Shown here piece after piece: positions 1 through 59,878 of a DNA stretch of 59,878 nucleotides. The translations under genes and the position numbers were made by a program. Under the pieces are notes generated by a model that saw nothing but the letters and a program-made list of their open reading frames with translations, did not search any database and was not told the origin of the DNA. The stretch is from Terriglobia bacterium (GTDB lineage Bacteria; Acidobacteriota; Terriglobia; Bryobacterales; Bryobacteraceae): contig JAENWC010000142.1 of NCBI GenBank assembly GCA_016650235.1, positions 1-59,878 on the forward strand. The letters run 5' to 3'. The stretch's first letter is position 1. Each line of letters starts with the position of its first letter.

Positions 1-622
1 GGGAGAGGCCGCGTGCGGAGAGGCGAGCCGGATCGAGTGTGACACGAAGCTCGCGGCGGCGGCCGCCGAGAATCTTCACCTCCGAGACGTCGGGCGTTTG
101 CACGATGGTGTCCTGCAACTGCGCGGCGATGCGGCGGAGCGCGGCATCGTCATAGTTGGCCGAATGGAGGGTGAGGGCGAGAATCGGAACATCGTCAATC
201 GACCGGGGCTTGACGATGGGAGGCGTTGCGCCGGCGGGAATACGATCGAAATTCGCCTGCAGCTTCTGATTCAGGTTGACGATGGAGCGCTCGTAATCTT
301 CGCCCACGCGGAAGCGGACGATGATCATGGACCCGCCGGGTTGCGAGGTGGAGTAGATATACTCCACGCCGGGAATCTCCCACAGCAGCTTTTCCATCGG
401 GCTGGTGACGCGCTGCTCCACTTCGGCGGGCGTGGCGCCAGGCATGCCTACGAACACATCGACCATGGGGACGATGATCTGCGGCTCTTCCTCGCGGGGC
501 AATTTGAATACAGAGAATGCGCCAGCGGCGAGCGAGGCGACAATGAAGAGCGGCGTGAGCTTGGAGTGGATCCAGGCGGCGGCCAGGCGGCCGGCGATAC
601 CGAGTTTTCGTTCGGTGCTCAC
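1..622 (-). CDS. RND efflux transporter, inner-membrane pump (N-terminal part)
   Basis: This is the proton-driven inner-membrane pump of a tripartite efflux system. Only about 207 residues are present because the gene runs off the left edge. I read the start as GTG at 622, whose GTGA overlaps the TGA stop of the adaptor gene, so the two are translationally coupled. The N-terminus has the usual short amphipathic stretch, a first membrane helix ([18 protein letters not shown]) and then LPREEEPQI, a signature of the AcrB/CzcA/HAE1 group. Porter-domain sequence follows ([20 protein letters not shown]). The acidic EEEP form suggests the HAE1 hydrophobe/amphiphile branch rather than CzcA, but the substrate cannot be told from this part. 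Confidence 0.9.
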
Positions 623-1755
623 TGGGCCGTCTCAATGGGAGCGCCGTCGGTAAGGGCGGGTGGGGGCAAGACTACGATCCGCTCCTTGCCATCGAGGCCG
701 CTCAGGATTTCGACGCGGCCCTCCCGCGCATCGCCGAGTGAGATGAGCGTGGCGCGGGCGCGGTCATTGGCGACAACGAACACGAAGTGGAGTTGGCCGT
801 TGGCGCGAATGGCATTGGCGGGAACGGTGATGGCGTCGCGTTCTTCCCCGCTCAGGCGCATGCGGCCGGACATGCCGGTGCGAAGGCCCGGTCTGGCCGG
901 CAGGTTGATGCGAATGGTGGCGGTGCGGCTCTGCGGATTGATGGAAGGGAGGATTTCGCTGATGGGAAGTTGGGCGGTTGTATCGAGCTCAACCGTGACG
1001 AGGCGGCCCGGTTTTAGCCCTCTTAGTAACGATTCTTCAACAGGGACTTCCAGCCTGTAATCGCCGGCCTTTTCGAGGAGGACGACTGGCATGCCCGGGC
1101 TGGCGAAGGTTCCGGGCTCGGCCTTGCGTTCAATGACGAGGCCCGCGTAGGGCGCGGTGACGGTGGCATAGGTCTGTTGGAGCTGGGCGCGGGAAACGGC
1201 CTCTTCGGACTGGCGCATGCGCTCCCGGGTTTGACGCAGGCGGGCTTGCGCCATCCGCACCTGGGACTCGGCCAGGCGGAGCCGCGCCTGAACTTCGTCG
1301 AACTCCTGTTCCGTGATGGACTTGCTGTTGCGCAGGTCCTCCATGCGGCGGAATGTGGCCTTGGCAAGTTCCGCCTGCGCGGTGGCCGAGGCGATAGCGG
1401 CTTCCGCTTCAGGCAAGGCGGCGCGGGCTTCGTCGCGACCCGCTTCGGCCTGTCTAATGGCGGATTCGGCATCGCGGGAATCAATCACGGCGATGACTTG
1501 GCCGGACTGTACCGAATCGCCTTCGCGGACACGAATTTCGCGGATGTGGCCAGGCAGGCGGGCGCTGACGGCGGTGGTGGTTCGCGCGGTAACGGTGCCG
1601 GGGATGACGCGCTCGCTGGGCAGACGGCGGATTTCGGCGCTCACGGCGGAGACGCGGATGGGCGGCGGCTGTTGTATTGCCGGGGATTCCGGTCTCGTTC
1701 CACAAGCGCCCAGGAAAGCGAGCGCGGCGAGGGGGACGTAGTTAGCGAAGGACAT
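619..1755 (-). CDS. RND efflux periplasmic adaptor (membrane fusion protein)
   Basis: Periplasmic adaptor joining the RND pump to TolC, 378 residues. The start at 1755 is preferred because GGAG lies about eight bases upstream and because it opens directly into a lipoprotein leader (LAFLGAC, Cys18 as the lipidation site). A longer frame to 1830 lacks this logic. Next come a lipoyl/barrel-sandwich half ([18 protein letters not shown]), a long Ala/Gln/Arg-rich alpha-hairpin around residues 90-190, the second lipoyl half ([18 protein letters not shown]) and beta-barrel domains. It overlaps the upstream TolC gene by 14 bases and the downstream pump by 4, so the three form one operon. Confidence 0.93.
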
Positions 1756-3055
1756 TGGAATCTCCGGTGAGAGCGCCAGCGGCGGCTTCCCGCTCAATGC
1801 GGGCGATGCGTTGGTCGTGCAGAGCGGCAAGGCGGCGGGTTTCGGCCTCCAGCAGCGCGGCTTCGGCGCGCAGAACCTCTGACACCGTGGCCAGGCCGGC
1901 TCCGTAACGGTTCCGCAGTATTCGTATGGTTTCCATGGCTTGGCTGATGGCGGCTTCGGTCACCACTTCGCGTGCGGCGGCGGCGCGAATGGCCGAGTCG
2001 GCCTGCCGGACTTGAAGCTCGACGGCGCTTGTAGTGGAGCGGGTTTCCAATGCCGCGGCCGCGGCGGCGTGGCCGGCCTCGGCGCGCATCTGCCGGGCCA
2101 TGCCGCCGTCAAAAAGGTTCCAGCGAAAGGTGCCCATGGCGATCCAGTTCGCGCCGCCTTTGGTAACAAAGTGCTGCCGGTCGGCTTCGAGTTGGAAGCG
2201 AAGCCCGACTTCGGGGCGGAGCAGGGCGGAAGCCTGCGCCTGACGGGCCTTGGCGAGATCTTCCTGCAACGCGGCCATGCGCACTTCAGGCCGCTGTGCG
2301 GCAGGGCTGCTTCCGTCGACGGGAACGGGCGCGGCGAGAGGAGTAGTAAGTGTGTGGGCGGCGTCCAACGGTTGGCCCAGGGCATGGTTCAACGTGGCGC
2401 GCGCAATTTCCGCCTGCTGGCGGCGGCGGATTATCTCTTCACGGGCCGTAGCCAGATGGACTTCAACGGCGAGTACGTCGGCTTCCGTCGCCATTTGCGC
2501 GTTGCGCAGCGCAACGGCTTGGTCGCGTGTTGCCTGCACCGATTGCACGGCCTGTTCGGCGGCCTTGAGGCCCGCGCCGGCGAGGAGGGCTCCATAGTAA
2601 GCGCGGGCTGTATGGGTGAGGATTTCGAGTTCGCGGCGGCGGCGTTCTTCGGCGGCCAGGCTGCGTCCGGTTTCGGCTTCGCGGCGGCGGGCGTTAGTGC
2701 GGCCGAAGTCATAGACCGATTGTTCAATGCCGAGTTGCGATTGGAAGTTTTGCAACGGGTCCGGGCGGACCAGGGTGGGCACGGCGAAGTTGGCCGCGCT
2801 AAATTGGCGCTGGGTGAGGAGAGAACTGAACACATAGACCGGGTTGTTACCGCCCTGCACGCTCTCCTGCCATTGAATTCTCGGAAGGCGGGCCGATTCA
2901 GCTTGGCGAATACGGGCGTCTGCGGCGGATTCCAGACGGCGGGCGGCGGCGATGGCGGGGTTGTCCTGAAGCGCGAGACGAGCGGCGTCGGCAAGCGAGA
3001 GGTCCGCGGCGGCTAATTGCAGAGTTGTCAGAACCGCTATGAGATTTTTGTGCAT
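1742..3055 (-). CDS. TolC-family outer-membrane efflux channel
   Basis: Outer-membrane exit duct of the efflux system, 437 residues. The start at 3055 begins just before a hydrophobic leader (MHKNLIAVLTTLQLAAADLS). Two structural repeats are visible, each opening with the typical LADAARLALQDNPAIAAARR-like helix and rich in heptad Ala/Arg/Glu helices, as in OEP proteins. The FGRTNARRREAE segment after SVYD is also typical. It is the first gene of the operon and overlaps the adaptor by 14 bases. No strong Shine-Dalgarno is visible (only TTGGA). Ninety-one bases separate its start from the divergent sigma factor, so the operon promoter must lie there. Confidence 0.92.
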   Translation of the reverse strand: MHKNLIAVLTTLQLAAADLSLADAARLALQDNPAIAAARRLESAADARIRQAESARLPRIQWQESVQGGNNPVYVFSSLLTQRQFSAANFAVPTLVRPDPLQNFQSQLGIEQSVYDFGRTNARRREAETGRSLAAEERRRRELEILTHTARAYYGALLAGAGLKAAEQAVQSVQATRDQAVALRNAQMATEADVLAVEVHLATAREEIIRRRQQAEIARATLNHALGQPLDAAHTLTTPLAAPVPVDGSSPAAQRPEVRMAALQEDLAKARQAQASALLRPEVGLRFQLEADRQHFVTKGGANWIAMGTFRWNLFDGGMARQMRAEAGHAAAAAALETRSTTSAVELQVRQADSAIRAAAAREVVTEAAISQAMETIRILRNRYGAGLATVSEVLRAEAALLEAETRRLAALHDQRIARIEREAAAGALTGDSNVLR

Positions 3056-3146
3056 TCCAATAACTAAGATGCAGGGTGGCGAAATTGGTGACAGCGGTGA
3101 TGAGGTGAGTCGGCGCATTGGGCGGGAGAAGCCGTAGCATAGAAGT

Positions 3147-3683
3147 GTGGATACTCCGGAAGTCGTATGGGCGCGCAAGCTGATGGCGGGCGATCAATCC
3201 GCCATGCAGCCATTGGTGGAAAGCTTTCAGCGAAAGCTCTTCAACTACACCTGGCTGATGTGCGGGCAGCGCGAGGACGCGGAAGAGGTGGCGCAGGATA
3301 CGCTGCTGAAGGTGTTCGAGGATTGGGACCAGTTGCGCAGTCCGGAGCAGGTGAAGCCGTGGGTATTTCGCATTGCGCGCAATTACTGCCTGATGAAGCG
3401 GCGGCATTCCGTGTTCGCACCGGCTTCCGAAGTTCCGATTGAGGATGTCGCGTTGGAGTCTCGCGACGAGGCGGCCGATGAACGGGTGATTCGGGAGGAA
3501 TTGAACGCGGAGTTGGAACGGGCGCTGCGTGAGATTCCGGAGACGTATCGGGCCGTTGTGCTGCTGCGCGATGTAGAGGAGTTATCGACGGCGGAGACGG
3601 CGGAACTTTTGGACATCAGCGAGGATAACGTGAAGCAGCGGCTGCACCGGGGCCGGGCGATGCTGCGAAAACGATTAGCCTAG
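3147..3683 (+). CDS. ECF-type RNA polymerase sigma factor
   Basis: Alternative sigma-70 family factor of 178 residues, starting with GTG. Region 2 is clear (FNYTWLMCGQREDAEEVAQD then TLLKVFEDW, with WVFRIARN in region 2.4). Region 4 carries the helix-turn-helix at the C-terminus (LREIPETYRAVVLLRDVEEL then ETAELLDISEDNVKQRLHRG). The linker is short and acidic and no sigma-3 domain is present, which is the ECF layout. No anti-sigma gene follows; the next 200 bases are non-coding. It is divergent from the RND efflux operon, so it may control that operon, but this is positional inference only. An internal ATG near 3183 is a possible alternative start. Confidence 0.9.
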   Translation: MDTPEVVWARKLMAGDQSAMQPLVESFQRKLFNYTWLMCGQREDAEEVAQDTLLKVFEDWDQLRSPEQVKPWVFRIARNYCLMKRRHSVFAPASEVPIEDVALESRDEAADERVIREELNAELERALREIPETYRAVVLLRDVEELSTAETAELLDISEDNVKQRLHRGRAMLRKRLA

Positions 3684-3684
3684 A

Positions 3685-3718
3685 CAGGCCGATCCGCGTG
3701 GCCTGCAACACATTTTTC
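3685..3718 (+). terminator. Candidate terminator after the sigma-factor gene
   Basis: The inverted repeat CAGGCC/GGCCTG (3685-3690 and 3700-3705, nine-base loop) starts just after the stop codon. It is followed eight bases later by TTTTT. A second, stronger stem (GGGCCGC-CAC-GCGGCCC, 3731-3747) lies 25 bases downstream but has no T-run. The spacing of the T-run is looser than in textbook terminators. Confidence 0.4.
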
Positions 3719-3886
3719 ATCACCTCAAGTGGGCCGCCACGCGGCCCATGCCAATAAGCCTCTGGAGAAATGCCGGGCAAGACAAGCCACTGAAAATGAT
3801 GGCTGCCGATGGCTAGTGTTGCTGTCCCGCCTAAAAGTTTACGGCCACCGTTCCCTTTCTTCCGAGCCGTGGGTTATATTTAAGAC

Positions 3887-4483
3887 ATGCGCATCTTAAT
3901 TTGTGTATGGTTTCTGCTGGCGGCCGGTGCGGTTGTCGCGCCCGGCCGGGACGTGGTGCTGTTTGACGGCAAGTCGCTGAACGGGTGGAACTCCACCGGA
4001 GGGGCACAGTGGAAGGTGGAGAACGGCGAGTTAGTGGGACGGCAGGGGGAGGGCGGGGTTGCCGGCGACCTGTTCACCAACGGCACATGGGCCGATTTCG
4101 ACCTGGAAGCCGAATGGAAGATGCGTTTCCCCGGCAACAGCGGCATCTGGTTTCGCTTTGTCAATCCGAAAGAAGCCTACCAGGCGGACATCATCGATCA
4201 GGCGAGCCATCCCGGGGTTTACACCGGGTCGCTCTACTGCGCGGGCAAGATGTTTATCGCGGAGAATCGCGATGCGGCCACGGTGAGCAAGGACGGATGG
4301 AACCGGATGAGGATTCGCGCAGCCGGCGACGAAATTGTGATCTGGCAAAACGGCAAGGAAGTGATTCGGGTCCGGGACGGCACATTCCGCAGGCCCGGCA
4401 GCGTGGGCATACAGGTGCACGCGGGCAAGGCGTTCGAAGGTATGGAGATCCGGGTAAAGAACATTCGCCTGAAGAGGCGGTAG
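3887..4483 (+). CDS. DUF1080 (3-keto-disaccharide hydrolase-like) secreted protein
   Basis: Secreted concanavalin-like beta-sandwich protein of 198 residues. The leader is residues 1-20 (MRILICVWFLLAAGAVVAPG). The rest matches the DUF1080 pattern throughout: LFDGKSLNGWNSTGG, WKVENGELVG, FDLEAEWKM, NSGIWFRF, a YQADIIDQ segment, and a C-terminal GSVGIQVH. Members are annotated as 3-keto-glucoside/3-keto-disaccharide hydrolases and often sit next to Gfo/Idh/MocA dehydrogenases, as here, with only 23 bases to the next gene. No Shine-Dalgarno is visible; TATATT lies 6 bases before the ATG, so the mRNA may be nearly leaderless. Confidence 0.88.
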   Translation: MRILICVWFLLAAGAVVAPGRDVVLFDGKSLNGWNSTGGAQWKVENGELVGRQGEGGVAGDLFTNGTWADFDLEAEWKMRFPGNSGIWFRFVNPKEAYQADIIDQASHPGVYTGSLYCAGKMFIAENRDAATVSKDGWNRMRIRAAGDEIVIWQNGKEVIRVRDGTFRRPGSVGIQVHAGKAFEGMEIRVKNIRLKRR

Positions 4484-4506
4484 TACGCCAATCGATAAGG
4501 AGGAAT

Positions 4507-5748
4507 ATGAAACGCCGTAATTTTTTGAAGAGTTCGGGCGCCGTGGCGTTCCCCTACGTTGCGCAGTCCACGGTGTTGGGCGCCAATGACAGGGTTGCAG
4601 TCGGTTTTGTGGGGGTGGGCGGCCGCGCCCGATGGCTGATCGGTCACGAGGACTTTGCTCCAGCGCGTATTGTGGCGATGGCGGACTGCAACAGGGCGAG
4701 CATGGCGGCAACGGCCAAACTCCATCCTGAAGGCGAGAAGTGGAGGAGATACGACACCTACGCTGGGATGTTCGAGAAGGAGAAACTCGACGCGGTGTTT
4801 GTCGAAACTCCGACCCATGCTCGCGTGCTGATCTGCATACACGCTCTGCAGGCTGGTTTGGATGTGTATGCGGAGAAACCAATATCGCTGACGGTGGAAG
4901 AAGGGCAGGTACTGACGCGGGCCGTGCGCCGCTACAAACGCGTCCTGCAGACCGGCACGCAGCAGCGGTCGATGCCGATTAATATTTATGCGAGCAAGTT
5001 GGTATCGAGCGGCAAGATCGGCCGGATCGAGAAAGTGATTGTCTGTAACTTCCTCGCGCCGGAGAGGTGGACGCCGCAACCGGCCGAGCCATTGCCGGAG
5101 GGCCTCGATTGGGACCAGTGGTGCAATCAGACTGAGCTGCGCCCGTACCACTCGCAACTGCACCGGGGTTGGATGAAGTGGCGGGATTACGATGGGGGCG
5201 GCCAGTCGTGGGGCGTTTCCGGCTGGGGCACGCACTCGCTGGACCAGGTGCAGGCGGCGCTCGGCACGTCTCTCACCGGGCCGGTGGAGATCGAGTTGAT
5301 GGAGCCGGGGCCCAGGGGTAGGGTCGCTTTACGATATGCGAACGGGACGCTCGTCAGCCTGGAGCAGGAGATCATCAAGGACCATCAGCAACTGGGCGCG
5401 ATTTTCCAGGGCGCCAACGGCAGGATTCAGATCCTGCGCGGGGACTTCATCACGGACCGGCCGGAACTGAAGAAGGATGCTCCGGACGCGACGAAAGAGG
5501 GTCCGGGCGAGAACCTGCCCCATTTGCGGAACTTCTTCGCCTGCATCAAGTCACGCCAGAAGCCGCTTGCGGATGTGGAGATCGGGCACCGGTCAAACTC
5601 GGTGTGCCACCTGGTGAACGTGGGCCGGGAATTAGGCCGCAAGCTCCAATGGGACCCGAAGGCCGAGCGTTTTGTGGGCGACGAGGAGGCCAACCGGCTG
5701 GTCTCGCGCGCCCGCCGCAAAGGCTACGAGCTTCCAGTCATCGCGTAG
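4507..5748 (+). CDS. Gfo/Idh/MocA-family oxidoreductase, Tat-exported
   Basis: NAD(P)-dependent sugar or cyclitol oxidoreductase-like protein of 413 residues. The start at 4507 has a near-perfect Shine-Dalgarno (AAGGAGGA). A twin-arginine leader (KRRNFLKSSGAVAFPYVAQS) opens the protein. The Rossmann fold then begins (VAVGFVGVGGRAR), followed by the EKPISLTVEEG motif that carries the conserved Lys of the family. The C-terminal Gfo/Idh domain contains GGGQSWGVSGWGTHSLDQV. It is probably co-transcribed with the DUF1080 gene, and the pair suggests oxidation of a sugar to a 3-keto form followed by hydrolysis. The substrate is unknown. Confidence 0.9.
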   Translation: MKRRNFLKSSGAVAFPYVAQSTVLGANDRVAVGFVGVGGRARWLIGHEDFAPARIVAMADCNRASMAATAKLHPEGEKWRRYDTYAGMFEKEKLDAVFVETPTHARVLICIHALQAGLDVYAEKPISLTVEEGQVLTRAVRRYKRVLQTGTQQRSMPINIYASKLVSSGKIGRIEKVIVCNFLAPERWTPQPAEPLPEGLDWDQWCNQTELRPYHSQLHRGWMKWRDYDGGGQSWGVSGWGTHSLDQVQAALGTSLTGPVEIELMEPGPRGRVALRYANGTLVSLEQEIIKDHQQLGAIFQGANGRIQILRGDFITDRPELKKDAPDATKEGPGENLPHLRNFFACIKSRQKPLADVEIGHRSNSVCHLVNVGRELGRKLQWDPKAERFVGDEEANRLVSRARRKGYELPVIA

Positions 5749-5841
5749 AGGGCGCTGCGGGTTAATCCCGCCCCTCTCGCACCCTCAATTCCCCCGCTGC
5801 CACTCCCTGATAGAATGGAATTGAGCCTTTTTTGCAGTCAC

Positions 5842-6771
5842 ATGCTAGCCACCCGTTCCATCGCCGAGGACATTCTCCAGCTCAAACGTGACCGGGGCGC
5901 GGTGATCCTCGCGCATCTATATCAGGAACCAGAGATCCAGGAACTGGCCGACGTGGTGGGCGATTCGCTGGAATTGGCGCGCAAGGCGCACGATTTCTCC
6001 GGGGAAGTGATTGTTTTTTGCGGAGTATGGTTCATGGCGGAAACCGCCAAGGTGCTGAACCCCACCCGAACCGTGGTGGTTCCGGACCGCGACGCCAGTT
6101 GCAGCCTGGTGGAATGCTGCACGGCGGAACAGGTACGGGCCTTCAAGAAGCGCTATCCGGAACACGTGATTGTGAGCTACATCAACACGAGCGTGGAGGT
6201 AAAGGCCGAAAGCGACATCCTGTGCACCTCGCGCAACGCGGTAGCAGTGGTGAACTCGATTCCAATGGACAAGCCGGTTCTGTTTCTGCCCGACATCAAT
6301 CTGGGCAACTATGTCAAGACACAGACGGGCCGTGAGAACATGATGATCTGGCAGGGCACCTGCATTGTGCATGCCACGTTTCCGGCAAGGCGCGTAAGCA
6401 AGGCCCGTTCCGAGCATCCCGACGCCTTGGTGGTGGCGCATCCGGAATGCCCGCCCGATGTATTGCGCATGGCCGACTTCATCGGGTCCACCTCCGCGAT
6501 CATCGACTGGTGCGTAAAATCGGAAGCGGATGAGTTTATCGTGATGACCGAGAGCGGCGTCCGGCATATGCTGGAGAAACGCGCCCCGGGCAAGCAGTTC
6601 TACTTTGTCGCCAATGAGAACTGCAACTGCAGCGAGTGCCCGTATATGAAAATGAACACGCTGGAAAAGCTGCACGAGTGCCTGCGCACGCTACAGCCCC
6701 GCGTGGAACTTTCCGCGGAAGTAATGGCGCGCGCACTGAAACCGATCGAGCGCATGCTCGCGGTAAAGTGA
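5842..6771 (+). CDS. nadA: Quinolinate synthase NadA
   Basis: [4Fe-4S] enzyme that condenses iminoaspartate with dihydroxyacetone phosphate to quinolinate in NAD synthesis. It opens with RGAVILAHLYQEPEIQELAD and GDSLELA. The cluster cysteines can be placed in CSLVECC, in WQGTCIVHATFP, and in the C-terminal CNCSECPYMKMNT. The start at 5842 gives about 309 residues, the usual family length. An in-frame ATG at 5815 would add nine residues, and neither has a clear ribosome binding site. No nadB or nadC is nearby. It is followed at once by moaA, whose alternative GTG start would overlap its stop. Confidence 0.95.
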   Translation: MLATRSIAEDILQLKRDRGAVILAHLYQEPEIQELADVVGDSLELARKAHDFSGEVIVFCGVWFMAETAKVLNPTRTVVVPDRDASCSLVECCTAEQVRAFKKRYPEHVIVSYINTSVEVKAESDILCTSRNAVAVVNSIPMDKPVLFLPDINLGNYVKTQTGRENMMIWQGTCIVHATFPARRVSKARSEHPDALVVAHPECPPDVLRMADFIGSTSAIIDWCVKSEADEFIVMTESGVRHMLEKRAPGKQFYFVANENCNCSECPYMKMNTLEKLHECLRTLQPRVELSAEVMARALKPIERMLAVK

Positions 6772-6776
6772 GCCTC

Positions 6777-7775
6777 ATGCCCGCCCCCGAGTTGGTAGAT
6801 ACATTCGGCCGGTTTCACGACAATCTTCGCATCAGCGTCACGGATCGCTGCAACATACGGTGTTTTTACTGCATGCCGGAGACCGAGGTGGAGTTTGTGC
6901 CTCGGGCAGAGGTGCTCAGCTTTGAAGAGATCGAGCGCTTTGCGCGCATCGCCGCACGGTTGGGGGTGAAAAAACTCCGGCTCACAGGCGGCGAGCCGCT
7001 GCTCCGCAAGGACCTGCCGGTGCTGGTGAAGAAGCTGTCCGCCATTGACGGCATCGAGGATTTGGCCATGACCACCAATGGGGTCACACTGGCCTCACAT
7101 GCACAGGCGCTCTACGATGCCGGCCTGCGGCGTATCAACATACACCTGGACACGCTGGACCGCGAGCGCTTCCGCGAAATCACGCGCCGCGACGATTTCC
7201 ACCATGTGATGGAAGGCATTCACGCCTGCCTGCGCATCGGCTACGGGCCCATCAAGATCAACGCCGTGGCCGTGAAGGACTTGGTGGAGCCCGACATCGT
7301 CCCGCTGGCGCGGTTTGGCCGCGAGCACGGAATCGAGGTCCGCTATATAGAGTTTATGCCTCTGGATGCCCAGGGCCTTTGGCTGCGCAACAAGGTGCTG
7401 CTGCAATCCGAGATGCTGGAGATGCTGGCGGAAGGCATCGGTCCGTTGGATGAGATTCCGCCGCAAGACGTGCGCGCTCCGGCTACGGAGTACCATTTTC
7501 GCGATGGTATTGGCAGGGTGGGTTTTATCTCCTCGGTTAGCCGCCCATTCTGCCTCAACTGTAACCGCCTCCGCATCACCGCTGACGGCAAGCTCCGCTA
7601 TTGCCTGTTCGCGATCGAGGAGACGGACGTCAAGACGGCCTTGCGTGACGGATCGAGCGAGGAGCAGATCGTGGAGCTGATACGGTCCACCGTGGCCAGG
7701 AAATGGATTGGCCATGAGATCAACACCACGCAATTTGTTCCGCCGCCTCGGCCCATGTATTCGATCGGGGGATAG
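6777..7775 (+). CDS. moaA: GTP 3',8-cyclase MoaA (molybdenum cofactor)
   Basis: Radical-SAM enzyme for the first step of molybdopterin synthesis, 332 residues. The N-terminal cluster motif is CNIRCFYC (CxxxCxxC) after DNLRISVTDR. GGEPLLRKDLP is the SAM-binding GGE region. The second [4Fe-4S] site is made by CLNCNRLR and the following LRYC. The protein ends in the conserved Gly-Gly tail (YSIGG) needed for radical formation. An in-frame GTG at 6768 would give a GTGA overlap with nadA; either start implies coupling. No other moa genes are in the window. Confidence 0.95.
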   Translation: MPAPELVDTFGRFHDNLRISVTDRCNIRCFYCMPETEVEFVPRAEVLSFEEIERFARIAARLGVKKLRLTGGEPLLRKDLPVLVKKLSAIDGIEDLAMTTNGVTLASHAQALYDAGLRRINIHLDTLDRERFREITRRDDFHHVMEGIHACLRIGYGPIKINAVAVKDLVEPDIVPLARFGREHGIEVRYIEFMPLDAQGLWLRNKVLLQSEMLEMLAEGIGPLDEIPPQDVRAPATEYHFRDGIGRVGFISSVSRPFCLNCNRLRITADGKLRYCLFAIEETDVKTALRDGSSEEQIVELIRSTVARKWIGHEINTTQFVPPPRPMYSIGG

Positions 7776-7776
7776 A

Positions 7777-10143
7777 ATGAGCTTGCGTGAGCCGTTGAAC
7801 CGGTTATACAGTTGCATCGTGAGAGTTTTTCCCGTCCTTGGCCTGTTGCCGGTATTGGGGGCCACGCCCGCCGGAACCGACGCCGCCAAAGAATTCACCC
7901 AATCCATTCGGCCCGTGCTGCAACAGAACTGCGCGGCGTGCCACAATCCCGCGAACCCGAAAAACAAGATCGACTTTCTCAAGGCGGAAACCGTGGATGG
8001 CATTGAGGGGAAGCGAGGCATGTGGCGGAGCGTCGCCATACAGATGCGCAACCGGACCATGCCGCCGGTGGCATCGAAGCTCACCGAGGAAGACCGTCTG
8101 CGGATCGCGGCTTGGGTGGAGAACCGGCTCCGCGAAACGGCGTGCTCCGGGCAGGACTATGCCGGCACCGTGGCGCCCCGGCGTTTGAACCGGCGCGAAT
8201 ACCACAATACGATTCGGGATCTTTTGGGTGTTGACCTGGCGGTGACCGATCTTTTCCCGGCCGACGAATCAGCCGGGGCGGGGTTCGACACCAACGGGGA
8301 GACGTTGTATGTTCCGCCGATGATGCTGGAGCGTTACATGGAAGCGGCGGAAAAGGCGCTGGACCGCGCGATTGTCACGCCCGTGATGAACAAGACGTTT
8401 TCCGCTTCTGAAGTGACCCCGGGCGCGTTCACCCCGATGCCCGGCGGCAAGCCGGGAAGGATGATCGATCCCGGCCAGGAATTAACCGTGGAATTTCCGG
8501 TCTTCGCCGATGGCCAGTACAATCTGCGTGTCTCGGTGGAGCGGCCACGTGAGATTCCCTTTGAGATTGAAGTGAAGCTGGACGGAGTCGCGGTGGGGAA
8601 ACTGGCATACGGCCGCGACCGCAACGGGGGGCCGACCGCCAGAGCCACGCTGGCCAATGTGGATCGCGGCGTTCACAAAGTGACTGTCGTGAACGGCAAG
8701 GAGCCAGTACAGTTCTACAGCTTCTCGGTGGAGCAGAAGCCGCCGGAAGCTTCGCCGGACAAGCGAGCCTTGCACTACCGGTTGTTCGGCCTGGAGGCGG
8801 GTGAGGCGGCGGTGAATCCGCGGGCAGCCGCACGGAGCCTGCTGGCGCGGTTTTTGCCGAAAGCGTACCGGAGTCCGGTGGAGACGGCGGAAGTGGATCG
8901 CTTCCTTGCGCTCTATGACCGCGCCGCCGGGCGCGGCGATCCTTACGAGCAAAGAATCAAACTGGCACTCAAGGCCGTACTTGTCTCCCCCCGTTTCCTG
9001 TTCCGTGTGGAGGAGAGAACCAAGGAGCCGGTGATACGTCCGCTTGGCCAATATGAGATGGCGTCGCGGTTGTCGTATTTTCTCTGGTCCACCATGCCGG
9101 ACGAGGAACTGATGCAACTCGCGGCGCAGGGGCGTCTGCAAGATCCCAGGGTACTGACGCAGCAGGTGGACCGCATGCTGGACGATCCCCGCTCGCGCGC
9201 CTTCTCCTCGGCGCTGACCGGGCAATGGCTCGGCACGCAGGAGGTGGGCGGCCGCGTGGTTCCGTTGCTCACCGAACTGCAGCACTACTACACGCCGGAC
9301 GTCGCCTCGGATCTGCGGCAGGAGCCGGTGCTGCTGTTCCATCACATTCTCTCGGGCAACCGCAGCCTGCTGGAATTGTTGACGGCGAACTACACATTTC
9401 TCACCGAACGTCTTGCGAAGTTTTATCAGGTGGAGGGCAAAGTGTCCGGCCTGGCGGGCGACACATTCCAGCGCGTCGAGTGGCCCGATGACCGCCGCGC
9501 CGGAATTCTGGGATTGGCCTCGGTGCTGGCGATGACGTCGCATTACAAGCAGGGAAGCCCTGTGCTGCGCGGGGCATGGGTGCTGGATACGCTGCTCGGA
9601 ACACCCGTTCCTCCGCCGCCGCCCGATGTGCCGCCGCTGGAGAAAGCTTCCAAGTCCGAAACCGGCCTCACTATGCGGCAGATTCTTGGCCGGCATCGCG
9701 AAGATCCGTCCTGCGCCACTTGCCACAACCTGATGGATCCGATCGGCTATGGCCTGGAAAACTTCGACTGGATGGGCCGTTGGCGCGATTCGGAAGCAAA
9801 CGGCGCTCCTGTCGATGCGACCGGCGTGCTGCCGTCGGGCGAAAAATTCAACGGACCAGTGGAACTGCGTAAAGTGCTGGTCGACCGAAAAGACGATTTC
9901 CTCGCGCACTTCACCGGCAAGGTGCTGGGCTTCGCTCTCGGCCGCGGCTTGCAGGACGGCGACCAATGCACTATACAGCGTTTGACAGAGATGTTGAAAA
10001 AGGATAACTACGGCGCGCGGACGCTGATCCGTGAAGTGGTGCTCAGTGTAGCGTTCCGGAACATGCAGGGTGGGCTGGAGGTTTCGAGCACTGCCGCCCC
10101 AGCGCCCAAACGCAGCAACCGCCGCCTGCTCGGCGAGAAGTGA
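7777..10143 (+). CDS. Secreted PSCyt1/DUF1587-DUF1595-DUF1592-DUF1588-DUF1585 protein
   Basis: Large exported protein (788 residues) of the 'planctomycete cytochrome' type. After a leader with hydrophobic core around residues 14-30 comes a c-type haem motif CAACH (C52-H56) with the RTMPP segment that typically follows. Next is DUF1587 (RRLNRREYHNTIRDLLGVDL), then a beta-rich part that may bind carbohydrate (VFADGQYNLRVSVE), then DUF1595 (LLARFLPKAYRSPVETAEVD), DUF1592 (GQYEMASRLSYFLWSTMPDE), DUF1588 (GILGLASVLAMTSHYKQGSP) and DUF1585 (GARTLIREVVLSVAFRN). A second CxxCH (CATCHNLMDPIG) lies near residue 645. The biochemical role of this architecture is not established. A DUF1552 gene follows by 30 bases, its usual partner. 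Confidence 0.93.
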   Translation: MSLREPLNRLYSCIVRVFPVLGLLPVLGATPAGTDAAKEFTQSIRPVLQQNCAACHNPANPKNKIDFLKAETVDGIEGKRGMWRSVAIQMRNRTMPPVASKLTEEDRLRIAAWVENRLRETACSGQDYAGTVAPRRLNRREYHNTIRDLLGVDLAVTDLFPADESAGAGFDTNGETLYVPPMMLERYMEAAEKALDRAIVTPVMNKTFSASEVTPGAFTPMPGGKPGRMIDPGQELTVEFPVFADGQYNLRVSVERPREIPFEIEVKLDGVAVGKLAYGRDRNGGPTARATLANVDRGVHKVTVVNGKEPVQFYSFSVEQKPPEASPDKRALHYRLFGLEAGEAAVNPRAAARSLLARFLPKAYRSPVETAEVDRFLALYDRAAGRGDPYEQRIKLALKAVLVSPRFLFRVEERTKEPVIRPLGQYEMASRLSYFLWSTMPDEELMQLAAQGRLQDPRVLTQQVDRMLDDPRSRAFSSALTGQWLGTQEVGGRVVPLLTELQHYYTPDVASDLRQEPVLLFHHILSGNRSLLELLTANYTFLTERLAKFYQVEGKVSGLAGDTFQRVEWPDDRRAGILGLASVLAMTSHYKQGSPVLRGAWVLDTLLGTPVPPPPPDVPPLEKASKSETGLTMRQILGRHREDPSCATCHNLMDPIGYGLENFDWMGRWRDSEANGAPVDATGVLPSGEKFNGPVELRKVLVDRKDDFLAHFTGKVLGFALGRGLQDGDQCTIQRLTEMLKKDNYGARTLIREVVLSVAFRNMQGGLEVSSTAAPAPKRSNRRLLGEK

Positions 10144-10173
10144 TAATCTTACGGCAAAGGAGCGGCTCCCGAT

Positions 10174-11556
10174 ATGACTGTAAAAAACCGGCTTTCCCGT
10201 AGAACGTTGTTGCGTGGCGTGGGCGCGGCGGTCTCGCTGCCTTGGCTCGAATCGATCTCGTCCGGAGCGCCTGCTACCGTTGGCGAGAGCCTTACTGAAC
10301 CGCCATTGCGAACGGCGTTTATGTTCATGCCCAATGGTGTGCGGCCCGACTATTGGGCGCCTGCCGGTGACGGCGAGGACTATGAAATCACGCATCATCT
10401 GAAACCTCTGGAGAGCTTGAAGAGCGAATTTCTGCTGATTGAGAATCTGTGGAACAAGAATTCGGTGGGCCGTAACGGCCATTGGCCGAAGGTGCCGGCG
10501 TGGCTTTCCGGCGGTTTTGTCGAGCGGACCACGGGCGGGGACCTGGACTCCGGCGGCGCCACTGTGGATCAGGCGGCGGCGCGGCATATCGGTTCTGAAA
10601 CTCCGCTTCCGTCCCTCGAGCTTGGACTGGACCCGCCGCGCACAGGAATAGACACCGCGGGCGGAGGATTTCCCCGCGCGCTTGGTTCTTTCCTGTCCTG
10701 GTCCGATCCACAGACCCCGGTCCCGAAAGAGATTGTTCCGCAACTGGCTTTTGACCGGCTGTTTCGCAACAGCAAAGCGCGCGTGGTTTCCGGCGCCGAT
10801 CCCAAGCATCCGTCACTGCTCGACTCGCTCCAGCGCGACGATGCAAGCGTACTGGATCTGGTCCGCGATCAGGCGCAATCGCTGCGGAAGGCCGGCAGCA
10901 AGGACGATCAGGCGCGGCTGGACGAGTACTTCGAGTCGGTGCGCTCAGTGGAAAAAAGGCTGGACGCGGCGCTGCGCCCGCAAAAACGATGGATCAATCA
11001 AGGGAAGTTCCCGCTGGAGCGCCCCGCGCCCGGGATTCCGGATACGCATTTCGAACATAAGCGCTTAATGCTGGACATTCTGATTCTGGCTTTCTGGACG
11101 GACAGCACCCGTATCGCGACGTTCATGCTGGGCGATGCGCAGAGTTCTCAGGACTACTCATTCCTTGCCGGCGTGAGAGGAAACTGGCATGGTATTTCGC
11201 ATCATCGCGATATCGTGACACAACGCGAGCAGTACGAAAAGATCATCAACTGGAACATGGAGCAGTTCGCCTATTTCCTGAACCGGCTGCGCAGCCTGAA
11301 GGAAGGTGGCACGACGCTGCTGGACAATTCGATGATCCTGTTCGGCGCAACGCTCAAGGACGGCAACCGCCACGATCCGGAAGATCTTCCGGTGATTCTG
11401 GCGGGCCGGGGCAAAGGCGCGCTGCGTCCGGGAAGACGCATACGGGCAGCGAAGCAAACGCCGCTGTGCAATCTGCACCTGGCCCTGCTGCACCGAATGG
11501 GGATCAAGGAAGCCTCGTTCGGCGACAGCACGGGTGTGCTGCAAGGGCTGTCTTAA
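10174..11556 (+). CDS. DUF1552 domain protein, Tat-exported
   Basis: Protein of 460 residues, partner of the DUF1592-type gene upstream. It has a twin-arginine leader (SRRTLLRGVGAAVSLPWLES) and then the DUF1552 pattern: FMFMPNGVRPDYWAP, FLLIENLWNKNSVG, GGATVDQAAARHIG, FWTDSTRIATFMLGDA, and near the end LGDNS-like text (TLLDNSMILFGATLKDGNRH). DUF1552 and DUF1501 are related to alkaline phosphatase/sulfatase folds, but no activity is proved. An AAAGGAG sits about 13 bases before the ATG. The two genes almost certainly form one transcription unit. Confidence 0.93.
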   Translation: MTVKNRLSRRTLLRGVGAAVSLPWLESISSGAPATVGESLTEPPLRTAFMFMPNGVRPDYWAPAGDGEDYEITHHLKPLESLKSEFLLIENLWNKNSVGRNGHWPKVPAWLSGGFVERTTGGDLDSGGATVDQAAARHIGSETPLPSLELGLDPPRTGIDTAGGGFPRALGSFLSWSDPQTPVPKEIVPQLAFDRLFRNSKARVVSGADPKHPSLLDSLQRDDASVLDLVRDQAQSLRKAGSKDDQARLDEYFESVRSVEKRLDAALRPQKRWINQGKFPLERPAPGIPDTHFEHKRLMLDILILAFWTDSTRIATFMLGDAQSSQDYSFLAGVRGNWHGISHHRDIVTQREQYEKIINWNMEQFAYFLNRLRSLKEGGTTLLDNSMILFGATLKDGNRHDPEDLPVILAGRGKGALRPGRRIRAAKQTPLCNLHLALLHRMGIKEASFGDSTGVLQGLS

Positions 11557-11676
11557 GGGCACCGAGTCCTTAGTTTAGACACTCAGCATGCCGGAGTGTA
11601 TCCCGGCCATATCACCCCTGCAAACGGATTATTTGGATGAGTACGATCACTGCGTTTGCATGACCGCAAGAGTTTG

Positions 11677-12513
11677 CTAATGAGGCTGAAAGACCGGGTT
11701 GAAAATGACATAACCGCCGGTGTGGTTGAAATAGACGGACCGGAACAAATGGATAGGCAGCAAGCCGTCGGATGTGTGGGTGAGCGGGCGGGGAAGGGAG
11801 GCCGCAGGCAAGCGCTTCCATGACTGGCCTCCGATCTTGAGCAAGGCGAGGCGGCCCATGGTCACTTTTTGCGAGCCGGACGAGGTGTCCAGAAAAGCCT
11901 CCCGAGGCAGGTCAAGTTTGACCGGTGCGAACAGGACCAAGTGCGAGGCTCCGGAATCGAGTATAAGATTCCGGACTGCATTGCCGGAGGGCAACGAAAC
12001 CGGAATCTGGAGACGGCCTGCCGAGTTGGTGAAGGCTACTCTGTCACCAACAACCCGGCCGGCCGGATCCATCCACAGCGTGCGCCGCTGGAGGTCGAGG
12101 ATGAAGTTGAACTTGTGGAAGAAGTTCTGGCCCAATATGCCGTCCAAGGGGCCGACGGCTTTTTCGACGGCGGTCAATGGATAGGAAAGAGCTTCGATTG
12201 CATCGGCGCAGGGGCCGGACGTGGAGATGCCTGAAGCTGAAACAGCAGTCAGGCGGTAGGCGGGGGCCAGTCTGGTTCCAACGGTGCTCTGGACCTCCAC
12301 CGTGTAGACGGGGGCAAGTTTGAGGCTCTCGGCGAGCATGGGTGAGATGACCGAGGACTCCGCGCCGGTGTCGATGAGGAATCGGTAAGGACCATGGCCG
12401 GCGATGCTAACGCCGCCAAGAAGGAGGAATGCGCCTTTCTGTTCAAGAGGCAGGCCGACTGAGGCGTGGGAAAGAGTGCAAATGGTCAAAAGCGCATAGG
12501 GCAGCGTCCGCAT
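11677..12513 (-). CDS. Secreted retropepsin-like aspartyl protease
   Basis: Exported protein of 278 residues with a short leader (MRTLPYALLTICTLSHASVG). Two aspartyl-protease half-sites are visible in one chain: FLIDTGAESSVI (Asp48) and LILDSGASHLV (about Asp196), each the D[TS]GA motif. This fits the pepsin-retropepsin hybrid family (gag-asp type), in which one chain folds as a pseudo-dimer. FFHKFNFILDLQRRTL and GRLALLKIGGQSW match other strands of these folds. It is transcribed divergently from the winged-helix/PD40 gene. The substrate is unknown. Confidence 0.85.
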   Translation of the reverse strand: MRTLPYALLTICTLSHASVGLPLEQKGAFLLLGGVSIAGHGPYRFLIDTGAESSVISPMLAESLKLAPVYTVEVQSTVGTRLAPAYRLTAVSASGISTSGPCADAIEALSYPLTAVEKAVGPLDGILGQNFFHKFNFILDLQRRTLWMDPAGRVVGDRVAFTNSAGRLQIPVSLPSGNAVRNLILDSGASHLVLFAPVKLDLPREAFLDTSSGSQKVTMGRLALLKIGGQSWKRLPAASLPRPLTHTSDGLLPIHLFRSVYFNHTGGYVIFNPVFQPH

Positions 12514-12640
12514 AGCCTATGTTTGTGGAAACAGGGGATGATGGTGGTGATGGAACTGTGATGTTTCCGTCCAGACAGCTTTGCGCTTACCGAATCACGC
12601 AGTATCCGTATATAAGGGTTGGGAGTTAAGGTGGGAACGA

Positions 12641-14752
12641 TTGCGTCAAGGCTATTGGTTTGAAGACATCGAAGTTGACGTGGACGGCTTTCAGGTCAGC
12701 CGGCAGGGGAAACTTCTGCCGCTCGAACCCAGGGCTATCCGGGTGCTGCTGTTGCTGCTGGAGCGGCGCGGCCGCCTGGTCACCAAGGACCAACTCATGC
12801 GGACGGTGTGGGGGGAAACCTTTGTCACGGACAATGCTCTTACGCGCGTCATCGCGCAGTTGCGCAGGGAACTGGGAGACGACGCCAAACGCGGACGCAT
12901 CATTGAGACGGTGCCGACGCAAGGGTATCGTTTCATCGCCAGTGTGAGCCAGGAGGGACCCGCGTCCAAGCCTGTGCAGGCACGCCGGGACCATCGCCGC
13001 CTGGCTGCCGTGCTGATTTTTCTTCCCGCAGCGCTGTTGATGGCTGGGGGGCTTGCCTGGCGCTACGTGGGGAGAACGGTGACGCGGTTGCCGGGCACCT
13101 TGCGGACCATACAGTTGACCACATCCACGGGTCTCGATCACTCGCCGACATTTTCGCCGGATGGAAGCAGAATCGCGTTTTCCTCAGACCGTTCAGGCGG
13201 ATTTGAGATCTATCTCAGGCCGTCGCGAGCAGCGGGGCGAGAAGTGCAATTGACCCAGGACGGAGGCGAGAATGTGCATCCGGCGCTTGCACCGGACGGG
13301 CAGGAGATCGCCTACCATTCGGCTGCGAAGGGAGGAATCTGGGTGATCCCATCGCTCGGGGGACATGCGCGGATGGTGAGCGAGTTTGGCGCAGAGCCGG
13401 CCTGGTCGCCGGACGGGAAGTGGATCGCGTTCCGCTCCGGCGGATTCCTGTCGCTCAGCATCGCCGAGACGACTCCTCCGATTGGATCGCGACTATGGGT
13501 GGTGGCGCGGGAGGGGGGAACGCCGCGCCAGGTGACGCACACGGATCAGCCGCCTGGTGCGCACGGCGCGCCGAGTTGGAGCCCCGATGGCAAGCGATTG
13601 TTGTTCGCCAGCAGCGAGGTCAACGGCAAGTTGTGGACAGTGGCGTTGCAGGATGGAAAGCTGGTGCCGCTGCCGCTGCCTGAAGGTTTCTACCTACAGC
13701 CGATCTTTTCTCCCGACGGCCGCAGCGTCTATTATGCTTCGCGCTCCGAGGATTTGAGTTTTGGATTATGGAGAGTACGGCTGGGATTTCGAGGCGAGCC
13801 GCCGGTGGCATTAACGCAAACCGGACACGCTCTGCCGGTGGACGTGTCAGTATCACCGGATGGGAGAAAGCTGAGCTACGGCCTGATCTCAAGCACCAGC
13901 AGCCTGGCGGTGCTGCCGGTATCGCTATCGAGCGGGGAAGCGGCTGGCCAGGCGAAATTGGTGCGCGAGGATACCAGTTTCCGCAATACGTTCCCGGCAT
14001 TTTCCCCCGATGGGCGGCGCATCGCGTTTCATGTGCGGCGGCGCGGGGTGGAAGCGGACATCTATGTGATGAACGCCGACGGGGGCGGGATGGAACAGTT
14101 AACCGCGCACCCAGGTCCGGACATGATGCCCAGTTGGACACCAGACGGCAAAGCGGTGGCGTATTCGTCAAACCGCGACGGTGCATTTCGATTGTGGCGT
14201 GTGTCGATCGAAAACGGAAAAGAGGAGCTGGTGACGAAGGCAGTGTTACCGAGGCGGCTGACGCGGTTGAGTCCGGATGGAAGAACGGTAGTCTCGCAGG
14301 AAAGCACACGGGAAGGCCTGGCGCTTTGGAGCCTGGATCTGGAGCAAGGCCGGACGAGGCGGCTGACGGACCCGGGGAAGGAGTCGATCGGTTACCCGTG
14401 CTGGTCGCGTGATAGCCGGTGGTTGGCGGCTGAGAAAACGGAACTGGACGACCGGCAAATTGTGGTGATTCCGGCCACTGGCGGGGCAGCGCGCGCCTTG
14501 ACCAGCCAGCGGGGACAGAACTGGCCCTACAGTTGGTCACCGGATAACCAGCGCATCGCGTTCGCGGCCCTGCGTAATGGCCGCTGGAGTTTGTGGTGGG
14601 TGGATAAGAAGACCGGCCGGCAACACAGGCTCACTGATCCAGCGCCGTTGCGGACCTATGTGCGGTATCCGGATTGGTCCCCTGCTGGCGACCGCATCGT
14701 GTACGAACATTCTGAAACAAGAGGAAATCTGTATATTCTGGAGCTCCGGTAA
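12641..14752 (+). CDS. Winged-helix DNA-binding protein with TolB-like PD40 propeller
   Basis: Membrane-anchored regulator of about 703 residues. The N-terminal OmpR/PhoB-type winged helix covers roughly residues 7-100 (RAIRVLLLLLERRGRLVTKD, WGETFVTDNALTRVIAQLRR, IIETVPTQGYRFIA). A single membrane helix (AVLIFLPAALLMAGGLAWRY) follows. About twelve PD40/TolB-type repeats with the SPDG signature (for example FSPDGSRIAF, WSPDGKWIAF, FSPDGRRIAF) make one or two propellers outside the membrane. There is no receiver domain, so it resembles CadC/ToxR-like direct sensors. I chose TTG at 12641 because AGGTGG lies about seven bases upstream; a TTG at 12581 is the alternative. Confidence 0.9.
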   Translation: MRQGYWFEDIEVDVDGFQVSRQGKLLPLEPRAIRVLLLLLERRGRLVTKDQLMRTVWGETFVTDNALTRVIAQLRRELGDDAKRGRIIETVPTQGYRFIASVSQEGPASKPVQARRDHRRLAAVLIFLPAALLMAGGLAWRYVGRTVTRLPGTLRTIQLTTSTGLDHSPTFSPDGSRIAFSSDRSGGFEIYLRPSRAAGREVQLTQDGGENVHPALAPDGQEIAYHSAAKGGIWVIPSLGGHARMVSEFGAEPAWSPDGKWIAFRSGGFLSLSIAETTPPIGSRLWVVAREGGTPRQVTHTDQPPGAHGAPSWSPDGKRLLFASSEVNGKLWTVALQDGKLVPLPLPEGFYLQPIFSPDGRSVYYASRSEDLSFGLWRVRLGFRGEPPVALTQTGHALPVDVSVSPDGRKLSYGLISSTSSLAVLPVSLSSGEAAGQAKLVREDTSFRNTFPAFSPDGRRIAFHVRRRGVEADIYVMNADGGGMEQLTAHPGPDMMPSWTPDGKAVAYSSNRDGAFRLWRVSIENGKEELVTKAVLPRRLTRLSPDGRTVVSQESTREGLALWSLDLEQGRTRRLTDPGKESIGYPCWSRDSRWLAAEKTELDDRQIVVIPATGGAARALTSQRGQNWPYSWSPDNQRIAFAALRNGRWSLWWVDKKTGRQHRLTDPAPLRTYVRYPDWSPAGDRIVYEHSETRGNLYILELR

Positions 14753-14788
14753 CACCAACCGTAAGGAAAGCTACAATGGATAGTCCGC

Positions 14789-15892
14789 ATGCAGATTCCG
14801 GCCGTCAATTTAAAACCATGCCTGGATGCCACCGAACCGGCTTGGCGCCAGCACCTCGGCGAACTCTTCGCCAGGATGCACTTCATTCTTGGAGACCAGC
14901 TTTCCGGTTTTGAGAAAGAATACGCCTCGGCGTGCTCGGCTCGCCATGCCATTGGTGTAGGGACAGGAACTGCTGCGATCGAACTTTCCTTGCGCGCGGC
15001 TCGGATCACCGGTCCCAATCAGGAAGTGATCACCTCCGCCCTGACTGCGCCGTTCACCGGCATAGGAATCGTGTCGGCCGGATGCCGCCTGCGGCTGGCC
15101 GATGTGGATCCGGAAACGCTTTTGCTGGATGCCGCTGATGCCGGGAATCGTGCGGGCAAACGCACAGCCGCCCTGGTCCCCGTCCATCTTTATGGACAGC
15201 CCTGCGATCTGAACGCGTTTCGCGGTGTGGCGCGAACTTTGCATGCGGTGCTGATCCAGGACGCCTGCCAGGCGCATGGGGCGCGGTTTCACCGGCGGCC
15301 TTTGACCTCCTACTCGCCCTTTGTCTGTTACAGTTTTTATCCCACCAAGAACCTCGGTTGTCTGGGCGACGGCGGGGCCGTAGTGACCAACCAGGCGGGA
15401 ATCCGGAAGCGTTTGATGATGCTGCGGGACGGCGGGCGGCGCGGCGGCCAGGTTGCGATGGTGCGCGGCATCAACTCGCGGCTGGATGAGATGCAATGCT
15501 GCTATCTGCGCGCCTTCCTGCCGAAGTTGGCGGAATGGAACGCGGACCGGGCGCGGACGGCCTCGCTCTACGATGCACTGCTCAAGGACTGCGACGGCAT
15601 TACTAGAGTACGGACCAGCGCCGAGTCTGTGAATCATCTTTATGTCGTCCGCGCCGCGCGCCGCAACCGGCTGCGGGAGTATTTGAGCAAGCTCGGCATC
15701 GCCACGGGCGTCCATTATCCAGCGCCTCTGCACCTGATGCCGGCTTTCCGGGAAAGCGGGCTTCGGCGTGGAGATTTGCCGCATGCGGAGAAAGCGTGCC
15801 GGGAGATCGTGTCATTGCCCCTGTGGCCCTACATGCCGCAGCAGACGGCGATGCGGGTAGCCGAACGGGTGAAAGAGTTTTATGGCGGCTGA
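14789..15892 (+). CDS. DegT/DnrJ/EryC1/StrS-family PLP aminotransferase
   Basis: Sugar aminotransferase-like PLP enzyme, 367 residues. The N-terminus shows VNLKPCLDATEPAW and then the GVGTGTAAIELSLRA substrate/cofactor loop. EVITSALTAPFTGIGIVSAG and the Asp of LVPVHLYGQPCDL follow. The PLP lysine is in FYPTKNLGCLGDGGAVVTN. The C-terminal HYPAPLHLMPAF is the usual family ending. Such enzymes make amino-sugars for surface polysaccharides or secondary metabolites. It lies 36 bases after the PD40 gene and is convergent with the next gene (7-base gap). No sugar-nucleotide genes surround it, so the pathway is open. Confidence 0.93.
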   Translation: MQIPAVNLKPCLDATEPAWRQHLGELFARMHFILGDQLSGFEKEYASACSARHAIGVGTGTAAIELSLRAARITGPNQEVITSALTAPFTGIGIVSAGCRLRLADVDPETLLLDAADAGNRAGKRTAALVPVHLYGQPCDLNAFRGVARTLHAVLIQDACQAHGARFHRRPLTSYSPFVCYSFYPTKNLGCLGDGGAVVTNQAGIRKRLMMLRDGGRRGGQVAMVRGINSRLDEMQCCYLRAFLPKLAEWNADRARTASLYDALLKDCDGITRVRTSAESVNHLYVVRAARRNRLREYLSKLGIATGVHYPAPLHLMPAFRESGLRRGDLPHAEKACREIVSLPLWPYMPQQTAMRVAERVKEFYGG

Positions 15893-15899
15893 CCACCGC

Positions 15900-16772
15900 T
15901 TAGCGTAAGGTTTTGACAGGCACATTGAAAGCCACCGTATTGAGCACGCCGGCGCGCTGCAACTGCACCCATACGCGATAGACCGCTTCGCGCGGAAACA
16001 AGACGTTGAACTGGATCTGCGGGAGAGTTGTGTAGAGCGGATGATCGTGGATGATGTCGATGAGATCGTCGCTGGCCGCCAGCATGTGTCCCCAGGCGCC
16101 CAGGTATTGCTCCATGCCTTCGGCCGTCGAGAGGCGGAAGAACAGAAGCGTTTCCTGTCCGGCGATGGGCTGCGCGGGCTCCATGGCTAGCTCCACGGTC
16201 AGGTTCGCGCCCTGCTGCGGTTTCAGGTCCGGCGCCAGATTTGACGTTGCCGACCACGCCACGGCGGTTGCTCCGCCTGTGAGCAGACTCTTGACCAGAA
16301 ACTGCGGCGTGGCTCCCGAGGGGAAGCAGTCGGCCACCACGCGATAGGCGCCGGGTCTGGGCAACGTGGTGGTGAGGCGGAAGATTCCGTTTTCTCCACG
16401 CACGGGATGCTCATGGGCGAAATAAGAAAGATCCTGACTGACCAGGAAGAGGTGGAAAATCTTTTCGTGAATCACCTCGAATTCGGTGACGGGTTTGCCG
16501 GTGTCCGGGTGGCGGATCTGGAACTCTAACTCCACCGGCTTGCCCGCTTGCACCGGATTCGGTTTGGTTTTCAGAAGCAACCGGTACCCGATGGGGTCCG
16601 GGAGATGGGCCACCAGTTTCATGCCACAGCGCGGGCACATGCCGGGCCCCTTGGTCCTGACGTCCTTGTCCATGGGACAAGTGAAATCGACGGGAATCTC
16701 CTGAGGCGCCGCCTGCTGGCCCAGACCGGTGCGAATCAGCGGTAGAGAAAGCAGTGCGTCGCGCCGGGTCAT
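15900..16772 (-). CDS. Exported heavy-metal-binding-domain protein
   Basis: Protein of 290 residues with a twin-arginine type start (MTRRDALLSLPLIRTGLGQQ). Residues 30-53 form a heavy-metal-binding domain, FTCPMDKDVRT followed by PGMCPRCGMKL (Cys32, Cys46, Cys49), as in copper-handling CusB-type N-termini. The remainder is beta-rich with two Ig/FixG-like segments: one around NPVQAGKPVELEFQIRHPDT, with HLFLVSQDLSYFAHEHPVRG, and one around ELAMEPAQPIAGQETLLFFR. Several His and Met residues could bind metal. It starts 24 bases after the SDR gene on the same strand, so the two may be co-transcribed. Copper or other metal handling is inference. Confidence 0.75.
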   Translation of the reverse strand: MTRRDALLSLPLIRTGLGQQAAPQEIPVDFTCPMDKDVRTKGPGMCPRCGMKLVAHLPDPIGYRLLLKTKPNPVQAGKPVELEFQIRHPDTGKPVTEFEVIHEKIFHLFLVSQDLSYFAHEHPVRGENGIFRLTTTLPRPGAYRVVADCFPSGATPQFLVKSLLTGGATAVAWSATSNLAPDLKPQQGANLTVELAMEPAQPIAGQETLLFFRLSTAEGMEQYLGAWGHMLAASDDLIDIIHDHPLYTTLPQIQFNVLFPREAVYRVWVQLQRAGVLNTVAFNVPVKTLR

Positions 16773-16796
16773 GGAGATTCCGATTGTCGTGAGCAG

Positions 16797-17576
16797 TTAT
16801 GGTTCAAAGGGCCACACACGAGTGGTGGAATAGCCGCCATCCACGGCGATGCACTGGCCGTTAATGTAGCCCGAGCCCGGGCTGGAGAGGAAGACGGCCA
16901 GCGGGGCGACGTCTTCCGGAGTGCCGGCGCGCGGGTCCGCTTGCGCGCCTTTCAACCACTCCTTCATGTGTGCGGGTTCCCACATCTTGCGGTTGAGATC
17001 CGTGATGATAAAGCCGGGCGCGATGCAGTTGACCTGAATGTTATGCTTGGCCCATTCCGCGGCCAGCACCCGCGTCAGACCCCAGAGGGCGCTCTTGGTC
17101 ATGGCATAGACGGCCAGATAGGGCAGGCCCTGTATGGACATGAGGCTCCCGATGTTGATGATCTTGCCGCCCTGTCCGCGCTCCACCATCTTCTTGCCGA
17201 CGAGCCGGGTGAGGCGGACAATGCCGTGCAGGTTAGTCTGCATGATGCGGTCATACTCTTCCTGGGTGAAGTCGGTGAAACGCTTGCGCACGTTAGTTCC
17301 GGCGACATTGTGGAGAATGTCAATGGGGGGGAGTTTGGCCGCCGCCGCGTCGATGGAAGCATTGTCTGCGACATCCAGAGACATGGCCTCAGCGGAGTAG
17401 CCGAGCGCTTTGATGGCGTCCACTTCCATTTGCAGCTTTTCAGTGGAACGGGCGGCGAGTATCACATGCGCGCCGGCAGCCGCGGTTTCCCGCGCGATGG
17501 CCAAACCGATGCCGCGGCTCGCGCCGGCCACAAGCGCGGTTTTGCCGGATAGAGAAAAAGGACTTGTATTGGGCAT
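16797..17576 (-). CDS. SDR-family oxidoreductase (gluconate 5-dehydrogenase-like)
   Basis: Short-chain dehydrogenase of 259 residues. The Rossmann glycine motif is LVAGASRGIGLAIARE, the NNAG-equivalent is HNVAGTN, and the catalytic Ser-Tyr-Lys is read from GSLMSIQGLPYLAVYAMTKS. The C-terminus ends in the usual YINGQCIAVDGGY. The start at 17576 (MPNTSPFSL) is preferred over an upstream in-frame ATG at 17612. The overall pattern is closest to gluconate 5-dehydrogenase or 2-deoxy-D-gluconate 3-dehydrogenase types. The real substrate cannot be set from sequence. Confidence 0.92.
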   Translation of the reverse strand: MPNTSPFSLSGKTALVAGASRGIGLAIARETAAAGAHVILAARSTEKLQMEVDAIKALGYSAEAMSLDVADNASIDAAAAKLPPIDILHNVAGTNVRKRFTDFTQEEYDRIMQTNLHGIVRLTRLVGKKMVERGQGGKIINIGSLMSIQGLPYLAVYAMTKSALWGLTRVLAAEWAKHNIQVNCIAPGFIITDLNRKMWEPAHMKEWLKGAQADPRAGTPEDVAPLAVFLSSPGSGYINGQCIAVDGGYSTTRVWPFEP

Positions 17577-18068
17577 AAGAGGACCAGTGTAACAAGAACA
17601 CTGATTCCGCACCTACTTCAGAGGTCTCCTCCCGCGAGATGCCAATGGGCTTTCCAATGTCCGCTTGGCCTGGCCGCCGCAGGACGACGTTGTGGCTGAA
17701 CCCTGGCTGCCAGGGCTGGTGCGCGATGAAGCTGTGCCATGGCAACTCCCATTGGAATACGGCTCGGCGGAAAGCAGCTTTCCCGGAATATCTGAGCGGT
17801 ATTCGATTCCGTGTTTCACACGTACCTAAGCTTCTTCGGCGACTGCGGCCGAAGAAGTGGCCCCTCGGGCAGCCAAGAGCGATAGCGAGTGTGACCGGGA
17901 AGTAGAGAATCTCCCGGCAGACGGAGCGCAGCGGCCGGCTGCTGTTGCAACCTTCCCGGCACCAGAGGCGTTACAGCGCCGGCAGAGATCCGCCTCTCGC
18001 CTCCAAACTCTTGATCTGGCGAGCCTTGTTCACATCGACAAAAGTTGTCGAGGCTTGCCGCTAAGCGC
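17577..18068. other. Intergenic region with hairpins, no clear gene
   Basis: This 490-base gap holds no convincing gene. A perfect stem CTTCTTCGGC/GCCGAAGAAG (17831-17840 and 17848-17857) and a nested pair, outer GGCGAGCC/GGCTTGCC (18018-18025, 18052-18059) around inner CGACAA/TTGTCG (18036-18050), are present. The nested structure lies just 3' of the dehydrogenase gene on the minus strand and may act as its transcript end, though no T-run follows. A plus-strand frame from 17605 to 17829 is open for 74 codons without a good start and reads protein-like (NVRLAWPPQDD, AEPWLPGLVRDE); it may be a gene remnant. Confidence 0.5.
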
Positions 18069-19136
18069 CTAGGCAGTTAGTAAGTCGAGCACGGCGCTGG
18101 CAACTTGTTTTGTCGTGGCCGAGCCGCCCAGGTCGGGAGAAAGCGCCGCCCCGCCCGCAAGCGCCGCGGCAATGGCCAGTTCCACCGCTTGTCCGGCCTC
18201 CGCCTCGCCCAGATGATCGAGCATCATGGAGGCGGAAAAAAACGTGGCCAGCGGATTGGCGATGCCTTTCCCTATGATGTCGGGCGCTGTGCCGTGGACC
18301 GGTTCAAACATGGAAGGATGCCGGCGCAGTGGGTCAAGGTTCGCGCTGGCGGCCAGCCCGATGCTGCCCGTGACCATCGCTGACAGGTCACTCAGGATGT
18401 CACCAAAGAGGTTCGAGGCCACTACTACGTCAAATGTGTGAGGCCGTCGCACAAAGTTCATCGCCGCCGCATCCACCAGCAGGGATTCGGTGGCAATGTC
18501 CGGGAATTCGGCGGCGACGGCTTGGAAGGTGCGGTCCCACAGAACCATGCTGTAGCCTTGCGCGTTGGACTTTGTAATGGAGGCGACGCGTTTCTTCTTG
18601 TTGCGCCTGGACGCAAGCTCAAAGGCGTAGCGGATGATGCGCTCGCAGCCGTGGCGGGTGAAGACCGAGGTCTGCACGGCCACCTCTTCCGGCATCTGAT
18701 GATAGAGAAAGCCGCCGATCTGCGCGTACTCGCCTTCCGTATTCTCACGTACCACCACCATGTCAATGTCGCCGGCCTTGCGGCCTGCCAGCGGCGAATC
18801 GACGCCTTTATACAACACGGCCGGACGCACGTTGGCGTACAGGTCAAAGCCGCGGCGTATGGGCAGCAGCAGGCCGTTGAGGGTAACGTTGTCGGGAAGA
18901 TCGGTATGGCCCACCGCGCCCAAGAGAATGGCGTCGTGGGGGCGCAACTGCTCCAAGGCATCGGCGGGCATCATGCGGCCGTGCTGAAAGTAGTAGTCCG
19001 CGCTCCAGTCAAAATGACGCCACTCAAAGGCCAAACCAAAGCGCCTTCCGCATGCTTCCAGCACCTCGATAGCCGGAGGAATCACCTCCCGGCCGATTCC
19101 GTCTCCTGGAATCACTGCAATGGAAAAATGTTTCAT
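18069..19136 (-). CDS. Tartrate/D-malate dehydrogenase-like decarboxylating dehydrogenase
   Basis: NAD-dependent beta-decarboxylating dehydrogenase (isocitrate/isopropylmalate superfamily), 355 residues. It opens with IAVIPGDGIGREVIPPAIEV. DWSADYYFQHGRMMPADAL, AILLGAVGHTDLPDNVTLNG and LLLPIRRGFDLYANVRP match the tartrate dehydrogenase/D-malate dehydrogenase branch rather than LeuB. The catalytic ENTEGEYAQIGG, the Lys in SITKSNAQG, and the metal-binding Asp residues of NLFGDILSD are present. EPVHGTAPDIIGKGIANPLA is the cofactor loop. Substrates of this branch include tartrate, D-malate and related 2-hydroxyacids. The 5' end overlaps or abuts the divergent gene at 19135-19174. Confidence 0.88.
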   Translation of the reverse strand: MKHFSIAVIPGDGIGREVIPPAIEVLEACGRRFGLAFEWRHFDWSADYYFQHGRMMPADALEQLRPHDAILLGAVGHTDLPDNVTLNGLLLPIRRGFDLYANVRPAVLYKGVDSPLAGRKAGDIDMVVVRENTEGEYAQIGGFLYHQMPEEVAVQTSVFTRHGCERIIRYAFELASRRNKKKRVASITKSNAQGYSMVLWDRTFQAVAAEFPDIATESLLVDAAAMNFVRRPHTFDVVVASNLFGDILSDLSAMVTGSIGLAASANLDPLRRHPSMFEPVHGTAPDIIGKGIANPLATFFSASMMLDHLGEAEAGQAVELAIAAALAGGAALSPDLGGSATTKQVASAVLDLLTA

Positions 19137-19173
19137 GATAGGATTTCACTCAAAGGACCTCATCATAACAAAA

Positions 19174-21156
19174 GTGCACCAAGCCCTGATTCTGCTCGCT
19201 CTCGCTCTGTCTGCGTTCGCCGATGAGGAGCCCGCATCGCAACCAGCCGCTGTGCAGCATCGTCTGCCGGTGATTTCGCGCGTCTTTCCGCAGGGCTGGC
19301 AACCAGGGACGAGCCTGGAAGTAGAGATCCTGGGCGAACACCTTGACCGCGCCAGTCAGGTAGTCTTCCTGGATTCTTCCATTACCGGGCGCATTCTCGA
19401 AGTGTCCGTCACCCGGGCCTTGCTGCAATTCGAGATTGCGGCCGGCGCGGCATTGGGAGAACACTATTTCCGCGTGATCAGCCCGCGCGGCGCCTCTGGT
19501 CCGATGCTGTTCCGTATCGGGGACCAGCGGCATCGGAACGAGAAGGAACCCAACTCGAGGATGGAGGAGGCGGAGCGGATTGACGCTCCAGTGACCATCA
19601 ACGCCCGGCTGGAGCGCGACTCCGATTTCGACTTTTTTCGGTTCCATACCGAAGCCGGGCAGCGATGGATCTTCGATTTGCGCGCGGCGAGAAACGGCAA
19701 CGGTCTGGACTCGGCCCTGATTCTGCTGGACGCGCGGGGCCGCAAGCTGGAGCATGTCGAGGATCACTTCATCTGGGATCCGTTTTTCGCGCACACCTTC
19801 ACTGAGGCGGGCGATTATACAGTGGTGGTGCAGCCGTCGCATACGCGCAATGATCCGAACTTTACCTATCAGCTTGACGTGCGGCAGGCCGCCTACTTGC
19901 AAACGATTTCCCCACTCAGCCTGGCTCCGGGTAGCGAAACTGAGGTGACGGTGTTTGGGGAAGGATTGTCGGACGGGAGCGCGAGGCTGTGGTTCGATGC
20001 GGCGGGACTGTCGGGGCGCCTGTTGCAGGCACGGGGCAATTCCGCTTTGGTGCAACTGCGTGTGAGCCCGGATGCCAAGCCAGGCCCTCATCGGATGCGT
20101 TGGGATAGCCGTGGGATGTCCAATCCGGCTACGTTGCTGGTGGATGCAACGCCTGCCCACAAAGCCGGTGACGAGATCACGATCCCGGTTTCCATCACAG
20201 GAACCGCGCGCTACCGCCAGCCGGAGCGGTTCCAGTTCCAAGCCGAAGCGGGCCAGACGCTTGTGTTTGAGGTGCGCGCGCAGCGTTTCGGATCGCCAGT
20301 GGATTCGATGCTGCGCATTCTGGATGCGCAGGGAAAGGCGATTGCCAGCAACGATGACGCCACCGTTCCCGGCGTGGCGTTCAACAAGGATTCGCGCATC
20401 CGGCACAAGTTCGAAAAGGCCGGTCAGTACACGGTGGAGATGCGCAATGTTTCGGCGGTAACAGGGGAGAACTACCCGTATCAACTTCTGGTGATGCGCC
20501 CGCAACCATCGGTGGAATTGATGTTCGCCACCGATCAACCCTACCTGTACCCGGGCGAGACCCGGAAGTGGAAGGTGAATGCCGTGCGCCAGGATGACTT
20601 TGCGGGCGACATTGAACTGGTTGTGAACGGCCTGCCGGCGGGCGTGGAAGCAAAGCCGGCGCGTATCGCAGAGGGATCGAGTGATGTTGAGATCGAGTTG
20701 CGCGCAATGGGAGCGGCAGTGGGAACCTACGCCGCCATCGAGGTGACCGCCTCCCAGGCACAGTCGCCGGCGTGGCGCTCGGCCAGGATTTCCAGCGGCG
20801 GTGGGGAAGGCGCGACGTTCGCGCGGGTGAATCGCGCGGCATTGGTGGTGGCCGAGAAACCTTTGTTTTCGCTCGAAGCCGCCGCCACCAGCCTGAACCT
20901 GGTGCGCGGCGGAACGGCGGAATTGAAAGTGATGGTACGGAGGCAGCCCGGTTTTGAAGGCGTCGTCACATATCAGGCCGCCAACCTCCCGGAAGGGGTT
21001 CGCGTGGAAACGGTCTCCTCCGGCGCAGAAATAGCGGTACTGCGATTCCATGCCAAGCCAGATGCGAGAATAGGACGAGCCTCGCGCGTGGCGATACTGG
21101 GCGCCGGCGCCGGGCAAACACAAGAAGCTCCCAAGATATCATTGTTAGTGGATTGA
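19174..21156 (+). CDS. Secreted protein with PPC (pre-peptidase C-terminal) domains
   Basis: Exported protein of about 660 residues, first of a three-gene cluster. I place the start at GTG 19174 because a signal peptide begins there at once (HQALILLALALSAFA). ATGs at 19135 and 19120 are alternatives that overlap the divergent gene. Two PPC-type beta-sandwiches are visible, at LERDSDFDFFRFHTEAGQRW and again at RYRQPERFQFQAEAGQTLVF. IPT/TIG or Ig-like strands are interspersed (VFPQGWQPGTSLEVEILGEH, SLAPGSETEVTVFGEGL). No catalytic motif is visible, so it is probably a structural or binding partner. The next gene starts 3 bases after its stop. Confidence 0.85.
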   Translation: MHQALILLALALSAFADEEPASQPAAVQHRLPVISRVFPQGWQPGTSLEVEILGEHLDRASQVVFLDSSITGRILEVSVTRALLQFEIAAGAALGEHYFRVISPRGASGPMLFRIGDQRHRNEKEPNSRMEEAERIDAPVTINARLERDSDFDFFRFHTEAGQRWIFDLRAARNGNGLDSALILLDARGRKLEHVEDHFIWDPFFAHTFTEAGDYTVVVQPSHTRNDPNFTYQLDVRQAAYLQTISPLSLAPGSETEVTVFGEGLSDGSARLWFDAAGLSGRLLQARGNSALVQLRVSPDAKPGPHRMRWDSRGMSNPATLLVDATPAHKAGDEITIPVSITGTARYRQPERFQFQAEAGQTLVFEVRAQRFGSPVDSMLRILDAQGKAIASNDDATVPGVAFNKDSRIRHKFEKAGQYTVEMRNVSAVTGENYPYQLLVMRPQPSVELMFATDQPYLYPGETRKWKVNAVRQDDFAGDIELVVNGLPAGVEAKPARIAEGSSDVEIELRAMGAAVGTYAAIEVTASQAQSPAWRSARISSGGGEGATFARVNRAALVVAEKPLFSLEAAATSLNLVRGGTAELKVMVRRQPGFEGVVTYQAANLPEGVRVETVSSGAEIAVLRFHAKPDARIGRASRVAILGAGAGQTQEAPKISLLVD

Positions 21157-21159
21157 AAT

Positions 21160-23562
21160 ATGAGACTTAGCTGCCTGTTCATGATTACTTTGCTGCTGGA
21201 GGCCGCGCCTCCAGTCAGCAAGTTGACGATTCTTCCGGCCAACCCGCTGCTGTTCGGCAAGGACGCTACACAGCGTCTCATTGTAATTGCCAATTATGCG
21301 GACGGCTCCACGGCGGAGGTGACCGCGCAGGCGGCGCTGGTTTCTGAGAGACCAGGCGTGGCCTTGTTGCAAGAGGGCGCAACGGTGCGCGCGGTCTCCG
21401 ACGGCGGTGCGGCGATACGGGCGCGGTATCAGGGGATCTCCGCGGTGACTACAGCACTGGTGCAGAAAGCCGGGACCGTGTTGCCGGCCAGCTTCTCCGG
21501 CAACATCCTGCCGATCCTTACCAAGTACGGATGCAGCGGCGGATCCTGCCACGGAGCCTTGAACGGGAAAAACGGTTTCAAGTTGTCCTTGTTTGGTTAC
21601 GACCCGGAAGCCGATTTCCAGATGATCACCAGCGCACACGAGGGGCGGCGCCTGGATCGGGCCAACGCGGAAAACAGTCTGCTGCTGCGCAAGCCGTCCT
21701 TTGAAGTGACACACGGCGGCGGCAAACTGCTGAAGAAGGATTCGCCCGACTACGCGGCGCTGGCTGGTTGGATCAGGGCAGGAGCGACGCGGAATCCTTT
21801 GGAGGATCGACGCATCACCCAATTGCGTGTTTTGCCGGAAACCAACGTTCTGTCCGGCAAGGATGCCAGCAGACAGTTGCTGGTGCGGGCGCGCTACAGC
21901 GACGGCACCGAGGGCGACGTAACGCATCTGGTGCAGTTCAGCTCGAACGACGATACTATCGCTGCCGTGTCGCGGGCGGGCGTGATGAAAGCCCTGCGGG
22001 GCGGCGAGACTGCCATCGTCGTACGTGCGCCGGGCCTCACCGCGGCCGTTAAGGTGGGGGTAGTGGCCGGGAACAGCGCGGCGGCAAGGCTGGAGGAGTA
22101 CAACTTCATTGACCGCCATGTGGGCGCCAAGCTGAACTCGCTGCGCATTCCGGCATCGCCGCTGGCCGATGATGCAACGTTTTTGCGCCGGGCGTTTCTG
22201 GACATCATCGGATTGATCCCGGCCGCGGAGGAGGCGCGCCGATTCCTGGCGGACCAGGCGCCGGACAAGCGGACCAAACTGGTGGACGCATTGCTGCGTC
22301 GGCCCGAGTATGCCGATTACTGGGCCATCTATTGGGGCGACCACCTGAGTAACACGCGGCAACTGCTCTACAACAAAGGTCCGTATACTTTCTCGCGCTG
22401 GCTGCATGACGGGTTCCAAAAGAACATGCCCTACGACCAGTTTGCTCGAGAGTTACTGGTGAGCACGGGCAACATGTATGACGCTCCGGCAACCAGTTAC
22501 TATCCGCTGATGCGCAAGGAACTGGACCTGGCCTCGATGACAAGCCAGCTATTCATGAGCGTGAGCATTGAGTGCGCGCGGTGCCACAACCATCCGCTGG
22601 AAAAGTGGACGCAGGACGACTTCAACGGGATGGCCGCGGTGTTTTCCCAGGTGCGCTACAAATCAGCCGGTCCTCGTAACAACGAGCGCATCCTCTATCT
22701 CGACTTCGCGCGGCAGTTCCAGAATCCAGACACCAACCAAAAGTATCTGGCCAAAGCGCTGGGCGGTCCGTACTTTAAGGATGGCGATTTCGTGGACCAT
22801 CGTGAACAACTGGCCGATTGGCTTACCTCAAAGGATAATCCGTTCTTTGCGCGTTCCATTGTGAACCGGATGTGGCATAACTTCTTCGGGCGCGGTTTTG
22901 TGGAACCGGTGGATGACTTCCGGACTACCAACCCGCCGACTAATGAACCGCTGCTGGATGAGTTGGCGCGCGACTTTGCCGCGCACGGCTTCGATCTGCA
23001 TCACCTCATCCGGCGGATCACCGCCTCGCGGACCTATCAAACCTCGGCCGTTCCCGTGCCTGGTAACAAAGAAGACAAGATGGCGTATTCACGCTACTAT
23101 CCCAAGCGCCTGGGCGCCGAACCGCTGATGGACTCCATCGCCTTGGCTACCGGAAGCCTGGACGAGTTTGTTTCGCTTTATCCGGGCACGCGGGCCATGC
23201 AGATACCGGATCCGGAGATCGTATCTTATTTCCTGGATGTGTTTGACCGGCCCTCGCGCCAGTTGATCTGCGAGCGTAAGAATACGCCGACGCTGAACCA
23301 GGCGCTGCATCTGGTCTCGAGCGATTCCATTCAACCGAAGCTGGCCGACCCGCGCGGCAATCTCGAAAAATGGTCGCGGTCCGGCCTGCCGCCGGAGAAG
23401 GCCGTGGAAGAAATGTACCTGGCCACCCTGAGCCGCTTTCCCGACGCGGAGGAGCGCAAGATGGCCGTCGATGCTGTGGCAAAGGCGGGTGGCGCGCGAA
23501 GCGGCCTCGAGGACGTCTTCTGGGCTCTTCTCAGCAGCAAGGAATTCCTCTACAATCATTAA
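21160..23562 (+). CDS. Secreted DUF1549/DUF1553 (PSCyt2/PSD1) protein
   Basis: Exported protein of 800 residues. A leader (MRLSCLFMITLLLEAAPPVS) is followed by an Ig-like domain (LTILPANPLLFGKDATQRLI) and then the PSCyt-like segment GCSGGSCHGALNGKNGFKLS, a CX4CH haem-like motif typical of this family. A second Ig-like repeat follows (LRVLPETNVLSGKDASRQLL). The DUF1549 domain is marked by FIDRHVGAKLNSLRIPAS, FLRRAFLDIIGLIPAAEEAR and CARCHNHPLEKWTQDDFNG, which contains a true CxxCH. DUF1553 follows (NPFFARSIVNRMWHNFFGRG, PTLNQALHLVSSDSI). It sits between the PPC gene and DUF1501 gene, the classic order. Biochemistry is unknown. Confidence 0.93.
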   Translation: MRLSCLFMITLLLEAAPPVSKLTILPANPLLFGKDATQRLIVIANYADGSTAEVTAQAALVSERPGVALLQEGATVRAVSDGGAAIRARYQGISAVTTALVQKAGTVLPASFSGNILPILTKYGCSGGSCHGALNGKNGFKLSLFGYDPEADFQMITSAHEGRRLDRANAENSLLLRKPSFEVTHGGGKLLKKDSPDYAALAGWIRAGATRNPLEDRRITQLRVLPETNVLSGKDASRQLLVRARYSDGTEGDVTHLVQFSSNDDTIAAVSRAGVMKALRGGETAIVVRAPGLTAAVKVGVVAGNSAAARLEEYNFIDRHVGAKLNSLRIPASPLADDATFLRRAFLDIIGLIPAAEEARRFLADQAPDKRTKLVDALLRRPEYADYWAIYWGDHLSNTRQLLYNKGPYTFSRWLHDGFQKNMPYDQFARELLVSTGNMYDAPATSYYPLMRKELDLASMTSQLFMSVSIECARCHNHPLEKWTQDDFNGMAAVFSQVRYKSAGPRNNERILYLDFARQFQNPDTNQKYLAKALGGPYFKDGDFVDHREQLADWLTSKDNPFFARSIVNRMWHNFFGRGFVEPVDDFRTTNPPTNEPLLDELARDFAAHGFDLHHLIRRITASRTYQTSAVPVPGNKEDKMAYSRYYPKRLGAEPLMDSIALATGSLDEFVSLYPGTRAMQIPDPEIVSYFLDVFDRPSRQLICERKNTPTLNQALHLVSSDSIQPKLADPRGNLEKWSRSGLPPEKAVEEMYLATLSRFPDAEERKMAVDAVAKAGGARSGLEDVFWALLSSKEFLYNH

Positions 23563-23587
23563 CAGGCCTGATCAAGGAGCGTAGTTC

Positions 23588-24895
23588 ATGCGAGTCAATA
23601 ACCATACCGATATTTTTGGCCGGCGCGATCTTATGCGCATCGGCTCGCTCGGCGCGCTGGGGCTGAATTTGCCGGGCTTTCTGCGCGCCGCCTCCACCGC
23701 CTCATCAACTGGGGATAAGCCGAAGAAGGACATCTCGGTGATCCTGCTTTGGCAGAGCGGCGGCTGCGGGCATCAGGACACCTTCGACATGAAGCCGGAT
23801 GCCCCGCTCGAGTATCGCGGCGAGTTCAAGCCGATTTCGACCAACGTGCCGGGCATCCAGATCTGCGAGCACCTGCCGCGCACGGCCAAGGTGATGGATA
23901 AGGTGACGATACTGCGTTCCTTGCGGTCACGGGAGAACAATCACGAGCGCGCCATCAATTATCTGTTGACGGGCTATCTGCCGCTGCCCACCATCGAGTT
24001 TCCCAGCATCGGGTCTGTCGTAGCCAAAGAGCTTGGCCCGAAGAACGGCATGCCGCCCTACGTCGCGGTGCCGAACACATTCCCTTCCTACGGCGGCGGT
24101 TATTTGGGCGGCGAATACAATCCGTTCATTTCGGGCGATGCCAATGTGACCAGCTACAAGGTGCGCGACCTTACACTGCCCACCGATGTGGACTGGACCC
24201 GGCTCGGCAACCGGCGTCACCTGGTGGAGCAGATGGATCGTAAGTTTCGCGCCATCGAAGCAAGCGAGGATTTCAAGGCGTTGGACGGATTCTACCAGCG
24301 AGCCTACGACTTGATCCGATCACCGGCGGCAAAGAAAGCTTTCGACATCGAAAGCGAACCGGCCGCATTGCGCGAACGCTACGGCCGGACTCCGGTGGGG
24401 CAGGGCGCGCTACTGGCGCGCCGGCTGGTGGAGGGTGGAGTTCGATTTGTGACGGTGGCCAAGGGCTGGCTGAACTACGACACGCACGGGGACAACTTCA
24501 ACACGATGAAGAAGGTCCTGCTCCCGGAATGGGACCCGGCTTTTGCGACGCTGGTGGAGGACTTGGCCCAGCGCGGCATGCTCGACACAACCCTGGTGAT
24601 CTCGACGGGCGAGTTTGGGCGCACACCCAAGGTGAATGACGGGGCCGGGCGCGATCATCACAACAAGGCATGGTCGGTGGTGTTTGCCGGCGGCGGATTG
24701 ACCGGAGGCCGTGTGATCGGCGCAACGGATAAGACGGCCACCGAGGTGACCGATACGCCGGTGGAGCCCGAAGATCTGCTCTACACCATCTATTCGATGA
24801 TGGGCGTGGACCCGGCCCGGGAGCACCACACCTCCATTGGCCGGCCGGTGAAAAACGTAAATGGAGGCAAGTTGATTCCAGGGCTGATAGGGTAG
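23588..24895 (+). CDS. DUF1501 domain protein, Tat-exported
   Basis: Protein of 435 residues with strong AAGGAG eight bases before the ATG. A twin-arginine leader (FGRRDLMRIGSLGALGLNLP) is followed by the DUF1501 pattern: ISVILLWQSGGCGHQDTFDM, RSLRSRENNHERAINYLLTG, VGQGALLARRLVEGGVRFVT, WLNYDTHGDNFNTMK, and LVISTGEFGRTPKVNDGAGR then DHHNKAWSVVFAGGGL. The Asp/His pattern near the end is that of alkaline phosphatase/sulfatase-like folds. It is 25 bases after the DUF1549/DUF1553 gene, with which DUF1501 is almost always paired. Confidence 0.94.
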   Translation: MRVNNHTDIFGRRDLMRIGSLGALGLNLPGFLRAASTASSTGDKPKKDISVILLWQSGGCGHQDTFDMKPDAPLEYRGEFKPISTNVPGIQICEHLPRTAKVMDKVTILRSLRSRENNHERAINYLLTGYLPLPTIEFPSIGSVVAKELGPKNGMPPYVAVPNTFPSYGGGYLGGEYNPFISGDANVTSYKVRDLTLPTDVDWTRLGNRRHLVEQMDRKFRAIEASEDFKALDGFYQRAYDLIRSPAAKKAFDIESEPAALRERYGRTPVGQGALLARRLVEGGVRFVTVAKGWLNYDTHGDNFNTMKKVLLPEWDPAFATLVEDLAQRGMLDTTLVISTGEFGRTPKVNDGAGRDHHNKAWSVVFAGGGLTGGRVIGATDKTATEVTDTPVEPEDLLYTIYSMMGVDPAREHHTSIGRPVKNVNGGKLIPGLIG

Positions 24896-25051
24896 TGCGC
24901 AGAGGCGGGAGCGGAGGGCCGGCCCCGGCATGAGTAGGCTGTTTATCGCTTGTCCGGATAGATGACGCCGATACCACTGACCATCGAGCGAAAGTCTCCA
25001 GGGTCAACTGGTCCGGACCGCATCCTCGAAGTGCAGCAGGTCGCGCGCGAC

Positions 25052-26485
25052 CTATTTGGGCGCTTGAGCGATGCCCTCGCGTTTGCCGTCATAAGTGTAA
25101 GGGTAGTTGACGTTGGCCCAGGGATGGTCCAGGGGAGCCTCGTTTTTGCGGCTGGCGTTCGCTGTGATCCACGAGCGGATGCCCTCTACTTCGGCGGCGT
25201 CGCCCGTGGCGGGCACGAGCAACTTTTGGATGATCCGCGCAACCACGCCGGAGACGAGGGGAGCAGCGAAACTGGTACCCCGGGCTTCCGCGCCGGCGAC
25301 CTTACGAGTAGCTCCGGTGGTGCCGCGTGTAGTGGATATGGCGCCGTACTGGAGGCCGACGCAGCCGGCGCTGCCAAGGTTCACGATGTCGGTGTGCTCC
25401 TCGCCGGGGGCTGAGATCGTAACGGCCGGGCCATCAGTGGTGAAGCCGGAGGCGGTGTCGGCGGGCACCCAGCCGAGCGCCGGGTCCCCGTTGAGGTAGC
25501 AAGTGCGAATGCCATTGATGGCAACGGTTGAGGCGACCGAGATGACTTCCGGCAGGCCGGCAGGGACGAACTGGCTCACCTCAAGGTCGGGACTGTTGCC
25601 CGCGGCAGCGACAACCACGACGCCGGCGTTATAGAGCGCCTGAATGATGGGCCGGAGCGCTGTGTTCTCGAGCGTTTCCCCCAAGGCAAGGGAACGGCCG
25701 AGGCTGAGGTTGACGACGCGGATGGGCGGCGTAACGGCGTTGCGGTTGGTAAGGACCCAATCGAGACCGGCCATAGTCGTACCATCGGTACCTGAGCCGG
25801 TTGCGTCGAGCACCTTGACGCAGTACAGCTTGGCCCCAGGAGCCACGCCAACGATGGCGATCTCGTTGTTCAGCGCGGCAATGAGTCCGGAGACATGGGT
25901 GGCGTGGCCATGGTCGTCCTGGCAGGAGCTTCCGAAAGCTGTGAAGGAGGAGGAACTTGGGGCGAGGTCGGGGTGACTGTCGATGCCGGTGTCGACGACG
26001 GCAACGCCGATGCCGGTTCCATCGTTGCCCTGGCCCGGGATTCCGATCCGCTGTACCTCGTAGGGGATGATCTGGCGCGTGTTGAAGGTGAGAGGCGATG
26101 ATGTGCCGCCACCGCCGCCGCCGGGCTTTCCCCCACTAGTGCCCGAGGGCTTTTCCGTGGTCCGGACGACGTAGTCCGGGACGGCTCGGAGGACGGCTGG
26201 GTTGTTTCGAAGCGCATTGAGGGCCGCGGCATTGGAGACGGTGACGACAACGGCGGCGACATTATCAAGGTTGAAGCGTAGTTGGGCGCCCGACTGCAAG
26301 GCGGCGAGGGCGCGGGCGGATTTCGGAGTGCCGGTGCGGAAAGTGACAATGTATGCATTGGGTGCAGGCGTGGGTACCCTGTCCCGAGAAGTGCCGGGTG
26401 CCAGGCCGGGTTGAACCACATCCTGCGCGAAAGCCATGGGGATCAGTAGGGCGGCAATGACACCCAGCTTGCAGTGGGAAAGCAT
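25052..26485 (-). CDS. Secreted subtilisin-family (S8) serine protease
   Basis: Exported protease of 477 residues with leader residues 1-20 (IAALLIPMAFAQ) and AGGAGGATA before the ATG. Residues 42-110 look like an inhibitor-I9 propeptide (NAYIVTFRTGTPKSARALAA). A Gly-rich linker follows at 115-130. The catalytic triad is complete: Asp165 in VAVVDTGIDSHPDL, His194 in DDHGHATHVSGLIA, and Ser near 417 in GTSFAAPLVSGVVA. The oxyanion-loop Asn is in VVAAAGNSPDLEV. The C-terminus is short, with no sorting domain. It is convergent with the DUF1501 gene (156-base gap). Confidence 0.93.
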   Translation of the reverse strand: MLSHCKLGVIAALLIPMAFAQDVVQPGLAPGTSRDRVPTPAPNAYIVTFRTGTPKSARALAALQSGAQLRFNLDNVAAVVVTVSNAAALNALRNNPAVLRAVPDYVVRTTEKPSGTSGGKPGGGGGGTSSPLTFNTRQIIPYEVQRIGIPGQGNDGTGIGVAVVDTGIDSHPDLAPSSSSFTAFGSSCQDDHGHATHVSGLIAALNNEIAIVGVAPGAKLYCVKVLDATGSGTDGTTMAGLDWVLTNRNAVTPPIRVVNLSLGRSLALGETLENTALRPIIQALYNAGVVVVAAAGNSPDLEVSQFVPAGLPEVISVASTVAINGIRTCYLNGDPALGWVPADTASGFTTDGPAVTISAPGEEHTDIVNLGSAGCVGLQYGAISTTRGTTGATRKVAGAEARGTSFAAPLVSGVVARIIQKLLVPATGDAAEVEGIRSWITANASRKNEAPLDHPWANVNYPYTYDGKREGIAQAPK

Positions 26486-27133
26486 AGAGTTATCCTCCTC
26501 TTCACCTCAGTTGATCTCTTAACCTCGGTTGAGCTTACGCTTGCGCCGCGAGCGCGACGCACACGCGTCGAACTCAGCATAGCTCAAAGATTTTGGTCTG
26601 GGAACCAGCAAAACGCCTTAGAGAGATCAGGGGGCTGAACCTACAGTCGCCGCGCAGGTACCCGACTTGTCGGGCGCGTTACTCTAAGGGCGGAACGTGT
26701 TCGCTGCAACAGACGCCCGAATGACCGCTGCCAGCGTTTCGATTTTCGGAGTGCGGTTGGCCGAATCGGGCGCCCACCGCTGCCGGCCTCGGGAGCGGCT
26801 CCAGCTCCGACCGCCGGAAGGCGTCAAACTGAACACCTTGCTCCCTTATTTCTTCGATCAGCCAAGAGGAGGCAACCCTGTCTGCATCCCCGTACCGCGC
26901 ACCCCCCACCCGCGCGATCCAACGCTGTGATGTAATCTAGTCACAGAATGGGTGCCGCAGATCATTTCGTCTCTACGTTGAAGGTGTTCCGACATCGCGC
27001 CGCGGCTGCTGGATTGCGAGTGAACGCATGCCGCGCGATTGTTTTGCCGCCCCCACCGCTTTTGAGGAAGCCGCTCACAACGCAGCCGCGGGCGAGTTTG
27101 CTTGCGTGTAATGAAGTGACAGGAAAACGCTCT
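26486..27133. other. Intergenic region, divergent promoter space, no clear gene
   Basis: This 650-base gap separates the divergent subtilase and PQQ dehydrogenase genes. It contains a direct repeat ACCTC(A/G)GTTGA at 26504-26514 and 26522-26532, 18 bases apart, just upstream of the subtilase. A perfect short stem CCCGAC/GTCGGG occurs at 26661-26674. Small open frames are present on both strands but have no ribosome sites or recognisable content. I see no RNA gene. Confidence 0.5.
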
Positions 27134-29482
27134 ATGTCCGACAACCAGACGTCAGCCCTACCGCCCCCAATCCTCCTCATCGCGGCGATCCTCCTGAGTT
27201 CGGCAGTATTGGCGCAAAATCTTCCGCCAGCCACTTCCGCGGCGGAAGTCAAAGAAACCTACGCCAAACTTTGTGCCGGATGCCATGGAGCCGACGCCCG
27301 GGGTACGCAGCAAGGTCCGGGGCTTGCCGGAAACCTCAATGTACGCCGGCGCTCCATGCAGAGCCTGCGGAACGTTATCCTCAAAGGCATCCCCGCGGCC
27401 GGCATGCCGCCGTTCGATCTACCCGCCCCCACCATCGATGCGCTGGCGGGTCTGGTTGTATCGCTCAATGCCTCGGCCGCCGCAACCACCGTCCCCGGCG
27501 ACCGCACGGCCGGCAAAGCGTTTTTCCTTGGCCAGGGACAATGCGCTTCCTGCCACATGGTCTCCGGCGGCGGCGCGCCCATCGGCCCCGACTTGTCAAA
27601 CGTGGCCCTCGAAATGACCACCGGCCAGCTTCGCGAGGCGTTGCTCAACCCCAGCGTACACATCGCCGCCGGCTACGGTCTGGTGACGCTCCAACTGCAC
27701 GACGGCCGGACGCTGCGTGGATTCACACGCAACCGAACCCGTTTCGACATTGCCGTCCAGGATCTGAATGGCCGGATTCACCCTCTCTCCCTCGATCAGG
27801 TAGCCAGTGTCACCGAGGAGAAATCCTCGCTGATGCCGGCCGTGAAAGCTTCCGCCGATGAGCTTCAGAATCTCATCGCCTACCTGAGCGGGTTGACCGG
27901 AGTGAAGCCTCAAGCAACAGCCGCGCAGCACCCGCCCGCGCCGGGCGGTATTGATTTCTCCGCAATCCTGAACCCGAAGCCAGGCGACTGGCTGACCTAC
28001 AACGGAAACCTCAGCGGAAACCGTTACAGCCGGCTGACGCAAATCAACGCGTCCAACGTCAACAAACTCGCGCTCAAATGGACTTTCTCCATTCCCCTGT
28101 GGACGCAGTTCCTGCCGGACACTCCCTATTACCGCGAGAACATGCGGTACTTCGGACTCGAAACCGTTCCCCTCGTCGCGGACGGCATCATGTACGTCAC
28201 CGGGCCGAATCAGGCCTTTGCGCTGGATGCGCGCACCGGGCAGCAGATCTGGCACTACTCGCGCCCGCGCACTCCTGGTCTGGTCTCGGATCCCTCGCTC
28301 GGCTCCAATCGTGGCGTAGCCTTGCTCGGCGACAACGTCTTCATGGTGACGGACAACGCGCATCTGATTGCCCTCAACCGGGTCACCGGACGTCTGGTCT
28401 GGGACGTCGTCATGCCCGACGAGCCGCAGCGCTACGGCGGAACCGTCGCCCCACTCATCGTAAAGGACATGGTGATTGCGGGCGTGGCCGGAGGAGACTG
28501 GGGAATCCGCGGATTCCTTGCCGCATACAAAGCCGCTACCGGCGAGCGTGTCTGGCGCCATTGGACCGTTCCCGCCCAAGGTGAACCGGGGATTGAGACA
28601 TGGGTAGGAACGGGGTTCACCCTTGGCGGCGGCGGCACCTGGCTGACCGGTTCTTACGACCCGGGAACCGATACCCTTTTCTGGGCCACCGGCAATCCGT
28701 GGCCGAATTCGGACGATCGCGAGCGCGGCGGCGACAACCTGTTCACGAATTGCGTCCTGGCGCTCGATCCCGCCACCGGAAAACTGAAGTGGTACTACCA
28801 GTTCACGCCCCACGACGTTCACGACTGGGATGCGACCGAGCCCAACGTCCTCGTCGATGCGAACTATCAAGGACAGCCGCGAAAACTCCTTCTGCACGCC
28901 GACCGGAACGGCTTCTTCTATGTCTTCGATCGCACCAACGGTCACCTTCTGCTGGCGAAATCGTTCATGCACCGGGTCACGTGGGCGAGCGGAATCGGCG
29001 CCGACGGCCGTCCCGTGCGGCTGCCGCCAACTGATCTGAGCTGCCCCGATCACGCCACCAATTGGAATGGCACTGCCTTCAGCCCGCTCACGCGCCTCTA
29101 CTACGTCATGGCCACGGAGAAGTGCACGGTGAAACTCCTTCCCGGAAGCTGGAAGACGGCGCGTCCCCCGGAGGACCCGGGAAAGAAATATCTGCGCGCA
29201 CTCGATATCGAGACCGGGAAGATCGCTTGGGAAATCCCTCAAGTCGGGCCAATAGACGGCAAAAGAGTAGCGGGCATCCTAGCCACGGCTGGAGGGCTGC
29301 TCTTCTACGGCGATCCGAGCGGCTACTTCCTGGCCGCCGGCGAGCGCGACGGCAAAACGTTGTGGCGCCTCCCGCTGAACGCCACCATCAAAACCTCCCC
29401 GATGACCTATTCCGTGGGTGGACAACAGTTCATAACTCTTGCCGTGGGTTCGAACATTATGTCCTTCGGACTGCCGCAGTAG
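27134..29482 (+). CDS. PQQ-dependent dehydrogenase with two N-terminal cytochrome c domains
   Basis: Periplasmic quinohaemoprotein of about 782 residues. The leader ends near residue 28. Two cytochrome c domains follow, with CAGCH (47-51) and CASCH (137-141), then a segment of about 90 residues and the eight-bladed PQQ propeller from about residue 270 (DWLTYNGNLSGNRYSRLTQI). The catalytic/calcium Asp motif is read in PHDVHDWDATEPNVLVD. Tryptophan-docking repeats are visible (GQQIWHYSRP, GKIAWEIPQV, GKTLWRLPLN). The adjacent Cys-Cys pair of classical alcohol dehydrogenases is not seen; the region reads DPSLGSNRGVALL. I chose ATG 27134 with AGGAAA upstream. It probably oxidises an alcohol, aldehyde or sugar. 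Confidence 0.9.
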   Translation: MSDNQTSALPPPILLIAAILLSSAVLAQNLPPATSAAEVKETYAKLCAGCHGADARGTQQGPGLAGNLNVRRRSMQSLRNVILKGIPAAGMPPFDLPAPTIDALAGLVVSLNASAAATTVPGDRTAGKAFFLGQGQCASCHMVSGGGAPIGPDLSNVALEMTTGQLREALLNPSVHIAAGYGLVTLQLHDGRTLRGFTRNRTRFDIAVQDLNGRIHPLSLDQVASVTEEKSSLMPAVKASADELQNLIAYLSGLTGVKPQATAAQHPPAPGGIDFSAILNPKPGDWLTYNGNLSGNRYSRLTQINASNVNKLALKWTFSIPLWTQFLPDTPYYRENMRYFGLETVPLVADGIMYVTGPNQAFALDARTGQQIWHYSRPRTPGLVSDPSLGSNRGVALLGDNVFMVTDNAHLIALNRVTGRLVWDVVMPDEPQRYGGTVAPLIVKDMVIAGVAGGDWGIRGFLAAYKAATGERVWRHWTVPAQGEPGIETWVGTGFTLGGGGTWLTGSYDPGTDTLFWATGNPWPNSDDRERGGDNLFTNCVLALDPATGKLKWYYQFTPHDVHDWDATEPNVLVDANYQGQPRKLLLHADRNGFFYVFDRTNGHLLLAKSFMHRVTWASGIGADGRPVRLPPTDLSCPDHATNWNGTAFSPLTRLYYVMATEKCTVKLLPGSWKTARPPEDPGKKYLRALDIETGKIAWEIPQVGPIDGKRVAGILATAGGLLFYGDPSGYFLAAGERDGKTLWRLPLNATIKTSPMTYSVGGQQFITLAVGSNIMSFGLPQ

Positions 29483-29492
29483 TGTTCTGAGC

Positions 29493-29512
29493 ACCCAAGC
29501 GCCTTGGGTTTC
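29493..29512 (+). terminator. Candidate terminator after the PQQ dehydrogenase gene
   Basis: A perfect inverted repeat ACCCAAG-CGC-CTTGGGT lies ten bases after the stop codon and is followed by a short T-rich stretch (TTC). The tail is weak, so termination efficiency is uncertain. Confidence 0.45.
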
Positions 29513-29607
29513 GAAACCATCTGGCTGCCGCGCGGACCACCCGGGGCGCCACGGCGGCTTCCGGCAAGACACTTCGTTGGCTCAGGCTTCAGTTGAGCTT
29601 AGTTGCC

Positions 29608-30906
29608 TCAGACCTTCGCCGGAACGACATACGGCGCCCGGTATTCTCTAGTGAGCATCTTGTTCGCTTCGGGGTCGTTCTTGACCGTCCAGGTTTTCTC
29701 ATCCCAGTGCAAGGTGCGGCCCAGGCGGTAGGAGACGTTGGCCAGGTGCATTAGCACGCATGACATGGCGCCTTCCTCGATTTCGGCATTCAGGTCTTCC
29801 CGCTTGTGGCTGCGGACGCCGGTGATGAAGTTCTCGAAGTGATGGTCGCGCTCGGTCCTGGCGGGTCCGGGCTTCTGCTCCCGTCCCATGAAGCTGTAGT
29901 ATTTGTTGTAATTGTCGATCACGAGGTAGCCGTCGGCGCCGTAGAACGTGTTGCCGATGGTGTTGCCGGGACGGTCGCCGCCGATGCCGGCTTCGTGGTG
30001 GCTGTACCAGTGCCGGACCTCGAATGTCATCATTTTGGCTTTGCCGCCAACGTTGAACTCAAACGATGCGCTGATGGTGTTGGGCGTCTCCTGATCGTCG
30101 TCGAACATGAACTTGCCGCCGATCGCGCTCACCTTCGTTGGATGGGTCACGCCCAGGCCCCAGCGCGCGATGTCCACCTCGTGGATTCCCTGATTGCCAA
30201 GGTCGCCGTTGCCGGTGTCCCAGAACCAGTGCCAGTTGTAATGGAACCGGTTCTTGGTGAACGGGCGCAGCGGGGCCGGTCCGGTCCACATATCGTAGTC
30301 GACGCCGAGCGGGACTTTTTCCACGGGGGTCTTTCCGATGGTATTGCGCGCCTTGAAACACAACCCGCGCGCCATAAATATTTCGCCGAATTCGCCGTTG
30401 CGCATTTTTTGCACGGCCTCCTGCAGAGCGGGTGAGGAGCGGCTCTGGCTGCCCATTTGCACCATGCGGTTGTATTTGCGCGCCGCCGCGACGATCTGCC
30501 TGGATTCGAATACGTTATGCGAGCACGGCTTTTCGACGTAGACGTCCTTGCCGGCCTGGCAGGCCCAGATGCTCTGCAGGGTGTGCCAGTGGTTCGGGCT
30601 GGCGATGGAAACCGCGTCGATATTTTTGTCGTCGAGCACCTTGCGGATGTCGCGAAATGTGGGCACGCTCTTCTTGCCGCCCCTCGTCAGAGTGCCGAGG
30701 TAGCGTTCCGAATGCGAATCGTCCACATCCACGAGCGCGGCCAGTTCGACATTCTGCTGGGAGGTCCAGGCGCTCATGTGGCTGTTTCCGCGGCCGCCAC
30801 ATCCGACGACGGCGACGCGGACGGTATCATTGGGACTTTTTTGGGCCCGGACCACCTGTGTGGCGGCGGCCGCCCCTGAACTCATCAGGAAGTAACGTCG
30901 ATTCAT
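29608..30906 (-). CDS. Gfo/Idh/MocA-family oxidoreductase, Tat-type leader
   Basis: NAD(P)-dependent oxidoreductase-like protein of 432 residues, second of its kind in the window. The leader is NRRYFLMSSGAAAATQVVRA. The Rossmann fold follows as VRVAVVGCGGRGNSHM. The conserved Lys motif is VYVEKPCSHNVFESRQIV. The C-terminal domain shows WHWFWDTGNGDLGNQGIHEV and DIARWGLGV, typical of the secreted acidobacterial and planctomycete subfamily. It is a lone transcription unit, convergent with the PQQ gene (125-base gap). Confidence 0.9.
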   Translation of the reverse strand: MNRRYFLMSSGAAAATQVVRAQKSPNDTVRVAVVGCGGRGNSHMSAWTSQQNVELAALVDVDDSHSERYLGTLTRGGKKSVPTFRDIRKVLDDKNIDAVSIASPNHWHTLQSIWACQAGKDVYVEKPCSHNVFESRQIVAAARKYNRMVQMGSQSRSSPALQEAVQKMRNGEFGEIFMARGLCFKARNTIGKTPVEKVPLGVDYDMWTGPAPLRPFTKNRFHYNWHWFWDTGNGDLGNQGIHEVDIARWGLGVTHPTKVSAIGGKFMFDDDQETPNTISASFEFNVGGKAKMMTFEVRHWYSHHEAGIGGDRPGNTIGNTFYGADGYLVIDNYNKYYSFMGREQKPGPARTERDHHFENFITGVRSHKREDLNAEIEEGAMSCVLMHLANVSYRLGRTLHWDEKTWTVKNDPEANKMLTREYRAPYVVPAKV

Positions 30907-31116
30907 AGTTCTCCTTTGCGCGGCAACCGAGGGGCTGCTGACCGGTATTATACAGCGAAAACGATGCTACTTGAATGGTGGTGGCGCCCTGCTTGCGACC
31001 CACGCGGTGAACGCAAACATTTCCCTGCCTTAGGCCAACGTCTCAACCCTGGCTTGGCACCCCAAGGCGCACAATCCTGCTAACCAGCGGTTTCTGATTA
31101 TCAAAGACAACGAGCA

Positions 31117-31950
31117 GTGATCCAGGCAAGTTACAATGCAGGATTGCAGTCCCCCGACCAACACTGTGCGCTCCGGTTCGACGACGTAACACAGCGGTTT
31201 CCGAAACCGTCCGGAGAAATGCACACCGCGCTGGAGGGAGTGAGCTTCGATGCCTGCGCGGGTACTTTCCTGTCCGTTGTGGGACCAAGCGGTTGTGGCA
31301 AATCCACCCTCTTGCACATCGCCGCGGGATTGCTGCAACCTACGCGGGGTTCCGTTTTCGTGTTCGGCCAAAGGCTTGACGGTGTCAACCATCGCGCCTC
31401 CTACATGTTCCAGCAGGATGCGCTCTTACCTTGGAAAAACGTGCGCGAAAATGTGGCGCTTGGGTTGACGTTCCGCGGCCGGAGCGCGGCCGAATCAAAC
31501 CAGCTCGCCGCGGAATGGATTCGCCGTGTTGGACTCGATGGATTCGGCGACAGCTATCCGGCGCAGTTGAGCGGAGGCATGCGGAAGCGTGTGGCCATGG
31601 CCCAAAGCTGGATTGTGGATCCTGACATTGTGCTGATGGATGAGCCGTTCGCCGCGCTCGATGTCCACACCAGGCTGCGTATGGAGAATGAGATTCTCGA
31701 CCTATGGGCCGGGTCTGGCAAAACAGTGTTGTTCATCACGCACGATCTCGAGGAGGCCATCGGCCTGTCCGATGAGGTGGCGGTTCTATCGGTTGGTCCC
31801 GGAAGCCGGATCATCGCGCGCCACAAAGTGGATCTGGCGCGTCCCAGGAACTTGTTGGACATTCGCACCGAGTCCAGGTTTCAGGAACTTTATAAGACTA
31901 TTTGGAGCGGGCTGCGCCAGGAGGTGCTGCGAAGCTATGAGCGGGATTAG
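31117..31950 (+). CDS. ABC transporter ATP-binding protein (nitrate/sulfonate/taurine type)
   Basis: ATPase of an NrtD/SsuB/TauB-type importer, 277 residues, starting with GTG. Walker A is GPSGCGKST (about residues 55-63), the Q-loop is FQQDALLPW, the signature is LSGGMRKRVAMAQ, Walker B is IVLMDEPFAALD, and the switch His is in LFITHDLEEAI. The FQQD-LLPW Q-loop and the MRKRV signature fit this branch. It overlaps the permease gene by 14 bases. No periplasmic substrate-binding gene lies on either side, so the substrate is open. Confidence 0.9.
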   Translation: MIQASYNAGLQSPDQHCALRFDDVTQRFPKPSGEMHTALEGVSFDACAGTFLSVVGPSGCGKSTLLHIAAGLLQPTRGSVFVFGQRLDGVNHRASYMFQQDALLPWKNVRENVALGLTFRGRSAAESNQLAAEWIRRVGLDGFGDSYPAQLSGGMRKRVAMAQSWIVDPDIVLMDEPFAALDVHTRLRMENEILDLWAGSGKTVLFITHDLEEAIGLSDEVAVLSVGPGSRIIARHKVDLARPRNLLDIRTESRFQELYKTIWSGLRQEVLRSYERD

Positions 31951-32689
31951 GACCTCGCTGCTGCAAACCGTGCTCGGCGTATCGCTGCTGGCCGCCTGGG
32001 AGTCCGCGGTGCGCCTCGGGGCCATAGACAAGTTTTTCTTCCCCTTGCCTAGCGCAATCGCGGTGCGCGTTTGGGATTGGATATCGAGCGGCAGCATAGG
32101 GCCCCATCTGGCCACCACTTTACTGGAGGCCTTGCTGGCCTTTGTGATTGGGGTGGCCACCGGTGTAACTGGGGGATTTGCGCTGGCGCGCATGCCGGGT
32201 TTGGCCCGGCTGCTGGATCCCTACATCCGCGTCGCCAATGCTTTGCCAAGGGTGGTCCTGGCGCCGATATTTCTGTTGTGGTTCGGGCTGGGGATCTGGT
32301 CGAAGGTGGCCTTGGGCGTGACCGTGGTCTTCTTCATCGTGTTCTTCAATACCTATCAGGGTGTGAAGGAAGTGGACCGTGTCTGGATAGACAATGCGCG
32401 GATGCTCGGGGCCAGTGAACGCCAATTGATGCGGCACGTGCTCGCGCCGAGCGCCCTGAGTTGGATCTTCTCCTCGCTCCACATCAGCATCGGATTCGCG
32501 ATGATTGCGGTGGTGGTGGGGGAATACCTCGGAGCATCCAGCGGCGTCGGCTATGTAATTGCTCAAGCCGAAGGGGTGTTCGACACCACCGGCGTGTTTG
32601 CGGGCATGACCGTCTTATCGGCGGTGGTGCTCGCCGTGGGCGCAGGCGTCAACCGGCTGGAGCGTTGGCTTCTGCGGTGGAAGGCCTGA
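31937..32689 (+). CDS. ABC transporter permease (SsuC/TauC type)
   Basis: Inner-membrane permease of 250 residues with about six helices. The BPD_transp_1 loop is visible as DNARMLGASERQLMRHVLAPS, the EAA-like coupling motif that meets the ATPase. LLDPYIRVANALPRVVLAPI and FLLWFGLGIWSKVALGVTVV are characteristic of the SsuC/NrtB/TauC group. The start at 31937 gives the family length and overlaps the ATPase. It completes a transporter core without a binding protein. Confidence 0.9.
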   Translation: MSGIRTSLLQTVLGVSLLAAWESAVRLGAIDKFFFPLPSAIAVRVWDWISSGSIGPHLATTLLEALLAFVIGVATGVTGGFALARMPGLARLLDPYIRVANALPRVVLAPIFLLWFGLGIWSKVALGVTVVFFIVFFNTYQGVKEVDRVWIDNARMLGASERQLMRHVLAPSALSWIFSSLHISIGFAMIAVVVGEYLGASSGVGYVIAQAEGVFDTTGVFAGMTVLSAVVLAVGAGVNRLERWLLRWKA

Positions 32690-32703
32690 CGGCCTACGGG
32701 TTG

Positions 32704-33426
32704 TTACTTAAGGGCCGCGGCCGGAGCCGCCGCAACCACTTCGAACTCAAACGATGTCCCGGCTCCATTCACAATGAGCTTGCCCGAGCCCAGCGGCTTG
32801 CCCGAGTTGGCCCAGAACACCGCTCCATCGGTGGATTCACCCGGCTTCAAGCGCACCGGGACAAGCGCGATGGCCGAAGCGGCCGCGGCAGCCTTGAGTT
32901 TAGTGGACTGCACCTCGGCCAGCGCCGACTGCCGCCGCATCTCGTAGCCGGACGTGATGGCGCCCCGGCTAAGGCCTGAGAGCCCACTCTCGTAGGTGGA
33001 GACCAGCTTCACCACGTCGTCGCGCCCGCCGTTGCGTATGAAGTCGATCACCACCGACTTGGCTTCCGAGGCGCGAATGGAGGCCCCGTCCTCGCGCTCA
33101 AAGCGAAAATCCTCCGGCTTGAATTGCCAAGCCATGTTCGATCCGTTCGAGATGGCCACCTGGATCACGGCATAGTCGCGCACCTTCACCGGCATCGGCG
33201 CGAACATCACCGTCACACCGTTGCGCGTCTGTGTAAGGTATTTCAATCCGCCGGATTCGAACTCGATCACCTGGCCCTGAACAACCGCGAGCAGGGTCAG
33301 GAGCCACACGGCTGTTAAGTGACGCCCCGCAAAACGGAGTTGGTCCCGACGTGATGGCTCGCTGTTGCCTGGGTGTATGGAGGGTTGGGACGGCCCTTTG
33401 CGGTCTAACAAGCGGCTCATCCTCAT
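32704..33426 (-). CDS. Secreted protein of unknown function
   Basis: I do not recognise this 240-residue protein. A hydrophobic leader-like stretch (LTAVWLLTLLAVVQGQ, about residues 37-52) lies unusually far from the only available ATGs (33426 and 33420), so the true start may be a later non-ATG codon such as GTG 33309. The mature part is beta-rich (YLTQTRNGVTVMFAPMPVKV, then RDYAVIQVAISNGS), with an Ala/Lys-rich helix near residues 175-195 and a C-terminal Ig-like end (PGESTDGAVFWANSG). It is convergent with the permease (14-base gap). Confidence 0.65.
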   Translation of the reverse strand: MRMSRLLDRKGPSQPSIHPGNSEPSRRDQLRFAGRHLTAVWLLTLLAVVQGQVIEFESGGLKYLTQTRNGVTVMFAPMPVKVRDYAVIQVAISNGSNMAWQFKPEDFRFEREDGASIRASEAKSVVIDFIRNGGRDDVVKLVSTYESGLSGLSRGAITSGYEMRRQSALAEVQSTKLKAAAAASAIALVPVRLKPGESTDGAVFWANSGKPLGSGKLIVNGAGTSFEFEVVAAAPAAALK

Positions 33427-33557
33427 ACCTCCATGATAGACTGAGAAATCTTAAGAAACATGCGCAAGGCGGATCTGCTCGCCGCCAACCTCAGTCCCGT
33501 GCTTCTCACCAGATCGTTGGCGGGGCGAGCGTCCTTTGCGTTTTTGACTTTATACAT

Positions 33558-35153
33558 ATGATTCAAACGGGGAACCGTCCCAGCAGTTATGGATTGTGCG
33601 AACATGGCCTCCGGGATTGGGCCGGAGCGCACTGGAACTTGAGCGCGGCGCGCTTGGTGGAAGAGGCACTTCGGCGCAACGAAGGTAGACTCGCACACAA
33701 CGGAGCGCTGGTGGTGGAGACGGGCAAATTCACCGGCCGCTCCCCCCAGGACAAGTTCATTGTCCGCGATGGCCTCACAGAAAATACCGTTCATTGGGGA
33801 CCGGTCAACCAGGCCATCACCGCGGAGAATTTTGAAAGACTCCACGCCAAAGCCGTCGAGCATCTCAAAGGCAAAGAGCTTTTCGTTGAGGATCTGCGGG
33901 CTGGAGCCGATCCCGATTATTCACTGGCGGTCCGCGTCATCACCACGCTTGCCTGGCATAATCTGTTTGGACGCCAGTTGTTGATTCGTCCCGATCCGGA
34001 ATCGCTCGACAATCACGTCCCCGGCTTTACTATTATTTTTGCGCCCGAATGCCAGGCCGATCCCGCCACTGATGGCGTTAACTCGACCACGGTCATCGCC
34101 GTCAGTTTTACGCGCAAAGTGGTTCTCATCATGGGAACCTTCTACGCCGGCGAGTTGAAGAAATCCGTTTTTACAATTCTGAACCACCTGCTCCCCGATC
34201 GCGGCGTTTTTCCGATGCACTGTTCGGCCAACATCGGCCCCGCGGGCGACGTCGCTCTCTTTTTCGGGCTCTCCGGAACCGGCAAGACCACTCTTTCAGC
34301 CGACCCTGTCCGGCGTCTGATTGGCGATGATGAACATGGCTGGTCGAGCGCCGGCGTGTTCAACTTTGAAGGCGGCTGCTATGCCAAATGCATCCGGCTG
34401 TCGCGGGAGAACGAGCCGCAAATCTGGAACGCCATTCGCTTTGGCAGCGTGCTCGAGAACGTCGTCATGGATCTTGCCACAGGCCGGCTCGATTTCGATT
34501 CCGACAAGCTCACCGAAAACACCCGTGCCGCGTACCCCGTCGACTACATCGACGACGCTGTCATCCCCGCCATCGCCGGCCATCCCACCAATGTTGTCTT
34601 TCTCACAGCCGATGCCTTCGGTGTCCTGCCCCCCATTTCCAGGCTCACCCCGGAAATGGCCATGTTTCATTTTTTGAGCGGCTACACCGCCAAGCTCGCC
34701 GGCACCGAGCGCGGCCTCGGCGTGGAGCCCCAGCCCGACTTCAGCGCCTGCTTCGGAGCTCCCTTCCTGCCGCGCCACCCCGAAGTCTACGCAAGAATGC
34801 TGGGCGATAATATGCGGCGTCATCAAGTAAGTTGCTGGCTGGTGAACACCGGATGGGTTGGCGGAGCTTACGGCGTTGGCCAGCGCATCAAACTGTCCTA
34901 CACGCGCGCCATGGTCAACGCAGCCATCGCCGGACAGTTGGACAGTGTCCCTGTGACGCCGCATCCTGTCTTCCAGGTTCTGGTGCCGCAATCCTGTCCT
35001 GGTCTACCGGACGCAATACTCGATGCCGCGTCACAGTGGCAGGACCCGGCGGCATATGACCAGGCGGCCGCTGCCCTCAGCCGCCGTTTCCAGGAAAATT
35101 TTGAAAAGTTCGGCGCACTGGCCTCGGAGATTGTTGGCGCCGGTCCCCGCTAG
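33558..35153 (+). CDS. pckA: Phosphoenolpyruvate carboxykinase (ATP)
   Basis: Gluconeogenic enzyme that converts oxaloacetate and ATP to PEP, ADP and CO2; 531 residues, the usual length for the ATP type. The start at 33558 opens with MIQTGNRPSSYGL. TGKFTGRSPQDKF is the oxaloacetate-binding region, and GLSGTGKTTLSAD is the kinase-1a P-loop near residue 237. FNFEGGCYAKCIRL is the metal and kinase-2 region and ENTRAAYPVDYIDD the adenine-binding stretch. Its stop shares the CTAG tetramer with the stop of the opposing sulfatase gene. Confidence 0.97.
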   Translation: MIQTGNRPSSYGLCEHGLRDWAGAHWNLSAARLVEEALRRNEGRLAHNGALVVETGKFTGRSPQDKFIVRDGLTENTVHWGPVNQAITAENFERLHAKAVEHLKGKELFVEDLRAGADPDYSLAVRVITTLAWHNLFGRQLLIRPDPESLDNHVPGFTIIFAPECQADPATDGVNSTTVIAVSFTRKVVLIMGTFYAGELKKSVFTILNHLLPDRGVFPMHCSANIGPAGDVALFFGLSGTGKTTLSADPVRRLIGDDEHGWSSAGVFNFEGGCYAKCIRLSRENEPQIWNAIRFGSVLENVVMDLATGRLDFDSDKLTENTRAAYPVDYIDDAVIPAIAGHPTNVVFLTADAFGVLPPISRLTPEMAMFHFLSGYTAKLAGTERGLGVEPQPDFSACFGAPFLPRHPEVYARMLGDNMRRHQVSCWLVNTGWVGGAYGVGQRIKLSYTRAMVNAAIAGQLDSVPVTPHPVFQVLVPQSCPGLPDAILDAASQWQDPAAYDQAAAALSRRFQENFEKFGALASEIVGAGPR

Positions 35154-37009
35154 CTCAAGTCCGCCAGCGTCTTCTCCACCAACCGGTCCACGTAAGTACC
35201 CAGCCGTGCGTGCGCTTTTAGATCACGCCTCGGCATCGTCTCCACCATACCCTTGAGCGGCATCGCCTTTTTGTCGAGGATGTCGATCACGTTCATCGCC
35301 AGCAGCGAAACGTACACGCCATTCTTATCCGGCGCGGCCAACCCGGACAGAACCGGCAAGGCCAGTTGCAGATCCTCCGCGCCGCCGTAGCGGCCCAAGG
35401 CCTCCGCCGCAACGATGCGCACGCTGGGGGCCGTATCGGCTAGAGCCTTCCTTAACGCCGCCCGCGCCGGATCCATCGCCCGAGCGCCGCGCATCAGGAT
35501 TCCCATCGCGCCCCAGTAGCGAACCGCGCTATCTCCGTCCGCCATCGCCTTCAGCAGATCCGGAACAGCATCTTCCTGCAACATCGATGCCCGCTCGGCC
35601 GCCGCCATCACTTTCCCCGCCGGATATCGCTTCTCATCGTGGCCCATCTCATACGGAGTGGAACCTTGGCTGCGGGAATGTATCTCGGCCTCCGGCAAAA
35701 ATCCAATATCGCGAATCTTTACCGCCAGGTCCTGCTGCGCCTTCCTCATGCGATCCAGCCGCTGCTTGTGCGACGGATCGGCGGCAAGATTATTCACCTC
35801 ATCGCGATCGTTCTGAAGATCGTATAACTCCTCGGCCGGCTTGGTTTCCCAGAAACGTGACTGTGCCCGGTTCAGCTTGCCGGCATCGTACAGCTTCTTC
35901 CATGCCCGCGTCGTCGGCGTCTCGAACATATAGTCGATATTCTGACCGTAAATCTTGTGCGGCATGTAGTTCCGGATGTAGACGAACCGCTGGTCCCGCA
36001 CGCTGCGCACCATGTCGTAGCGCTCATCCATGCGTCCGCGGAAACCGTACAAATACGGCTGTTCCGGCGCGATGTGCGAACCCGCAAAGGCGTGCCCCTG
36101 CAAGTGTGCCGCCGGCTTCATTCCAACCAGGCTCATCAAGGTTGGGGCCATGTCTATGAATCCCACCAGCCGGTCCGTGCTCCCCCCAGCCTTGTAACCG
36201 GCGGGCGCCAGATGCCGGAACTTCTCCGGGATGTGCAAAAGCAGAGGAACCTGCAAGCCGGAGTTGTAAGGCCAACGCTTGCTGCGCGGCATGCCGGAAC
36301 CGTGATCGCCGTAATAGAAAATGATGGTATCGCCGGCCAGCCCGTCCTGCTCCAATTGCCGCATCACCTCACCCGCCTGGGCGTCCATCGTCGTGAGATT
36401 GTCGTAATACTGCGCCCAGTCATGGCGCACCTCCGGCGTGTCCGGATGATAGGCCGGCACACGGACCTTCGCTGGATCATGCACCAGTTGGTGCGGCCGC
36501 TTCCGGATCTGGCTCTCGTGCGAAATGGTGAAGTTGAATATCGAAAAGAACGGCTGCGCACCCTTCCGCCGCCGCCAGTGCGCTTCTTTGCTGGACTCGT
36601 CCCACACCTGCCCCTGTCCGGCTAGATTGTAATCTTCCTTATTGTTGTTGGTGCAGTAGTATCCAGCCTCGCGCAGATACTGCGGATACATTTGGAAGCC
36701 CCGCGGCAGCCGCGTCATGCTGCGCATGTGTTCAGCCCCGGTGCAAGGCGGGTACAAGCCGGAGATCAGCGTGGTCCGGGCGGGCGCGCAGACGGGTGCG
36801 TTTGACCAGGCGGTGTTGTACCGCAGGGAGTTTGACGCAAGCCGGTCCAGGTTCGGCGTGGTGGCGTAGGTGTCGCCATAACAACCCAGATGAGGTCCAT
36901 TGTCCTCGCTTGTGATCCACAGAATGTTTGGCCGCGGCCCATCGGCCGCCAGCGCCGCGCCAGCGCCTGCGGTGAGCGAAAGAAACTGTCTGCGATTGGA
37001 GGAATTCAT
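35150..37009 (-). CDS. Tat-exported sulfatase
   Basis: Type I sulfatase of 619 residues. A twin-arginine type leader (NRRQFLSLTAGAGAALAADG) precedes the metal-site opening NILWITSEDNGPHLGCYGD. The formylglycine motif CAPAR (Cys74) is intact (CxPxR). FYYGDHGSGMPRSKRWPYNS supplies the Asp-His metal ligands. The last 120 residues carry HEAT-like repeats (AVRYWGAMGILMRGARAMD, APSVRIVAAEALGRYGGAED), a C-terminal extension seen in heparan/N-sulfoglucosamine-type sulfatases of soil and marine bacteria. Substrate not resolved. The start at 37009 is preferred over 37060 because the leader begins there. Confidence 0.93.
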   Translation of the reverse strand: MNSSNRRQFLSLTAGAGAALAADGPRPNILWITSEDNGPHLGCYGDTYATTPNLDRLASNSLRYNTAWSNAPVCAPARTTLISGLYPPCTGAEHMRSMTRLPRGFQMYPQYLREAGYYCTNNNKEDYNLAGQGQVWDESSKEAHWRRRKGAQPFFSIFNFTISHESQIRKRPHQLVHDPAKVRVPAYHPDTPEVRHDWAQYYDNLTTMDAQAGEVMRQLEQDGLAGDTIIFYYGDHGSGMPRSKRWPYNSGLQVPLLLHIPEKFRHLAPAGYKAGGSTDRLVGFIDMAPTLMSLVGMKPAAHLQGHAFAGSHIAPEQPYLYGFRGRMDERYDMVRSVRDQRFVYIRNYMPHKIYGQNIDYMFETPTTRAWKKLYDAGKLNRAQSRFWETKPAEELYDLQNDRDEVNNLAADPSHKQRLDRMRKAQQDLAVKIRDIGFLPEAEIHSRSQGSTPYEMGHDEKRYPAGKVMAAAERASMLQEDAVPDLLKAMADGDSAVRYWGAMGILMRGARAMDPARAALRKALADTAPSVRIVAAEALGRYGGAEDLQLALPVLSGLAAPDKNGVYVSLLAMNVIDILDKKAMPLKGMVETMPRRDLKAHARLGTYVDRLVEKTLADLS

Positions 37010-37017
37010 GACATCCC

Positions 37018-37045
37018 GGATACTATCATGGTGGATACTATCATG
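37018..37045. repeat. 15-bp-period direct repeat duplicating the dinB start codon
   Basis: GGATACTATCATG occurs at 37018-37030 and again at 37033-37045. Each copy ends in an ATG in the same frame, so a short duplication has doubled the potential start. It also lies within the only space between the divergent sulfatase and DinB genes, so it may duplicate a promoter or operator element. Confidence 0.8.
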
Positions 37046-37501
37046 AGCATTCTGTCGCAAACCGTGGAATCGGAACTGCCATTGTTACGTGCGCTCTCCG
37101 AAGCGCAAACCTCTACCCATCCCGAGCCGGGCAAGTGGTCGAAGAAGGAAGAACTGGGCCATCTCATCGACTCGGCCGCCAACAACCACCTCCGGTTTGT
37201 CCGCGCGGCGCTGGACGGAGAATACGAGGGTCCGGGCTACGATCCGGACGGTTGGGTGGCCCTGCACGGCTACCAGGAGATGCCGGTGGAAACCATCATC
37301 GGCCTCTGGCATCACTACAACAGATTGCTGGACCGTCTGGTGGACCGTATCGAGCCCAGCCGCCTCGAAGCTCCCTGCGTTGTGCGCGAAGGAGATGCCG
37401 TGACGCTCGGCTTCTTGATCGATGACTACGTCCTCCACATGCGGCACCACCTCGACCATGTCCTCGACCGGGAGACGATTACCCCGTATCCGCGCGCGTG
37501 A
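37028..37501 (+). CDS. DinB-family metal-binding four-helix protein
   Basis: Small four-helix bundle of 157 residues (or 152 from ATG 37043). His ligands of the DinB/DUF664 fold are seen in ELGHLIDSAANNHLRFVRA and in YVLHMRHHLDHVLD near the C-terminus. Such proteins are often thiol-transferase-like or of unknown function. The two candidate ATGs lie inside an exact 13-base direct repeat (see the repeat entry). The gene is divergent from the sulfatase with only 18-33 bases between starts. Confidence 0.85.
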   Translation: MVDTIMSILSQTVESELPLLRALSEAQTSTHPEPGKWSKKEELGHLIDSAANNHLRFVRAALDGEYEGPGYDPDGWVALHGYQEMPVETIIGLWHHYNRLLDRLVDRIEPSRLEAPCVVREGDAVTLGFLIDDYVLHMRHHLDHVLDRETITPYPRA

Positions 37502-37715
37502 GTCATTGAGTCACAGACGTTGCAAATAAATTTCCGGCCCTCTCAACAACCCCAACAATGGCCTCGACAACCCGGCCGCTTGGCCCCGGGAGCGGCAAAC
37601 GGCAAAACGAACTCCCCCGTCGAAACTACCTGTCCCACAATCACTTGGGTGAGATTCACCCATCTCATGCTCAAATCACCCTCAGTGCGGCAGTCGGCGC
37701 AGTCGGCAGCCCGAT

Positions 37716-37745
37716 TTGACAGACACACGCGCCATCAGCTAACTT
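37716..37745 (+). promoter_or_regulatory. Candidate sigma-70 promoter of rplM
   Basis: A perfect -35 hexamer TTGACA (37716-37721) is followed 18 bases later by TAACTT (37740-37745) as a weak -10. The transcript would start near 37752 and carry the leader hairpin. The match is by eye and the -10 is poor. Confidence 0.4.
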
Positions 37746-37762
37746 TAGATATTGTAAGTCTC

Positions 37763-37796
37763 GTACTGACGGGCACGGGCTCGTTGTGCCGTGTAC
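37763..37796 (+). promoter_or_regulatory. Hairpin in the rplM leader
   Basis: GTAC pairs with GTAC (37763-37766 with 37793-37796), and ACGG(G)CAC pairs with GTGCCGT (37769-37776 with 37786-37792), leaving a nine-base loop. The structure ends about 22 bases before the rplM start and just before the Shine-Dalgarno AAGGA. It could be a binding site for ribosomal-protein feedback control, as known for L13 leaders elsewhere; this is inference. Confidence 0.45.
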
Positions 37797-37818
37797 ACTG
37801 AAGAAGGATAGTCTGTCT

Positions 37819-38244
37819 ATGAGTACCCATTTTCCATCGGCGAAGGAAATTGTGCGTGCCTGGCACGTCATTGATGCCGAAGGCGTCGTCCTGGGCCGTT
37901 TGGCTTCCGATGCCGCAAGAATTTTGATGGGCAAGAACAAGCCCATCTACACGCCCTTTCTGGACACCGGCGACCACGTCATTGTCATCAATGCCGACAA
38001 GGTCCGCCTGACCGGCCAGAAGGAACGCGATAAAGTTTACCGCACACACTCCGGCTACCCCGGCGGGTTGAAGGAGGTCGGAGCCGCAAAAATGCGCGCC
38101 ACGCGGCCCATCCGCATGGTCGAGTTGGCTATCTCCGGTATGCTCCCCAAGAACAAACTCGGCAAGCAGATGTACCGCAAACTCAACGTCTACGCCGGGC
38201 CCAAACATCCGCACCAGGCCCAGAAGCCCGTGCCGGTCTCCTAG
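37819..38244 (+). CDS. rplM: 50S ribosomal protein L13
   Basis: Large-subunit protein that binds 23S rRNA, 141 residues, the usual length. [38 protein letters not shown] and [14 protein letters not shown] are invariant L13 blocks, and ending in [15 protein letters not shown] is typical. AAGGA lies about ten bases upstream of the ATG. It is 21 bases before rpsI, the standard bacterial pair. Confidence 0.98.
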
Positions 38245-38265
38245 CATGAAAGGATTCAACTTCAA

Positions 38266-38661
38266 GTGCCTGCGTTAGTTCAGAATCTCGGAACAGGCCG
38301 CCGGAAAACTTCGGTGGCCCGCGTGTTTTTGCGTCCAGGCGGCGGTGATATCAAAATCAACGGCCGCGCCCTGGAGCAATATTTTTCCGCCGAGGCCTCC
38401 AAGGCCATGGTGCGCCAGCCGCTGCTGGCCACCGAGACGGCCGATAAGTTCGATATCTACATCACCACCAAGGGTGGTGGCTACACCGGTCAGGCCGGCG
38501 CCATCCGGTTGGGAATTGCCCGCGCGCTCTGCGATTTCAATATCGAGCTGCGCGGCAAGTTGAAGCAGTTGGGAATGCTGACCCGCGACCCGCGCGCCCA
38601 CGAGCGCAAGAAGTATGGGCAAAAGGGAGCGCGCAAACGGTTCCAGTTCTCCAAACGCTAA
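38266..38661 (+). CDS. rpsI: 30S ribosomal protein S9
   Basis: Small-subunit protein whose basic tail reaches the P-site tRNA, 131 residues, starting with GTG after [41 protein letters not shown] and the C-terminal [17 protein letters not shown] are diagnostic. Co-transcribed with rplM. Confidence 0.98.
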
Positions 38662-38676
38662 GTGTTCTATTTTTGT

Positions 38677-38699
38677 GGCGCCTCCACTGCGGAGGCGCC
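38677..38699 (+). terminator. Perfect 9-bp hairpin in the rpsI-rpsB gap
   Basis: GGCGCCTCC-ACTGC-GGAGGCGCC lies 16 bases after rpsI and 88 bases before rpsB. TTTTTG precedes it rather than following, so it is not a standard terminator on this strand. It may end the rplM-rpsI transcript with another factor, or act as part of the S2 leader control known for rpsB-tsf operons. Confidence 0.4.
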
Positions 38700-38787
38700 G
38701 TAGTTCTGCGCCGGGAGCAAATCTCGCTTTGGACCGCTCCCCTGACGCTCACCCCTGTACCGTCCGAAATTACATAGGAGGCAAATC

Positions 38788-39657
38788 TTGCCATCGATTT
38801 CGATGAAAGAATTGCTCGAAGCCGGCGTTCACTTCGGGCACCAGACCAAGCGCTGGAATCCAAAGATGAAAGAATACATCTTTGGCGAACGTAACGGGAT
38901 CTATATTATCGATCTCCAGAAAACCCTCAAGCTTTTCAAAGATGCGATGCGGTATGTGGCCGAACAGGCTGCGCAGGGCAAGACGGTCCTCTTTGTTGGC
39001 ACCAAGCGGCAGGCGCAGGAATCCATTGCTGAAGAAGCCACGCGCTGCTCGATGTTCTACGTCAACCAGCGCTGGCTCGGTGGACTGCTCACCAACTTCG
39101 TCACCGTCCAGAAATCCATCAAGCGTCTCAAGGATCTGGAAGCGATGGTCGCCGATGGCAACTACGCCGGCCGCGCCAAGAAAGAAGTAGGCCGGCTGGA
39201 ACGCGAGCGCAAGCACCTCACGGCGAACCTTTCCGGCATCAAGGAAATGGGCTCGCTGCCGGATATGCTCTTCGTCGTCGATTCCAATAAAGAATCCATC
39301 GCCGTCAAAGAGGCCAAGAAACTCGGCATTCCCGTCGTCGCCGTGGTGGACACCAACTGCGACCCCGATGAAGTGGACCATGTGATTCCGGGCAACGACG
39401 ATGCTCTGCGCGCCATCCGGTTGTTTACCACGAAGATCTCGGAAGCCGTGGTCGAAGGCCGCGCTCTGGCCACCGAGCACGACTTTACCGCCGCGGTGAT
39501 CACCGAGGAGACCACGACCGATGAAGCCTCCAGTGAATACAGCCAGTATTTCGAGCCGCAGTACGCCGAAAAGCTGATGTCGGAGAGCTTGAGCGAGGAA
39601 GACCTTGCGAGCATGGCTTTGCCCAAGCGCGTTTTGATCGAAGCCGACAAAGACTGA
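38788..39657 (+). CDS. rpsB: 30S ribosomal protein S2
   Basis: Small-subunit protein of 289 residues. I use the TTG start at 38788 because AGGAGG sits exactly six bases upstream. [40 protein letters not shown] and [14 protein letters not shown] are invariant. The C-terminal 40 residues are an acidic extension beyond the usual core ([19 protein letters not shown]). It begins the classic rpsB-tsf-pyrH-frr order. Confidence 0.98.
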
Positions 39658-39683
39658 TTCGCGATAAGTTTTTTTGCTCTGGC

Positions 39684-39720
39684 CCGCCGCCTGAACCTTC
39701 TCTTTATCCCTGGGCGGCGG
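39684..39720 (+). other. Hairpin between rpsB and tsf
   Basis: CCGCCGCC (39684-39691) pairs with GGCGGCGG (39713-39720) across a 21-base loop. A run of seven T precedes it at 39669-39675. In many bacteria partial termination between rpsB and tsf sets their ratio; whether this does so is unknown. Confidence 0.4.
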
Positions 39721-39765
39721 TCCGGTATCGCTGGGCTGAGAATTTACTGATTAGGTAGGAATACA

Positions 39766-40410
39766 ATGGCCGAAATTACCGCTGCTCTTGTCAAACAGCT
39801 CCGTGACAAAACCGGAGCAGGAATGATGGATTGTAAGAAAGCTCTGGAGGAATCCGGCGGCGACCTGGCGGAAGGGGAAGTCGTACTGCGCAAGAAGGGC
39901 ATCGCGGCCGCCTCCAAACGCCAGTCCCGCGCCGCGCGCCAGGGCCAGATCGGCACCTACATTCACCCCGGCGCGCAGTTGGGCGTCCTGGTTGAGGTGA
40001 ACTGCGAAACCGACTTCGTTTCCCGCACCGATGACTTCCAGGAACTGGTCAAGGACATCGCCATGCACATCGCCGCCGCTGATCCGCGCTTTCTGCGCCG
40101 CGAAGATGTCACCGCCGCGGTGCTCGAGAAAGAGAAAGAGATCGCCCGCGCTCGCGCCCTCGCCGAAGGTAAGCCCGAGAAGATTCTCGATAAGATCGTC
40201 GAAGGACGTCTCGGCAAGTTCTATGAGGAGGCCTGCCTGCTGGACCAGCCCTTCATCAAGGAGAACACCATCACCATTGAGCAATTGCTCAAGTCTAAGA
40301 TTGCGAAATTGCAGGAGAACATCACCATCACGCGCTTTGCCCGCTTTAAAGTCGGCGACACCGCCGCGGCCGCCGCCGTGACCGCCGAGGAGCCGTCCGC
40401 GGCATCCTAG
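39766..40410 (+). CDS. tsf: Elongation factor Ts
   Basis: Nucleotide-exchange factor for EF-Tu, 214 residues, the compact form (about 70 residues shorter than the E. coli protein). The UBA-like N-terminus VKQLRDKTGAGMMDCKKALE and the core VNCETDFVSRTDDFQELVKD, which includes the TDFV block that opens the EF-Tu nucleotide site, are intact. The dimerisation half is reduced. A GTAGGA ribosome site precedes the ATG. Confidence 0.97.
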   Translation: MAEITAALVKQLRDKTGAGMMDCKKALEESGGDLAEGEVVLRKKGIAAASKRQSRAARQGQIGTYIHPGAQLGVLVEVNCETDFVSRTDDFQELVKDIAMHIAAADPRFLRREDVTAAVLEKEKEIARARALAEGKPEKILDKIVEGRLGKFYEEACLLDQPFIKENTITIEQLLKSKIAKLQENITITRFARFKVGDTAAAAAVTAEEPSAAS

Positions 40411-40420
40411 TGTAGTGTCT

Positions 40421-40451
40421 CCCGGCCCGGGAGGCCGCCTAAAAAGGCGGC
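40421..40451 (+). other. Two adjacent hairpins between tsf and pyrH
   Basis: CTCCCGG-C-CCGGGAG (40419-40433) is followed at once by GCCGCCT-AAAA-AGGCGGC (40434-40451). Neither is followed by a T-run. They lie 8-41 bases after the tsf stop, and pyrH starts about 95 bases later, so they could attenuate or stabilise the tsf transcript. Confidence 0.4.
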
Positions 40452-40545
40452 TGCAGCTACGATTGGGCTGCCCCACAAAGGGAATTGTTTTCAGAGTAAC
40501 CGCTGACGAACGCCGAGGAAAGGACACTAGGCGCAGACCACTCGT

Positions 40546-41253
40546 ATGCCGAAATACGATCGCATCCTGCTCAAGCTGAGCGGCGAAGTTCTGGCCGCTG
40601 GAGCGGGCTTTGGCATTGATGCCGATCGCGTTGCAGCCCTCGCCGCCGAGGTGGCCCAAGTGGCCCAGGCCGGCGTCCAGATCGGTCTCGTCGTCGGCGG
40701 CGGCAACTTCTTCCGCGGCGTGGCCGCCGCGGCTCGCAACATGGACCGCGTTGCAGCCGACCACATGGGCATGCTCGCCACGGTCATCAACTCCATCGCG
40801 CTGCAGGACGCCCTGGAGAAGCAGGGCGTTCCCACTCGAGTGATGACGGCGATAGAGATGCATCAGGTGGCCGAACCCTATATCCGCCGCCGCGCCATAC
40901 GGCACCTCGAAAAGGGCCGTATCGTCGTCTTTGGCGCGGGCACCTCCAACCCCTACTTCTCCACAGACACCGCCGCGACTCTACGCGCCCTCGAGATCAA
41001 GGCGCAAGTAGTGGCCAAGGCCACGCGCGTGGACGGGGTCTACGACAAGGACCCGCTCCTGCATCCCGATGCCAAACGCTTTGACGAGGTCTCCTATCTG
41101 GAAGTGCTTTCCAAGTCCCTCCAGGTGATGGACAGCTCGGCAGTGGCCATGTGCCGCGATAACCAGATGCCCATTCAGGTTTTCAATCTCAACACGCATG
41201 GCAATATAATGCGAATGGCGATGGGCGAACCCGTCGGCACTCTTATACATTAA
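40546..41253 (+). CDS. pyrH: Uridylate kinase
   Basis: Phosphorylates UMP to UDP with ATP, 235 residues. [24 protein letters not shown] and [20 protein letters not shown] are the family core; [20 protein letters not shown] and [12 protein letters not shown] follow as expected of the hexameric bacterial type. Normal length, no anomalies. Confidence 0.98.
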
Positions 41254-41273
41254 GTCTAAGGTGGATGATCACA

Positions 41274-41834
41274 ATGGTGAAAGAAATCGAATCCAATGCC
41301 CGCACGAGAATGGAAAAGGCGATTAGCGACCTGCTGCATGCCATGGCCAGCATCCGTACCGGACGCGCTTCGGTGAGCCTGCTGGACAACGTTCGCGTCG
41401 ACTATTACGGCACGCCTACTCCGCTCATCCAGATGGCAACCTTGCACGTGCCTGAACCGGCCATGATCACGGCCCAGCCCTGGGACAACTCGCAGATCGG
41501 AGCCATCGAGAAGGCCATACGCTCCGCGGACCTTGGCCTCAATCCGATGAATGATGGCAAGCTCATCCGCATCCCCATTCCTCCGCTCAATGAGGAGCGC
41601 CGCCGGGACCTCGTCAAGCACCTCCACCAGGTCACTGAGGAACACCGCGTCGCGATCCGCAACATCCGCAGGGATGCCAACGAGGCCATCAAGAAACTGC
41701 TCAAAGACAAGACCATCAGCGAGGATGAGGACCACCGCGCCCATGACGAGGTCCAGAAGATGACCGACGGGGAGATGGCGAAGCTCGAACAGGCTGCCAA
41801 GGCCAAAGAGAAAGAGATTCTCGAACTGAAGTAG
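41274..41834 (+). CDS. frr: Ribosome recycling factor
   Basis: Splits post-termination ribosomes with EF-G, 186 residues. The start at 41274 is preferred over 41265 because AGGTGG is then correctly spaced. ASIRTGRASVSLLDNVRVDY, IPPLNEERRRDLVKHLHQ and AKAKEKEILELK are diagnostic. It starts 20 bases after pyrH and closes the translation cluster. Confidence 0.97.
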   Translation: MVKEIESNARTRMEKAISDLLHAMASIRTGRASVSLLDNVRVDYYGTPTPLIQMATLHVPEPAMITAQPWDNSQIGAIEKAIRSADLGLNPMNDGKLIRIPIPPLNEERRRDLVKHLHQVTEEHRVAIRNIRRDANEAIKKLLKDKTISEDEDHRAHDEVQKMTDGEMAKLEQAAKAKEKEILELK

Positions 41835-41927
41835 GATAGGCCTCCGGCCTGTCGTCTTCGGACGGCCACGAGCGGAACTTTCCTGCCCCCCTGGTGTCCA
41901 ACCCACTAGAACTAGACTAGCCCGCAA

Positions 41928-41944
41928 AGGGCCGTCGCGGCCCT
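41928..41944 (+). terminator. Perfect hairpin after frr
   Basis: AGGGCCG-TCG-CGGCCCT, a seven-base stem with a tri-loop, about 95 bases after frr. No T-run follows. A shorter AGGCC-TCC-GGCCT stem lies nearer the stop codon. It may work together with the structure at 41972-42016. Confidence 0.35.
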
Positions 41945-41949
41945 CAATA

Positions 41950-41971
41950 CACACGAGCAACACACGAGCAA
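41950..41971. repeat. Tandem 11-bp repeat, two copies
   Basis: CACACGAGCAA occurs twice in exact tandem (41950-41960, 41961-41971), between the frr hairpin and the downstream terminator-like stem. Function unknown; probably slippage. Confidence 0.8.
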
Positions 41972-42016
41972 CAGCCGGCCCGCGCCGGGACGAGCTCCGT
42001 TTTGCGGGCTGTTTTC
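41972..42016 (+). terminator. Candidate intrinsic terminator of the rpsB-frr operon
   Basis: CAGCC(GG)CCCGC near 41972-41983 can pair with GCGGGCTG (42004-42011), which is followed by TTTTC. The stem has a bulge and a 20-base loop, so it is imperfect, but the T-run is in the right place. The TonB-like gene starts 21 bases further on. Confidence 0.45.
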
Positions 42017-42036
42017 AGTTTGAAGGGAGGGGCATC

Positions 42037-42801
42037 ATGTTTGAATCATCGTTCGTCACCGAGCCACCGCGGGCCGCGCGAGCCTGGTCACTCTCCACTG
42101 CCGCCGCCGTGCAGGTGCTCATGGCCGGAACGGCTTTGCTGGTTCCGCTATTGTTCATCCCGGCGCTGCCCGGTGTTGTGTGGCGGAGACCGGCGGTGCC
42201 CGCCGCTCCCATGGAGTTGGTTGAGACGCCGCCCGAGTTCAGATCTTTGGCGCAGCCGGCCGCGGGCGGGCACGGATTCCCGTTCCGCCGTGCCTCCGCT
42301 CGCCTCTTCACTCAACCGCGCGGTATTCCCAGTCAGATCGCCATGTTACTGGACGAGCCCACCCTTGACGCCGGATACGGGCCATCCAATGCGACCGGCT
42401 TGCCGGTGCAAAGCGGCATCCCCGGCGTTCTCACCGGTAACCCAATTCAGATGGCGCCCCCAGTGGCAAGGCCCGTCGTGGCTGGCAAGCCGCAGCCACC
42501 GCCGGAACAGCGCGTCTACCGCGTGGGCGGCCGCGTGCAGTCCCCGCTGTTGCTCCACGAGGTGCGTCCGCTGTATCCCACTCTGGCACGGCAGGCCAGA
42601 ATCGCCGGCACGGTCCGCCTGGAGGCGGTCATCGCCAAGGATGGCCTGATCCAATCACTTCGACTGCTGAGCGGTCATCCGCTGCTGGCCCCGGCTGCCC
42701 TCGACGCCGTCCGGCAGTGGCGCTATCGCGCCGCGACGCTCAACGGCCAGCCGGTGGACGTGGCTCTCTCCATCGAGGTGACCTTCACGCTGAGTAACTG
42801 A
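42037..42801 (+). CDS. TonB-family energy-transducer-like protein
   Basis: Protein of 254 residues with GGGAGG before the ATG. A single membrane anchor lies near residues 20-47 (AAVQVLMAGTALLVPLLFIP), followed by a Pro-rich periplasmic linker and a C-terminal TonB domain (residues about 168-254: LLHEVRPLYPTLARQARIAG, TVRLEAVIAKDGLIQSLRLL, AALDAVRQWRYRAATLNGQP). The YP...A...G.V pattern is canonical. No ExbB/ExbD or receptor gene is adjacent. It could energise the outer-membrane transporters numerous in this group, or be a dedicated partner encoded elsewhere. Confidence 0.9.
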   Translation: MFESSFVTEPPRAARAWSLSTAAAVQVLMAGTALLVPLLFIPALPGVVWRRPAVPAAPMELVETPPEFRSLAQPAAGGHGFPFRRASARLFTQPRGIPSQIAMLLDEPTLDAGYGPSNATGLPVQSGIPGVLTGNPIQMAPPVARPVVAGKPQPPPEQRVYRVGGRVQSPLLLHEVRPLYPTLARQARIAGTVRLEAVIAKDGLIQSLRLLSGHPLLAPAALDAVRQWRYRAATLNGQPVDVALSIEVTFTLSN

Positions 42802-42833
42802 GTCGCGACCAAACGGGGCGGTTTTCGGCCTAC

Positions 42834-43793
42834 TTACAGCTTCAGGCTTCCGCGCGGTTTGCCCTGCTCCATTTCGACGAAGGCGTCACGTACCTGCGCC
42901 GGTAGAAAGTCACCGACCCAGTTCTTCACACTGTCAGGCAGCTTGATGCTGGTGGTGGCCGGGTCCGAGCCCTTCATCGTCACTATGTCGCTGAGCTTCT
43001 TGCCTTGCGATCGGGCGGTCTTAACCGCCTTCTGCAATTCCGTCATAAAAAGCGCCTCGCCGGTGAGCACTTCCTTGCCACCCGGCGCGCCGTGGCCGGG
43101 CAACACCGTGGACACGTCCAACTTCAGCGCCCCCTGAACTACGTGGACCCAGTTACCGATATTGGCATCACCGGTATAGTTGAACGGACCGTTCACCACC
43201 GCATCGCCGGTGCACAGAATCTTTTCTTTGGGAAGATAGAGGAAGCCGTCGCCCTTGGTATGCGCCCATCCGAAGTGATGGAACTCGACGCGGCGCGCCC
43301 CGTCGGTGAGCACGTGCGGGCTCTTGGTGAACGTCTCCTTGGGCGGCTCCGCGGTGGCGAGCTTGAGCTCGGCGACATCCTTGCGATCCTTGGCGGATTG
43401 CAGCCAGCGCTCCGGCTCCCGCGCCTTCATCTCCTCGACCACTCCCGCATGCGCCAGCGTGATTGCCCCCTCCTTGGTCCACACCGGGTTGCCGTATGCG
43501 TGATCCCCGTGATGATGCGTGTCAAAGACATACTTCACCGGCTTGCTGGAAAGCTTCCTTGCGTCGGCCAGGGCTTTGCGCGCCCCGTTCGGGAAGTTGG
43601 CATCGACGATGATGAGGTAATCCTTCATCTCGACAATGATGTTGTTGCAGTGGCCTTCGTTCTTCAGATCACCTTCGCGAAACCAGACTCCGTCAGCGAT
43701 CTTTTTCACGCTGTTGGGCTGGCCGGTGAGATAAAAAGAGCCGCCGGCGAGGCAAAGAAAAGCGGCGGCAAGCAAGGTTCGTCGGGTTCGCAT
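42834..43793 (-). CDS. Secreted MBL-fold metallo-hydrolase
   Basis: Metallo-beta-lactamase superfamily protein of 319 residues with leader RRTLLAAAFLCLAGGSFYL. The zinc motif HxHxDH is VFDTHHHGDHAYGNP; a second ligand His is in LPGHGAPGGKE. ILCTGDAVVNGPFNYTGDAN carries the bridging Asp. The ATG at 43793 is preferred; an in-frame GTG lies 12 bases upstream. The SP/MBL combination is seen in periplasmic hydrolases of the quinoprotein-relay type as well as in lactonases, so no substrate is claimed. Confidence 0.9.
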   Translation of the reverse strand: MRTRRTLLAAAFLCLAGGSFYLTGQPNSVKKIADGVWFREGDLKNEGHCNNIIVEMKDYLIIVDANFPNGARKALADARKLSSKPVKYVFDTHHHGDHAYGNPVWTKEGAITLAHAGVVEEMKAREPERWLQSAKDRKDVAELKLATAEPPKETFTKSPHVLTDGARRVEFHHFGWAHTKGDGFLYLPKEKILCTGDAVVNGPFNYTGDANIGNWVHVVQGALKLDVSTVLPGHGAPGGKEVLTGEALFMTELQKAVKTARSQGKKLSDIVTMKGSDPATTSIKLPDSVKNWVGDFLPAQVRDAFVEMEQGKPRGSLKL

Positions 43794-43848
43794 GATGTAG
43801 GCCACAATAGCAGAGCGGCTGGAGGGAATTCAAGCGAGGTGGGTGGTT

Positions 43849-44565
43849 TTATGCGCTAAAGGCTGACCGCTTGATCTGTTTTTTCTTTTCCTCCACCAGC
43901 GGCGCATTCATGAAGGCCAGAAAGGGCTGCATGACATCGAATCGGGCAGTCAATTCCTTCACGAGTTTTGGCGATGTGGCGATGGCGGCATCGAGCTTGG
44001 CAAAAAAGTACCACTGCTTCCGCTTGAGCAGATCGGCCGCGGGGTGTGCGGCATCGAACCCCTTGGGAATACGGGAAAGCTGAGACCCTTGCAATGTCCC
44101 CATCAAGCGGGCGAACTGTTTGGAAGTGGTGAGGCGGTCGAAATCTTTGTGGTGACCGGCGAGCAGCGTTCGCAGCAGCAGCAACTGCTCGGGCTGCGGC
44201 ATATAGACGCCGCCGGCGATATCCAATCCGTCCGGTGAAATGGCGCAATAAAGGCTTGCGCTGGCGTGTTTGTCGAGCCCGCGATGCACAAACAGAGCAG
44301 CGATGTGGGTCTTGTAAGGCGTCTTGTCGTTGCTGAAACGCGTGTCGCGGTAGAAGCGATAGATGGCCCGCTTGGGGTCGGTGATGAACTCTGGCGCGGT
44401 CCTCGCCAAGTGCGCATTGAGTTGGGAGACGAGCGCCGTCATCGGCTCCTTCACCTTCTCCTCAAAAACAGGCTTCCTGGCCTGGAACCACTCACGGTTA
44501 TTGTTCCTCTTGAGTTGCCGGAGGAAAGTGATCCCTTCCGGCGGGAAACCGGCAAATGCGGCCAT
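43849..44565 (-). CDS. DUF2461 (TIGR02453) family protein
   Basis: Cytosolic protein of 238 residues. FPPEGITFLRQLKRNNNREW, KRAIYRFYRDTRFSNDKTPY and GGVYMPQPEQLLLLR match DUF2461, whose function is unknown. The start at 44565 (MAAFAGF) fits the family N-terminus; the frame is open further upstream but without family similarity. It is divergent from murB. Confidence 0.88.
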   Translation of the reverse strand: MAAFAGFPPEGITFLRQLKRNNNREWFQARKPVFEEKVKEPMTALVSQLNAHLARTAPEFITDPKRAIYRFYRDTRFSNDKTPYKTHIAALFVHRGLDKHASASLYCAISPDGLDIAGGVYMPQPEQLLLLRTLLAGHHKDFDRLTTSKQFARLMGTLQGSQLSRIPKGFDAAHPAADLLKRKQWYFFAKLDAAIATSPKLVKELTARFDVMQPFLAFMNAPLVEEKKKQIKRSAFSA

Positions 44566-44627
44566 ACAACAAGCCCTCCATAAGTAAACGCGCACAACGG
44601 AGCGCGGCCGCGCCCTGTGCCCTTCTG

Positions 44628-44633
44628 TATAAT
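44628..44633 (+). promoter_or_regulatory. Perfect -10 hexamer upstream of murB
   Basis: TATAAT, an exact match to the sigma-70 -10, lies seven bases before the TTG that I use as the murB start. No good -35 is seen at the right distance. If functional, the murB mRNA would start near 44640 and be leaderless or nearly so, and the upstream GTG at 44617 could not be used. Confidence 0.35.
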
Positions 44634-44640
44634 CGGGAGT

Positions 44641-45639
44641 TTGGAAGCGACAGCCGAACCATTGTACCCCTCCACCAGCCTCGTCCAGGATGTGCGGAGC
44701 CGCCTGCAACCGATCCCGGGATTGCGAGTAAGCGAAGGGGAGCCGTTGAAGCTGCATACCCGATTCGGCATTGGGGGGGAGGCCGGACTTCTGGCCGAGG
44801 CCTCCTCGGAAGAGGCCTTCCTGGCCGCCTTGGCTGTTGTAAGGGAGAGGCAGGTTCCACTCGCCCTCATTGGCGGTGGATCCAACCTGGTGGTCTCGGA
44901 TCAGGGATTCCCGGGCTTGGTGCTTCGATACCTGGGGGATCGCATCGGGGCGGACGGAACAAGGGTGAGCGTAGAGGCCGGCGCCGAACTACAGGCGCTG
45001 GTGGATTTCACTATTGACAGGGGACTGCGGGGACTGGGAACCATGACCGGGATTCCGGGTTGGGTTGGCGCGGCGGTTTACGGTAATGCCGGCGCCTATG
45101 GCCACTCCATCGCCGAGCGCGTCTCGCTAGTCCGCTATTGGGATGGGGAAAAAATGTGCTCGGCCCATCGTGAACAGTGCTGCTTTGCCTACCGCGAGAG
45201 CATTTTCAAAAAGCACAAGAGCTGGTTCATCTTTTCGGCGGAGCTTTCCATGGATGCGGCTGACCCGAACGAACTGCGCAAAGCGGCTGATGAGATTCGG
45301 CGTGTTCGTGATGCCAAGTATCCGCCTTCTATGCGGTGCGCGGGAAGCATTTTCAAGAACTGCATTCTAGCCGATCTGCCGGCCGCGGTTGTGGCGCAAG
45401 TGCCGGCGCAAGTGGTGCGGGAGGGCAAGATTCCAGCGGCCTGGTTTCTGGAGCAGGTGGGTGCGAAAGGGATGCGGCGCGGCGACATTCAGGTGGCTTC
45501 CTACCACGCCAATCTCATCTACAACGACGGGAACGGCAGGGCTGAGGATCTGTGTCATGTGATCAGGGAATTGAAGCAGCGTGTGCTGGATCGTTTTGGA
45601 TTCGAGTTGGAAGAAGAGGTACAGTACATCGGATTCTAG
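44641..45639 (+). CDS. murB: UDP-N-acetylenolpyruvoylglucosamine reductase MurB
   Basis: Reduces UDP-GlcNAc-enolpyruvate to UDP-MurNAc in peptidoglycan synthesis, about 332 residues. The FAD fold starts with LHTRFGIGGEAGLLAEASSE; LALIGGGSNLVVSDQGFPG and GLGTMTGIPGWVGAAVYGNA are the flavin site. The active-site proton donor region reads CAGSIFKNC, and GAKGMRRGDIQVASYHANLI with the late Glu are conserved. Start is uncertain: GTG 44617, TTG 44641 and GTG 44692 are all in frame and none has a well-spaced Shine-Dalgarno. Convergent with the MFS gene, two bases apart. Confidence 0.94.
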   Translation: MEATAEPLYPSTSLVQDVRSRLQPIPGLRVSEGEPLKLHTRFGIGGEAGLLAEASSEEAFLAALAVVRERQVPLALIGGGSNLVVSDQGFPGLVLRYLGDRIGADGTRVSVEAGAELQALVDFTIDRGLRGLGTMTGIPGWVGAAVYGNAGAYGHSIAERVSLVRYWDGEKMCSAHREQCCFAYRESIFKKHKSWFIFSAELSMDAADPNELRKAADEIRRVRDAKYPPSMRCAGSIFKNCILADLPAAVVAQVPAQVVREGKIPAAWFLEQVGAKGMRRGDIQVASYHANLIYNDGNGRAEDLCHVIRELKQRVLDRFGFELEEEVQYIGF

Positions 45640-45641
45640 AA

Positions 45642-46889
45642 CTACTCGAGCTCCACGCGCCGGGTTTCCGGCAGCGCCAGCATCAACGCGGCCGCCAGCA
45701 GGAAGAACGCCGAATTGAGCGCCAGCGCGCGGCCCAGGCCTTGCGAATCGGCCAAGGCGCCCACGGCCCACGGGGCGCCGGCACATAAAGCGCGGCCGAA
45801 GTTGTAGGAAAACCCCATGCCTGCGCCTCGTAGAGAGGTGGGGAAAAGTTCCGCGAGCATCGCGCCGAACAGGGAAAAGTATCCGCTGCCGAAGAACCCG
45901 ATCAAAGGCGCCAAGAGCAGCAGCACGGCTCCGGCGGAGGATCCGGCCCAGGACGGCGCCCCCCCATAGACCGGCGTCAAAGCGGCAATGGCCAACATGA
46001 AGCCGATGAAGACGGGCCGGCGTCCGTAACGGTCGGCCAGAAAGCCGAAGGAAAGATATCCTGCGAGCGCTCCGATCTGCATCGCAAACATCCAGCCGCT
46101 ACCGGCGACCAGGCCCAGGCCCGCTCCGCCCTGCTCTCGTGGGGCGGAAAGGAAGGAAGGCAGCCAAGTGAACAATCCCCAGTAGCCGAGCAGAACGGCT
46201 GTGGTGAGCGCTGTGGCTGCGAGCGTGAGCCGGCCGAGTGGTGGCCGGAAGAGGCTGATCAGGGGAACGGCCCGTTTCCGGGCGATCCAGATAGCGGGTT
46301 CGGTTACCTTACGGCGAATCCCGACCGTCAGCAGGGCGGGGAGGACCCCCACCAGGAAAAGGGTACGCCAGCCCCATCGGGGGAGAACCACGGCGGCGAG
46401 CGCAGCCGCAAGCATATAGCCGAGGGCCCAGCCCGATTGCATGACGCCCATGGCTTTCGCGCGATGTTGGGCCGGCCAGGATTCGGCCACCAATACGGCG
46501 CCCGCCGACCACTCTCCGCCCATCCCGAGGCCGACCAAAGTACGCCAGAATAATAAAGTTGACAGACTGGTTGCGGAGGCTGTTCCGCCCGAGGCAAGCG
46601 AGAAGAGCAAGATGGTGTAAATCAGGGTTTTTCGCCGTCCGATGCGGTCGGCTAGCAAGCCTGCGGCTACGCCGCCGAAGGAGGAGGCAACCAGTGTAAA
46701 TCCGCTGATGAGGCCAGCCTGGGCATTACTGAGCGCGAATTCCTCTTTAAGTGATTGAATCGAAAACACGTAAAGAAGCACATCGCACGCGTCGAGCAGG
46801 TAGCCGAGTGTGGCGGCCGCGAGTGCGATCCATTTCGGGTCGTGGAGGAAGCCGATTTTGCCGGGTGCGGCAGCAGGCGCAATTGGCAT
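45642..46889 (-). CDS. MFS transporter (metabolite:proton symporter type)
   Basis: Twelve-helix inner-membrane permease of 415 residues. The cytosolic loop 2-3 motif is GLLADRIGRRKTLIYTILL and its repeat in the second half is GFLADRYGRRPVFIGF. LLDACDVLLYVFSIQSLKEE at helix 1 and GEWSAGAVLVAESWPAQHRA at helix 4-5 match the AAHS/sialate/shikimate branch that imports small carboxylates. The substrate is unknown. A lone gene, convergent with murB. Confidence 0.9.
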   Translation of the reverse strand: MPIAPAAAPGKIGFLHDPKWIALAAATLGYLLDACDVLLYVFSIQSLKEEFALSNAQAGLISGFTLVASSFGGVAAGLLADRIGRRKTLIYTILLFSLASGGTASATSLSTLLFWRTLVGLGMGGEWSAGAVLVAESWPAQHRAKAMGVMQSGWALGYMLAAALAAVVLPRWGWRTLFLVGVLPALLTVGIRRKVTEPAIWIARKRAVPLISLFRPPLGRLTLAATALTTAVLLGYWGLFTWLPSFLSAPREQGGAGLGLVAGSGWMFAMQIGALAGYLSFGFLADRYGRRPVFIGFMLAIAALTPVYGGAPSWAGSSAGAVLLLLAPLIGFFGSGYFSLFGAMLAELFPTSLRGAGMGFSYNFGRALCAGAPWAVGALADSQGLGRALALNSAFFLLAAALMLALPETRRVELE

Positions 46890-47029
46890 GGAGGAAGACT
46901 AGCATATCGAAAATCGGTAACCTGGGACGGGGTTGGCGCGCCTTTCCAAATGGAGTCGCTTCGGCCATGCTATGGTTAGCGTGTATCCCTGTAGCTGGAT
47001 AGCCTGCAAGTGGCTTGAGAGAGGTGTTC

Positions 47030-48370
47030 ATGTCGGCGCTCGGAAATCCGAAACTTTCACCTGTTGAAGCTCCCGCAAAACGTGGAGCGCCGGAGATTCC
47101 GGCGCCGCCGTCGCGGGGCGCTGCCTGGAAGTGGATCCTTGTATTGGTGGCCATCGGCGGCGGCGCGCTCACAGCATGGCAACTTTGGTTGAAGCCCAAG
47201 CAACCGGATCCGGCTGCCGCCGCCTTGGCGTCGGTTCGCACGACGAAAGTGGTGGTGGGTCCCATCGAGAAGAAGCTGCGTCTGTCGGGCCAAACCACCT
47301 CGAAGGAGTTCTTCAACATCACCGCTCCCATTTCGCGAGGCCGTGAATCGGGCAGTGAGATGATTCTGCTTTATCTGATTCCGTCCGGCACGCGCGTGAA
47401 GAAGGGCGCCTTGCTGGCCCAGATCGATGCCAAGGCTCAGGAAGATCACATCGACGACGTGAAGGACGAAATTGAAAGGGCCGAAGCCGACATTCGCAAG
47501 CGCAAGGCAGAGCATGCCATCGACACCGAGAACCTGAATCAGACCATTCTGATTGCGAAGGCTGACTTTGAAAAAGCCGCATTGGATGCCAAGCCTGCCG
47601 AAACTCGCACCGTGATCGACCAGGAACTGCTGAAGCTGACGGTCGAGGAAGCTGCGGCGCGTTACAAGGATGCGCAGTCGCAGGTGCGGTACAAGCTGAT
47701 TGGACAGAAGGCGGAGCTTCGAATTCTGGAGATCACAAAACTGCGGCAGGTCTCGCATCATGACAAACATGTGGTGGATCTGGTGAAGTCGACGATCAAG
47801 GCTCCGATGGACGGGCTGGCTGTTGTGCAGGCCACCTACCGCGGTGGCGATTGGAACCTGATTCAGCAGGGCGACCAATTGATGCCCGGACAATTATTCA
47901 TGAAAGTGGTGAACCCGGAGAACATGCAGGTGGAAGGCTTCCTGAACCAGTCCGAAAGCGACATCGTGAGAATCGGGATGACGGCGCGGATCAGCTTTGA
48001 CGCTTTTGGCGGCATGAGTTTCCCCGGGAAGCTTTACAGCATCGGCGCCATGGCCGCCGGTGGTATGCGCAGCGGCAACTTTATCCGTAGCATTCCGATG
48101 AAGGTCACCATACAGGGCTCCGATCCGAAGCTGATTCCGGATTTGTCGGCCGCCGTGGATCTGCTCGTTGAGCGGCAGGACAACGTGAAAAAGATTCCGC
48201 TTGCGGCCGTGCATAAGGATGGCCAGCAGGATGTCGTCTTTGTCAAACGTAATGGGCGCTTTGAAAAGCATGCCGTTACGCTCGGCTTGACCACCGCCAC
48301 GCACGCCGCGGTGACGGCGGGATTGGACGGCGGCGAAGAGATCGCGCTGAGCCGCCCGGCTGGGGTTTAG
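47030..48370 (+). CDS. HlyD/MacA-like periplasmic adaptor
   Basis: Membrane-anchored adaptor of 446 residues. The start at 47030 follows GAGAGG. One membrane helix (WILVLVAIGGGALTAWQLWL) is followed by a lipoyl half, a coiled-coil around residues 130-230 (VKDEIERAEADIRKRKAEHA and YKDAQSQVRYKLIGQKAELR) and the second half (STIKAPMDGLAVVQATYRGG) with beta-barrel (RIGMTARISFDAFGGMSFPG). No ABC or RND pump gene is next to it, so its partner is outside the window or it acts with an unlinked pump. Confidence 0.88.
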   Translation: MSALGNPKLSPVEAPAKRGAPEIPAPPSRGAAWKWILVLVAIGGGALTAWQLWLKPKQPDPAAAALASVRTTKVVVGPIEKKLRLSGQTTSKEFFNITAPISRGRESGSEMILLYLIPSGTRVKKGALLAQIDAKAQEDHIDDVKDEIERAEADIRKRKAEHAIDTENLNQTILIAKADFEKAALDAKPAETRTVIDQELLKLTVEEAAARYKDAQSQVRYKLIGQKAELRILEITKLRQVSHHDKHVVDLVKSTIKAPMDGLAVVQATYRGGDWNLIQQGDQLMPGQLFMKVVNPENMQVEGFLNQSESDIVRIGMTARISFDAFGGMSFPGKLYSIGAMAAGGMRSGNFIRSIPMKVTIQGSDPKLIPDLSAAVDLLVERQDNVKKIPLAAVHKDGQQDVVFVKRNGRFEKHAVTLGLTTATHAAVTAGLDGGEEIALSRPAGV

Positions 48371-48397
48371 CAAGACCTGTAGGATAGGCCTCCTGGG

Positions 48398-48997
48398 TTA
48401 TTGACTACCCGCGGGTGCTCTTTTGGTCAACTCCGCGTCGATTGTAATGGTTACTTCGTCGCCGACTGTGACGCCGCCCGCCTCCAGCACGCGGTTCCAA
48501 ATTATGCCGAACTCCTTGCGGCTGACCTTGGCGGTAGCCGTGGCGCCGATGCGCTCACCACCCCTGTCCTTGATTGGCGCCGTTAGTCCGTCTACGTGGA
48601 AGATGGTCTGCCTTGTGACTCCCCGCATGGTCAGATTGCCGGTCACCTTGAATTTGCCTTGGCCGGCTGGTTCCACCTTTGTGGATTGAAAGGTCATCGT
48701 GGGATATTTCTGTACGTCGAAGAAGTCGGGGCTCTTGAGATGCGCGTCCCGTTTCGCCTCCCTCGTGTCAACGGTCGAAACATCCACTTCGGCCTGAACG
48801 CTTGCAGCGGCAGGGTTGGCCGGATCATAACGAATGGTACCGGTCAGCTTCCCGAAATGTCCCCGGACGGTGGACACCATCAAGTGACGGACCGAGAACT
48901 GCGCGGCCGAGTGTGCCCGGTCAATCTGCCAGTCCTGTGCCAACGAAGTGGCACAGCAGGCGAGCGCAACAATCGCGTAACTACTACATCTCATCAT
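48398..48997 (-). CDS. YceI-family periplasmic lipocalin-like protein
   Basis: Exported protein of 199 residues with leader MMRCSSYAIVALACCATSLA and GAGAGGAAGTGG before the start. WQIDRAHSAAQFSVRHLMVS, GHFGKLTGTIRYDPANP and SPDFFDVQKYPTMTFQST are YceI hallmarks, as is the late EFGIIWNRVLEAGGVTVGDE. YceI proteins bind polyisoprenoid or similar lipids. The reading frame continues upstream to 49138 without family similarity; 48997 is preferred. Confidence 0.94.
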   Translation of the reverse strand: MMRCSSYAIVALACCATSLAQDWQIDRAHSAAQFSVRHLMVSTVRGHFGKLTGTIRYDPANPAAASVQAEVDVSTVDTREAKRDAHLKSPDFFDVQKYPTMTFQSTKVEPAGQGKFKVTGNLTMRGVTRQTIFHVDGLTAPIKDRGGERIGATATAKVSRKEFGIIWNRVLEAGGVTVGDEVTITIDAELTKRAPAGSQ

Positions 48998-49031
48998 GTT
49001 GAACCACTTCCTCTCAAATCCAGTCGAAGCG

Positions 49032-50099
49032 TTACCGTACCGGCGGGGTTTCGGACGTCTTGTCTTCCGGCAGCGGTTCCGGCGTGTCGAAGGTAATGGT
49101 TGCCTCGGCGCCGAACTTGCGGTACATACGAAACTCAACGTCGTTCTTTACCAGGAATTTCCCCTCGCGCATGCGCATGGTGTGCTTGAGCGGCAGCATG
49201 AACTCGGAATTGCTGATTTTCACCATGTCATAGTCCAGTTCCACCGAAGCCTGTTGCACCGGAAAAGACGGCGGTAAACCTGACGCTTCCAGTTTGATGC
49301 GTGTCACCGAGCCCCAGTCGCGATCAATATAGATCAGGCCGGTATAGCCGGGCGTGATCTGCTGGGTTCGCTGATAACTGATGCTCCATTTGGATCGGGC
49401 CTGCCGCACCAGATAGCGGTAGACATGCATGCGGCGTCCCCGGAGCGTGGCCCAGCGTTCCCAGGCGAACTCGGTTTCCGAGGCCGGCTCAAATACCTCT
49501 CTCAGCATCGAGCCGAATTCACCGGCCGAATTCGATCCGCCCAGTTGGTCATAGCTGATATCGGTGGGCTGGCTATTGACCAGGATCACCTTGTAATCCT
49601 CTTTCTGGTCAAAGTAGGACAGGCGTGTGGTAATGACGTCCTGGCGCTGCCAGAACTCGAGCCCGGTGGGGTCCACATAGCGGCGGGTCACCTGCGTGCA
49701 AATGAAGTCCGGCAGACGCTTGGTATAGTTCAGCGCATACTCTCGCGCCTGCTCGATGATCTTTTTCTGGTCTTCGGGGGACGGCGCGGGAATCGGGGTG
49801 GGCAGAGGCTTGGGAGCATCGGGTTGAGGCTCGGCGCGGGTGGACGAGGTCCGGCTTAATTCCTCCAGGGCTTCCACGGTTTTGTAGCCGATGCCGTACC
49901 CTTGCAGGTCTTCAATAGTCCGGGCATCCAGTTTCTCGGTCAGCACGACGCGCTTCAGGTAGGCGGCCACCTTGCGGTCATCGTGCTTGAGGTCGACCGA
50001 AGAGCGCAGAAAAGACTTGAGCTGCGCCACGGTCATTTTCATCTGACCGGGCAGCACCAGGGCGAGAATCAGCAGGATTACAGCCATGCGCCGCGCCAT
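49032..50099 (-). CDS. Secreted protein of unknown function
   Basis: I do not recognise this 355-residue protein. It has a leader (MAVILLILALVLPGQ), a helical N-terminal part (VAQLKSFLRSSVDLKHDDRK then LKRVVLTEKLDARTIEDLQG), a Pro-rich linker (PKPLPTPIPAPSPEDQ) and a long beta-rich domain starting LPDFICTQVTRRY and ending FRMYRKFGAEATITFD. That shape recalls a family of large, poorly described acidobacterial exported proteins, possibly outer-membrane lipoprotein-binding folds. The start at 50099 is preferred over 50132. Confidence 0.7.
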   Translation of the reverse strand: MARRMAVILLILALVLPGQMKMTVAQLKSFLRSSVDLKHDDRKVAAYLKRVVLTEKLDARTIEDLQGYGIGYKTVEALEELSRTSSTRAEPQPDAPKPLPTPIPAPSPEDQKKIIEQAREYALNYTKRLPDFICTQVTRRYVDPTGLEFWQRQDVITTRLSYFDQKEDYKVILVNSQPTDISYDQLGGSNSAGEFGSMLREVFEPASETEFAWERWATLRGRRMHVYRYLVRQARSKWSISYQRTQQITPGYTGLIYIDRDWGSVTRIKLEASGLPPSFPVQQASVELDYDMVKISNSEFMLPLKHTMRMREGKFLVKNDVEFRMYRKFGAEATITFDTPEPLPEDKTSETPPVR

Positions 50100-50143
50100 A
50101 CATCCATTGTCGCTCAAACGGGCGCCGCGCAAACTCTCCTGGC

Positions 50144-52240
50144 CTACTCTTCCTCCTCCACCTCGCCGGCGCGTCCCTCCTTGGCGGCGGCAATAATCTT
50201 TTCCGCCTGTTGCGAAGGAACGTAGTCGTAATGATCAAAATCCATGCGGAAGGAGGCCCTGCCCTGGGTCATGGAAGTGAGATCGTTTTGATAGGTGAGC
50301 ATCTCGGACATGGGCACCTGGGCGCGGATAATCTGCGTGGCGCCCTTCACATCCATTCCGGCCACGCGGCCGCGGCGCGAGTTGAAGTCGCCCATCAGAT
50401 CGCCGGCAAATTCCACTGGCGCATGCACCTCGACGTTCATCACCGGTTCCAGAATGGCCGGTTTGGCTTGTTCCATCGCCAGGCGAAACGCCTTGCGGCC
50501 CGCCATCTTAAACGACATTTCATTGGAATCCACGTCGTGATAGGAGCCGTCATAAAGAACCACCTGGAAATCGACGACCGGATAACCAGCCAGATAACCC
50601 CGTTCGGCGGCCTCTAAAATACCTTTCTCTATGGCCGGGATATACTGCCGCGGCACAGATCCACCGAAGATGTCATTGACAAATTGGAATTTCTCCCCGC
50701 GCGGCAGTGGCGACATCTTGATCTTGCAGTCGCCGAACTGGCCGTGGCCGCCGGTCTGTTTCTTGTGGCGGCCGTGCACATCGGCCGTGCCTCGAATCGT
50801 TTCGCGGTAAGGAATCTTAGGCGTATGCAACTCGACATCGACGTGGTAGCGTTTCTTCAATTTGGCGCAGACAATTTCGACATGCTGCTGGCCCATGCCC
50901 GCCACCAGGAACTCCTTGGTCTGGGGATCGCGGTAAAAGCGCAAAGACTGGTCTTCCTCGAGAATCTTGTGAATGGCGTGGCCCATGCGGTCCTCGTCCT
51001 GCCGCGACTTGGCGAGGATGGCGTAGGCAATGGACGGCTCCTGCAGATTCACCTGCTGGTAGGCGATTTCGGAGGACTTATCAGCTAGCGTGTCACCGGT
51101 GAGGGTCTCCTTGAGCTTGGCCACTGCTCCTATGTCGCCCGCGTGCAGGTCCGTTACCGGGACAATGGTCTTGCCCTGCAGGCATCCGATATGCGAGAGC
51201 CTTTCGTCGGTCCGGCTGCGCACATTAGTCACGTGCATGTCGTTCTTCAGCACTCCCGAAATCACCTTGAAATAGGACACGCGTCCGGCAAATACATCGG
51301 CCACCGTCTTAAACACGAATGCCGATACCGGTCCGGAGTCTCCCACATTACGCTCCACCTCTTTGCCGTTCAGGAGGCCTTTTACCGGCCTTGCCTCGAG
51401 CGGCGACGGCATATATTCGCCGATGAGGTTAAGCAACGCATCGGTGCCAATGTTGGCAAGCGCCGCCGCGCACAGCACCGGAAAGACGCGGCGCTCACGG
51501 ACGCCTTTCAGCAATCCTTTGCGCAGATCCTCCACTGGAAGGGTTCCCATTTCAAAGAACTCTTCCAACAAAGCATCATCGCCTTCGGCGGCCATCTCGA
51601 CCAACGCCTCGTGCGCCTGCTTGGCTTCTTCGGCGTACTCGGCGGGGATGTCCCCTTCCTTTCCCTTGCCGTTGCCGTTGGGGTCGTAGAGGTAGCTCTT
51701 CATGGCCACCAGATCGATGACGCCCTTGAAGTCCCGCTCAGAGCCTATCGGCAGTTGAATGGGAGTGGCCCCCCGGCCGAAGGTCTCCCGCACAGACTCC
51801 AAGGAGCGGTTGAAGTCGGCTCGCTCCCGGTCCAGTTTGTTGATGAGGATCAATCGCGGCAGCGCAAACTCTTCGGCGATGCTCCAGAATTTTTCGGTCT
51901 GTACTTCCACGCCGCTGGTGCCGTCTACCACCAGCAGCACGCCATCGGCGGCCACCATCGCCTGACGGGCATCGTTCACAAAGAGGTTGAACCCAGGCGT
52001 ATCTATCAGATTGAACTTATACTTTTTCCACTCCACGGAAAGTACGGCAGAGGTGATCGAGATCTTTCTCGCAACCTCTTCCTCGTCGAAGTCGGTGACG
52101 GTGTTGCCTTCTTCCACGCGTGTGAGCCTGGTTCCCACACCGCAGGTGAACGCTATCGCCGAAGCCAAGGTCGTCTTACCGCAGTGCAGGTGGCCTGCCA
52201 CCGCAAGATTCCGTATATCAGTGCCATCGTATATTTTCAA
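50144..52240 (-). CDS. Elongation factor G-like GTPase (divergent EF-G paralogue)
   Basis: Five-domain translational-GTPase of 698 residues, started by TTG after GGAGCGATCAAA. G1 is GHLHCGKTT (16-24), G3 is DTPGF (80-84), G4 is NKLD (134-137), and domains II-V of EF-G follow (GPVSAFVFKTVADVFAGRVS, VHGRHKKQTGGHGQFGDCKI, VEVHAPVEFAGDLMGDFNSR). Two points set it apart from true FusA: the switch-1 RGITI is replaced by KISIT, and the catalytic His after DTPG is Phe84. It therefore belongs to the EF-G-like (EF-G II) group whose role is unclear, so I give no fusA symbol. No rps/tuf genes adjoin it. Confidence 0.92.
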   Translation of the reverse strand: MKIYDGTDIRNLAVAGHLHCGKTTLASAIAFTCGVGTRLTRVEEGNTVTDFDEEEVARKISITSAVLSVEWKKYKFNLIDTPGFNLFVNDARQAMVAADGVLLVVDGTSGVEVQTEKFWSIAEEFALPRLILINKLDRERADFNRSLESVRETFGRGATPIQLPIGSERDFKGVIDLVAMKSYLYDPNGNGKGKEGDIPAEYAEEAKQAHEALVEMAAEGDDALLEEFFEMGTLPVEDLRKGLLKGVRERRVFPVLCAAALANIGTDALLNLIGEYMPSPLEARPVKGLLNGKEVERNVGDSGPVSAFVFKTVADVFAGRVSYFKVISGVLKNDMHVTNVRSRTDERLSHIGCLQGKTIVPVTDLHAGDIGAVAKLKETLTGDTLADKSSEIAYQQVNLQEPSIAYAILAKSRQDEDRMGHAIHKILEEDQSLRFYRDPQTKEFLVAGMGQQHVEIVCAKLKKRYHVDVELHTPKIPYRETIRGTADVHGRHKKQTGGHGQFGDCKIKMSPLPRGEKFQFVNDIFGGSVPRQYIPAIEKGILEAAERGYLAGYPVVDFQVVLYDGSYHDVDSNEMSFKMAGRKAFRLAMEQAKPAILEPVMNVEVHAPVEFAGDLMGDFNSRRGRVAGMDVKGATQIIRAQVPMSEMLTYQNDLTSMTQGRASFRMDFDHYDYVPSQQAEKIIAAAKEGRAGEVEEEE

Positions 52241-52398
52241 TTTGATCGCTCCTTTCGGGAGGCATCACCGGCAAGGCTCCCGTTTCCAAGAATAATTTAG
52301 AAATACAGGATGTTAGCGCAAGCGCCAACCGGCTGATCCGATTCCGCTCCAATCCGGTTTCCCAGCGGATTACGGCGGCTCTCACTACCGGAAACCGG

Positions 52399-53178
52399 CT
52401 AGCTCATATCCACTCTTCGTCCTTCCCGCGGATCCACTGCTGCCGGCGCGCCCGAAGCGGCGTCAAAATCCACCGGTGGGTTGTAGTGCAGGATGCGCTG
52501 GCAGTTCTCGCAATACATCACACTTTCGCCTTTCCTCAATTCCTGATACATCTGGGGCCGCAGTTCCAATTGGCACGCCGAACACCGACCTTTGGTGGCA
52601 TCGGAGACGGCCACTCCGGCCCGCTTCCGCATCAGTTTTTCATACTGAGCCAGCAGCGGATTGGCTACAGTTGCGGCAAGTTCGGCGCGCTCGGCCAGCA
52701 GTTTTTTCAGTTGTTCCAGATCGATGGCGGTGCGCTGGCGCGCCTCCGTCTTCTGGCGTTCCACTTCGGCCTTCTCTGTCGTGAGGGCCTCCTCGGCCGC
52801 CTTCACGTTATTGTCCAGGGATTCGGAAGCCAGCATCAGTTCCAGCGTACGGTCTTCACTTTTAGCGATGGACTTATCACAGAACTCGATCTCGTGCTGA
52901 AATGCGCGGTACTGCTCATTGGTTTTGGCCGAGAGCATCTGGTCGCGCAGTTTGGAGATCTTCTGCTGGTGCGTCTGGACGTCGAGGTCCAACTGCCGCC
53001 GCTCCTTCTGGCTCGCAGCCAATACGGCTCGGTCGGCTTCTAATTTCCGCTGGTGCGCCTCCAGCAGTTTCTCAATGGCCGCTATCTGGACGGGTAGCGC
53101 GGCTATCTCTTTGCGCAGATCCTCCGCCCGCGTGTCGAGCCCTTGCATTCTGAGAACTTTTTCAATGTCTGCTATCAC
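52399..53178 (-). CDS. Coiled-coil C4 zinc-ribbon protein (CT398/DUF164-like)
   Basis: Cytosolic protein of 259 residues. A long coiled coil covers about residues 5-190 (QKERRQLDLDVQTHQQKISK, ALTTEKAEVERQKTEARQRT). The C-terminal zinc ribbon has its four cysteines in CSACQLELRPQ and YCENCQRILHY. This is the CT398/DUF164 layout; the function of such proteins is poorly known. It is 158 bases from the EF-G-like gene and could be co-transcribed. Confidence 0.9.
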   Translation of the reverse strand: MIADIEKVLRMQGLDTRAEDLRKEIAALPVQIAAIEKLLEAHQRKLEADRAVLAASQKERRQLDLDVQTHQQKISKLRDQMLSAKTNEQYRAFQHEIEFCDKSIAKSEDRTLELMLASESLDNNVKAAEEALTTEKAEVERQKTEARQRTAIDLEQLKKLLAERAELAATVANPLLAQYEKLMRKRAGVAVSDATKGRCSACQLELRPQMYQELRKGESVMYCENCQRILHYNPPVDFDAASGAPAAVDPREGRRVDMS

Positions 53179-53327
53179 GGCCTACGAGATTCTAACACGC
53201 GAGGGCCGCTCTTTGGCGCTGCCCGGACTTCGTAATCCCGGATACAGTCCGATTTCGGAGCGACCGGCAAGAGGGAGTCATGCTACAGCGGTCACCCGGA
53301 CAGCGACACCGGCTGAGGAGGATTCTC

Positions 53328-53547
53328 ATGGCGAAGCTGTTTGAAAAACGGCGATTATCACTGGGGATACAGGCAGCATTGGCGAAGCCGCAGCCAAGCT
53401 GTTCCTGAAAGAAGGAGCTAAAGTCATGCGAGTTGGCCGCTCCGCGGAAGAACTGGAGGCCACGCGCGACAGGCTGGCCTCTGAAAGGAGCTTGTTCCAT
53501 TGTGCCGCGCCCATGAAGATGGACGGCGGCGGCATGGATGCCATCTA
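53328..53547 (+). pseudogene. Remnant of an SDR-family dehydrogenase gene
   Basis: ATG 53328 follows a strong GAGGAGGA and encodes MAKLFEK, then the frame must shift by one base to read AIITGDTGSIGEAAAKLFLK, EGAKVMRVGRSAEELEATRD and RLAS, an unmistakable SDR nucleotide-binding fold. About 16 codons later it ends as KMDGGGMDAIY, which resembles the C-terminal DGG tail of the family. So the middle two-thirds (including the Tyr-Lys catalytic site) is missing and the start is frame-shifted. Pseudogene status is well supported; the identity of the C-terminal part is inference. Confidence 0.78.
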
Positions 53548-53599
53548 TTAAGTAGCACGCGCAAAACGGAGCTGCCGCCCGCATCGGCAACTCGCGTGT

Positions 53600-53989
53600 T
53601 TCTGAACGGTTTGGGGGCGCGGACGGCGCCCTTTGCGCTATCATTACATTCTGCAAGTACGACCCTTGCTGAATGCTGGTTACACGGGACCTTCTCGTGA
53701 CGGCCCTCGTCGCCAAAGGCATTCCGCCGGCGAACGCTGCTACGAACGATCCACCGCAGCGACCAGTTCCAGGTAAGCCGGCGATTTTCCTCAGCTTGGT
53801 GCAGTAGTAAACTACAGTTTGACGCCGCCATGCCCGGTATCCGAACGCGCCGCCTGCCAGGAGTCCATCCGGCTGCCCCAATTTCTCCTGCCCGGCGATC
53901 CATCCGATGTGCATCGGATCGCGGAGGCTCTGGCTCTCTTGCAAGTGAGCCGCACACAGCGCCCCGGGATCGAAAAGAAGAACGATTAG
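53600..53989 (+). pseudogene. Remnant of a DegT-type aminotransferase gene (C-terminal part)
   Basis: Short open blocks in shifting frames recall the last third of DegT/DnrJ enzymes. GALCAIITFCKYDPC then a stop, MLVTRDLLVTALVAKGIPPA (53673 on) and, from about 53783, FPQLGAVVNYS, CPVSERAACQESIRLPQFLL and PGDPSDVHRIAEALALLQ, ending at TAG 53987. The RLPQFLLPGDPSDVHRIAEA block is the usual C-terminal motif. At least two frame changes and a stop interrupt it, and the PLP-lysine half is absent. It ends eleven bases before the next gene and contains its Shine-Dalgarno overlap, implying a former operon. Confidence 0.7.
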
Positions 53990-53999
53990 GAGTCTCTCG

Positions 54000-54830
54000 A
54001 TGTACCCTGCTCTCAATGGAACACTGGTGGCTGGCCGGACGCCTTGGCCCGAGTTTGCGCACTTGGCCGCAAAGACCGGGTATCCGGGCACCGACGTCGC
54101 GATGAAGGCGATGGAACTGGGCATTCCATCCACGCGCGAGCTCCTCTCGTCGCTCAAATTGAAGCCCGCTATCCTCCCCTTTCCCGTCGATTTCCGCAAG
54201 GACGAGGCCGCCTTCCAGCAAGGTTTGGCCAAGCTGGATGCCGCGGCACAGTTTGCCGCCGCCATTGGCTGCCCGCGCATGGGCACATGGCTTCTCCCTT
54301 CCAGCGAAATCCCAAAGGACGAACAGAAGAAGATCTTCCGCGCCCGGTTGCGCGCCTGTGCCGACGTTCTGGCCCGCACCCATGTCCGGCTTGGAATCGA
54401 GTTCGTCAGCCCTGTTCATTTGCGGAAGCGCTTCCCCTACGAATTCATTTATCGCTGTGACGAGATGTTGGAGTTTGCAAAATCCTGTGGCAGCAATGCC
54501 GGAATTCTACTGGACTCCTGGCACTGGCACCACGCCGGAGCCACTACAAAGGATATTCTTGCCGCCGGACGCGACAACATCATTCACGTGCAACTGGCCG
54601 ACGCACCCAATCTTCCTCCCGATCGGATTATGGACAATGAGCGGCTGATGCCGGGAGAAGGAGTGATCGACTTGGCGGGGTTCCTCCAGGCGGTCAAGAA
54701 GACCGGCTACGCGGATGGGATCAGTCCGGAGGTGTTTGGACGAGGCTTGAAGGACATGGCTCCTGAAGATGGAGCGCGTCTGGGGCTGCGCACCACACAG
54801 GAAGTGATGCGGAAAGCGGGTGTTGCCTAG
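54000..54830 (+). CDS. Sugar phosphate isomerase/epimerase-type TIM-barrel protein
   Basis: AP-endonuclease-2/xylose-isomerase-like TIM barrel of 276 residues, with TTAGGAG eleven bases before the ATG. Metal ligands are suggested by LGIEFVSPVHLRK, LLDSWHWHHAGAT, IIHVQLADAPN and MPGEGVIDLAGFLQ. ISPEVFGRGLKDM supplies the last Glu. It abuts murQ: its TAG is immediately followed by the murQ GTG, so co-translation is likely. Substrate unknown; coupling to MurNAc or another sugar is inference. Confidence 0.9.
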   Translation: MYPALNGTLVAGRTPWPEFAHLAAKTGYPGTDVAMKAMELGIPSTRELLSSLKLKPAILPFPVDFRKDEAAFQQGLAKLDAAAQFAAAIGCPRMGTWLLPSSEIPKDEQKKIFRARLRACADVLARTHVRLGIEFVSPVHLRKRFPYEFIYRCDEMLEFAKSCGSNAGILLDSWHWHHAGATTKDILAAGRDNIIHVQLADAPNLPPDRIMDNERLMPGEGVIDLAGFLQAVKKTGYADGISPEVFGRGLKDMAPEDGARLGLRTTQEVMRKAGVA

Positions 54831-55781
54831 GTGGATCGGAAATCCTCTCTGGATACTCTCTTAACCGAGCAGCCGAACCCGGCCTCGGCGGGAATTGATG
54901 CGCGTTCCACTTCCGAAATTTGCGCCATCATCAACGAACAGGACCGCCGCGTGGCGGGCTCGGTTGCCGCTGTCCTCCCGTCCATCGCCAAGGCGGTGGA
55001 AATGATTGCCGCACGCCTCGGGCAGGGGGGGCGGTTGTTCTATATTGGCGCCGGCACAAGTGGCCGTCTCGGCGTGCTCGATGCCGCCGAATGCCGCCCC
55101 ACATTCAATGTGCCCTCCGATCTGGTACAAGGCATTATCGCTGGCGGCCCGCGGGCGCTGGCGCGCGCCACGGAAGACAGCGAGGATGACGCCGCCTCGG
55201 GCGCGGCGGATCTTGTTGCGCGTGGCTTCACCAGCAAAGACGTTTTGATGGGGATCGCCGCCAGCGGTAGGACGCCGTACGTGTTGGGTGCCATCGCGGA
55301 AGCCAGGCGTCTGGGCGCATACACAATCGGGCTCAGTTGTACCCCGAACTCAGAGCTGGCGCGGGCCGCCGACATGGACATCACTCCATTGCCCGGTCCG
55401 GAGATCATTACCGGGTCGACAAGGATGAAGGCGGGTACCGCCACCAAGCTGGTGCTCAACATGATCAGCACCGCGGTGATGATCCGCTTGGGCTATGTGT
55501 ACGGCAATCTCATGGTGAACGTGCAGCCCACCAACGAGAAACTCCGCCATCGCGGACTCCGCATCCTCTCGCAGGCCACCGGCGTATCCTCGGCGCAGGC
55601 CATGGACTTGCTGGAGAAAGCCGGGAGCATCCGCGCCGCCATCGTGATGAACCTGTGCGGAGTGGACCGCGCGCGCGCCGAAGAACTGCTGCGTGAGACG
55701 CAGAACCGCGTTTCAGCCGCATTGGAGAAAGGGCGGACTCTGGAGGAAGAAGGAACTCCGGAGAAAGGTTGCAATGGATAA
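54831..55781 (+). CDS. murQ: N-acetylmuramic acid 6-phosphate etherase MurQ
   Basis: Cleaves the lactyl ether of MurNAc-6-P to GlcNAc-6-P in cell-wall recycling, 316 residues, starting with [23 protein letters not shown] is the SIS-domain signature; [16 protein letters not shown] and the acidic [15 protein letters not shown] follow. [20 protein letters not shown] and [20 protein letters not shown] complete the fold. It overlaps murA by 8 bases. No MurNAc kinase (anmK) or amidase gene is in the window. Confidence 0.97.
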
Positions 55782-57051
55782 GTTTCTAATTGAAGGCGGG
55801 ATCCCGCTCGAGGGAGAGATGGTGACCAGCGGATCGAAAAACGCCGCGCTGCCTTTGCTCGCCGCCTGCCTGCTCACCGGCGAACCTGTGGTGTTGCACC
55901 GCATCCCACAGGTGCGAGACATTGCCACCATGAAAAAGTTGCTCGCGCACACCGGCGCGTCCATTGAGGAACTGGGCGCAGAACTGGGCGATGGTTCGGT
56001 CCGTATTTGCGCCGCAAACCTGCTCCATCCGGAAGCTCCCTATGATGTCGTGAAAACGATGCGTGCTTCCAGCCTTGTGCTGGGCCCGCTGGCCGCCCGT
56101 TCCGGAACAGCCCGCGTGTCTTTGCCCGGCGGCTGCGCCATCGGAGCCCGCCCCATCAACCTGCACGTGATGGGACTCGAACAGTTGGGTGCAGAGATCG
56201 TGCAGTCCCATGGATATATCGAAGCGCGCGCGCCTGGCCGGCTGCGCGGCGCGCACATCCGCTTTGACCGCATTACTGTCACCGGAACCGAAGACATGAT
56301 CATGGCCGCCACCCTGGCCGAGGGCGAAACGGTTCTTGACAATGCCGCCCGGGAACCGGAAGTGGCCGACCTGGCCGAGTTGCTCACAAAAATGGGCGCG
56401 CGCATTGATGGGGCCGGCACTGCCACCATCCGCATACAGGGCGTCGATCAGCTTCACGGCGCCGAGCACACCATCATCGCCGATCGCATCGAGGCAGGCA
56501 CCTTCATGATTGGGGCCGCCATCACGGCCGGCGATGTTTTAGTGAAAGATTGCGTGCCCGCGCATGTGGCCGGGTTGACCGCCAAGCTCCGTCAGGCAGG
56601 CGCCACCGTGGTCGAGGCGGGCCCAGCGGCCTTGCGCGTGCGTGGATCGCGCCGCCTGCGCGCCGTCGATGTCACCACCGAGGAGTATCCGGGGTTTGCC
56701 ACGGATCTGCAGGCGCAGTATCTGGCCTTGATGACGCAGGCCGAGGGCATCTCGTTCATCACAGAAACTATATTCGAAAATCGCTTCATGCATGTTTCCG
56801 AGTTGGCGCACATGGGCGCCAGCATTCGCATCGAAGGCAGCCAGGCCATTGTCGCCGGGCCGCGTCCTCTCAGCGGTGCGGCCGTCATTGCATCCGATCT
56901 CCGCGCCAGCGCTTCCCTCGTGCTGGCTGCCCTCGTGGCCAGCGGAGAGACGCTGGTGGATCGTGTCTATCACATCGACCGCGGCTATGAGAAAATCGAG
57001 GAGAAGCTGGCCGCGCTCGGGGCGCGGATCCGCCGCGTGAAGTCCAAATGA
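55774..57051 (+). CDS. murA: UDP-N-acetylglucosamine 1-carboxyvinyltransferase MurA
   Basis: First committed enzyme of peptidoglycan synthesis, transferring enolpyruvate from PEP to UDP-GlcNAc; 425 residues. [20 protein letters not shown] opens the inside-out barrel. The active-site loop is [20 protein letters not shown], with the fosfomycin-reactive Cys present. [19 protein letters not shown] and [16 protein letters not shown] are the PEP-side residues. It overlaps murQ and, by an ATGA, the next gene, giving one tight operon. Confidence 0.97.
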
Positions 57052-57428
57052 GCACCGCACACAAGAATCACAACGCGTCTTTTCTCGCTTTGGTGGACGA
57101 TGCCAAGACCCGCATCCGCCATATCGGCATCGAGGAGTACCAGGGTTGGCGGCAAAGCGGCGAGGCCGGCATTTTGATCGACACTCGCGAAGACAATGAA
57201 TGGCAGTCAGGCCACGCCGCCGGTGCTGTTCATTTGGGCAAAGGCATCATTGAACGCGACATCGAGTCCGCGGTGCCGGATAAGAACGCGCGCCTGGTGC
57301 TGTATTGCGGCGGTGGATACCGGTCCGCGCTCGCCGCCGACGCGTTGCGGAATATGGGCTACACGAACGCGATTTCGCTCGATGGCGGGTGGCGGGCTTG
57401 GCGCGAAGCCGGTCTTCCTATCGAATAG
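57048..57428 (+). CDS. Rhodanese-domain protein
   Basis: Single-domain sulfurtransferase-like protein of 126 residues. The active-site loop is [18 protein letters not shown], with the catalytic Cys near residue 84, and the substrate-side helix is [20 protein letters not shown]. Its ATGA start overlaps the murA stop, so the two are translated together; a link to wall synthesis is not evident. Cytosolic (no leader). Confidence 0.92.
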
Positions 57429-57440
57429 GCGAGCGCGGTT

Positions 57441-57746
57441 TCACGTCGACACTGCCCTGAAGAACGAATACGCCAGAAACGACAACCCCAGGAACTCAAT
57501 TGTTCTTACCGCATTATTGAGCCGTGGCGGCAGGAACTCGAACCGGATCAGGAGTGCCGTCACAACGCCCAGATAAACGACCCATGGGTGTAGTTTTCCC
57601 GGAAAACTTTGATGGTAGATCACCAGGAACAGATAGTAGAACAGGGGCCAAATCCAATCCTGCCGGCTTTTGAACCGGGCCACCATAAGATAAACGGTGA
57701 GCCCGAACATGATCGCGGTGGTGACATTGCTGGCAGCGTATCGCAA
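57441..57746 (-). CDS. Small membrane protein of unknown function
   Basis: A 101-residue protein with three to four predicted helices (NVTTAIMFGLTVYLMV, DWIWPLFYYLFLVIYHQSF, PWVVYLGVVTALLIRFEFL, VRTIEFLGLSFLAYSFF). It starts with TTG after GGGAG six bases upstream. I recognise no family. It lies just downstream of the OMP gene on the same strand, 25 bases apart, so they may be co-transcribed. Confidence 0.65.
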   Translation of the reverse strand: MRYAASNVTTAIMFGLTVYLMVARFKSRQDWIWPLFYYLFLVIYHQSFPGKLHPWVVYLGVVTALLIRFEFLPPRLNNAVRTIEFLGLSFLAYSFFRAVST

Positions 57747-57771
57747 TTAGATCTCCCGTCCACACTGGTTG

Positions 57772-59796
57772 TCAAAACGACCATAGCACGCTGGTGTAAC
57801 CAGTGTGTGCCCGGTAACCTCCCATCGGCTGGAACTCTTCGCGGTACTCATAATGTTGATACCCGAGATTCCATCGAAGTTTATCATGGAGCTTTACCGA
57901 GATCCTGGCCTGCGGAGAGCCATAGGCTAAGGGGAAAGACTGAGCCCGGACGAAGGCCTCCGCCTGTGTGTAGGCCGGTGCGCCTGAGGGGGGCTTCGTA
58001 GCCGGTGCGCGGCCATCTCCGGCGTCTTGTATTCGGCTATAGCCAACCATGAGATCGGCCCGCTTCCCAATCGCTAACCGGACATTCAAGTTACCGGCAT
58101 GCACGTTGCTGACATAGAATGACCGGTCGCCTTCCACTAGCCTCGCTGAGGCAAAATAGGCGATCCCGGTGAGCGTGTCCAAATGCAGTTTGGAGTAACC
58201 GGCGTCCACTGAAATCCAGGAACGGCCAAACCAGGACCCATCCAAAGAATAGTTGCGTCCGCGCGAGCTGTGACTGAGCAGCGAAGTGGAATTGAAGTTG
58301 TAATTGGCACGGGTGTAGGCGGCCAGTTGCACGGTGCGGGACCGGTATTGGACTCTCGCGCCCAGGACATGATAGTCGCGCTCATTGACCTGAGTAAAGG
58401 GCTGGTCCGAGCGGCCTACCTCGGCATCCAGAGACAAGGTCAGCGGCCGGAAAGGCTGAAACCGCAGGCCTGCCACCCCCGCATTGAGGTGATTGTACTG
58501 TTCGGCGGAGGCCACCTCAGCCGGTGCGTTGAAAGCGAATCCTTCCCGCGACCGGATGCGCCGGGTGGAGTAGCGATGGCCCCCATACACTCCCAACCAC
58601 GGGTTCACGCGGTAGCTCGCGTCGATAGAATTGGTGAGGGTGCGGATTCCCAGAAACCGGAACTGCAGGCTCGATCCTATCCCCGCTCCATTGTTGACCG
58701 TAGTCAAGGTGGCATCCCCGTCCATCCGCACCTGATGATAGGCGCTGTGGTTGGTGACAGTCAGCTTGCCGGAAGGGAACACGCTCAACGTTAACGCGCC
58801 GCTCGAAACCGGACGCCGGCCACTCCCACTCACCATCACTTGCCGGTTCTGCGCCGCTCCGAAACGCCCTGTCCCGGAAGAGGTCTCCTCAAGGAAAAAA
58901 TCTCGTCTGCCGCCGGCGTATGAAAACCGGCCGCCCGCGGCGAACCATTTCTTCCGCTCGTAGTTGAGCAGAAAGCGCCAGAACGGCGTGTTCCCTTCAT
59001 ATGGTTCTTTTCTGGAAAAACTGTTCAGTTGGTTGTTGTCATCGGGATTTGCCCCCGGCTGTGGAGAATCAATGCGCGCGCTGGTCTCCTCACGGAATCT
59101 CTGCCACCCGCGCATGAGCGTAAGCTGAAACCCCGCCGCCGCCACAACAGCGCCGAGACGGAACTCGGTTTGTTGACGCGCGACTGGAGAAAAGAGCGGG
59201 AATTCGTCGCCGCGCGATTCGAACAACTGGATCGAAGTCAGGCTCGGTCCGTCCTGAGAATTCCGGCTGTAGCCGGCAAGCAGGCGCAGGGCCGACTGGG
59301 GAAATAGCGTGAAGTCGTGATCTTGCCACTGGCGGCGCGTGTCCATCGAGTGACCGCCCAAGGCGCCGGTGCTCAAGCCCGGATTGACATAGTCGCTGCT
59401 GCGCCACAGCCCGTCATATCGGTACAGTTTATTGCGCTGCAAACGGAACCGGACAAATTGATACGGATCGTTCCCTAAGCCCTGGGTGTTCAGCAGCAGT
59501 TCATCGAAAAACCGCCCGCCGCCGTCTTTCGAGTTCACCGTCAGGTTACTTTGCAGCAGCCGTATGCCGTTGCCGTAATTCACATCGCTGCGGTAGCGGT
59601 CCTGATTTCCATCCACTGTATGAAACCGGTAGCCGGTTTCAAACGAGTTCACTACGTTGTATCCCCGAACGTCCTCGCCCCGCGCGCTGCCCACCGCCGC
59701 TGGTGTGGGAGCCACCACCTGCTGCGCCCGTGCCGTGACTGCAATCGTTCCTCCTGCGAGTATCAAAGCCGGGATACTTATGAGGAACACGCGCAC
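57772..59796 (-). CDS. Outer-membrane beta-barrel protein
   Basis: Large porin-like protein of about 674 residues. After a leader (VFLISIPALILAGGTIAVTA) come many alternating hydrophobic/polar strands rich in Tyr, Gly and Arg (FETGYRFHTVDGNQDRYRSD, LRLLAGYSRNSQDGPSL, LRWNLGYQHYEYREEFQPMG) and a C-terminal aromatic, VLWSF, as required for Bam insertion. No TonB plug is visible, so it is a channel or structural barrel rather than a TonB receptor. The start is uncertain: GTG 59796 gives a compact leader; a TTG at 59865 follows GGAGG but adds a stretch with a TCTTTGCG tandem repeat. Confidence 0.85.
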   Translation of the reverse strand: MRVFLISIPALILAGGTIAVTARAQQVVAPTPAAVGSARGEDVRGYNVVNSFETGYRFHTVDGNQDRYRSDVNYGNGIRLLQSNLTVNSKDGGGRFFDELLLNTQGLGNDPYQFVRFRLQRNKLYRYDGLWRSSDYVNPGLSTGALGGHSMDTRRQWQDHDFTLFPQSALRLLAGYSRNSQDGPSLTSIQLFESRGDEFPLFSPVARQQTEFRLGAVVAAAGFQLTLMRGWQRFREETSARIDSPQPGANPDDNNQLNSFSRKEPYEGNTPFWRFLLNYERKKWFAAGGRFSYAGGRRDFFLEETSSGTGRFGAAQNRQVMVSGSGRRPVSSGALTLSVFPSGKLTVTNHSAYHQVRMDGDATLTTVNNGAGIGSSLQFRFLGIRTLTNSIDASYRVNPWLGVYGGHRYSTRRIRSREGFAFNAPAEVASAEQYNHLNAGVAGLRFQPFRPLTLSLDAEVGRSDQPFTQVNERDYHVLGARVQYRSRTVQLAAYTRANYNFNSTSLLSHSSRGRNYSLDGSWFGRSWISVDAGYSKLHLDTLTGIAYFASARLVEGDRSFYVSNVHAGNLNVRLAIGKRADLMVGYSRIQDAGDGRAPATKPPSGAPAYTQAEAFVRAQSFPLAYGSPQARISVKLHDKLRWNLGYQHYEYREEFQPMGGYRAHTGYTSVLWSF

Positions 59797-59878
59797 AAGT
59801 TGTTGAAAAAATACTCTCTCGCAAAGACGCAAAGAACGCCAAGCCGGAGCCACCTTCCAAAGCAAAGTTCCTCCACTA

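Follow-up and report, generated by a model that had tools for sequence, protein, structure and literature searches.

Genes for PSCyt2/PSD1 (DUF1549/DUF1553) proteins and for DUF1501 proteins are recurrent neighbours, with a function stated as unknown (He et al., 2017, PMC5615132). PMC4960237 and PMC4452313 cite a "DUF1501 module" of Kamneva (2012). PSCyt2 and DUF1501 pairs, WD40-DUF1501 neighbourhoods and this module appear in the literature (PMC5615132, PMC5587647, PMC4960237). The first-pass annotation of the locus treated here spoke of an undescribed system, which is right only in part, since all three had been published. DUF1800-DUF1501 pairs are known as well, e.g. with a bacterial chitin synthase (PMC5122149).

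The window, i.e. the whole stretch of 59,878 nucleotides that was analysed, originates from a Terriglobia bacterium (contig JAENWC010000142.1). It harbors three genes on the plus strand, coding for a PPC/TIG protein (gene 1, 19120..21156, alternative start 19174), a PSCyt2/PSD1 protein of 800 amino acids (gene 2, 21160..23562) and a DUF1501 protein of 435 amino acids (gene 3, 23588..24895), called as open reading frames and assigned by Pfam and, for gene 1, NCBIfam. The same-strand arrangement and the gaps of 3 bp (PPC/TIG to PSCyt2) and 25 bp (PSCyt2 to DUF1501) reported before were exactly reproduced from the reading frames. The source genome contains 44 DUF1501 and 40 PSCyt2 copies. As in the PSCyt2/PSD1-DUF1501 pairs of Planctomycetota and Verrucomicrobiota, both domains reside in one exported protein (160 and 166 bits, cut-offs near 29), which carries a CXXCH motif and is encoded adjacent to a same-strand DUF1501 gene. 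The present clade differs from these pairs in having an additional PPC/TIG protein (plus, in relatives, a PSCyt1-WD40 protein) and in the PSCyt2 protein itself, where a CX4CH PSCyt1 domain is flanked by two Ig domains. Compared with the four-gene form DUF1501-PPC-PSCyt2-WD40, PPC/TIG is found beside PSCyt2, but not WD40/PSCyt1. The latter gene was absent from the window and its nearest orthologues, so that the window copy is the form without the WD40 cytochrome.

The PPC/TIG protein comprises 678 amino acids from 19120, the first in-frame start, or 660 amino acids from 19174, a later GTG located immediately 5' of the hydrophobic leader VHQALILLALALSAFA. It consists of a TIG domain (residues ~50-119), a PPC-like domain (158-239), a TIG/quinohemoprotein-alpha-III-like domain (260-326) and a PPC domain (371-440). 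The TIG and quinohemoprotein-alpha-III-like domains exceed the Pfam cut-offs and a DVUA0089-family model its NCBIfam cut-off, while the PPC score is marginally too low (25.3 vs 25.9 bits). The product is a chain of beta-sandwiches that evolves fast. It recalls the quinohemoprotein amine dehydrogenase, as one domain passes the Pfam cut-off of alpha-subunit domain III and the make-up of cytochrome, propeller and beta-sandwich is reminiscent. However, the protein reaches 27 bits against the alpha-subunit equivalog cut-off of 274, and no catalytic subunit was found. The resemblance does not go beyond a generic TIG/Ig fold.

Gene 2 matches PSCyt2/DUF1549 (E 7e-47), PSD1/DUF1553 (E 1e-48) and Big_2. 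Its product is composed of a leader, an Ig-like domain (residues 19-102), a cytochrome-c-like domain (112-206), a second Ig-like domain (219-302) and a helical core (316-800); the AlphaFold2 model (m7d3881ad0e25) has a pLDDT of 89 and a pTM of 0.89. The Ig parts resemble S-layer and LigA domains. Structure searches with this protein (Foldseek, VIA-align) yielded matches to the Ig domains alone, which has no bearing on the novelty of the core fold. Solved relatives sought by sequence for the unit proteins comprised just Ig domains and weak sulfatase motifs. Two putative c-type heme motifs, read as cytochrome-like in the first-pass annotation, are present and invariant in 48 sequences. The CX4CH motif (21532..21552, +; C125, C130 and H131 in residues 125-131) lies in the N-terminal domain and aligns onto the CXXCH of PSCyt1 domains (hhalign E 2.7e-12). 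To judge from this alignment, the domain is a PSCyt1-type cytochrome in which the Met loop is replaced by His-Gly-Gly. The equally invariant His185 of an H-G-G-G stretch (21712..21714, +) falls at most two columns from the Met-Pro-Pro ligand loop of PSCyt1 and is proposed as the distal ligand of the CX4CH heme. The CXXCH motif of the PSCyt2 domain (CARCHNHP; 22573..22587, +; residues 472-476) features invariant C472, C475, H476 and H478.

Gene 3 encodes a DUF1501 protein (Pfam E 4e-101). Its N-terminus, GRRDLMRIG plus a hydrophobic stretch, is twin-arginine-like, in agreement with the Tat-type partner suggested earlier. The model (mb51f7cac2bd5; pLDDT 87, pTM 0.84) superimposes on nucleotide pyrophosphatases/phosphodiesterases (NPPs), PafA and S1 sulfatases over 240-280 residues (VIA-align Z 18-20, rmsd 3.0-4.4 Å), indicating an alkaline-phosphatase-superfamily fold, and the C-terminal motif region is homologous to its counterpart in this superfamily (E 6e-9). 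The label of a sulfatase-fold partner thus holds for the fold, with about 250 residues shared, but not for the catalytic residues. A search for the CxPxR formylglycine motif and the calcium-site Asp-Asn (DNG) of S1 sulfatases in DUF1501 found neither. Global hhalign alignments against 10 sulfatases place His119 (23942..23944, +; invariant in 136/136) at the position of the formylglycine Cys, in the context H-X8-TG instead of C-X-P-S-R-X4-TG, a placement that depends on forced global alignment. Asp298 and His300 of an Asp-X-His motif (24479..24487, +), each invariant in 136/136, are probable metal ligands. The segment from Glu342-Phe-Gly-Arg345 to Asp356-His357 (24611..24658, +) has Glu-Phe (Glu342-Phe343-Gly) where the superfamily carries an Asp-Asn/His metal dyad. 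An invariant set of His, Asp, Glu and Arg hence stands in for the usual Cys/Thr nucleophile and dyad. With the catalytic Cys changed to an invariant His and Asp-Asn to Glu-Phe, DUF1501 is not a canonical sulfatase, and this active-site mapping rules out a sulfatase function deduced from the fold.

The three genes were compared with 50 unbroken relatives of the DUF1549/1553 gene from several phyla. PPC was a neighbour in 39/50, DUF1501 in 42/50 and a WD40/PSCyt1 gene in 37/50. Conversely, 51 of 52 PPC homologues in the GTDB set adjoin a PSCyt2 gene. The gene set occurs together in about six bacterial phyla, frequently with the fourth heme/propeller gene, and complete units display at least five gene orders. 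An intact four-gene unit is present, for instance, in the cultured relative Rhodopirellula sallentina. Protein distances agree between the unit members (Mantel rho 0.62, 0.69 and 0.50; 0/999 permutations). Another PSCyt2 clade of the source genome has DUF1501 beside it in 12/12 cases, but PPC in 0/12 and no WD40 gene, a difference in PPC between the clades (39/50 vs 0/12) with a Fisher p of 6e-7. Identity to the nearest orthologues decreases from DUF1501 (71-76%) to PSCyt2 (57-68%) and PPC (42-61%), which fits the expectation of a catalytic core with a variable surface. At the closest orthologous locus (68% identity), DUF1501 is missing and a beta-propeller gene takes its place. Some gene absences may be assembly gaps, as the genomes are mostly draft MAGs; neighbourhoods were predicted with a simple codon-model gene caller, so small genes and exact starts are possibly wrong. 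Solo PPC homologues in related genomes and PSCyt2 genes without PPC would suit a chance clustering of unrelated exported genes. This explanation is extremely improbable and is refuted by the adjacency across phyla in shuffled order, the reverse association of PPC with PSCyt2 and the orthologous loci, which have only the three genes in common. The conservation across genomes puts the arrangement beyond chance, and PPC is no unrelated bystander. The claim of a single three-gene unit, for which a PPC gene not conserved with the DUF pair had been named as refutation, stands: the set is real, widely conserved and made up of exported proteins.

A second pair in the window consists of a helical cytochrome partner (DUF1587/1592/1588/1585/1595 with an N-terminal cytochrome c; 7708..10143, +, start possibly 7855) and a DUF1552 (HXXSHH) protein (10174..11556, +; Pfam). 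Both partners are homologous to those of the unit by profile comparison: DUF1501 to DUF1552 with E 2.6e-12 over 361 columns, and PSD1 to PSD2 (DUF1585) with E 1.9e-6 (hhalign). This homology bears out the idea of two versions of one kind; however, no PPC gene accompanies the pair at 7.8-11.6 kb, and the DUF1592/1588/1585 protein differs in domain order and heme placement. DUF1800 genes of relatives have DUF1501 within 1.5 kb in 18/20 cases. With scores exceeding its cut-off, the DUF1800 Pfam model also hits PSCyt2 proteins at their PSD1 end, relating PSD1 to the C-terminal half of DUF1800. This relation is carried by the Pfam-model matches, as hhalign alone gave a moderate result (E 2e-4, probability 45%); a DUF1800 comparison with PSCyt3 (E 0.018) was left unused. 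DUF1800 was found in 43 of 61 genomes searched, but not in the source genome. Unlike gene 2 with its two heme motifs, none of the 20 DUF1800 partners bears one; the partnership with DUF1501 by itself thus does not require redox chemistry.

Our best guess, held at somewhat less than even probability, is that the products of the three genes form a single exported redox complex with several hemes, built around a metal site in DUF1501. The DUF1501 subunit would fold in the cytoplasm and then undergo Tat export. It would hold a metal at His119, Asp298, His300, Glu342 and His357, where a substrate may be bound or converted. The PSCyt2 protein would dock onto it via its helical PSD1 domain, which has a counterpart in DUF1800, a partner of DUF1501 elsewhere. 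Electrons might pass through the bis-His CX4CH heme and the CXXCH heme and, in relatives, continue to the WD40/PSCyt1 cytochrome. The PPC/TIG protein and the Ig domains may provide scaffold and recognition surface, and the many paralogous sets per genome might serve different substrates.

A structural or adhesive cell-surface assembly of Ig, TIG, PPC and WD40 blocks, with stabilising hemes and DUF1501 as pseudo-enzyme, is unlikely. The abundance of beta-sandwich, Ig and propeller domains, the S-layer and LigA likeness, the replaced nucleophile and metal dyad and the heme-free DUF1800 partners would agree with it, but the replaced site is invariant rather than decayed and both heme motifs are invariant, which points to chemistry. 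DUF1501 might instead act as a metallo-hydrolase or transferase with His119 as its nucleophile, via a phospho- or sulfo-histidine intermediate, its partner acting as specificity or docking protein and the cytochrome merely coupling to the redox state. His119 in the nucleophile position, a His at the same alignment place in the homologous DUF1552, and D298/H300/H357, a set similar to the superfamily's first metal site, speak for this rather improbable reading. To our knowledge, however, no superfamily member has a His nucleophile; the mapping hinges on the forced alignment, and the second metal site is partly lost, with Glu-Phe standing where Asp-His/Asn would be.

The "surface machine for polymer use" of the first-pass annotation is another unlikely alternative to the redox complex. 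Here, DUF1501 would be a sulfatase-like hydrolase acting on sulfated or complex glycans, the cytochrome would oxidise glycans and PPC would bind the polymer. DUF1501 resembles sulfatases and phosphodiesterases in fold, a "sulfatase" gene (35150-37009, minus) is situated 10 kb off in the window, and sulfatases occur near the units at two relatives' loci (L114 and L115). In some lake Verrucomicrobia, sulfatases and carbohydrate-binding domains lie near PSCyt genes, which favours polymer use (He et al., 2017, PMC5615132). Against it, DUF1501 has the His in 136/136 sequences and no CxPSR motif. Among 138 flanking proteins of relatives, sulfatases numbered three, no glycoside hydrolase family was in the top 25 and no family recurred in more than four; orthologous loci have no flanking gene in common. 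This tally lacks the recurrent glycan enzymes or sulfatases of a polysaccharide utilisation locus; a polymer locus deduced from neighbours was therefore rejected, and polymer use is not supported. The sulfatase and PQQ-type dehydrogenase (26948-29482) genes invoked for the machine do exist, but outside the unit and not conserved with it.

The redox complex may be part of a wider scheme, which we consider doubtful. DUF1501 and DUF1552 would form an enzyme class of alkaline phosphatase fold with His at the nucleophile position, always with one homologous helical docking protein of DUF1800/PSD1/PSD2 type. The heme-bearing PPC/WD40 form would be a new multi-subunit exported oxidoreductase in about six phyla, from a family with dozens of copies in each genome. 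In Planctomycetota, Verrucomicrobiota and Acidobacteriota, few unknown exported proteins have been multiplied as much as DUF1501, DUF1549/1553, DUF1592 and DUF1800. With one partner logic, a four-gene unit, invariant residues and the heme-domain change, the label "function unknown" gives way to questions that can be tested specifically. Should the redox reading hold, a large exported enzyme class of soil and aquatic bacteria would have been overlooked.

The PPC/TIG gene (19120 or 19174–21156), the PSCyt2/PSD1 gene (21160–23562) and the DUF1501 gene (23588–24895) follow one another on the forward strand with gaps of 3 and 25 bases, exactly as the first-pass annotation had read the open reading frames. 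The PPC start is ambiguous (ATG at 19120 or GTG at 19174). Pfam assigns TIG/PPC-type beta-sandwiches to the first gene, PSCyt2 (DUF1549), PSD1 (DUF1553) and Big_2 to the second, and DUF1501 to the third. All three proteins have leader-like N-termini; that of DUF1501 is twin-arginine-like (GRRDLM), in agreement with the proposed Tat-type partner. A tartrate dehydrogenase gene (18069–19136, reverse strand; TIGR02089 above cut-off) diverges from the PPC gene, the starts overlapping or nearly so.

The 6.08 Mb draft genome contains 44 DUF1501 and 40 PSCyt2 matches. PPC homologues occur at only four places, each adjoining a PSCyt2 gene of one clade, and this association is seen again across 61 genomes (the own genome and 60 relatives). 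A wider scan, one genome per species, returned 80 loci, which by their record titles belong to Acidobacteriota, Planctomycetota, Verrucomicrobiota, Armatimonadota (including Abditibacteriales), Poribacteria and Hydrogenedentota. Many relatives possess an additional gene, whose product joins a PSCyt1 cytochrome domain to a WD40 propeller; the window's unit and its nearest orthologues lack this gene. WD40 genes adjoining DUF1501 were noticed earlier in Planctomycetes (PMC5587647). At the 50 unbroken loci (at least 3.5 kb on both sides; partners in a same-strand run), PPC was present in 39/50, DUF1501 in 42/50 and the WD40 protein in 37/50, all three together in 30/50. In the reverse direction, PSCyt2 adjoins 51 of the 52 PPC homologues in the scanned loci. 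Complete units show at least five gene orders: DUF1501-PPC-PSCyt2-WD40, PPC-PSCyt2-DUF1501, DUF1501-PSCyt2-WD40-PPC, WD40-PPC-PSCyt2-DUF1501 and PSCyt2-DUF1501-PPC. Seven orthologous loci share with the window the unit genes and no flanking genes. The three proteins also agree in their pairwise distances (Mantel correlation, 0/999 permutations), an agreement to which shared descent by itself already contributes. Another PSCyt2 clade of the own genome has DUF1501 in 12/12 unbroken members and PPC or WD40 in 0/12 (PPC contrast with the window-type clade, Fisher p 6e-7); on the PSCyt2 tree, PPC presence is clustered (22 changes vs 42.8 in shuffles). The single unit is thus borne out by adjacency, shuffled orders and orthologous loci sharing the unit genes alone: PPC is conserved with the DUF pair in relatives and absent from the other clade. 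The proteins may form a complex, in which PPC would have a role.

Loci L121-L124 and L131 of related genomes represent a second, more distant PSCyt2 clade with PPC, ordered PSCyt2-DUF1501-PPC. At L125-L129 and L133-L137, also of related genomes, PPC/TIG homologues (370-535 bits) stand alone with no PSCyt2 gene, several of them in one conserved context adjoining a peptidase-like gene of ~450-460 aa. The closest orthologous unit (L061, genome G024, contig C112, 3425-12372; PSCyt2 protein 68% identity) is without DUF1501. It is directly followed by a gene resembling a PQQ/BamB-type beta-propeller, and 13 bases upstream of its PPC gene lies a 1072-aa gene resembling an Oar/TonB-type receptor.

The PSCyt2/PSD1 protein contains one CX4CH and one CXXCH motif, as annotated. 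Its AlphaFold2 model (pLDDT 89, pTM 0.89) comprises an Ig, a cytochrome-like, an Ig and a helical core part. No structural match to the helical core appeared in the whole-model search lists, because Ig-domain matches filled them. Residues 105-213, the cytochrome-like part, share homology with the PSCyt1 domain found in the WD40 proteins (hhalign E 2.7e-12). The spacing of the cysteines is longer here by two residues, and an invariant His, within H-G-G, lies at most two columns from the Met-Pro-Pro loop of PSCyt1. A bis-His heme would be the natural reading of the CX4CH domain, and electrons may flow through the protein.

In fold, the DUF1501 model (pLDDT 87, pTM 0.84) resembles NPP phosphodiesterases, PafA and sulfatases, with Z 18-20. 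Against a profile of ten sulfatases from the studied loci, the window's own included, DUF1501 reaches E 6e-9 around the C-terminal motifs, with E-F-G aligned to the sulfatase D-N-G. A forced global alignment places His119 opposite the formylglycine Cys, the TG anchor lying nine residues further. All 135-136 compared sequences, DUF1800-paired ones included, keep His119, Asp298, His300 and His357 without exception, and Glu342 and Arg345 are nearly invariant; these residues, Arg345 apart, may form a metal site. The annotated sulfatase fold holds, but DUF1501 is not a canonical sulfatase; with replaced motifs yet invariant site residues, it is not plainly an inactive protein either. The window's sulfatase (35150-37009, reverse strand; CAPARTTLISG) lies ~10 kb from the unit and is not conserved with it.

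The suggested use of polymers found no backing: among the 138 flanking proteins tallied in relatives, no family is recurrent (commonest: beta-lactamase superfamily 4, sulfatase 3, xylose-isomerase-like 3). A carbohydrate link may apply in other clades: He et al. (2017; PMC5615132) proposed one for lake Verrucomicrobia, arguing from PSCyt genes that have sulfatases and carbohydrate-binding domains close by. The window also encodes a PQQ-type dehydrogenase with two heme motifs (26948-29482, forward strand), whose best NCBIfam model, 'acido-empty-quinoprotein group A', scores 480 bits, below the cut-off of 650.

PSCyt2-DUF1501 pairs (He et al., 2017; PMC5615132) and a DUF1501 module (Kamneva 2012, as cited in PMC4960237 and PMC4452313) appear in earlier literature, and DUF1800-DUF1501 pairs have been described (PMC5122149). 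In a partial literature collection, no paper was found that deals with PPC as part of the unit, with a histidine at the nucleophile position of DUF1501, or with the DUF1800-PSD1 and DUF1501-DUF1552 relationships. The unit is rated as a variant, so far undescribed in the literature searched, of a known uncharacterised gene set.

The module at 7.8-11.6 kb, a DUF1587/1592/1588/1585/1595 cytochrome protein with a DUF1552 partner, had been taken for another version of the same kind of system. The alignment of DUF1501 with DUF1552 spans 361 columns (E 2.6e-12), and PSD1 aligns with the DUF1585 (PSD2) part of the cytochrome protein at E 1.9e-6; a control comparison of PSCyt2 with sulfatases gave E 0.47. 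Several PSCyt2 proteins are matched at their PSD1 end by the DUF1800 model, with scores that exceed the model's curated cut-off. DUF1501 adjoins 18/20 DUF1800 genes, and in control genomes it occurs in 2/14, the same two that possess DUF1800. DUF1800 was not found in the own genome, where the 86% complete assembly may leave a gap; it is present in G001, a genome of the same genus, and in most of the relatives. At L073 (genome G055, contig C771), a PPC-PSCyt2-DUF1501 unit has a PSCyt3-type gene (hmm score 1504) 0.5 kb upstream of it, which shows that both types of module can occur next to each other. The homologies, the DUF1800 matches and adjacency, and the shared presence in control genomes indicate one partner logic: an alkaline-phosphatase-fold protein with a homologous helical protein, with or without heme. 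The partners of the window's two modules are homologous, but the PPC gene belongs to one group of clades; the modules are therefore cousins, not copies.
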